A DNA stretch of 36,355 bases, taken from an uncultured Blautia sp. (lineage in GTDB: Bacteria; Bacillota; Clostridia; Lachnospirales; Lachnospiraceae). The stretch lies in contig CAMNNM010000004.1 of the NCBI GenBank assembly GCA_946545425.1, positions 1 to 36,355 of the forward strand, given 5' to 3'. Both the position numbers and the translations under genes were made by a program. The notes under the pieces are model-generated. The model was not told where the DNA came from. It was given only the letters and a program-made list of their open reading frames with translations, and did not search any database. Below, piece by piece: positions 1 to 36,355 of the stretch (the first letter of the stretch is position 1; each line of letters starts with the position of its first letter).

Positions 1-360
1 TGCTCCGCAGAACGGGCAGAACTGGAACGCCTTGTCCACTTCCTTGCCGCAGGTCGGGCAGATTTTCTTTCCTCTGCGGTCGGCAGCGTCCTTATTCAGC
101 GCGGCCACCTCGCCCAGTTTTTCCTGAATTTCCTCGCACATGGCAAGAATCTCGTTGTCATACTCCGCTGTTCCGGATGCATAACGTTCGAAAATAATCT
201 TGCCGATTTCGCCCATGATCTTCTTGATTTCGCGTTCTTTTGCAGATACTCCCGAGCGAAGCTTCTGATTCTCATACATGCTTCCGGCAAGGGTACCTGC
301 TTTCTGTGCAGTCTTTGAAAGCATTTCCGTCAGTTCGTTGAGCCAGTCATTGTTAGCCAT
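1..360 (-). CDS. Small zinc-ribbon protein (C-terminus runs off the window)
   Basis: Manual reverse translation from ATG at 360: MANNDWLNELTEMLSKTAQKAGTLAGSMYENQKLR...KKICPTCGKEVDKAFQFCPFCGA, with CPxCG...CPxCG motifs. Open to the window edge, so it is missing from the ORF track. Confidence 0.75.
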   Translation of the reverse strand, partial: MANNDWLNELTEMLSKTAQKAGTLAGSMYENQKLRSGVSAKEREIKKIMGEIGKIIFERYASGTAEYDNEILAMCEEIQEKLGEVAALNKDAADRRGKKICPTCGKEVDKAFQFCPFCGA

Positions 361-424
361 GTTTTTTCTCCTTTCAAGATCACTTAAAAAATGTCTGTTA
401 TACCCCGGTCCGGGGATTTTGTTT

Positions 425-1888
425 TCAGTCACACGCCAGCAGCGGCTGCCCCCGCAGTACGATGCGCGGTACGCCGTTTCCCTCGATATATTCTTTGGTG
501 ATCACTACCTGGCCGATGTTTTCATCCTTTGGAATCTCATACATGATATCGAGCATATATTTCTCAAGGATCGCCCGGAGAGCCCTTGCTCCGGTCTTTT
601 TTTCCATCGCCTTCCGGGCTACGGCCCGAAGGGCTTCCTTCTCGAACGAGAGCTTCACCTCATCCATGGAAAGCAGTTTCTCGTACTGCTTGAGGATCGC
701 GTTTTTCGGTTCCGAAAGAATATCCACCATCATGTCTTCCGTCAGGCCGTCCAGCGTAAAGATCACCGGAAGCCGTCCGAGAAATTCAGGTATCATTCCA
801 AAGGCTCTCAAGTCGTCCACCGTCACCTTTTCCAGAAGATGCGGATCGTTGTCATATTTGTCCTTCAGATCGGCGTAAAATCCGACGGAAGCATGCTTGT
901 TCAGCCGTTCTTTGATAATGGAGTCAAGATCCGGGAACGCTCCTCCGCAGATAAAAAGAATGTCTTTTGTATTGACCGTCTGCATCGGAACCATCGCGTT
1001 TTTGCTTCCCGCCCCTACGGGAACCTCGACCTCGCTTCCTTCCAGAAGCTTGAGCATTCCCTGCTGTACGGCTTCACCGCTTACGTCTCTCTGATTGGTG
1101 TTCTTTTTCTTGGCGATCTTGTCGATCTCATCCACAAAGATGATGCCGTGCTCTGCTTTTTCAACATCATTGCCGGCAGCCGCCAGAAGCTTTGATACAA
1201 CACTCTCGATATCGTCGCCGATGTACCCGGCCTCGGTAAGAGACGTTGCATCCGCGATGGCCAGCGGCACATCCAGGAGCCTGGCGAGGGTCTTGACCAG
1301 ATAGGTCTTTCCGCATCCCGTGGGCCCGATCATCAACATGTTGGATTTTTCGATCTCCACGTTATCCGAGGTGTCGGCACTGATCCGTTTGTAGTGGTTG
1401 TAAACAGCTACGGAAATGACCTTCTTTGCGTATTCCTGACCGACGACATATTCGTCCAGAGACGCCTTGATCTTGTGCGGCGCAGGAATCTTATGATAAT
1501 CAAACTGTTTCCTGATCTCTTCTTCTTTTTCCGGGCTCTTTTTCTCCTTTGGTTTCTGCTGTCCGAAAATGCCTCCCAGATCGACGAAGCTTACATTCGG
1601 CAGATTGAAAAGTCCGGAAAGGTTTCCAAGGTCAATCCCGTTCTTCGAAAGACTGCTGTTCATTGTCTCGAAGCTCTTCTGCATGCAGTCATTGCAGATG
1701 TTCAGATCGTTGGGCAGACTTATCATTCCGCCGCATTTCGACTCTGGTCTTCTGCACATAAAGCAGAAACGTTCGGGACCGTGTTTTTTCTCTCCGCTGT
1801 CGTCTCCGGACAGCGCATCCGTATCTGTCGCGGACTCTTCTTCCGGGGTGTTCCCGTCGTCAAGTCTCGTTTCCTCATAGTCGTTCAT
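425..1888 (-). CDS. clpX: ATP-dependent Clp protease ATP-binding subunit ClpX
   Basis: N-terminal CxxC...CxxC zinc finger (CFMCRRPES...CNDC), Walker A GPTGCGKT, Walker B IIFVDEIDKIA, LDEYVVGQ motif; 487 aa. Confidence 0.93.
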   Translation of the reverse strand: MNDYEETRLDDGNTPEEESATDTDALSGDDSGEKKHGPERFCFMCRRPESKCGGMISLPNDLNICNDCMQKSFETMNSSLSKNGIDLGNLSGLFNLPNVSFVDLGGIFGQQKPKEKKSPEKEEEIRKQFDYHKIPAPHKIKASLDEYVVGQEYAKKVISVAVYNHYKRISADTSDNVEIEKSNMLMIGPTGCGKTYLVKTLARLLDVPLAIADATSLTEAGYIGDDIESVVSKLLAAAGNDVEKAEHGIIFVDEIDKIAKKKNTNQRDVSGEAVQQGMLKLLEGSEVEVPVGAGSKNAMVPMQTVNTKDILFICGGAFPDLDSIIKERLNKHASVGFYADLKDKYDNDPHLLEKVTVDDLRAFGMIPEFLGRLPVIFTLDGLTEDMMVDILSEPKNAILKQYEKLLSMDEVKLSFEKEALRAVARKAMEKKTGARALRAILEKYMLDIMYEIPKDENIGQVVITKEYIEGNGVPRIVLRGQPLLACD

Positions 1889-1945
1889 TCTGTATCCTTC
1901 CTCTTTGGCTTTAGCTGCCGCAGATCTGCCGGGGCAGCTAGCTCC

Positions 1946-3355
1946 TTACTGGGGCCTGCTTCCCATGGTGACCTGGATGGTCTCCTCCTGGTATTTTCCG
2001 TAATAAGCACGGGAAATCACAACGTCCACCGTTTCTCCGGCTTCATAATACTGAAGCAGTTCGATCAGCTGCTCCGTACTTGTCACCTTCTGTCCGTCGA
2101 ATTTTACGATAATATCTCCCTTTTCGATTCCTGCGTCATAAGCCGCATACCCTTCAAACACTTCGATCACGAAGGCGCCGCTCGGCAGTCCGTACATGTA
2201 CATCATATCCTGGGATATATCCGCCATGGAAATACCAAGATAACCCGACTCCGATGCATCCAGCTTTTCTCTCGTCTTCCGGTTCATCAGCTCTTCCAGA
2301 ATCGGTACCGCGTTGTTGATCGGTATGGCATAACCCATCCCTTCTACCGCGCTGTCGGCGTACTTGGCGGAATTGATCCCGACCAGCTCGCCGCTCATAT
2401 TCAGAAGTGCTCCGCCGCTGTTTCCAGGATTAATGGCCGCGTCCGTCTGTATCAGGTTTTCCGTCTCTCCGTCGCTGGTCTTGATGGAACGATCCAGCGC
2501 GCTGATCCATCCGGAGGTCACCGACTGTCCATATCCCAGTGCGTTTCCGATGGCAACCACCTGTTCGCCGACTACCAGCCCTTCGGAGTCTCCGATGGTC
2601 ACAATTCTGATGCGCGACCGTGTTTCCTCGGGGACATCCGCTTTTTTTACCGCGACGACCGCAAGATCATTTCCCGAATCGGTACCTTTAATGATTCCGG
2701 AAACGGCACTCTTGTCCGTAAGATCCGAATCCTCCCAGTAAAAGCCGGATTCGGTCATGCTTGTATCGATCTCGGTGCCGTAGAAAAAAACGTTCAGCTG
2801 TTCGGCACCTTCCACCACGTGATTGTTGGTGGCGATCAGATATTCTTCATCATTTTCTCCCACAAGGATACCGGAGCCGCTTCCCTCATAGAGTCTCTTT
2901 CTCCCATATCCGAAATAATCCCGGATCTCCTGAACACTGACCGTGGTGATTGCCACAACGGACGGCATGGTAGCCGCCGCAACTGCCGCAACCGGTCCCT
3001 TATCCGCGCGCGCCGCCGTCACCTCCTGCGTTTCCGTCACAGACAGAGCATCCGCCAGGGCAGCAGGTTTCTGCATGGTCACCCGCTGTCTTTCGCCGGA
3101 GTCGTCCGTTTCGGGAAGCAGCGCCGTTCTTGCTGCCGCAGTATCCGGCTCTTCTTTATTCAATCCCCGCAACGCAAAACCGGCCGCAAACCCGCAGATC
3201 AGAGCCAGGCAGACTGCAAAAACCGTCAGGATCCGAAATCCCCCTCTGCCTTTTCTTCTGTACATCCGCTGCGGCGCGTTGCTGCCGGAATCCATACCAC
3301 GGTTACGCTCTTCATAGTATTCGTAATGCGGCAATCTGTTTCTTTCTTCTTCCAT
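1946..3355 (-). CDS. HtrA/DegP-like trypsin-like serine protease with TM anchor and PDZ domain
   Basis: Triad context TNNHVVEGA, GNDLAVVAV, INPGNSGGALL; C-terminal PDZ (GAFVIEVFEGYAAYDAGIEKGDIIVKFDGQKV); N-terminal hydrophobic segment. ATG at 3355 preferred over the upstream GTG at 3367. Confidence 0.9.
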   Translation of the reverse strand: MEEERNRLPHYEYYEERNRGMDSGSNAPQRMYRRKGRGGFRILTVFAVCLALICGFAAGFALRGLNKEEPDTAAARTALLPETDDSGERQRVTMQKPAALADALSVTETQEVTAARADKGPVAAVAAATMPSVVAITTVSVQEIRDYFGYGRKRLYEGSGSGILVGENDEEYLIATNNHVVEGAEQLNVFFYGTEIDTSMTESGFYWEDSDLTDKSAVSGIIKGTDSGNDLAVVAVKKADVPEETRSRIRIVTIGDSEGLVVGEQVVAIGNALGYGQSVTSGWISALDRSIKTSDGETENLIQTDAAINPGNSGGALLNMSGELVGINSAKYADSAVEGMGYAIPINNAVPILEELMNRKTREKLDASESGYLGISMADISQDMMYMYGLPSGAFVIEVFEGYAAYDAGIEKGDIIVKFDGQKVTSTEQLIELLQYYEAGETVDVVISRAYYGKYQEETIQVTMGSRPQ

Positions 3356-3442
3356 GATTGATTTCACGCACCTTTCCGAATCTGTTTCATTATCGAAAAG
3401 GATAGCATATAAATGTGATAAAAATGTGACTGTACGGACAAA

Positions 3443-4387
3443 TCAGACACGATCCCAGAATTTTTTATTTGCGGAAAGTCTTTTTACCATGGAACGCGGA
3501 AGCTTTTTCCATGCTTTTCCCAGTCGGTATGCAACATACCTGACCCCCGATACGAGAACGATCTCGGGAAGCGCTTCCGGATGAAAAGACCGGATGCTTT
3601 TTGCGGCAAGGGTCTTCACCAGCCTTACGCCTTCGCCCGTCCCCGGAGCGGAGTCGAACAGCCAGCTGTTCCGGGCATGGAATACGCCAATGTCAAAATT
3701 TCTTCTGAACTGCTCCGAAAGCGTATAATCATGGGAGTGGACAACGACCGCCTCCGGCTCGTAAATAATACGGTATCCATTGTGAATGATATCCGCCGCT
3801 GCCATCATATCCTCGCCGAAAATACACGGCCTGTCAAAACCGCCCGCTTCATCGAGCACGCTTCGCCGGTATGCGGCACACACATTGGAGCAGAAATATG
3901 CTTTGATTCCCTGCCCCGCCGCTGTTTCCATGCTGCTGACCTTGCCTTTTTCAGGATAATTAAACGCTCTTGTCTCCGCCTCCAGCCAGCTGCAGTTTTC
4001 TTTTGGCACCTGTCTTGCATAAACCGCGCCGGTAAGACCAGCCGGATCCTCGTCAAAATGCCGGCACAGCTTTTCGAGAAGATCTGCGCCTGCCGGGACC
4101 GCGTCCTGTGTCATGAAGACAACGATTTCTCCGTCACCGGACCGGTATCCGAGGGTTCTTGTTCCCCCGTGATCAAACTCGTCTTCCCCGATCTGGATCA
4201 CCCGAAGCGCCGGATATTTTTCTTCCAGTCCGGCATCCCAGTATTCTCTGCCCGTGTTTACGATTATGACCGCTTTGGGCTCTCGCGTCTGCCGGTAAAG
4301 ACAGTCCAGCATGGCGGAAAGCTTTTCCGTATCCGGTCTGTATGTCGGAATTACGATGTCAGGTCTTCCTGTAAGATTCACGGACAA
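3443..4387 (-). CDS. Glycosyltransferase family 2 (rhamnosyltransferase-like)
   Basis: DIVIPTYRPDTEKLSAMLDCLYRQT start, DEFDHGGTRTLGY, FMTQDAVP and later GGFDRPCIFGEDMMAAADI motifs. Confidence 0.85.
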   Translation of the reverse strand: MSVNLTGRPDIVIPTYRPDTEKLSAMLDCLYRQTREPKAVIIVNTGREYWDAGLEEKYPALRVIQIGEDEFDHGGTRTLGYRSGDGEIVVFMTQDAVPAGADLLEKLCRHFDEDPAGLTGAVYARQVPKENCSWLEAETRAFNYPEKGKVSSMETAAGQGIKAYFCSNVCAAYRRSVLDEAGGFDRPCIFGEDMMAAADIIHNGYRIIYEPEAVVVHSHDYTLSEQFRRNFDIGVFHARNSWLFDSAPGTGEGVRLVKTLAAKSIRSFHPEALPEIVLVSGVRYVAYRLGKAWKKLPRSMVKRLSANKKFWDRV

Positions 4388-4426
4388 TATCCTCCTGTTG
4401 GTCGAATAGGCGTTTCCGGCGCATGA

Positions 4427-5623
4427 TCACTCAAACAGATCCTCTTCAAAATCCGGTTCTTCGTAGAATTCACCTGTAATATCGTATTCCGGCTCCTGGT
4501 ATTCTGCGTCATACCGCTCCGCCTCAGGGTATGTCGCCGAAGGGGCCGGGCTGCTGGTCGAAGACGCTCTGGTCTCAGCGATGTTCTGGATCTCCCAGCT
4601 CTTCTCTTCAACGTCAGAAGTCGGCGTATAGTCCGGCTCGCTGAACAGGAACTTATGGAGCGTGCTTACATTTGTGGTCAGATCTCTCGGAACAACGATA
4701 CTTCCCATATCCGAAAGTTCCGCAAAGTCATATGTCTCCGGGAATCCCGTATTGCCTGCCAGGCTGTATCCGATCATGGCAGGAATCAGCTGAAGGATCT
4801 CGGTTTTGGAAAGAGAGGTCTGAACAAGCGGAAATACTTCATCCATTATATCGAACAGCCGGGTCAGTCCCGCTGCCTTTGCCTCATCCACCAGAAGGCC
4901 GATCACAAAGCGCTGCCTTTCCGTACGCCCCATATCCAGACTGCTGGTATAACGGATCCGGCAGTACGAGGTCACCTGGACGCCGTTCAGATGGTAGGTA
5001 CCGATAATCTTCTCCTGATCATCGGGCGCCTTCTCCGGAAGCTCCACGGGGACATAATCTTCGCCGGTCTCCTCAGAAGTCTCGACGCAGTAATTGTTCA
5101 TATGTACGATTTCGGCATAGGACATGGGAATGTCCAGACCGCCGAAGCAGTCGACGAGCTTCGTCACCGCACTGAAATCCACCGCTACGAAATCACGGAT
5201 ATTCAGATCCAGATTTGTATTCAACATCGAGATCGCCTGCTCGGGTCCGCCATAGGCAAAAGCAGCGTTTGCTTTCGCATAGGTATCTCCGATATCCAGA
5301 AGCGTATCTCTGTAGACAGACGCCAGCCGCACTTCTTTTGTGCTGTTGTTTACACAGGCGATGATGATGGTATCGCTGTTTTCCCCTTCCATTTCGCTGT
5401 TCAGAACCCTGTGGTCCGTTCCGAAAATGGCGTAAGTGGAGAAGCCCTTCATCTGGGGCGCCTCAGCGTTTACCGTGATCTCTTCCTCGTGAAACTCAGG
5501 CTGTTCAATTTTCTGAAGCGATACCGTCGCTCTTCTGTAGATATACAGGCCGCCGATCAGGATCGCAAGACACAGCAGCTCCAGGAAAAATACAGCGATT
5601 CGAATCTTCGTGTTCTTTTTCAT
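4427..5623 (-). CDS. LytR-CpsA-Psr (LCP) family protein
   Basis: N-terminal TM; FAIFGTDHR-type and NSDTIIIACVNNSTKEVRLASVYRDTLLDIG motif; acidic C-terminal tail. Confidence 0.9.
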   Translation of the reverse strand: MKKNTKIRIAVFFLELLCLAILIGGLYIYRRATVSLQKIEQPEFHEEEITVNAEAPQMKGFSTYAIFGTDHRVLNSEMEGENSDTIIIACVNNSTKEVRLASVYRDTLLDIGDTYAKANAAFAYGGPEQAISMLNTNLDLNIRDFVAVDFSAVTKLVDCFGGLDIPMSYAEIVHMNNYCVETSEETGEDYVPVELPEKAPDDQEKIIGTYHLNGVQVTSYCRIRYTSSLDMGRTERQRFVIGLLVDEAKAAGLTRLFDIMDEVFPLVQTSLSKTEILQLIPAMIGYSLAGNTGFPETYDFAELSDMGSIVVPRDLTTNVSTLHKFLFSEPDYTPTSDVEEKSWEIQNIAETRASSTSSPAPSATYPEAERYDAEYQEPEYDITGEFYEEPDFEEDLFE

Positions 5624-5634
5624 ACAGTCAGTCC

Positions 5635-7038
5635 TTAGTAGGCATTTTTGTTGATAAATCCTTTAAATACAGTGAGCAGCATGATCTTGATGTCAAAGCT
5701 CACCGACCAGTTTTCGATATAATAGAGGTCATATTCGATTCTTTTCCGAATCGAGGTGTCGCCTCTGTAACCATTTACCTGCGCCCATCCGGTAAGACCC
5801 GGACGTACCTGGTGCTTTACCATGTATCTTGGGATTTCTTCCCGGAATTTTTCCACAAAAAACGGTCTTTCCGGTCTTGGTCCAACCAAGCTCATGTCTC
5901 CCTTCAGCACATTGAAAAACTGAGGCAGCTCATCGATGCTGGTATGGCGCATAAATCTTCCGACAGCCGTAACTCTCGGATCATCCTTTACCGTCCAGGC
6001 TTTTTTCTCTTCTTCGTAAGGCTGGTTCTGCATCGACCGGAACTTGTACATCATAAACTTCCTGTTATGCAGACCCACCCGCTCCTGCTTATAGATCAGC
6101 GGACCGCTGGATGTCGCTTTAATCAGAATGCACATGACAAGCATGACCGGCGAAGCCAGAATGATGCCGGCCAGCGCGCCGATCACATCTCCGCACCGCT
6201 TTACCATGGCGTTGAAGGTATTGTTCAGCGGAACATAACGGATATTGATGACCGGAAGCCCCTGGATGTCCTCCGTGTAGGGTTTTGTCGGGATAATGTT
6301 GTTGTAGTCGGGCACGAACTTCGTATGAACTCCGGATTTTTCACAGGAGCTGACGATTTCCTCAAGTCTGTAATACTGGTCCAGCCCCAGAGTGATCACG
6401 ATCTCGTCCAGGCTGCTGAGCGGCAGCACCACCAGCAGGTTTGCAATACTCCCGACAACCTTGATACCTTTGTACTCCTTACCCGCGGGCACCTCATCAT
6501 CCAGAATTCCACGGACGACATATCCCCACTGCGGGTTGCGCTTTACTCTGTCAATAAATTCTTCTGCCGCACGGCTGTAGCCGATCAGAAGCACCTGCTT
6601 CTGATTGAGCCCTTTTTTCCGCATATCCTTCAGGACATAGAACAGAATCAGACGTTCCATGCCTTCCAGTATGATATTGACGATGTAGAATATAAAAAAG
6701 GTAAGACGTGAGTAATCCTGCTCATTCAGAAGATACAGAAAAGCAATGATTCCCATTACTCCAAGCGTATTGGCCTTTATGATATTGCCCAGTACAAGTC
6801 TGCGTCCCTGCATTCTAAGCGTCGCATACAGGTCAAACGCCCGGTACAGAAGCAGATATCCCGGAAGGATCAGGACAAGGAGCATCAGAAAATCCGTGAG
6901 CGTTTTTGTTTCGACAGCGGAATACGCAAAAGGACCGCGGAACCTGATCGCCCATGCCAGCAGATAGGAAGCGGTGATGATTGCAAGATCGATCAGCATC
7001 TGGAGCCGGCTGAAATCACGTTCGTTATCGTTTATCAT
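5635..7038 (-). CDS. Undecaprenyl-phosphate sugar phosphotransferase (WcaJ/CpsE-type)
   Basis: Multiple N-terminal TM helices; C-terminal bacterial sugar transferase domain (YKQERVGLHNRKFMMYKFRSM, SIDELPQFFNVLKGDMSLVGPRPERP, VRPGLTGWAQVNGYRGDTS). Confidence 0.93.
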   Translation of the reverse strand: MINDNERDFSRLQMLIDLAIITASYLLAWAIRFRGPFAYSAVETKTLTDFLMLLVLILPGYLLLYRAFDLYATLRMQGRRLVLGNIIKANTLGVMGIIAFLYLLNEQDYSRLTFFIFYIVNIILEGMERLILFYVLKDMRKKGLNQKQVLLIGYSRAAEEFIDRVKRNPQWGYVVRGILDDEVPAGKEYKGIKVVGSIANLLVVLPLSSLDEIVITLGLDQYYRLEEIVSSCEKSGVHTKFVPDYNNIIPTKPYTEDIQGLPVINIRYVPLNNTFNAMVKRCGDVIGALAGIILASPVMLVMCILIKATSSGPLIYKQERVGLHNRKFMMYKFRSMQNQPYEEEKKAWTVKDDPRVTAVGRFMRHTSIDELPQFFNVLKGDMSLVGPRPERPFFVEKFREEIPRYMVKHQVRPGLTGWAQVNGYRGDTSIRKRIEYDLYYIENWSVSFDIKIMLLTVFKGFINKNAY

Positions 7039-7089
7039 TTCGCGCCACCTCAGTCGTATGCTGTAATAATTTCATACATTTATATGATT

Positions 7090-7137
7090 ATTCAGCACCT
7101 ATAAGCCCGGAATGCTGAGCAGACCGGGGTGCTGAAT
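7090..7137. repeat. Intergenic hairpin, copy A (ATTCAGCACC...GGTGCTGAAT)
   Basis: 10-bp perfect inverted arms 7090-7099/7128-7137; shares ATTCAGC, GCCCGGAATGC and GCTGAAT with 31435-31485. Confidence 0.65.
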
Positions 7138-7151
7138 AAGCACAATAAATC

Positions 7152-7181
7152 ATTGTATTAATCTTATAATATTTGTAACAA
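7152..7181 (-). promoter_or_regulatory. Candidate sigma-70 promoter for the 5635..7038 gene
   Basis: On the minus strand TTGTTA (7181-7176), 18-nt spacer, TACAAT (7157-7152) in an AT-rich intergenic region upstream of the ATG at 7038. Confidence 0.45.
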
Positions 7182-7229
7182 AATATCAACATGATTTTTA
7201 AAAGCCGGGATTTCTATGACTAAAAGAGA

Positions 7230-7390
7230 CTGTGAAATAATCCGACGGGGACCGCTCCCGCTTGGTCCTCGCGCAGCGGCACATAAGAAAAACCGGACAT
7301 GTGTGATCCAGCGATTGTTCGCTGTTCCACACATGTCCGGTTTTTCAAGTGCCGGCGCTGCGGACGTCCCCTTACGGATTATTTTCACAG
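7230..7390. terminator. Long nested inverted repeat with a strong bidirectional terminator-like core
   Basis: Core AAAAACCGGACATGTGTG (7288-7305)/CACACATGTCCGGTTTTT (7328-7345), inner CAGCGA/TCGCTG; outer arms CTGTGAAATAATCCG (7230-7244)/CGGATTATTTTCACAG (7375-7390). Confidence 0.75.
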
Positions 7391-7406
7391 GCCACTTTTC
7401 TTCATA

Positions 7407-9263
7407 TTATGGCCAGATTTTTCTTCCGTGTTCGTCCGGTATGCCTGACAGACGGTAAAAGAAGGTATTGATCACGTCTCTCCATTCCCGGGCGTTCAGA
7501 AGCTGCAGGTTCATTCGTTCTGCCGCTTCCTGTGCATCCGGTTCGGGAAGTGAAAGGTCTGCGAGGGTTTTCTGCATCTTCTGCACCTCGTCGAAGCCTT
7601 CAAAATGATCGTCATAGATGCGCTGTATCAAGGTCCTTCCGTCCCGCATCCGCCAGGTGTACGGCAGTCTGTGGAAGAACAGGAGGAGCTCATCCGGACA
7701 GGAGGAAGAGTCCGAATAAAGCGCCTTCTGTTCTTCCGGATACTGTTCTGTCAGTCCGGTTCCCGTTTTCGTTCGGTCCGTCCCCACCGCGTCCCGGTCT
7801 GCCCGGGTATAGGTTCCCCAGACGTCAAATTCATATCCGTACGGGCTGGGTCCGTAATGGGTTTCCGGCCTCATCATCCAGTCGAGTCCCAGTGTTGCGG
7901 TATATTTTTCGTAAGCAGAACGGCTCTTCATGAGCATGTCCGTAAGCGCGTCCTCCTGCTCTGACGGCAGGTCATAGGTCTGCCTCACCCAGCTGCGCAC
8001 GATTTCCGCCGGATTCACACCAGGATTCCATGCAAAACGGCCATAGGCATACAGATTCAATGCGGCAAAGGGATGTCCTGTCCAGCAGGCGTCTCTTCCC
8101 AGATTGCCCACTGCCGCCACAGCGTGAATCCGTTCCGTACCAACGCTGTCAAAGATCTCACGCCACAGCGCCGGCATGGCAAACAGGTCGATCTGCTGCC
8201 CCGTGTATTCCTGGGCCAGCTGCAGTTCACAGCCAAGGTGTGTGTTTTTCATGCCATAAAAAAGCGGTGACGCCGGTTCTCTTACCTGAAAATCGAAGGG
8301 ACCGTATTTGACCTGCAGGATCACATTTTCATCAAACTGCCCGTCCAGCGGATGATACAGATCATAGGCCGCACAGGGTCTGTCTGTGGAGGCGTCCCTC
8401 CAGTCCTGGGTGCAGTTATAGACAAATGCTCTCCATACAACCACTCCGCCATATGGCGCGACCGAACGCGCCAGCATGTTGGCACCCTCAGGGTGCGTTC
8501 TTCCATAGGTATTCGGTCCCGGCCTGTGCTCCGAATCGGCTTTGATCAGATATCCCGCCAGATCCGGTATGGCTTTCCACGCCCGCTCTGCAAAATTTTT
8601 CCACCACAGACAGACGTTTTCATCCAGCGGATCCGCCGATACAAGCCCCCTCTGAAGGGGAAGCGAGAAATCCACCGACACCATCAGCCGTACCCCGAAA
8701 GGCCTCAGAAGATCCGCAAAGGCGGCTGTTTCATCCAGCATGCCGTCCAGCAGATCCTGCGCCGGCACATGTACGTTTACATTATTGATGCACAGTACAT
8801 TGATGCCCACCGACGCCAGCATCCGGCCAAGCTGCCGGATCCGGGCGGGATCATAGGAATAGCGGTCCGCCTCGAACCATATGGATCTGCCGGCGTAGCC
8901 CCTTTCCACACTTCCGTCCATGTTGTCCCAGGAATCCAGCATGCGGAGACTCCAGTAAGGAGCATTCAGTCCCTCCGGCACCGGTACCTTTTCTGTCACA
9001 GACCCGGCCGCTGCATAGGTTCCGTACAAGACGCCCTTACTGCCGCCTTTGATCTGTATTTCTGATCCACCGGACTTCAGAATGTAAGCTTCCTCCGGGA
9101 GAGTTTCGTCCAGGACAGGTTTGAGGCGCGGAGCATCTTCTTTCCGGTTCCGGTTATAGATTTCCGCCTCGGCCTCCGCCGTATGGAAAGGACAGTCTGT
9201 TCCGGCGGGGGCCGGCTCCCCGAATTCTCTCAGCCATGCATATCGTGTCTTCCAGTTGTTCAT
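7407..9263 (-). CDS. Alpha-glucuronidase, GH67 family
   Basis: SLRMLDSWDNMDGSVERGYAGRSIW, GYLIKADSEHRPGPNTYGRTHPEGANMLA, DENVILQVKYGPFDFQVREPASPLF, ELQLAQEYTGQQ, all GH67-type motifs. Confidence 0.9.
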   Translation of the reverse strand: MNNWKTRYAWLREFGEPAPAGTDCPFHTAEAEAEIYNRNRKEDAPRLKPVLDETLPEEAYILKSGGSEIQIKGGSKGVLYGTYAAAGSVTEKVPVPEGLNAPYWSLRMLDSWDNMDGSVERGYAGRSIWFEADRYSYDPARIRQLGRMLASVGINVLCINNVNVHVPAQDLLDGMLDETAAFADLLRPFGVRLMVSVDFSLPLQRGLVSADPLDENVCLWWKNFAERAWKAIPDLAGYLIKADSEHRPGPNTYGRTHPEGANMLARSVAPYGGVVVWRAFVYNCTQDWRDASTDRPCAAYDLYHPLDGQFDENVILQVKYGPFDFQVREPASPLFYGMKNTHLGCELQLAQEYTGQQIDLFAMPALWREIFDSVGTERIHAVAAVGNLGRDACWTGHPFAALNLYAYGRFAWNPGVNPAEIVRSWVRQTYDLPSEQEDALTDMLMKSRSAYEKYTATLGLDWMMRPETHYGPSPYGYEFDVWGTYTRADRDAVGTDRTKTGTGLTEQYPEEQKALYSDSSSCPDELLLFFHRLPYTWRMRDGRTLIQRIYDDHFEGFDEVQKMQKTLADLSLPEPDAQEAAERMNLQLLNAREWRDVINTFFYRLSGIPDEHGRKIWP

Positions 9264-9284
9264 AATCCGATTTTCCTCCGGAGA

Positions 9285-12053
9285 TCATCCGTGCAGCAGT
9301 TCAAAAGAAAGTATGCTCATCTCTCCCTCGCCGCGGCAGGTCAGATACAGTGCATGTACGCCGTTCAAGGTCCTGACGGAGCATTTCCGGGTTTTCCATA
9401 TGTTGGAATTTTCAACCGGGATCTCCCCCAGCGCTTCGCCGTCCCATTCGGTGCGGATTTCTATTTTACCGCGGAAATAGCCCTTCGTCTTTACCTGCAC
9501 GCCGGTGACGTCTTCCATCCTGAAGTATTTGAAGCCTGCACAGCAGCCGTTGCTCATGTGGGTCAGGTAGCCGTCTCCGCAGACGCCCTGGCCGTCCTGT
9601 ACCACACAGGGTGCATTTTTCTCCACATACATGGAATGACTGTCTGTAAACAGATTGCAGGCCAGGTATGCGGGATATTCCCCTTTGTCGCAAAGCGGCC
9701 CGTTGTTCAATCCGCAGGATGTCATCTCTGCCTGACGGATCTTTCCGTCAGGATCTGCGGTAAGTTTCTCCGCGCAGCCCTGCCGGCTGTACCATGTATC
9801 GTTGGTATGCCGGTGATAGAAAATATACCAGTCGTCTCCCAGCTGCACCATGCTGCCGTGATTGTTGGCCCCATACGCCATCGGAAGGACGGCCGGCTTA
9901 TAGCTGTCAATGTGCAGATCACAGTTGCTGATCAGAACCCCGCCGTAGGTATACGGCCCTTCCGGTTTACCGGAAACGGCATAGCACAGCTCATGCATCA
10001 CTTCGGAAGAATAGATGAAATAATACAGCCCGTCTTTTTTCCGGATCGAGGAGGCCTCGAAGAAGGCGTGTCCTTCAAATCCGGTCCCGCTGCTGTACTC
10101 ATATCCCGGCACCACGATGCGCGGCTCTCTGCGTACCGTCAGCATGTCCGGTCCCAGCACCGTCAGCATGGCTCCGGAGCGGCTTCTGTCTCCTTTCGGG
10201 CAGAAGCCCGTAAACAGATACGTATCCTCTCCTTCCGTGAGCACACCCGGATCGAACTGCGGTTCATCCCCTTCTTTTTCGCCAAGCAGGGTGCCGTCCG
10301 CATAATGAACATACCCCAGAAACTCAAATGGTCCTCCGGGGCGGTCCGATACGGCTGCCGATACGAAGCTTACCTGGTCCAGAACATAATACAGATAATA
10401 CCGGCCGTCCGGTCCAACCGTCACATCCGGGGCATACAGACACATACGCCCGTCAGGATTCAGCGGATCCTGCGTCTTTCTGTAGATGATTCCCTCGTAA
10501 TGCCAGTTTCCCAGGTCCGAAAGCGGTGCGGACCAGCACACATAATCTCCCAGACAGAAGGTCTGTCCGTTGAAAATATCATGAGACCCGTATACGTAAA
10601 CTCTGTCGCCGAAAACGTAGGGTTCTCCGTCCGGAACATATTCCCAGGAGGGCAGATAAGGATTGACCGCCTGTTTCTGTCCTGTATCGGCGAGCCGGAT
10701 ACCGCCCTGCTTTCCCGGAAGTGCTCCGGCGCCTGTAAATTCCATTTCGGACAGATCGCCGTTCTTTAAGGGCAGCCATCCGGGGAGCACTCTGCCATCG
10801 CTTCCGGTTCCGTTGGGATCGCCGTTCTTCACGAACAGTGCGAGGTAATCGCACATCTGTCTTGCAAGGTCATAGTGCCTTCCTTCATACGGACGGCTGC
10901 ATTTCGCAAGGGTCTCGAAAAAGAACCACAGGTCGCAGGAATGGAAGGTTCCCGGGTGGTCATCTCCCGGAATATCGGGACGGAAACGGTAATAATATCC
11001 TTTCTGAAGACATCCGTTTTTCTCCCGCGCGGCAAACGCCGCCTTTACGGATCTTTCCACGATGCTCTGCCCGTTCACGACAAATTCATCTTCGGTGTTC
11101 CCGGCCATGACAGGTACCGGTGCGCTTTCCCCTCGCATAAATATTTCCAGAGGATCTTCTTTTACCAGCACCCCGTCGCGTATCGGGAACATGCGGGGGT
11201 GTTCCTGTGCATAGGCGCTGTAACGGTCCCGAAGCGTTTCCGCGTCCATACCACGGGCCTTGGAAAGATCCATGCCTCCCAGCCATTCAAAAAACTCCGT
11301 GCCCCGCTTCTCGGCTGCGTTAAGGTCCAGCGGGCGGAAGATGTCCGCGTCTTCTTCGGGATGGCGTATCATGCCGCTCATGACGACCGCACCTTTGATC
11401 ATGGAACGGTTTTCCGAAATGGCCAGCTGATGCAGCACGCTCCCGCCGCCGGCTGACTGACCGGCTATGGTAATGCGTTCCGGATCTCCTCCGAAAGCAG
11501 AGATATTTCTATAGACCCAGCGAAGCGCTGCCTGCTGATCAAGAAGACCGAAATTGGAGGGCGCACCGGGCGCTTCCTTTGTAATCTCCGGATGGGCCAT
11601 ATATCCGAATACCCCCAGACGGTATGCCGCCGTGACTACCACGATGCCCCTTCTGGCCAGACGTTCGCCGTCAAACTCCATCTCGGCCGTATAGCCCCAC
11701 TGAAAGCCGCCCCCGAAAATCCAGAACAGGACCGGCATCCGCCCGGAGGAGCTTTGTGCAGGGGTCCAGATGTTCAGATACAGACAGTCTTCACTCATGG
11801 GGAGCTGCGGGTCCACATGCCATTCCCGGCAGTAAATATCGGTTCCCAGTCCCGGGATGTCCTGCATGGGAATCGGGCCGAAGGTATCGGCCATCCGGAC
11901 TCCCTCCCAGTTTTCGCATGGCTGCGGAGCCCTCCACCGGTTTTCTCCCACCGGAGGCGCCGCAAACGGAATACCCTTAAATACTGTAATACGAGGATCT
12001 GCTGCAGGGATACCCCGCAGCAGACCATTTTCGACTCTTGTCTCTCTTAACAT
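9285..12053 (-). CDS. Fusion of type-B carboxylesterase (N-terminal) and GH43-like glycoside hydrolase (C-terminal)
   Basis: N-terminal TVFKGIPFAAPPVGENRWRAPQP, CLYLNIWTP, ITIAGQSAGGGSV nucleophile elbow; C-terminal YVFGDRVYVYGSHD, CLYAPDVTVGPDGRYYLYY, GHAFFEASSIRKKDGLYYFIYS, NNHGSMVQLGDDWYIFYHRHT. ATG at 12053 (MLRETRV) chosen; the track's extension to 12392 overlaps the permease and is compositionally implausible. Confidence 0.88.
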   Translation of the reverse strand: MLRETRVENGLLRGIPAADPRITVFKGIPFAAPPVGENRWRAPQPCENWEGVRMADTFGPIPMQDIPGLGTDIYCREWHVDPQLPMSEDCLYLNIWTPAQSSSGRMPVLFWIFGGGFQWGYTAEMEFDGERLARRGIVVVTAAYRLGVFGYMAHPEITKEAPGAPSNFGLLDQQAALRWVYRNISAFGGDPERITIAGQSAGGGSVLHQLAISENRSMIKGAVVMSGMIRHPEEDADIFRPLDLNAAEKRGTEFFEWLGGMDLSKARGMDAETLRDRYSAYAQEHPRMFPIRDGVLVKEDPLEIFMRGESAPVPVMAGNTEDEFVVNGQSIVERSVKAAFAAREKNGCLQKGYYYRFRPDIPGDDHPGTFHSCDLWFFFETLAKCSRPYEGRHYDLARQMCDYLALFVKNGDPNGTGSDGRVLPGWLPLKNGDLSEMEFTGAGALPGKQGGIRLADTGQKQAVNPYLPSWEYVPDGEPYVFGDRVYVYGSHDIFNGQTFCLGDYVCWSAPLSDLGNWHYEGIIYRKTQDPLNPDGRMCLYAPDVTVGPDGRYYLYYVLDQVSFVSAAVSDRPGGPFEFLGYVHYADGTLLGEKEGDEPQFDPGVLTEGEDTYLFTGFCPKGDRSRSGAMLTVLGPDMLTVRREPRIVVPGYEYSSGTGFEGHAFFEASSIRKKDGLYYFIYSSEVMHELCYAVSGKPEGPYTYGGVLISNCDLHIDSYKPAVLPMAYGANNHGSMVQLGDDWYIFYHRHTNDTWYSRQGCAEKLTADPDGKIRQAEMTSCGLNNGPLCDKGEYPAYLACNLFTDSHSMYVEKNAPCVVQDGQGVCGDGYLTHMSNGCCAGFKYFRMEDVTGVQVKTKGYFRGKIEIRTEWDGEALGEIPVENSNIWKTRKCSVRTLNGVHALYLTCRGEGEMSILSFELLHG

Positions 12054-12070
12054 GAAAACTCCTCTGTATA

Positions 12071-12988
12071 TTATCCCTTTACGCTGCCCAGCGCCATACC
12101 GGTTACAAAGTATTTCTGCAGGAACGGGTATACCACTAGGATCGGTACCGTTGCGATGACCGTGATGGCACACCGGATGGTGATCGGCGTCGTCATACCG
12201 CTGGTGCTCAGTGCCTCTGCGGTTGCCTTGGCCGCATTGGCGGATGCCTGGGTGGTGGCCAGCTTCATCTTCAGAAGATACTGAAGGCTGTACAGATTTT
12301 TCTTGCCGCCGTTGTACAGATAGGTATCGAACCAGCTGTTCCAGCTTCCGACTGCCACAAAGAGAGCGACTGTCGCCAGAACCGGCTTGCACAGCGGAAA
12401 GATGATCTGCCAGAAGGCTCTCCAGTCTCCTGCACCGTCGATCTTTGCCGACTCGATCAGTGCATCCGGAAGCCCCGAAATATAGGTACGGATGACGATC
12501 ATGTTGAAGCAGGAAAACATGGTGGGAATAATGTATACCAGATAGCTGTTGGAAAGATGGAGTGTTTTGGAAATCAGCAGGTAATTCGGGATCAGACCGG
12601 CATTGATGTACATGGTCAGCACGACGATGACCGTGATGAATTTGCGCAGTACGAATTCCTTACGTGACAGTGCATAGGCCAGCATGCTGGTCCAGAACAG
12701 GTTCAGGAGTGTGATCAGCACGGTTTTGGATGCCGAGATCCACGCCGCGGTATAGACGGCTTTATCCGACAGAATGCTCTTGTAGCTTTCCAGCGAAAAT
12801 ACTCTGGGCCACAGTCCGATGTTTCCCCTGAGTGCATCCGTGCCGTCGTTAAACGAGTAGGCCACCGTATTCAGGACCGGATACAATGTGATAAACATAA
12901 GCAGGATCAGAAAGATGGCATTGACCACAGGGAAGACCCTGTCATGGTGGATCCTGTTTTCTTTTGGCGTTACAAATCCACGGTTCAT
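12071..12988 (-). CDS. Carbohydrate ABC transporter permease (LplC/YtcP-like)
   Basis: Multiple TM helices, EAA-like loop ESAKIDGAGDWRAFWQIIFPLCKPVLATVALF; C-terminal FLQKYFVTGMALGSVKG. Confidence 0.92.
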   Translation of the reverse strand: MNRGFVTPKENRIHHDRVFPVVNAIFLILLMFITLYPVLNTVAYSFNDGTDALRGNIGLWPRVFSLESYKSILSDKAVYTAAWISASKTVLITLLNLFWTSMLAYALSRKEFVLRKFITVIVVLTMYINAGLIPNYLLISKTLHLSNSYLVYIIPTMFSCFNMIVIRTYISGLPDALIESAKIDGAGDWRAFWQIIFPLCKPVLATVALFVAVGSWNSWFDTYLYNGGKKNLYSLQYLLKMKLATTQASANAAKATAEALSTSGMTTPITIRCAITVIATVPILVVYPFLQKYFVTGMALGSVKG

Positions 12989-13004
12989 AACATTCTCCTC
13001 CTTG

Positions 13005-13961
13005 TCAGATCAATGTATTCTCATCAAGTTTCTTCGCTATGGTATTTGCAGCAAACAGAAGAATGATGGCGACAACGCTCTTGAACATACCTGCCGCGGT
13101 GGCGACGCCGTACTGCTGTTTTGAAATACCATATTTCAGGACGAAGATATCGATGGTCTGGGCATAGTCAGTTGTCAGGGACGACTGCAGCAGGTACTGC
13201 AGCTCGAATCCGGCTTCCATCAGATGTCCGATGTTCATGATCAGCAGGATGACAAACGTGGAACGAATGCCCGGAAGCGTGATATAACGGATCCTGGCGA
13301 ACCGTCCGGCACCGTCGATCTCCGCTGCTTCATACAGGCTCGGGTCTATGGCCGTCATGGCGGAAATGTAGATGATGGTATTCCATCCGACCTCTTTCCA
13401 TACATTGATCACGCCGACCAGCCACCAGAACAGTTTCTCTTCACCAAGGAAAAAGATCGGCTGTTTGATCAGGCCGATGCCCTGCAGAAGCTGGTTGATG
13501 GGGCCGTTGCTGGCGAAAATGTTCTGCGCCATACCGACGACGATAACCATACTGAGGAAATGCGGCAGATAAGTCACAGTCTGCACGGTACGCTTGAACA
13601 TGGTTTTTCTGACTTCATTCAGAAGGATGGCCAGGAGAATGGAGGTCACTGTGCCAAGCACCAGATTGATGACACTCATGGCCAGGGTATTCCGGATACT
13701 TTCCAGAAAGTCTCTTCTGCCGAACAGCCACTTGAAGTTATCCCATCCCACAAATTTGCTTCCGGTGATTCCCTTCTTCGGCGTATAATCCTGGAATGCG
13801 GTGATCCATCCCCACATGGGGCCATAGTTGAACAGCAGCACATATAACAGCATGGGAACAGCCATGATCACCAGCTGCCACTGCTTGCACAGCGTCTGAA
13901 AGAAACCCTTTTTCGGATGTCCTGCACCGGCATTAATGGTATTTGCTGCAGGTCTGCTCAT
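13005..13961 (-). CDS. Carbohydrate ABC transporter permease (LplB-like)
   Basis: QLVIMAVPMLLYVLLFNYGPMWGWITAFQDY; EAA loop YEAAEIDGAGRFARIRYITLPGIRSTFVILL. Confidence 0.92.
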   Translation of the reverse strand: MSRPAANTINAGAGHPKKGFFQTLCKQWQLVIMAVPMLLYVLLFNYGPMWGWITAFQDYTPKKGITGSKFVGWDNFKWLFGRRDFLESIRNTLAMSVINLVLGTVTSILLAILLNEVRKTMFKRTVQTVTYLPHFLSMVIVVGMAQNIFASNGPINQLLQGIGLIKQPIFFLGEEKLFWWLVGVINVWKEVGWNTIIYISAMTAIDPSLYEAAEIDGAGRFARIRYITLPGIRSTFVILLIMNIGHLMEAGFELQYLLQSSLTTDYAQTIDIFVLKYGISKQQYGVATAAGMFKSVVAIILLFAANTIAKKLDENTLI

Positions 13962-13998
13962 ACGGCAGTTCCCCCTTTCATCTGTTTTTCAAAAGAAA

Positions 13999-14029
13999 CA
14001 GGGGGAGAGAAGGTCATTCTCTCCCCCTG
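13999..14029 (-). terminator. Hairpin between solute-binding protein and permease genes (likely partial terminator or stabiliser)
   Basis: 12-bp perfect arms CAGGGGGAGAGA (13999-14010)/TCTCTCCCCCTG (14018-14029), followed on the minus strand by TTTCTTTTGAAAAAC. Confidence 0.65.
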
Positions 14030-14076
14030 AACCTTCATACCGGTTTCATAATACGGATGATGCCGTGAAAGGAGGT

Positions 14077-15753
14077 TTACTCGTTTTCAAGCACTTTCGC
14101 AGCCTCCTTCTGAACTGCTTCCCACATGAACTCGCCGAATACGGTAGCGGACGGGGTGATCTCTTCCACAAACTCATCCCACAGAGCGTCGAATTCTTCC
14201 GGATCGCACATGATCAGCTCGGGCAGATACTTGTCCTGGATATCCAGGAAGTCCTGATGATCGATGTCTACCGGTGAATAGTCGATCTGCCATGCCTCTC
14301 CGTACGGAGCCAGCTCGATAGGCGGATTTACGAAATCAGCAAATTTCTGGTAGCCGTAATGCTCAAGGAATTCCTTGTCATAGTCGTTCATCTGACCGAA
14401 TACGATCTCGGGCTGGTTGCCGACCTCCCAGCAGTTGCCTGCCAGATCGCCTTCCATGATGTATCCCTGTTTCTTCGGGCTGCTCTCGGTGAATGCCAGA
14501 GCCTTGTTGTGAAGCTTCCAGTTGTTGTTCTGGGTATTCTCGTACTGTTCCTTGGTCATCATCAGACGGCCGTCTTCGATGTAGTAGTCTTCTCCCTCAA
14601 CGCCCCAGTTGAAGAGCAGCTGCCATTCGTCGGACATCATTTCTTCCCACATTGCAACGATGCGCTCCGGGCACTCGCAGTTGACGGAGATACCAAAGCC
14701 GCGGCGTACGTTCGGAAGAGAACCGTTTACATAGTGCTCCTCGATTTCCTTGCCGTCCACATATTCGGGATCGTATACAAGACCAAGGGCGACATAGGTG
14801 TTCTTGTACATCTTCGCATCCTGCAGAGCGAAGGTAGCGTTGTTGAAGTCCCAGGTCTGGTCGAACATGCCGAGCACGGTGCCGCTGGACAGAGCTGCGA
14901 TGTACTGGTCATAGTTCATGACGAAGGTATCCTTGCTGATCAGGCCCTTGTGGAACTCTTCGTTCAGCTTCTTGTAATAGGGCTTTGCATAGGGCTTGTC
15001 GATGAAGGTCTCGGTATGGAAATCTTCGGAGTTGACATCTACCAGAACCTCGCCGTCGTTCGGACGTCCCATCAGGTGCTGTACCGGGTTGATCAGGCAG
15101 AAATGTCTCCAGTCTTCGCAGAGAATGTCGAAGCCGACGTAGGGTGTACCGTTCTCATCTGTCGGATTTGCTTCGATGAAGGCATCCAGAAGATCGAAAT
15201 ACTCGTTCAGAGTATGGATCTCGGGATATCCGCCCCATTCAAGAACCTGCTTCTGAATAAAGAACGCCGGTCCGTTTACCTGATTGACGATCTGCTCGCC
15301 ATCGGCAAGACCATAGTTCGGGATGATGTACAGAACATCGTTTCCGTCTTCGTCCTTCTCGATCAGACGGGCCTTCTGCGGTTCGATATGTGCCCACAGT
15401 CTCGGAGTCTTTTCGGGGGATACATAATCCAGCAGGTTGATAAGTGCGCCGTTCTGGATCAGAAGGTCTGCACTGTTTCCGCCGTCAAACAGATCCGGAT
15501 AATCTTCGCCAGCGATCATCATGCCGAGCTTTTCATCCAGGTCGCCTGCAAGGAACTCAAACTCAAAGGTAACACCGAATTCTTCTTCGATCTTTTTATA
15601 GATCTTGTTGTCGTCGGCCGGCTGATCGCCTGGATCTCCGCGGAATACGGTAAGGGTGATCGGTTCCTGAGCTTCCTCTGCCATAGCGGGAATCGATGCC
15701 AGGGGGGATGAAACCATAGCCAGTGCAAGAGCTGCTGCCAAAATCTTCTTCAT
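14077..15753 (-). CDS. Extracellular solute-binding protein (LplA-like, oligosaccharide)
   Basis: Signal peptide MKKILAAALALAMVSSPLASIPAMAEEAQ; periplasmic binding protein sequence; adjacent to LplB/LplC permeases; SD AAAGGAGGAAGAAC. Confidence 0.88.
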   Translation of the reverse strand: MKKILAAALALAMVSSPLASIPAMAEEAQEPITLTVFRGDPGDQPADDNKIYKKIEEEFGVTFEFEFLAGDLDEKLGMMIAGEDYPDLFDGGNSADLLIQNGALINLLDYVSPEKTPRLWAHIEPQKARLIEKDEDGNDVLYIIPNYGLADGEQIVNQVNGPAFFIQKQVLEWGGYPEIHTLNEYFDLLDAFIEANPTDENGTPYVGFDILCEDWRHFCLINPVQHLMGRPNDGEVLVDVNSEDFHTETFIDKPYAKPYYKKLNEEFHKGLISKDTFVMNYDQYIAALSSGTVLGMFDQTWDFNNATFALQDAKMYKNTYVALGLVYDPEYVDGKEIEEHYVNGSLPNVRRGFGISVNCECPERIVAMWEEMMSDEWQLLFNWGVEGEDYYIEDGRLMMTKEQYENTQNNNWKLHNKALAFTESSPKKQGYIMEGDLAGNCWEVGNQPEIVFGQMNDYDKEFLEHYGYQKFADFVNPPIELAPYGEAWQIDYSPVDIDHQDFLDIQDKYLPELIMCDPEEFDALWDEFVEEITPSATVFGEFMWEAVQKEAAKVLENE

Positions 15754-16032
15754 GTTCTTCCTCCTTTTTTGTGAAAAATACTTCAGTAACGATATTCACG
15801 GTTCACAACTTATGGCTTTATATTATCATCCAATTGACGTTATCGCTTACTAATTCTTGTGTTTTATTTTTTAATTCTTGCTAATATTCTGATATTTTAT
15901 TGTTATAATGTCGTTTTTCACAAGTATTTCGCCCGTATTTTAGGTACTTTTAACGACAAATTACGATACTCACACGAAATACTTTCAGCAACAATTGTGA
16001 CGCAGTTTTTATCCGGCGTAAAAACAAAAAAA

Positions 16033-16079
16033 CTGTGAAAATGAGCTCCGGCAGATTTCTGCCCGTCTCATTTTCACAG
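16033..16079 (-). terminator. Rho-independent terminator downstream of the D-Ala-D-Ala carboxypeptidase-like gene
   Basis: 13-bp arms CTGTGAAAATGAG (16033-16045)/CTCATTTTCACAG (16067-16079) with a T-rich run on the minus strand (CAGTTTTTTTGTTTTTA). Confidence 0.85.
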
Positions 16080-16092
16080 CTTTTGACCGCAT

Positions 16093-17550
16093 TTATTTTG
16101 ATTTGAGGATTTTTACAAGGCGCATGGCCAGAAACAGCATGAGCAGCGCTCCCGCGCCTGCAATCAGATAATAAGGAAGCACTTTATTTGCGGAGGAGTA
16201 TTCTTTGGCCTCCTCCAGATGAGCCGCTCCCGTAACCGCGATACTGTTGTCCTGCTCCGTTTTCGGAAGAGCAATGCCGGTTCCGATCGGTATCCCGCTG
16301 AACTGGTACTGACGGTCCAGTGTTCCGTCTTCCAGCATGGTATCGGTCCATGTGATCTGGTCCTGTCCTGCTTCCTTGGGAACCAGGATCACGCCGCCTG
16401 ATTTTACCGAGAAATCATTTCTGCCAAGATCCAGCAGTTCAAAATTATCAAAGGCATAATTGAGAAGCGTAACAGATTCGTTATCTGTCTCCTCTGCACC
16501 GCCCCGCATGACCACGCTGATCACCCGCATGTCATCCTTTACGGCACCGCAGGCCAGTACGCTTCCGGAGTCCTCCGTATACCCTTCCTTTCCGCCGATG
16601 CAGAATTCATAAAACTCAGGAGTTGCAGGATCGATCAGGGTCAGATTGCTGGAAAGAACCCTTTGGCCTCCCGAAACATTGGTCGGGGGGATCGTATATG
16701 TCTTGGTTGACGAGATCGTCTGGAAGGTTCTGTCGGCCAGCGCCGCTTCCGTGATCAGCGCAAGATCGTGGGCCGTTGTGACCTGCTGCGGATCCGGAAG
16801 GCCCGTGGGATTGGTGAATACCGTATTGGTGCAGCCAAGCTCCTTTGCCTTGTCATTCATCATTTTGACAAAGTGCTCCACCGATCCGCCCACATATTCG
16901 GCCACCTGAAGCGAAATCTCGTTGGCCGATGCAAGCGTTATGGCGTAAAGGCACTGCTCCATGGTGAATTCTTCATCCACCTGGGAAGAAATGGTCGTCG
17001 CTCCGTCCACTACTCCGGCCATGCCCGTGGAGGTCATGGTCACAATGTCTTCCAGCGAACTGTTCTCCAGTGCTACCAGGCATGTCATGATCTTGACCGC
17101 ACTGGACGGATACAGCGGTACGTCGGCATTCTTGGAATACAGGACTACATGGGAGGATTCTTCCATCACGAAAGCGGCGCCGGAAGTGATCGCAGGACCC
17201 TGGGGCCAGCCTTCGATCGCGTTTGTCGTGATCGTATCTCCAAGATCCATCGGAGCGGCAGGTTCTTCGGATTCTTCTGTGCTTTCTTCTTCATAATCGT
17301 AAGAATCGTCATAGTAGGATTCTTCATAGTCCGATTCAGAATAATCTGTTTCAGAAGAATCCGTTGTGTCGTATTCCGTATCGCTGTCTGAACCGGAGTA
17401 CTCGGTATCGTCCGTTTCATAACTGACGTATTCTTCTTCCTCGTAATTGTATTCTTCAGTCTCCTCGGCAGGAATGTTGGAAAAAGGAAGACAGCAAAGA
17501 ACCGCAGCCACAGTAAGAAACCGTATTCCTTTTTTCTGAAACTTTTTCAT
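16093..17550 (-). CDS. D-alanyl-D-alanine carboxypeptidase-like (PBP5-type/peptidase S11) membrane protein
   Basis: SxxK (SSAVKIM), SxN (SANEIS), KTG-position GGKEGYTEDSG, C-terminal TM; acidic N-terminal low-complexity region. ATG at 17550 (MKKFQKKG) with upstream GGGGAG. Confidence 0.85.
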   Translation of the reverse strand: MKKFQKKGIRFLTVAAVLCCLPFSNIPAEETEEYNYEEEEYVSYETDDTEYSGSDSDTEYDTTDSSETDYSESDYEESYYDDSYDYEEESTEESEEPAAPMDLGDTITTNAIEGWPQGPAITSGAAFVMEESSHVVLYSKNADVPLYPSSAVKIMTCLVALENSSLEDIVTMTSTGMAGVVDGATTISSQVDEEFTMEQCLYAITLASANEISLQVAEYVGGSVEHFVKMMNDKAKELGCTNTVFTNPTGLPDPQQVTTAHDLALITEAALADRTFQTISSTKTYTIPPTNVSGGQRVLSSNLTLIDPATPEFYEFCIGGKEGYTEDSGSVLACGAVKDDMRVISVVMRGGAEETDNESVTLLNYAFDNFELLDLGRNDFSVKSGGVILVPKEAGQDQITWTDTMLEDGTLDRQYQFSGIPIGTGIALPKTEQDNSIAVTGAAHLEEAKEYSSANKVLPYYLIAGAGALLMLFLAMRLVKILKSK

Positions 17551-17753
17551 TTGTGAACTCCCCAAATCTATATTGATGCGGAAACAAAAACAGTTTCCAT
17601 AAAATCACTTTCGTAGTATATCACATCTTCTCATTCCTTGCAAAAAAATCACTGCAATGTTAATATAACTGTAATAGTTATAGCAAACATCATCTTTACT
17701 GACGTTTTCTATAATACAACACTTCGTACAGTCGCCCTGAAAGGGAATAAAAT

Positions 17754-19619
17754 ATGTCAAAACCCGGAACCAGAGGGAAAATCGCATGGTCTTCCCTGTT
17801 TCACAGATTATCACCGTACATGATCCGCAAAGGACTTCTATATCTGAAACATTACGGGCCGGAGGAATTTCTGATCCGCCTTCGGGACCGCTTTGAACCG
17901 GAGGAGGTTCCCTACGCCCAGTGGTATCCCGAATACGTAAAGCACAGACAGCTGTCCCGGAAGAGTGCCCGTCCCAGGGTACCGGAAGACGCTCCGCTGA
18001 TCAGTATAGTAGTCCCTGTTTTTCACACACCTGCCCGGTATCTGAACGAGATGCTGGATTCCGTTCTTTCCCAGACCTGCGGGAACTGGGAGCTGATCCT
18101 CGTAAATGCCTCACAAGATGATGCCGGAGTGAATCAGATCCTGCAGGAACGGTCCGCCCGGGATGCGCGCATACGTGTCATTTCAAAAGAGAAAAATGAA
18201 GGGATCGCCGGAAACACCAATTCCGGGATCGATGCCGCAAGAGGCGTTTTTATCGGATTTCTGGATCACGATGATGTTCTGGAGCCGGATACGCTGCAGT
18301 ATGTGTCAGAAGCGGCCGCCGCATTTCCGGACTGCGACCTGCTTTATACGGATGAGGACAAAATCTCTCAGAACACCGCCGAGCATTTCCAGCCGAACCT
18401 GAAATCGGACTTTAACCCCGATCTGCTCCGCTCCAACAATTATATCTGCCATTTTCTTGTCGTCCGTGCCTCCCTTGCAAGGTCGGTCGGAGGAATCCGC
18501 GAAGGTTTCGAGGGAGCGCAGGATTACGATTTCATCCTGAGATGTACGGAAAAAGCCCGCCGGATCGTTCACATTCCGGAAATACTGTATCACTGGAGGG
18601 TCCACAGAGATTCTACGGCCGATAATCCGCTGAGCAAACCTGAAGCGTATCTGTCCGGAAAAAAAGCAATAGAAGAACACCTGCTGCGTACAGGACTGGG
18701 CGGCGAGGTCAGCGAAACATCCTATCCGGGCTTTTACCGGGTAAGGTATCCGCTTCCGGAACAGCCTCTGGTTTCGGTGATCATACCCAACAAAGACCAG
18801 AAAGACCACCTGCAGACGTGTCTGGATTCTCTTCTCGAGAAAACCGCTTATCCGAATTACGAGATCCTGGTGATCGAGAACAACAGTACGTCGGAAGAAA
18901 TTTTCCGGTACTACAAATCTCTCTCCGAAAATCCGAGAATCCGTCTGCTCCGCTGGAAAAAGCCCTTCAACTATTCCGCCATCAATAATTACGGCGCCCG
19001 CAAGGCGAAGGGAGACTATCTTCTGTTCCTGAATAACGATACGGAGATAACCTCACCGGACTGGATGGAAGAAATGCTGCGTGTCTGCCGGCGGCCTGGA
19101 ACCGGAGCTGTCGGGGCAAAGCTCTTTTACGGAAACGGAACCATTCAGCATGCCGGATGCGTGATCGGAATGGGCGGCGTTGCTGGCGCCATGTTCGTCG
19201 GAATGGACGGGCGCAGATCCGGTTATCTTCACAAAGCCTCGATCATCCAGGATATGAGCGCGGTCACCGCCGCCTGCATGATGACTCCCAGAAGTCTGTT
19301 CATGGAGCTGGGCGGTTTCGAAGAAAAGCTGGCTGTGGCGTTCAACGACATGGATTACTGCCTGAAGGTACGAAGTGCGGACCAGCTGGTCGTTTATGAC
19401 CCCTATGCCTCTCTGAACCATCTGGAATCCGTCACCCGCGGGCCCGAGGACTCCAAAGAAAAGATCCGGCGTTTTCAGAACGAAATTGAATATATGAGAA
19501 GCCGCTGGACAGATATCCTGAAAAACGGTGATCCTCTCTACAACAAAAACCTGTCTCTCAAAAAATGGAACTATTCTCTGAAGCCCTTTTATGGCAGCGG
19601 GGAAGGGAAGGAAGCATGA
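17754..19619 (+). CDS. Glycosyltransferase with two GT2 domains
   Basis: ISIVVPVFHTPARYLNEMLDSVLSQT plus VSVIIPNKDQKDHLQTCLDSLLEKT; FLDHDDVLEPD, FLNNDTEI. Confidence 0.9.
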   Translation: MSKPGTRGKIAWSSLFHRLSPYMIRKGLLYLKHYGPEEFLIRLRDRFEPEEVPYAQWYPEYVKHRQLSRKSARPRVPEDAPLISIVVPVFHTPARYLNEMLDSVLSQTCGNWELILVNASQDDAGVNQILQERSARDARIRVISKEKNEGIAGNTNSGIDAARGVFIGFLDHDDVLEPDTLQYVSEAAAAFPDCDLLYTDEDKISQNTAEHFQPNLKSDFNPDLLRSNNYICHFLVVRASLARSVGGIREGFEGAQDYDFILRCTEKARRIVHIPEILYHWRVHRDSTADNPLSKPEAYLSGKKAIEEHLLRTGLGGEVSETSYPGFYRVRYPLPEQPLVSVIIPNKDQKDHLQTCLDSLLEKTAYPNYEILVIENNSTSEEIFRYYKSLSENPRIRLLRWKKPFNYSAINNYGARKAKGDYLLFLNNDTEITSPDWMEEMLRVCRRPGTGAVGAKLFYGNGTIQHAGCVIGMGGVAGAMFVGMDGRRSGYLHKASIIQDMSAVTAACMMTPRSLFMELGGFEEKLAVAFNDMDYCLKVRSADQLVVYDPYASLNHLESVTRGPEDSKEKIRRFQNEIEYMRSRWTDILKNGDPLYNKNLSLKKWNYSLKPFYGSGEGKEA

Positions 19620-20578
19620 TGCCCGAAGTATCGGTAATCATCCCGAATTACAACGGGATCCAATATCTGAAACGAGTGCTTGAAAGCCTGCGGCTGCAGA
19701 CTTTCACTGATTTTGAAACAATTCTCGTGGACAACGGGTCCACAGACGGCAGCGCGGAATTTGTCGAAAAGGAATTTCCGGAAGTACGGCTGATCGCTCT
19801 GCCGGAAAATACAGGCTTTGCCTGCGGCGTCAACGTGGGAATCCGTTCCTGCAGTTCGAAATTTGTAATTCTCCTGAACAATGACACGGAGGCGGATCCC
19901 TGCTTTGTCAAAGAAATGGTTGAAGGCATCAGACGGCATCCCGGCGCCTTTTCGTGCCAGGCCAGGATGATACAGTTTTCGGACCGCACGAAGCTTGACG
20001 GAGCCGGCGACTGCTATTCGATTCTTGGCTGGGCCTATGCCAGAGGAAAAGACAGCCCTGCCGGCGCCTTCCTGCAGGAAGAACAGGTCTTTTCCGCTTG
20101 TGCAGGCGCGGCAGTCTACAGAAGAAAGCTTCTGAAAAAAACAGGGGTTTTTGACGAAGAACATTTTGCCTATCTCGAGGATCTGGATATCGGCTACCGG
20201 GCCCGCATTCTCGGATATGAAAACTGGTATCTTCCCAAAGCCGTTGTCTGTCATGTGGGCAGCGGAACCAGCGGATCCCGGTATAATCAGTTCAAGATCC
20301 GCTATTCATCACGAAACAACATTTACATGATCTATAAAAACATGCCGTTGCCGCAGATCATCCTGAACCTGCCGTTCCTCGCTGCCGGCTTTGCCGTCAA
20401 GCTTTTATATTTTACGGCAAAGGGTTTTGGTAAAGAATATCTTGCCGGGATCAAAAACGGATTTGAGATCAGCAAGCCAGAAAAGAAGGTAAAGTACCGA
20501 AGAAGGAATCTGAAGAACTATCTGCAGATTCAGAAAATGCTCTTTCAGGGAACGCCCGGGGCTGTCCACAGAAAATAA
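19616..20578 (+). CDS. Glycosyltransferase family 2 (rhamnosyltransferase-like)
   Basis: MMPEVSVIIPNYNGIQYLKRVLESLRLQTFTDFETILVDNGSTDGS, LLNNDTEAD; start overlaps the upstream stop (ATGA at 19616-19619). Confidence 0.9.
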   Translation: MMPEVSVIIPNYNGIQYLKRVLESLRLQTFTDFETILVDNGSTDGSAEFVEKEFPEVRLIALPENTGFACGVNVGIRSCSSKFVILLNNDTEADPCFVKEMVEGIRRHPGAFSCQARMIQFSDRTKLDGAGDCYSILGWAYARGKDSPAGAFLQEEQVFSACAGAAVYRRKLLKKTGVFDEEHFAYLEDLDIGYRARILGYENWYLPKAVVCHVGSGTSGSRYNQFKIRYSSRNNIYMIYKNMPLPQIILNLPFLAAGFAVKLLYFTAKGFGKEYLAGIKNGFEISKPEKKVKYRRRNLKNYLQIQKMLFQGTPGAVHRK

Positions 20579-20667
20579 AGCATACCACGGCCTCTGCTTA
20601 CTGCAGGCAGCTGAAACATCGCAACAATGAACATGTGTCTAATGCAGAATCATGGAGGTTTTATTTT

Positions 20668-21144
20668 ATGTTCAGAAAAATGCGGCGCTTTAAACAGCAG
20701 ATTCCGGAGGAACAATGCATCAGGGTCCTGAAGGAACAGCCCCGGGGCGTATTGTCCGTTCTGGGTGATGACGGCTATCCCTATGGAATTCCCATGAATC
20801 ACTGGTATTCCGAAACAGACGGCCACCTCTACTTTCACGGAGCCGTAGAAGGCCACAAGCAGGACGCCATCGCCCGCTGTGACAAAGTCAGCTACTGCGT
20901 CTACGATGAAGGCTTCAGAAAAGAAGGAGAATGGGCTCTCAATATCAACAGCGTTGTGGTCTTCGGACGCATGCGCATCGTGGAAGACGAACAGAAGCGA
21001 ATCGAAATCTGTACCAATCTTTGCAGGAAGTTCACAGATGATGAGAAATACCTTCAGCGAGAATTAAAAAACGCGCTTCCCCGCGTACGCTGCCTGGAGC
21101 TGATTCCGGAGCATATGACAGGGAAGCTTGTGAATGAATCATAA
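20668..21144 (+). CDS. Pyridoxamine 5'-phosphate oxidase family / NimA-like flavoprotein
   Basis: MRRFKQQIPEEQCIRVLKEQPRGVLSVLGDDGYPYGIPMNHWYSETDGHLYFHGAVEGHKQDAI; ATG at 20668 with upstream GGAGG. Confidence 0.85.
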   Translation: MFRKMRRFKQQIPEEQCIRVLKEQPRGVLSVLGDDGYPYGIPMNHWYSETDGHLYFHGAVEGHKQDAIARCDKVSYCVYDEGFRKEGEWALNINSVVVFGRMRIVEDEQKRIEICTNLCRKFTDDEKYLQRELKNALPRVRCLELIPEHMTGKLVNES

Positions 21145-21203
21145 TCGTAACAAAAATGTTCCGGACATCACGGATACAACGGGGGCTTTTTAACTATACG
21201 TAT

Positions 21204-22256
21204 TTAGATCTCTTCTCTCAGAATCTGAGGCAGTACGGACAGTCCGTACTCCGCCAGATGATGATCTTCCTCTCCGGTTCCTCCGCTTACGCCCAGTCCG
21301 CCGATGATCATTCCCTCATGGACCAGCGGCACTCCGCCGCCGAAGATAACGATCTTTCCGCCGTCCATCTTGTCCACGCCGTAGAATGTTCCGCCCGGTT
21401 GTGCGATACGGCTCAGCTCCATGGTGGACATCTTTACCGCGACGGAGGTATAGGCTTTTTTCATCGCCACATCAAAGCTTACCAGAAACGCGTCGTCCAT
21501 CACATGTACCGCGACAGGGTTTCCCTGCGGATTGCATACCGCGATCACGGCTGCTTTTCCTTCGCGCTTCGCTTCTTCCTCAATCTTTTCAATCAGGCGC
21601 TTCGCAATTTTCAGATTCATTCTGGCCGGAAGGCCGATCCGCTTCATGACCTCGGCCACCACGGCGTCGCTGGCAGATCCTGCTGCCGGAGCAGCGCTGT
21701 GTACTTCTGTCATCACTGGTTCGTCCTGATCCTTTCCCGTAAGTCTGCCTTCTCTTCTTGCATCCGTATATCTGGCAAGGATATACAGATAATCCGCAAG
21801 GCGGTTCAGGTACTGCCTGCTGCCCTGGTCGCTGCCGAATTTCACGGTTACGGAGGCAAGCGCCCGTTCTGCCCTGCGGCAGACTGTGCGTGCGATGTCC
21901 AGCTCGGCCGAAAGGCGGCAGCCGCCCGGAAGGATAAATTCCTTCGGTCTGTCAAACAGACCCTCCATCCGGTCGATCTCACTTTCCAGAATTTCGGTTT
22001 CATCCGGTTTGACCCGGTATTCCTTGTTATAAGGATCCGCGATCCCGGCCATAAGAAGGATCAGCGATCTCTGGACCTTTTCGAGGATCCGCACCGTATC
22101 GGGCTGATCCTTCAGCATAACCTTTACGAGACCAAGATGGCTGGTCAGCTCATCCACAGTCCCCACAAGATTGATCCGGTCATCCGCTTTGGATACATTC
22201 CCGGAACGGATCAGATTCGTGATCCCACGGTCCCCGTTTTTTGTATAGATACTCAT
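21204..22256 (-). CDS. pduO: PduO-like cobalamin adenosyltransferase with C-terminal HbpS/GlcG-like (DUF336) domain
   Basis: MSIYTKNGDRGITNLI...DDRINLVGTVDELTSHLG, FILPGGCRLSAELDIARTVCRRAERAL, RYLNRLADYLYILARY; C-terminal MNLKIAKRLIEKIEEEAKREGKAAVIAVCNPQGNPVAVHVMDDAFLVSFDVAMKKAYTSVAVKMST. Confidence 0.9.
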   Translation of the reverse strand: MSIYTKNGDRGITNLIRSGNVSKADDRINLVGTVDELTSHLGLVKVMLKDQPDTVRILEKVQRSLILLMAGIADPYNKEYRVKPDETEILESEIDRMEGLFDRPKEFILPGGCRLSAELDIARTVCRRAERALASVTVKFGSDQGSRQYLNRLADYLYILARYTDARREGRLTGKDQDEPVMTEVHSAAPAAGSASDAVVAEVMKRIGLPARMNLKIAKRLIEKIEEEAKREGKAAVIAVCNPQGNPVAVHVMDDAFLVSFDVAMKKAYTSVAVKMSTMELSRIAQPGGTFYGVDKMDGGKIVIFGGGVPLVHEGMIIGGLGVSGGTGEEDHHLAEYGLSVLPQILREEI

Positions 22257-22600
22257 TGGCTGCCTCCTGCGAGGGATCGGAACGGCATTTTTTTGACCGC
22301 CCTGGCGCTGTTCGCACCAAGATCCCGGCACTGCCGAAGCGTCGGCTGAATCAGTTCAAATACATTATGTCCTTTGGGAAGAGGCGACATCTGCATCGCG
22401 GCCTGCTGCCCCGTGATCCCGATTCCGCTTCCCAGCATGGACTCTGCTGCCGCCTGATGTGCCAGCTCGTCCACGTCTCCGTTTCCGGAAACGATCTGAA
22501 AAAGAACGCCCTCTTCTTCAATTCCCGCGCATATCTCTTTTAAAAGATCCTTGTCCGGATGATCCGTATAGATCATGATCGAAGGTCTGTTTACAATCAT
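22253..22600 (-). CDS. pduH: Diol/glycerol dehydratase reactivase small subunit (PduH-like)
   Basis: MIVNRPSIMIYTDHPDKDLLKEICAGIEEEGVLFQI...LGSGIGITGQQAAMQMSPLPKGHNVFEL; adjacent to PduG; ATGA overlaps on both sides. Confidence 0.88.
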   Translation of the reverse strand: MIVNRPSIMIYTDHPDKDLLKEICAGIEEEGVLFQIVSGNGDVDELAHQAAAESMLGSGIGITGQQAAMQMSPLPKGHNVFELIQPTLRQCRDLGANSARAVKKMPFRSLAGGSQ

Positions 22601-24420
22601 CTGTCTTTTCCCGCTCCCAGATACGAAAGAAGAAGTCCTGTGGCCACCGCGTTTCTCGGACCCTCTGTTCCCCGGATATTTCCGCGGCCGCACACGATCC
22701 GGTATTCCGAAAGTGCCTGCGTAAGCATTTCAGGGATCTCGAAATCCTCCGCCGAGCCTCCTACCAGCACCACGTTGGGAATCTTTCTCAGATCATGATC
22801 CGGCGCGACGGCAGTCAGCGCACGGATCGCATTGCGGACAAAGACCTTTCGTTTGGCATCCCGCCTGACATCCATGATTTTTTCCATCGTGATGTCTTCC
22901 TCGATCCGAAGCATCTCGCCCGGCGCAAGAAGAACGACTCTTCCAAAATATCTGGGATCAATGGATTCTTCAAAGAACCGCATGGCCCCGTTTTCCAGCC
23001 TCATATGGAAAAGGCTCTCCACCTTGCCCATAGGATATTTTTTGATCTGCTCCGCCGTCTGCCGGCTTTCAAGACCCAGCTCGGTACGGATCAGCATGGT
23101 GACCAGCTCTCCTGCGCCGGCCTGGTGCGTTGTACGTACCGTGCCGTCCGCTTCGAGGACAGCTGCGTCGGTGGATCCGCCGCCCATATCCAGGATGGCC
23201 AGCGGAAGCCTGGTGCCCGGGGTGGTCATCGCTCCGAGGGATGCCATGACAGCCTCCACGCCTGCAACGACAGCCTTGACATGAAGTTCTTCCTCCAGTC
23301 TTTCCGCTATCTTCTGCATGGGCAGATGTCTTGTCCTTACCATGGCCGCTATGCCGACTGCCTTCTCCATGCAGGTCTCGCCTGCAAGAGCGCCGGGGAT
23401 CGTCACGGGCGCAAGGGTATCGACCGCCAGAATATCCGTGATCCGGATCTCTTCTCCGCCGTCTCCGGCCACATCCGCCATGCCGGTTCTGATCCGTTTA
23501 AACATGTTTCCGACATTGGTATTGTTCTGTCCTTCGATGTCCCGGATCTCTCCGGCCGCAGAACGTTCCTCCATGATCCTGTCGGCGCCGGCGTCGATAT
23601 TGACGGTTCTGTCCGTATCTCCGTGAAAGGTGATCTCTCCGGCCGGCAGCACATTTTCCTGTATATTGCCGTGCGGAGTCCGTATCACCACAGCACTCCG
23701 GTTTCCGATCAGACTCTTTGCAATGGGCGTCACCATTCTGGTTTCCTCTGCGTTGAGCCCGAGAAGCGTCGCGATCCCATAGGGATTCGAAAGCATCCGG
23801 ATCGAAGTACCCGGAAGCGCCACCTCAATGGCAGCCATCTTTCCTTCCGGTATCTGCCGGATGTGCCGGACTTCGTCCACGATGGGGATCCGGATCGAAA
23901 GGCGGTTTTCCACAAGCACCGCTTCGTCCGCCTGAAGGATCAGACCTTTGATATCCAGCTCCGGGATGAACTGGTTCAGCCTCGAGGCAGCCTCCTCATA
24001 GGAGAATCTGCTGTCTACGGCAACAATATAGGGGACTCCCGGCTTTCCCCTCCACAGGTTTTCCAGAAAGATCAGTTCACCGACCGCTTCCCCCGCGCCT
24101 GCCGGCGTGGACGGATCGTGACCGATCATGGAGGATTCCGTGATGATCGTCTCTGTTATGGTCTCCATCGCGGTGTCTCCGATGACCGGAGCCGCTTCAT
24201 TCAGACGCACCAGAGAAAGGGCGGACAATGGAAGATTCACTGCACCGAGTGCATCCAGCAGGGCCTGCTTTATGCCGAATACGTTCGGCAGCGTCCCCTT
24301 GGTGCCCGTAGTCATGCGGGATGCCCCGGAGACAAACCGAAAAGACCCGTTTTCACGGATCTCCCCGATACAGACCTCTGTTGTCGAATTTCCGATATCA
24401 ACGCCCGCGATCAGTTTCAA
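22597..24420 (-). CDS. pduG: Diol dehydratase reactivase ATPase large subunit (PduG)
   Basis: MKLIAGVDIGNSTTEVCIGEI, LAILDMGGGSTDAAVLEADGTVRTTHQAGAGELVTMLI, NVVLVGGSAEDFEIPEML. Confidence 0.95.
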   Translation of the reverse strand: MKLIAGVDIGNSTTEVCIGEIRENGSFRFVSGASRMTTGTKGTLPNVFGIKQALLDALGAVNLPLSALSLVRLNEAAPVIGDTAMETITETIITESSMIGHDPSTPAGAGEAVGELIFLENLWRGKPGVPYIVAVDSRFSYEEAASRLNQFIPELDIKGLILQADEAVLVENRLSIRIPIVDEVRHIRQIPEGKMAAIEVALPGTSIRMLSNPYGIATLLGLNAEETRMVTPIAKSLIGNRSAVVIRTPHGNIQENVLPAGEITFHGDTDRTVNIDAGADRIMEERSAAGEIRDIEGQNNTNVGNMFKRIRTGMADVAGDGGEEIRITDILAVDTLAPVTIPGALAGETCMEKAVGIAAMVRTRHLPMQKIAERLEEELHVKAVVAGVEAVMASLGAMTTPGTRLPLAILDMGGGSTDAAVLEADGTVRTTHQAGAGELVTMLIRTELGLESRQTAEQIKKYPMGKVESLFHMRLENGAMRFFEESIDPRYFGRVVLLAPGEMLRIEEDITMEKIMDVRRDAKRKVFVRNAIRALTAVAPDHDLRKIPNVVLVGGSAEDFEIPEMLTQALSEYRIVCGRGNIRGTEGPRNAVATGLLLSYLGAGKDR

Positions 24421-24812
24421 GCAAGGATTCCTCTTTTCTCATATACTTCGGCGGCTTCCAGAACCAGCTTCGCGCAGTGCGGAGCATGATACTTTTCCAG
24501 AAGGTCCTGCGCCAGCATCAGCAGCTCCTTTTTGGTAGACCGGTTCGGCCGGAGCTGATTGTACATTTTCAGGATCACATCGTCCGGAACATTCACAAGC
24601 TCGGATGCCCGGTCAAAATTTGCCTTCATCTGGGGATTGTCATCTTCCAGAGCTACGTTGCCCTGCCGCTTCAGCATCTCGGAGGAGATCTTGATATCCT
24701 CTGAGCTTACATTTCCTCTTCTTACCTCTTCAAGGGTGATCTGCGACAGTTTTTTGCCGGTTCTGGAAGTGATCGTATCTGCTTCATATTTTCCCAGCGG
24801 ATATCTGCTCAT
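24417..24812 (-). CDS. pduE: Propanediol/diol dehydratase small subunit (PduE)
   Basis: MSRYPLGKYEADTITSRTGKKLSQITLEEVRRGNVSSEDIKIS...RPNRSTKKELLMLAQDLLEKY. Confidence 0.93.
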   Translation of the reverse strand: MSRYPLGKYEADTITSRTGKKLSQITLEEVRRGNVSSEDIKISSEMLKRQGNVALEDDNPQMKANFDRASELVNVPDDVILKMYNQLRPNRSTKKELLMLAQDLLEKYHAPHCAKLVLEAAEVYEKRGILA

Positions 24813-25492
24813 TGTACGCCCTCCCATTCGATCATGCCCTTTTCAGGATCCAGCTGCTCGGTCTCGATAATATGCATCAGCGCAGCCTTTACCTGGAACT
24901 TTGCACGTACCATCGGATCGTTTTCGCTCTCGATGGGCGTAACCCGCTCGCCTTTCGCATAGCGTGCGGCATTCCTGCCGATCTTGCGGTAGGTCTCGGG
25001 CGTCATGAGCGGCGCCTGGGGAAACAGCTCCAGATTGGTCAGGGGATAAAGATCCTTCTGATGAATGACCGTGGTCCCCTTGGACTGGATGCCGATTCCG
25101 ATGCCGGAGCCGGAAAGCTTTGCCGACTGAAGCGCCATGAAACCCACGTCCGAGGTATCCAGAACCTTGACGACCCTGGAGACCATGCCTTCCTCCTCGA
25201 TTCCGGCCCTTACGTTTCTCAGCACCTCATCGAGAGGGATTCCCGTTATCGTTGAACGGATTTCGGTCTGGAACGCGGCGCCGACACCGATCACGATTTC
25301 TTTCGGATCAGTTCCCTTTACCGCTTTGACAACGTTTGTATAATGATGCTTCGGCCGCATCCGGGTTCTTCCGGAAAGTGACTGCACGGATCTGTCCGCC
25401 GTTTTCGTTTCCGGAACGGAAGCACCCTGTTTCTGCAGCTGTTCAATAACTGCTCTGGTGATCGCCTGGACAAGCTGTTCGTTCATTTCCAT
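24809..25492 (-). CDS. pduD: Propanediol/diol dehydratase medium subunit (PduD), with N-terminal targeting helix
   Basis: EIVIGVGAAFQTEIRSTITGIPLDEVLRNVRAGIEEEGM...GSGIGIGIQSKGTTVIHQKDLYPLTNLELFPQAPL; N-terminal MNEQLVQAITRAVIEQLQKQGA. Confidence 0.94.
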   Translation of the reverse strand: MEMNEQLVQAITRAVIEQLQKQGASVPETKTADRSVQSLSGRTRMRPKHHYTNVVKAVKGTDPKEIVIGVGAAFQTEIRSTITGIPLDEVLRNVRAGIEEEGMVSRVVKVLDTSDVGFMALQSAKLSGSGIGIGIQSKGTTVIHQKDLYPLTNLELFPQAPLMTPETYRKIGRNAARYAKGERVTPIESENDPMVRAKFQVKAALMHIIETEQLDPEKGMIEWEGVQ

Positions 25493-25505
25493 TTTCTTGT
25501 CCTCC

Positions 25506-27170
25506 TTACAGATCGTTCACATCGATCCGGTGCGGGATCGCCTTGATCTCTTCCCACCGCTTTCCGGATACGCGGTATCCGGTTCCCGGCCCCAGATAAT
25601 CGTTGGGCGTGTTGACTCCGGACATTACCTGGAACTGATCGTCCAGGATCGCCGCGGTATGCATGTAGTCTCCGATCACACGCTGCTTGAGCATGTTCAG
25701 GATGCTTTCGGCCAGCTCCTCGAAGCCGGATTCCGCAAGCGCCCTTACCACGTCGACTCCCGTGATCCCGCGCTTCATCATGTCGTCCGCCGAAAGAAGG
25801 TCCGCTGCCACGTCACGTTTCAGGGTATCGTGGCTTCCATGGGCATAGGTTACGGCTTCCACCTGCTCATCCGTCACCTCAGTAAGCCCCAGGTATCGGA
25901 AGACGGCCTGAACCGCCTTTCCGGCAAGTCTGCGGACACGGATGACTTCCTCTTCCGTCACGGGCCGGAGCCCGCCGTCCACCTGCATGTCCCTCTGCAG
26001 GACATTATAATCGTCAAAGTCCTCCGCATCGAAATTCGATCCGGCGAACATGTTATCGTAATTGGGTTCTGCCGCATAGCCCGAGAAAATAAAATCCGTG
26101 CCGGGCATGAACTGCAGCATGGTTCTTGCCGTTCTTCTCATATCGGAATTGGAAAAGCTCTGATCATTGGAGGAAGCGCATTCCAGTCCCAGTAGCGCGG
26201 CGACCAGATTTTCTCCGATCACTTCCCGTATTCCGGAGGGCACGCTGGCCGTAACGCCGATGCAGCTGACCGATCCGTTCTGAATTCCCTGTGTTCCCGC
26301 GCCCTTTGTCATGAACAGACACCGGCACTCCAGATACAGCATGGACTTCTTTTCACTGGATCCCATCAGCACCTCGGAGCCCGAACCGGAAGTGAACCTC
26401 ACCTTCAGTCCGCGGGATGCGTAGGCCGAGCTTAAAAACGCCTTGGAATACGGCGTATCGTCTCCGTCGATGAAAACCTTCTCGGTTCCGTATACGGAAA
26501 GGGTCTCCGCATAGGTCGTAAGACCCCGGATTCCCAGCTCCAGCTCAGTCGCTTCCTCGACCGCGCACTGGGTGAGGACGCCTTTTCTTCCTGCCTGGGA
26601 ACCGATCAGAAGCGCGATCGCATTAAACGGAGCGTACCGGGCAACGCCGGTCGTGGTTTCCTCCTCGCTGAAGCCTCTGAGCGCTCCCTCTGCGGCGTCC
26701 GCCGCGATCTGAACCGGATCGTCCTTCAGATTGGTGATATGCGCCTGATTGCCGGGAACCTTTCTGGCCCTCATCTTCTGCATGCCCATCATCAGTTCGA
26801 CGACATTCAGATAATTGATGATCTCTGCCATCTTTGCAGGCGTGATCCCGGAGATGATCTTCAGGATCTCCTTTCGCGGAGTCACGATATCCACGATCTT
26901 TCTGGCGATCTCAAGCGAGGGGATTGCCATGGATTCCTCGGCGCGGTCCGCACGGATCGCGTAATCCGCGATAAACTGATCGATAAAGTCAAAATCCTCG
27001 CGCTTTTTTCCGTCCAGCTCGGTGATCACACCGTTTTCGACTTTAATCGAAGGCGCGGGATCATACGGACTCTTCATGGCGATGAATCCCATCTCGGGCC
27101 ATTCGTCGATAAATCCGTCTTTGTTTACAGCTCTTTTGTCCAGTGCCTCAATTCTTTTGGATCTCTTCAT
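25506..27170 (-). CDS. pduC: B12-dependent propanediol/glycerol dehydratase large subunit (PduC)
   Basis: MKRSKRIEALDKRAVNKDGFIDEWPEMGFIAMKSPYDP...RYAPFNAIALLIGSQAGRKGVLTQCAVEEATELELGIRGLTTYAETLSVYGTE; SD-like GGTGAT before ATG 27170. Confidence 0.96.
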   Translation of the reverse strand: MKRSKRIEALDKRAVNKDGFIDEWPEMGFIAMKSPYDPAPSIKVENGVITELDGKKREDFDFIDQFIADYAIRADRAEESMAIPSLEIARKIVDIVTPRKEILKIISGITPAKMAEIINYLNVVELMMGMQKMRARKVPGNQAHITNLKDDPVQIAADAAEGALRGFSEEETTTGVARYAPFNAIALLIGSQAGRKGVLTQCAVEEATELELGIRGLTTYAETLSVYGTEKVFIDGDDTPYSKAFLSSAYASRGLKVRFTSGSGSEVLMGSSEKKSMLYLECRCLFMTKGAGTQGIQNGSVSCIGVTASVPSGIREVIGENLVAALLGLECASSNDQSFSNSDMRRTARTMLQFMPGTDFIFSGYAAEPNYDNMFAGSNFDAEDFDDYNVLQRDMQVDGGLRPVTEEEVIRVRRLAGKAVQAVFRYLGLTEVTDEQVEAVTYAHGSHDTLKRDVAADLLSADDMMKRGITGVDVVRALAESGFEELAESILNMLKQRVIGDYMHTAAILDDQFQVMSGVNTPNDYLGPGTGYRVSGKRWEEIKAIPHRIDVNDL

Positions 27171-27191
27171 AACCAATCACCATAATCTGTC

Positions 27192-28343
27192 TCAGCCCTG
27201 CCAGAGCCTCGTATAAATGTTTATGATGTCTTCTTTTGTCGGAACTCTGGGATTTGCCGGAGTACAGCTGTCCCTCAGGGCAGCCTCGGCCATCCGGTCG
27301 ATGGCGCCGAAATATTTGTCCGGCGTGATCGTCCCCATCTCAGAGATCGTCATGGGTATATCCATCTCTTTCAGCATGAACTGGATCCAGTTCACCAGAG
27401 AATTGACGGACATTACTTTGTTATAGCTGGAAAGCCCCAGAATATGGGCTATATTGGAATACCGCTTTACTGCCGGAAGATATTCCTTCTGGCTGCGGCT
27501 TTTTTTATTGATATCGGCGTTAAATTCAACGACGTAGGGAAGGAGCATCGCATTCGCGCGGCCGTGGGGAACGTGGAAAACCGCTCCCAGCTGATGGGCC
27601 ATGCTGTGCGTGATGCCAAGCCCGGCTGTATTAAAGGACAGACCGGCAAGGCAGGAGGCGACATGCATTTTTCTTCTTGCATGCATGTCGTTGCCGTCCA
27701 GATAGGCTCTTAGAAGAAAAACGCCGCAGATCTCAATAGCTTTTTCCGCAAGCGCCGCCGAAAATTCATTATGATTGATACTCACATAGGATTCCAGAGC
27801 ATGTGTAAAGGTATCCATTCCGGTGTCCGCCGTAACAGAAGGCGGAACGGAACGCACCAGCTCGGCATCCAGGATCGCCTCGTCGGCGGTAAGCGAATCG
27901 GAGATCAGAGGGTACTTCACTTTTGCAGCCGTATCGTTGACAACCGCAAAGGAGGTGACCTCGGACCCCGTCCCGCTGGTAGTGGGTACTGCAATCAGTC
28001 CTACTTTTCCGTAGGGGTTGATCTTCAGTGCAAATTCACGGATGGCTTTCGAAGAATCGATCGCCGAACCGCCGCCCACGGCCACGACCGCGTCCGGCTG
28101 ATAGGCCAGAAATTTTTTCACGCCTTCTGCGATCTTGTCAACCGGCGCATCCGGCACCACATCGCTGAAAAGGTCGTACTCTTTGCCGGCGCTTTGAAGC
28201 GGCTCCGTGATCAGATCGATCATGCTGCTCTTCGCGATGAACGGATCCGTAATGATCAGGATTCTTTTATATGGAATTTCCTTAAGACGTCCCAGCGCAT
28301 TTTCACCAAAATGGATCGCTGTCCTCATCTCAAATGTTTTCAT
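27192..28343 (-). CDS. pduQ: Iron-containing alcohol dehydrogenase (PduQ-like 1-propanol dehydrogenase)
   Basis: VVAVGGGSAIDSSKAI, AVPTTSGTGSEVTSFAVV, GITHSMAHQLGAVFHVPHGRANAMLLP; ATG 28343 preferred for SD spacing (AGGAGCAGGAA). Confidence 0.88.
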   Translation of the reverse strand: MKTFEMRTAIHFGENALGRLKEIPYKRILIITDPFIAKSSMIDLITEPLQSAGKEYDLFSDVVPDAPVDKIAEGVKKFLAYQPDAVVAVGGGSAIDSSKAIREFALKINPYGKVGLIAVPTTSGTGSEVTSFAVVNDTAAKVKYPLISDSLTADEAILDAELVRSVPPSVTADTGMDTFTHALESYVSINHNEFSAALAEKAIEICGVFLLRAYLDGNDMHARRKMHVASCLAGLSFNTAGLGITHSMAHQLGAVFHVPHGRANAMLLPYVVEFNADINKKSRSQKEYLPAVKRYSNIAHILGLSSYNKVMSVNSLVNWIQFMLKEMDIPMTISEMGTITPDKYFGAIDRMAEAALRDSCTPANPRVPTKEDIINIYTRLWQG

Positions 28344-28384
28344 TTCCTGCTCCTGCATTTGGCCTGCTTACCTGTTATCCCGTA

Positions 28385-29164
28385 TCATGCCGGAGAATCC
28401 GGATACAGGCAGCGCACCTCATTTTGATCAAAATATTCCATCCAGCCGTTGTCAGGCCGTTTATCCGTGATCACCAGATCGACTCCTGCGGATTTCAGAC
28501 CTCCCGTAACCGCAAAGGCTGACTGATCAAATTTCGTACAGTCTGCCATAAGGACTCTTTTTCTGCTGGATTCCAGCATGGCCAGCTTGGTTCCCGAAAA
28601 GACTTCCTGAGACTCCATCATTCCCTGTATCCGGTTAATCGCCTTGCAGGATACAAAAGCCCAGTCCATATAAAAGGAACGGATCATCGATTCACATTTG
28701 CTTCCGTGAAAGCAAAGATAGCCTTTCTGTATCGCCCCGCCGGCCGCATAGACGGACCATCCGGTCACATCCCCCAGCTCGATCAGGATTTCTACGGAAT
28801 TTGTCACAATCGTGAGCTTTTTACGGTTTTTCAAAGCTCTGGCCAGAAAGATCGCCGTTGTGCTTGCGTCCAGAAAAAGATGATCCCCGTCGTTCACGAG
28901 GGAAGAAGCGATTTCTGCCATCTTCTGCTTGCCGGAAGCGTTTTTGTTTCTCCGGATATTGAATGGAAGCTCTATGGAAACATCCTCGTTCAGAACGGCG
29001 CCGCCGTAGCTTTTTACGGCAAACCCTTCTCTCTCCAGACGTTCCAGGTCTCTTCGGATCGTTTCCTCCGAAACCTCGTAAAACTGACTCAGTTCACTGA
29101 CAATTACCCTTTTTTCGCTGTGAAGCTTCTCCAGAATCTCTCCACGCCTCTCTGCTGCCAGCAT
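28385..29164 (-). CDS. DeoR family transcriptional regulator
   Basis: MLAAERRGEILEKLHSEKRVIVSELSQFYEVSEETIRRDLERLEREGFAVKSYGGAVL HTH; C-terminal DeoR sugar-phosphate sensor-type domain (DHLFLDASTTAIFLARAL). Confidence 0.93.
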   Translation of the reverse strand: MLAAERRGEILEKLHSEKRVIVSELSQFYEVSEETIRRDLERLEREGFAVKSYGGAVLNEDVSIELPFNIRRNKNASGKQKMAEIASSLVNDGDHLFLDASTTAIFLARALKNRKKLTIVTNSVEILIELGDVTGWSVYAAGGAIQKGYLCFHGSKCESMIRSFYMDWAFVSCKAINRIQGMMESQEVFSGTKLAMLESSRKRVLMADCTKFDQSAFAVTGGLKSAGVDLVITDKRPDNGWMEYFDQNEVRCLYPDSPA

Positions 29165-29201
29165 GGTATTACCTCCGTTCTGGCGGGACTGGATTCCCTT
29201 C

Positions 29202-29750
29202 TTAAAGGATCGTATCCATCATTCTGCGGTCAGGATGCGCAATGACAGAGGAATCCAGATACATTCCCTTGGCTGCCACCAGCTCTTTCGCCCTGCGGAT
29301 CGACGCCTCCACGGCCGATACTTCGCCCGTGATCAGCATGTACGATTTTCCGCACATTCCTTTGGCCAGCCGAAGCTCGATCAGATCGACGATCGCTGTT
29401 TTTGCAGCCTGATCCGCGGCCTCGATCAGGGAAGCCACGTCGTAGGTTTCAAGGATTCCAAGGGCGCTGATCTCCTCCACATGGGTCGCCCCGTATATCG
29501 CCGGAAAGATCGACTCATGCGGATTGCCCAGCACAAAGCTGTCGATGCAGCTGGACTCATTGCTGTTGACGGCGGTTTCGACAGCCGCCTGTACCGCAGA
29601 AAGATCTCCTGTTATAATCGCAACATATTTACCCGGGCACACAGTCTGTGCCTCAATGATCTCGACTTCTGCGGTCTTGACCATCGCGTCCGCCGCGGTG
29701 ATCCCGGCTGCCGTAGTCTTAAATTCAATCATACCGATGGCTCTGCTCAT
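29202..29750 (-). CDS. pduT: Tandem-BMC-domain shell protein (PduT-like, BMC-T)
   Basis: Two BMC domains: SRAIGMIEFKTTAAGITAADAMVKTAEVEI and EEISALGILETYDVASLIEAADQAAKTA; Cys38 in TVCPGKY. Confidence 0.92.
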   Translation of the reverse strand: MSRAIGMIEFKTTAAGITAADAMVKTAEVEIIEAQTVCPGKYVAIITGDLSAVQAAVETAVNSNESSCIDSFVLGNPHESIFPAIYGATHVEEISALGILETYDVASLIEAADQAAKTAIVDLIELRLAKGMCGKSYMLITGEVSAVEASIRRAKELVAAKGMYLDSSVIAHPDRRMMDTIL

Positions 29751-29766
29751 GATCTGTACGTCCTTT

Positions 29767-31092
29767 CTATTCAGCTGCAATGACAATATGACGGTCTGTA
29801 ACCTCGGTGACTTTTCCGTCTATTGACGCGTGAATTCCGACACTGAGGCCCTGAGCAGGTTCAGCGATCATCTGTCCCCGCTTCACATGCTCTCCCGCCG
29901 AAACAACAGCATGGGCCGGAGCTCCGATATGCTGGCTGAGAAGGATTGTCACCTTCTTTACCGGGACAAGTCTTTCGTCAAGGGGTGCCTCTTTGTCGTA
30001 CTTCGAAAGTCCGAGTCTTGCCATCAGGCGTTCTTCCGGCACCTTTCTGTATTCCCGTGACTCCCGTACCGGAACGGCCTCCACTGCAGGCGGTTTTATG
30101 CCGCCTTTCCGAAGGCCGGCTTTCATGTCGGCCAGCAGCGTTCTGGGCGCCAGGCTCTGCGGACAGGAAAACATTTCGCATACGCCGCAGGAGCTGCAGA
30201 AGCTTGCATTGATATACGGATTCATATCCTGGAAATCCGCATTGGATGCAGCTCTCATGAATCTTGCAGGATCAATGGGATGTCCCAGCGCATGTCTCGG
30301 ACACAGATCCGTGCAGGTGTTGCACTGGCAGCAGATGGATGCCGCCCTCTTTAAATCTATAGAAGCTTTTCGATTCTTCTTTGTAACGATCGTATGATCC
30401 TTCGGGAGGACCAGGATCGCATTTGTCGTTTTCGTAACCGGATCGGATCCCGATCCGATCCTTCCCATCATCGGCCCGCCCACGAAATAGACAGGATCCT
30501 CGCAGGTCAATGCGCCTGCCTGTGCCACTGCCTCGTCAAGCGTCGCTCCAATGGGCATACGCACAGTAACCGGGTTGGACACTTCCGCCACGACAGAAAT
30601 GAATTTATCTTCCACCGGCTCATTGAATTCCACTGCGCGATATACATTAAACACCGTCTCCACATTGAACACGGCTACGCCCTGCTCTATGGGAAGACCG
30701 CCCGGCCGTACCACCCGTCCGGTTGCTTCATAAATAAGAACCACCTCGTCTCCCATCGGATATACTTCCTGGAGAAGATGGATCCTCATGTTCGGAAATT
30801 CTTCGATATGCTGTCTTAAGGCGTCAATGGTCTTTTTATAAGACTCCTTGATGCCGATGACCGCCTCTTTGGCTCCCACCGTTTCGGCGATCATATAAAA
30901 GGTTTTCATGATCTCATAGGCATGCTGTTCCAACACCTGCCTGTGAAGCTTCAGCAGAGGTTCGCATTCCGCGCAGTTCAGCAGAATAATCTCTGCTTTA
31001 TCTGTCAGCTTGGCGTAAGTAGGAAATCCGGCACCGCCGGCGCCGACCACACCGCACCTTTGTATTATATTCTGTAATTCCTTGATATCCAT
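29767..31092 (-). CDS. pduS: RnfC-like Fe-S flavoprotein (PduS-like)
   Basis: GVVGAGGAGFPTYAKL, NCAECEPLL, two 4Fe-4S motifs CCQCNTCTDLCPR and CSSCGVCEMFSCPQ. Confidence 0.93.
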   Translation of the reverse strand: MDIKELQNIIQRCGVVGAGGAGFPTYAKLTDKAEIILLNCAECEPLLKLHRQVLEQHAYEIMKTFYMIAETVGAKEAVIGIKESYKKTIDALRQHIEEFPNMRIHLLQEVYPMGDEVVLIYEATGRVVRPGGLPIEQGVAVFNVETVFNVYRAVEFNEPVEDKFISVVAEVSNPVTVRMPIGATLDEAVAQAGALTCEDPVYFVGGPMMGRIGSGSDPVTKTTNAILVLPKDHTIVTKKNRKASIDLKRAASICCQCNTCTDLCPRHALGHPIDPARFMRAASNADFQDMNPYINASFCSSCGVCEMFSCPQSLAPRTLLADMKAGLRKGGIKPPAVEAVPVRESREYRKVPEERLMARLGLSKYDKEAPLDERLVPVKKVTILLSQHIGAPAHAVVSAGEHVKRGQMIAEPAQGLSVGIHASIDGKVTEVTDRHIVIAAE

Positions 31093-31116
31093 GCTGAGGT
31101 CCCCGCTGTATATTTG

Positions 31117-31389
31117 TTATTCTTTGATCCAGTCCTGCCCGTCATCGACAATACCGACGATCGCCGCGTCCACCGGCGCATTGTCCATTCCGCAGCCTAT
31201 GCGGGCCGCGCTGCCCTCTGCGACCAGTACATACTCACCGATTCCCGCTCCGATGATGTCAATCGCGACAAGGCGTGCCTGATCCCCTTTCATATGATGG
31301 ATCGGCTCCACGATCATAAATTTGTTTCCGATAAGTTTTTCACTTTTTCTTGTGGAAACGATACTTCCCACTACCTTGCCCAAGAACAT
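31117..31389 (-). CDS. pduN: EutN/CcmL/PduN family BMC pentamer vertex protein
   Basis: MFLGKVVGSIVSTRKSEKLIGNKFMIVEP...LVAIDIIGAGIGEYVLVAEGSAARIG...PVDAAIVGIVD; SD GGAGGG. Confidence 0.93.
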   Translation of the reverse strand: MFLGKVVGSIVSTRKSEKLIGNKFMIVEPIHHMKGDQARLVAIDIIGAGIGEYVLVAEGSAARIGCGMDNAPVDAAIVGIVDDGQDWIKE

Positions 31390-31434
31390 AACACCCTCCA
31401 GAGCTGCATTCTGCTTTTCTTATCATCTGCAGAT

Positions 31435-31485
31435 ATTCAGCCTCAGGCCCGGAATGCATGGCATTCCAGGCTCTGATTGCTGAAT
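31435..31485. repeat. Intercistronic hairpin between pduL and pduN, copy B of the 7090-7137 element
   Basis: ATTCAGCCTCAGGCCCGGAATGC-ATG-GCATTCCAGGCTCTGATTGCTGAAT: near-continuous inverted arms; begins about 9 nt after the pduL stop and has no U-run. Confidence 0.7.
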
Positions 31486-31493
31486 CACTTCCG

Positions 31494-32138
31494 TTATTTA
31501 ATAATGGTAACCGTATTTCCCGTTTTGATCTGCGCTGCGTTGGCTTCATCCGTATCGATGTGCATCTCAAGGGTAAAGCTCTCGTCCACGCGGATCTTGA
31601 CATGATTGAAGATAGTGCCGCGCTCATTGTCAGCCTTCACGGAAACAATATCTCCGTCCTTCACTCCGGCAGCTTCGGCGTCCTTCGGGGACATATGGAT
31701 ATGGCGCATCGCAACGATGCATCCTTCCTTCAGATACAGCGCGCCCTTCGGGCCTACCAGCGCCACTGCCGCGCTGCCCTTGATGTCGCCGGATTCGCGG
31801 ACCGGCACATTCATGCCCAGCTTGATCGCATCTGTTGCGGAAACCTCAACCTGCGACGCCTTGCGGACAGGTCCGAGGATCCGGACATTTTCAATTGCGC
31901 GAAGCTTGAGGCCCACGATGGTGACCGTTTCGTTCGATGCAAACTGACCGCCCATCAGGTCCTTTTTCTTCGTCAGCTGATATCCCGGTCCGAAAAGGAC
32001 CTCGACATGCTCCTGAGTAAGGTGCACGTGTCTTGCCGAAACACCGATCGGTACAATGAAGCCGGTGTCTTTTTCTTCATGGCTGCCGATTGCCTGAATT
32101 ACCATTCTGGTAATCTGTTCAATACTGCTTGCTTCCAA
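31494..32138 (-). CDS. pduL: Phosphate propanoyltransferase (PduL) with N-terminal targeting helix
   Basis: FIVPIGVSARHVHLTQEHVEVLFGPGYQLTKKKDLMGGQFASNETVTIVG, MRHIHMSPKDAEAAGV, EMHIDTDEANA; N-terminal SSIEQITRMVIQAIGS. Confidence 0.95.
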   Translation of the reverse strand: MEASSIEQITRMVIQAIGSHEEKDTGFIVPIGVSARHVHLTQEHVEVLFGPGYQLTKKKDLMGGQFASNETVTIVGLKLRAIENVRILGPVRKASQVEVSATDAIKLGMNVPVRESGDIKGSAAVALVGPKGALYLKEGCIVAMRHIHMSPKDAEAAGVKDGDIVSVKADNERGTIFNHVKIRVDESFTLEMHIDTDEANAAQIKTGNTVTIIK

Positions 32139-32173
32139 GAATCCACCTGCTTTCTTTCGTCAGAGACGAATGA

Positions 32174-32452
32174 TTATTTCAGAACCGGAAGGATCTTCTC
32201 TACGTCATTGTGCGGTCTCGGGATTACATGAGTAGCGATCAGCTCGCCAAGTCTGGATGCTGCAGCAGATCCTGCCTCAACAGAAGACTTAACAGCGCCG
32301 ACATCGCCGCGGACCATGACAGTTACAAGTCCGGATCCGATCTTCTCGGTTCCGACAAGAACAACGTTTGCAGCCTTGCACATCTGGTCAGCTGCCTCGA
32401 TTGCTGCGGTAAGTCCTCTGGTCTCAACCATTCCCAATGCTTCCTGTGTCAT
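32174..32452 (-). CDS. BMC-H shell protein (PduA/PduJ-like)
   Basis: [70 protein letters not shown] places ATG at 32452. Confidence 0.95.
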
Positions 32453-32487
32453 GAATTTTTCCTCCTCATTCATAATGAAAATTGTTT

Positions 32488-32799
32488 TTATTTGGTGAAT
32501 TGATTTCTGAAATCTTTATCCCACCGGCTCCGGCTGATGTTTACGAGCCGTACGATCTCCTCGTGGGGGCTTGCGATGACCGCGTAGTTGACAGGTTTCT
32601 TTACTGCCTTGTGAGCAGCCGCCTCGACTGCTTCCGTTACGGCCGCCACGTCTCCTTCCACAATGATGGTTACCAATCGTCCGCCCAACCTGCGTTCCCA
32701 TGATACGAGACTGACGTCTCCCGCCTTGCACATGATGTCCAGGGCGTCCAGTGCGGCAACAACGCCGGAAATTTCAATAAATCCTAAAGAATTGCTCAT
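32488..32799 (-). CDS. Divergent BMC-H shell protein with C-terminal extension
   Basis: [58 protein letters not shown]...[16 protein letters not shown] then [17 protein letters not shown]. Confidence 0.9.
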
Positions 32800-32816
32800 G
32801 AGCGAACTCCCTTGTT

Positions 32817-33092
32817 TCAGATGGTCGGAAGGATCTTCTCCACATCGTTATGCGGTCTCGGAATTACGTGGGTAGCTACCAGCTCTCCGAGTCTTGAAGC
32901 CGCTGCGGATCCTGCTTCTACAGAAGCCTTTACAGCTCCGACATCTCCACGGACCATGACAGTCACCAGTCCGGATCCGATCTTCTCAGTTCCGATCAGA
33001 ACGACCTCTGCTGCTTTGGTCATGGCATCTGCCGCCTCGATGGCAGCGGTAAGTCCTCTGGTCTCGACCATTCCTAATGCTTCCTGTGACAT
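32817..33092 (-). CDS. BMC-H shell protein (PduA/PduJ-like), paralogue of 32174..32452
   Basis: [61 protein letters not shown]; about 90% identical by eye to 32174..32452. Confidence 0.95.
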
Positions 33093-33134
33093 GATCTTTG
33101 TCCTCCTGAAAAAAATAATATAATATGATTGACG

Positions 33135-33449
33135 CTATCGTTTGTCAAAAGCGCTGATCTTCAGCATCTTTTCCGTTCCCTCCTCGGGGTTCGGAATGAT
33201 GTAGTGCTGCACAATACCGGTCATGGCTGCGGCTTTCTGCATTCCTGCCTCCATGGCAGCCTCAACGTCCGCGACCGAACCGCGGTATTTGATGCAGACA
33301 AGAAGCGGAACCGGCAGAGCATCTGCATTTGCAGGTTTATTCTTATCAAACACTTCGAGGTGGACATTGGCGGCCTTGCAGCCGGCGTCTGCCGCACAGA
33401 AGGCGGTGACCAGTCCGTAAACCTCAAGAATTCCCACAGCTTCTGCCAT
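33135..33449 (-). CDS. BMC-H-like shell protein with insertion in the pore region
   Basis: MAEAVGILEVYGLVTAFCAADAGCKAANVHLEVFDKNKPANADALPVPLLVCIKYRGSVADVEAAMEAGMQKA: BMC fold signature with extra residues where KIGSG normally sits. Confidence 0.85.
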   Translation of the reverse strand: MAEAVGILEVYGLVTAFCAADAGCKAANVHLEVFDKNKPANADALPVPLLVCIKYRGSVADVEAAMEAGMQKAAAMTGIVQHYIIPNPEEGTEKMLKISAFDKR

Positions 33450-33465
33450 GTCTTGTCTCCTTTAC

Positions 33466-34701
33466 TTACTTGTTGATGTACGGCGGCAGGATAACGGCGA
33501 TCTTCAGACCCTTCATGGCAAGATTGGTCCTCAGCGCTTCGTTGATGTCCTCCAGCGGGAACTTATGTGTGATCAGCTCTGACATCGGAAGGCCGATTCC
33601 CTTTGCTCTTCTCAGGAAATCGAATGTCGTCGCGTAATCGCGGAGGGTGTAGACCCAGGATCCCACAAGGGAGATCTCTTTGGAGCAGAGATCGAAATGC
33701 GGATTGATGGTCGCGTCACCGCCGTTGATGAAGAAGCCAAGCTCACAAAGTCCGCCGCCGTTGCGGATGAACTTGTAGATGTTGGCATGTGCCTTCGGAT
33801 TGCCGGTGCACTGGAAACCGAAATCGGCCAGATGACCTCCGAACGCTTCCTTCACTGCGCCTGCAAGAGCCTCAATGCCCTGATGATCCGCAAAATTGAC
33901 GGATACGTTAGCGCCCATTCTCTTGGCAAAGGCAAGACGCTGCTCGTTGCCGTCCACTGCGCAGATATTCTCGATACCCATGGTGCGGAGCACTGCGATG
34001 CAGATCAGGCCGATGGGGCCGCAGCCCTGAACAACGACTCTGCTGTTGAAGCGGAGGATATTGGTGAGCTTTGCTCTCTCAACCGCATGAACAAGCACTG
34101 CGCACGGCTCGATGAGGATACGGGAATCCAGATCCAGATCGCTTACGTTGAAGAATGTGGAACCGAACCCGCCGCCGCGGATGAAAATGTAATCGGAGAA
34201 CCAGCCATTCAGATGAACGTCGTCATCCGGAAGAAGTCCGTATACGTCTGCTCCGCCTACGTTCTTTTTGTTCAGGTCGAACATGGTGATCTCGGGATCA
34301 TCCTTGAAGATCATGCAGGTAACGACCTTGTCGCCGACCTTGACCGGCTTGCCGGCGGTATCGGTCTTGACGTTCTTTCCCATCGCCACGATCTCGCCGG
34401 TGCCTTCATGTCCGAGGGCAACCGGGATCAGATCGAAGGGATCTCTCTTGAATTCGTGCGCGTCTGTTCCGCAGACGCCGCATCCTTCTACTCTGACAAG
34501 AATATCATCATCGCCAAGGGGCGGGATCGGATATTCTTTCACTTCAAAATGCTCTTTTTCCGTAAGAACCGCCACATGGGCTGTCTTCGGGATCGATCCG
34601 GGAGCAGCTGCGGCAACAGGTGCGGCAGCGGGTGCATTTCCGGCCATTCCGGAGAGGACCTGTCTGACGATCTCTTCAATATTTACACTGTTGATATCCA
34701 T
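33466..34701 (-). CDS. Zinc-binding MDR alcohol dehydrogenase with N-terminal targeting-helix-like extension
   Basis: GCGVCGTDAHEF, ALGHEGTGEIVAMGKNV, VVVQGCGPIGLICIAVLRTMG; N-terminal MDINSVNIEEIVRQVLSGMAGN followed by an Ala/Pro linker. Confidence 0.9.
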   Translation of the reverse strand: MDINSVNIEEIVRQVLSGMAGNAPAAAPVAAAAPGSIPKTAHVAVLTEKEHFEVKEYPIPPLGDDDILVRVEGCGVCGTDAHEFKRDPFDLIPVALGHEGTGEIVAMGKNVKTDTAGKPVKVGDKVVTCMIFKDDPEITMFDLNKKNVGGADVYGLLPDDDVHLNGWFSDYIFIRGGGFGSTFFNVSDLDLDSRILIEPCAVLVHAVERAKLTNILRFNSRVVVQGCGPIGLICIAVLRTMGIENICAVDGNEQRLAFAKRMGANVSVNFADHQGIEALAGAVKEAFGGHLADFGFQCTGNPKAHANIYKFIRNGGGLCELGFFINGGDATINPHFDLCSKEISLVGSWVYTLRDYATTFDFLRRAKGIGLPMSELITHKFPLEDINEALRTNLAMKGLKIAVILPPYINK

Positions 34702-34717
34702 GGTCTGTTCTCCTTCA

Positions 34718-36106
34718 TCAGCGAATGCAAAGCGCGTCGGACATGATGCAGTGTCTCTTCTTTACGAAGGAGCTGGCATCCGTAAGACCGTCGCCGGTAC
34801 GGCTTGCGATCGAGAAGGTGCAGTAGCTCTCTCCTCCGAAGCCCAGGGCCGCATAGGACGGGCCGTTCTTCACAAGGATCGTCGTATCGATTGCTTTCGC
34901 GTATCTCGTAATTCTGTCTACGTTTTTGGAATGAATATGTGCGGAATGATGATTGCCGTGTTCAAGCCATACGGCCTTCTCAAGCGCATCATCAAAGTCC
35001 TTCGCACGGACGACGCCGAGGATCGGCATCATCAGCTCGGTCGTGATCAGCGGATGCTCTTTTTCACCCTCGAAGACGATGCAGCGGATATTTGCCGGTG
35101 CATTGACTCCGATCATGGCAAGAAGCGCTTTTGCGCTGCGTCCGACGCACTTGCGGTTGAGCTTTCCGCCTGCCAGGCATACATTCACAAGCTTGTCCTG
35201 TTCCTCTTTGGATGCCAGGTAGCAGTCATTATCGTTGATCAGATAATGCATCAGCTCGTCCATTACGGAAGAAACACAGACGATTTCCTTCTCTGCGATG
35301 CAGGGAAGATTGTTATCGAAGGTACAGCCGTTGACAATGTCCCTGGCTGCCTTTTCGATGTCGGCGGTCTCGTCTACCAGTGCAGGCGGATTTCCCGCGC
35401 CGGCTCCGATGCCGCGCTTTCCGGATGACAGTACTGCGGTAACGACGCCCGGGCCGCCGGTAGCCACGATGAGCTGAATATCTTTATGCTTCATCATGAT
35501 GGAGCTGGTCTCCAGAGTCGGTTTTTCAACGGTAACCGCAATGTTGTCCGGACCGCCTCCCTCAAGGGAAGCTTCATTTACCAGATTGATGGCAAAGATC
35601 GTGGTCTTGGTAGCACCGGGATGCGGATTGAATACGACCGTATTTCCGGCTGCCAGCATTCCGATGGTATTGCAGAGAACCGTCTCGCTCGGATTGGTGC
35701 TGGGCGTGATGGCGCCGATGACGCCCCAGGGACCCATTTCGATCAGGGTAAGACCTCTGTCGCCCGAGAAGGCTCTGGTCGTGATGACCTCGGTTCCCGG
35801 TGTTTTGTCTGCTACCAGGTGATGCTTGATGATCTTGTCGCCGACGTTGCCCATTCCCGTCTCATCGACGCCCATGCGGGCAAGGATTTCGGCGTTTTCT
35901 CTGATTTTCCTGCGGATAATGCCAATGATCTTCTCACGTTGATCCATGGACATCCTTTTCACGACAGTCTCGGCCTTTTTTGCTGCCTCGATGGCGTCGT
36001 TCATATCTTTAAAGATACCATGTTTTCCGCCGGGAGCATCGGCAATCTGCATTTTAGCCATGACTTCCTGTACAATTTCCTGTACCATGCTGTCACTGAT
36101 CGGCAT
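34718..36106 (-). CDS. pduP: CoA-acylating propionaldehyde dehydrogenase (PduP-like) with N-terminal targeting helix
   Basis: GPWGVIGAITPSTNPSETVLCNTIGMLAAGNTVVFNPHPGA, NGCTFDNNLPCIAEKEIVCV; N-terminal ISDSMVQEIVQEVMAKMQ; SD AAAGGAGG best spaced for ATG 36106. Confidence 0.94.
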   Translation of the reverse strand: MPISDSMVQEIVQEVMAKMQIADAPGGKHGIFKDMNDAIEAAKKAETVVKRMSMDQREKIIGIIRRKIRENAEILARMGVDETGMGNVGDKIIKHHLVADKTPGTEVITTRAFSGDRGLTLIEMGPWGVIGAITPSTNPSETVLCNTIGMLAAGNTVVFNPHPGATKTTIFAINLVNEASLEGGGPDNIAVTVEKPTLETSSIMMKHKDIQLIVATGGPGVVTAVLSSGKRGIGAGAGNPPALVDETADIEKAARDIVNGCTFDNNLPCIAEKEIVCVSSVMDELMHYLINDNDCYLASKEEQDKLVNVCLAGGKLNRKCVGRSAKALLAMIGVNAPANIRCIVFEGEKEHPLITTELMMPILGVVRAKDFDDALEKAVWLEHGNHHSAHIHSKNVDRITRYAKAIDTTILVKNGPSYAALGFGGESYCTFSIASRTGDGLTDASSFVKKRHCIMSDALCIR

Positions 36107-36126
36107 AAACTGCATCCTCCTTTGAT

Positions 36127-36355
36127 TTATTTAAGGCCAAGCTGAGCCATAACCTTTTTGGTGATGTCTGCTACGAGATCGGCATCCGCCGCTTTTGCAG
36201 AAGCGCTGTGTCCGCATTCGCCGCCGCAGTTATGGCAGTTCATGCCGTCCTTGTTCTGGCAGAGGTTTGCCGGATGTTTGCCCGGAAGGCCCATCTGTCT
36301 GCGGATCTGATACAGTCTCTGAACGGTAGCCTTGTCGAATTCCTTCGGGCCGCCG
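36127..36355 (-). CDS. C-terminal fragment of a BMC cargo protein, possibly class II (fuculose-phosphate-type) aldolase, ending in a targeting-like helix
   Basis: Manual translation to the stop at 36127: GGPKEFDKATVQRLYQIRRQMGLPGKHPANLCQNKDGMNCHNCGGECGHSASAKAADADLVADITKKVMAQLGLK*. Truncated by the window edge; the aldolase identity is inferred. Confidence 0.5.
   Translation of the reverse strand, partial: GGPKEFDKATVQRLYQIRRQMGLPGKHPANLCQNKDGMNCHNCGGECGHSASAKAADADLVADITKKVMAQLGLK

Follow-up and report, generated by a model that had tools for sequence, protein, structure and literature searches.

The window, which is the whole stretch of DNA analysed and comprises 36,355 nucleotides, is the complete contig C4 of the draft assembly G000 (224 contigs, 88.6% complete). 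It carries a fucose/rhamnose-type BMC operon with a B12-dependent diol dehydratase, in which the gene for a class II aldolase precedes that for a CoA-acylating aldehyde dehydrogenase (AldDH). All features of the operon lie on the minus strand:

36127-36355, minus: 3' end of a class II (fuculose/rhamnulose-phosphate type) aldolase gene, 75 residues plus stop (translation, homologues)
36271-36354, minus: end of the aldolase domain and following helix, GGPKEFDKATVQRLYQIRRQMGLPGKHP (alignment; model helix 200-212)
36208-36267, minus: conserved Cys/His cluster NLCQNKDGMNCHNCGGECGH, C-x7-C-x2-C-x3-C (alignment columns; both Cys codons used)
36190-36207, minus: variable Ala/Ser linker, SASAKA (variable alignment columns; residues 213-249 of the L022 model at pLDDT <50)
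36130-36189, minus: putative C-terminal encapsulation-peptide helix, ADADLVADITKKVMAQLGLK (cargo-peptide similarity, model helix 251-264, shell-gene association)
34718-36115, minus: CoA-acylating AldDH of the PduP/EutE type, N-terminal encapsulation peptide (family models, peptide comparison)
33466-34701, minus: zinc alcohol dehydrogenase (Zn-ADH), N-terminal encapsulation-peptide-like helix (family models, peptide comparison)
32174-33449, minus: four BMC-H shell genes
31494-32138, minus: PduL phosphotransacylase, N-terminal encapsulation peptide (family models, peptide comparison)
31117-31389, minus: EutN/CcmL pentamer shell gene
29202-31092, minus: PduS-like Fe-S flavoprotein and PduT-like BMC-T shell gene
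28385-29164, minus: DeoR-family regulator
27192-28358, minus: iron alcohol dehydrogenase (Fe-ADH), lactaldehyde-reductase-like
22253-27176, minus: B12-dependent diol dehydratase PduCDE and reactivase PduGH

Read from the aldolase, the gene order is AldDH, Zn-ADH, four BMC-H, PduL, EutN/CcmL, PduS, PduT, DeoR, Fe-ADH, PduC, PduD, PduE, PduG and PduH. The part from the aldolase to PduT recurs across those relatives that offer enough sequence (80 genome loci), and a EutS-like BMC-H gene usually lies directly upstream of the aldolase in relatives. The first ATG of the AldDH gene, at 36115, lies immediately next to a ribosome-binding site, AAAGGAGG (36100-36130, minus strand); the true start of this gene is probably the ATG at 36106 (MPISDSMVQEIVQEVMAKM).

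The minus-strand frame at 36128-36354 translates to GGPKEFDKATVQRLYQIRRQMGLPGKHPANLCQNKDGMNCHNCGGECGHSASAKAADADLVADITKKVMAQLGLK, with the last 75 residues of the aldolase encoded at 36130-36354 and the TAA stop codon of the same frame at 36127-36129 (minus strand), so that the coordinates and peptides given for 36127-36355 by an earlier, sequence-only reading are right. Because the window is a whole contig of a draft assembly, the gene is cut short by the assembly and not biologically; its missing 5' part was absent from the rest of the assembly when this was searched with a full-length relative. The nearest relatives of the tail (80 relatives, with the tail as query) come from Blautia and other Lachnospiraceae assemblies, a scan of viral contigs gave no relatives of the aldolase, and plasmid matches to it are less than 60% identical. 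Two near-relative assemblies, that of the window (36223-36355) and that containing locus L098 (7650-7783), both break within this aldolase gene, perhaps because this gene is common to related strains.

As the window gene covers only the region behind the core of the PF00596 domain, the domain was assigned through relatives, in which the full-length protein has about 268 residues. PF00596 is found in the full-length relative L024 with 168.8 bits (cut-off 22.2, E 1.5e-49), the best solved relatives are fuculose-phosphate aldolases, and the fold of an AlphaFold2 model of the relative L022 matches that of E. coli FucA. In addition, an alignment of 53 relatives shows E78, H97, H99 and H160, at positions outside the truncated window gene, to be invariant; these presumably correspond to the residues that serve FucA as metal ligands and acid. 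The aldolase identity suggested by the sequence-only reading is therefore upheld by the presence of PF00596 in close full-length homologues. None of the NCBIfam equivalog cut-offs is reached by the aldolase, and consequently it is the operon and not the protein that points to a particular sugar phosphate: we infer that L-fuculose/L-rhamnulose-1-phosphate is the substrate.

The route from fuculose or rhamnulose phosphate through lactaldehyde and 1,2-propanediol to propionaldehyde has been published (PMC3557285, PMC6325248), and the window operon agrees with it, a B12 dehydratase replacing the glycyl radical enzyme (GRE). Among described systems, the GRM5 fucose/rhamnose BMC (Clostridium phytofermentans Cphy_1177, Roseburia inulinivorans) shares, by description, an aldolase adjoining a PduP-type AldDH and a zinc alcohol dehydrogenase, together with BMC-H genes, PduS/PduT and a DeoR regulator; the GRM5 gene set of class II aldolase, PduS, PduT, DeoR and zinc alcohol dehydrogenase is present in the window. 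In contrast to GRM5, the window operon contains the B12-dependent PduCDE-GH and there is no glycyl radical enzyme on the contig: neither a glycyl radical diol dehydratase nor its activase occurs in the operon, read as far as the aldolase at the contig end, and the only GRE that the assembly yielded is on contig C76, which has no shell genes. Of the 136 shell-associated loci, as far as the locus DNA examined extends, 21 include PduC-type genes, and seven of these 21, which are Blautia-type, seem by a simple motif test only to contain a GRE too.

It may also be observed that a single BMC operon of the window unites a B12-dependent diol dehydratase (22253-27176, minus) and a class II aldolase (36127-36355, minus). 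By description, a B12-dependent propanediol dehydratase likewise stands beside a fucose/rhamnose BMC in Clostridium methylpentosum, and the presence of both in one species has been termed surprising (PMC6620236). The PVM BMC, again compared by description, resembles the window in having a class II aldolase as its signature enzyme for L-fucose and L-rhamnose (PMC4207490), but belongs to other phyla, differs in gene order and has a lactaldehyde route that involves no diol dehydratase.

The tail of the aldolase ends in the segment ADADLVADITKKVMAQLGLK, which aligns without gaps with the N-terminal peptides of AldDH (SMVQEIVQEVMAKMQI), PduL (ASSIEQITRMVIQAIG), PduD (NEQLVQAITRAVIEQL) and Zn-ADH. 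Its summed score against the cargo N-termini (PduE included) is 123, compared with a maximum of 100 in 2,000 shuffles and of 96 in 2,996 22-mers sampled from other window genes. In the L022 model, which is of moderate confidence with a mean pLDDT of 68.5 (about 68 in the helix and below 50 in the tail), a separate helix at residues 251-264 follows a disordered stretch with pLDDT below 50. Alignment, score and model together thus describe an amphipathic terminal helix of 15-20 residues behind a flexible linker, as is typical of encapsulation peptides.

The distribution of this helix was followed with the catalytic domain and the helix behind it alone as query, in order to lessen the bias of the tail query, in 299 genomes of the family and 399 of the phylum; together with the loci from the tail query, the matches comprise 212 different aldolases, the gene surroundings of which were read. 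By rule, the helix is present in 134 of the 136 aldolases near shell genes, or in 135 when L222, where it was missed by the rule, is counted by eye; the other failure, L098, is cut by its contig. Among the 76 aldolases that have no shell genes nearby the helix is absent in 68. Of the eight exceptions, L027 and L055 lie on short contigs, L178 and L179 have shell genes about 9 kb away, and L285 has BMC genes on another contig, while for L193, L245 and L282 the assembly contains no BMC domain, L105, the tail of which was missed by the rule, being a fourth such case (four genomes, G688, G033, G221 and G090, combine an aldolase whose tail is peptide-like with an assembly in which no BMC domain was found). 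Apart from these four, the helix accompanies shell-adjacent cargo and is absent from cytosolic relatives, which is the distribution of an encapsulation peptide. The association of helix and shell genes survives phylogenetic correction (p about 0.008): on a catalytic-domain tree of 94 representatives, seven to eight of nine independent pairs agree and none disagrees (median p 0.008).

The pair L178 and L180 is identical in the catalytic domain up to the tail, and L180 has lost helix and shell genes and retains a remnant of a BMC domain directly downstream of the aldolase; a similar deletion is present in L190. In both L180 and L190 the aldolase domain is open and intact without the helix, and both appear to be decayed BMC loci, the helix-less domain having been fused by a deletion to what is left of a shell gene. 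As independent cases of helix decay they are weakened, the DNA pointing in each to a single deletion that removed helix and shell genes together, and they are therefore weaker evidence than separate losses would be. In L114 and L278 there are two aldolase copies per BMC locus, the second of which has the helix and lacks the Cys cluster described below.

On these grounds the aldolase is, with a probability of roughly 0.9, a BMC cargo protein with a C-terminal encapsulation peptide, and the C-terminal helix of about 18 residues is most likely what loads it into the BMC, its physical encapsulation being what we infer. The sequence-only reading had recognised the encapsulation-peptide pattern at the C-terminus, and sequence, position, predicted structure and shell-gene association all support it; its further statement that BMC class II aldolases carry C-terminal targeting peptides agrees with publication of such a peptide for the ACI type (PMC8217296). 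The ACI BMC aldolase of Acidobacteria is, as here, a PF00596 protein with a C-terminal encapsulation peptide, although the locus make-up differs, no Cys tail is mentioned for ACI and the likeness is by description (PMC8217296). The same aldolase family also occurs in the PVM and GRM5 BMC types (PMC8217296), and an aldolase of this kind, a BMC cargo with a C-terminal encapsulation peptide, is already a known kind of protein.

Between the enzyme and the linker lies the Cys/His cluster. In 92 BMC-type relatives H219 is kept in all 92, C224 in 90, C232 in 89, H233 in 90 and C235 in 90, so that three Cys and two His are retained in about 97% or more of the homologues, whereas the fourth Cys, C239, is less constant (75/92) and the linker behind the cluster varies freely. 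The conserved set is HPxxLC-x7-CHxC plus this less constant fourth Cys. A Cys cluster noted from the sequence alone as C-x2-C-x3-C-x-H is therefore real and conserved, but its last His is not conserved in the 92 relatives and a conserved upstream Cys had been missed, and that exact motif is rejected as a functional unit. Both TGC and TGT encode Cys of the cluster, which indicates that conservation acts at the level of the protein. The tail alone gave no match in family models or in a PDB sequence search, no family model or solved structure covers the Cys tail, and no description of the cluster was found in the literature outside subscription papers; it may be the only new part of the protein. 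A C-terminal tetracysteine extension with a proposed Fe-S cluster is known from PduK (PMC6325248), but PduK is a shell protein with an unrelated domain for which no encapsulation peptide is mentioned (PMC6325248).

Judged from these residues, the cluster would somewhat more probably than otherwise bind a metal (Zn or Fe-S), and the metal-binding or redox-sensitive role that the sequence-only reading proposed for it may hold. The chances are about even that it belongs to the enzyme itself, as a structural Zn or Fe-S site that closes the C-terminal region of the aldolase and possibly predates encapsulation. Seven relatives that have no shell genes keep the Cys cluster and have no helix: five of them (L103, L108, L109, L113 and L257) terminate with CYKCxxCFW, and the other two (L106 and L115) have similar clusters. 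Distant BMC aldolases carry C-x2-C-x2-C at the same position, and Cys spaced in this way are common where Fe-S or Zn is bound. Against an origin in the enzyme stands the fact that 66 of the 76 relatives without shell genes lack three Cys, and that the region is covered by no structure. This assignment is compatible with the preferred reading of the aldolase as encapsulated cargo and specifies its Cys part.

It is unlikely, if less so than the oligomeric role discussed below, that the cluster is instead part of a targeting or assembly signal which, linked by metal or disulfide, fixes the aldolase together with the helix to the shell or to PduS/PduT. At least three Cys are found in 131 of the 136 tails near shell genes as against 10 of the 76 others, about six of nine independent pairs agree and none disagrees (median p 0.03), and PduS and PduT are present in most such loci. 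However, the helix occurs with no Cys in L116 and in the second copy of both L114 and L278, all in full BMC loci, L185 and L191 have the helix and one Cys in theirs, and the seven shell-less relatives show the converse. A requirement of the cluster for the peptide or for a BMC locus is rejected on the former variants; with helix lacking Cys in BMC loci and Cys lacking helix in shell-less relatives, the cluster is, as far as the comparison of tails indicates, associated with encapsulation and not part of the required targeting signal. Slighter still is the chance that it gives BMC-associated class II aldolases a conserved Zn or Fe-S centre at the base of the targeting tail, which would sense redox state or metal and control loading or activity of the compartment's first enzyme. 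Very improbable, finally, is that the C-terminal helix serves oligomerisation or stability and not targeting: a predicted helix could pack on another subunit, but this one tracks shell genes and not the catalytic domain, which occurs in identical form with and without it (L178, L180), and resembles the peptides of unrelated enzymes of the operon.

Under the preferred reading of the aldolase as BMC cargo, a class II L-fuculose/L-rhamnulose-1-phosphate enzyme would be taken up by a fucose/rhamnose BMC through its amphipathic C-terminal helix of about 18 residues, which, on its flexible linker, would dock with the shell or the cargo core in the manner of the N-terminal peptides of AldDH, Zn-ADH, PduL and PduD. 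The encapsulated aldolase would cleave the sugar phosphate to DHAP and lactaldehyde, the latter would be reduced to 1,2-propanediol, and PduCDE would dehydrate this to propionaldehyde for PduP/PduL. Situated between enzyme and linker, the Cys cluster would most likely bind Zn or Fe-S and stiffen or regulate the base of the tail, and would be unnecessary for targeting.

The analysis supports the uptake of the aldolase as cargo by fucose/rhamnose BMCs in gut Lachnospiraceae, and the comparison separates the parts of the tail, the helix tracking the shell and the Cys cluster doing so less strictly. Naturally occurring forms that have the helix but no Cys, that have Cys but no helix, or that are identical enzymes differing in the presence of the helix offer ready constructs with which targeting and metal binding could be told apart.

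A second, small BMC-like cluster is present in the same assembly (L300, contig C81 of G000, 5112-8250), with genes named by eye as a DapA/NanA-like lyase, a zinc alcohol dehydrogenase, two BMC-H, a cupin and a GntR regulator, and we know of no described BMC type with this make-up. The zinc alcohol dehydrogenase of this cluster has an encapsulation-peptide-like N-terminus, MDIKIDDIVKTVISVANARI.
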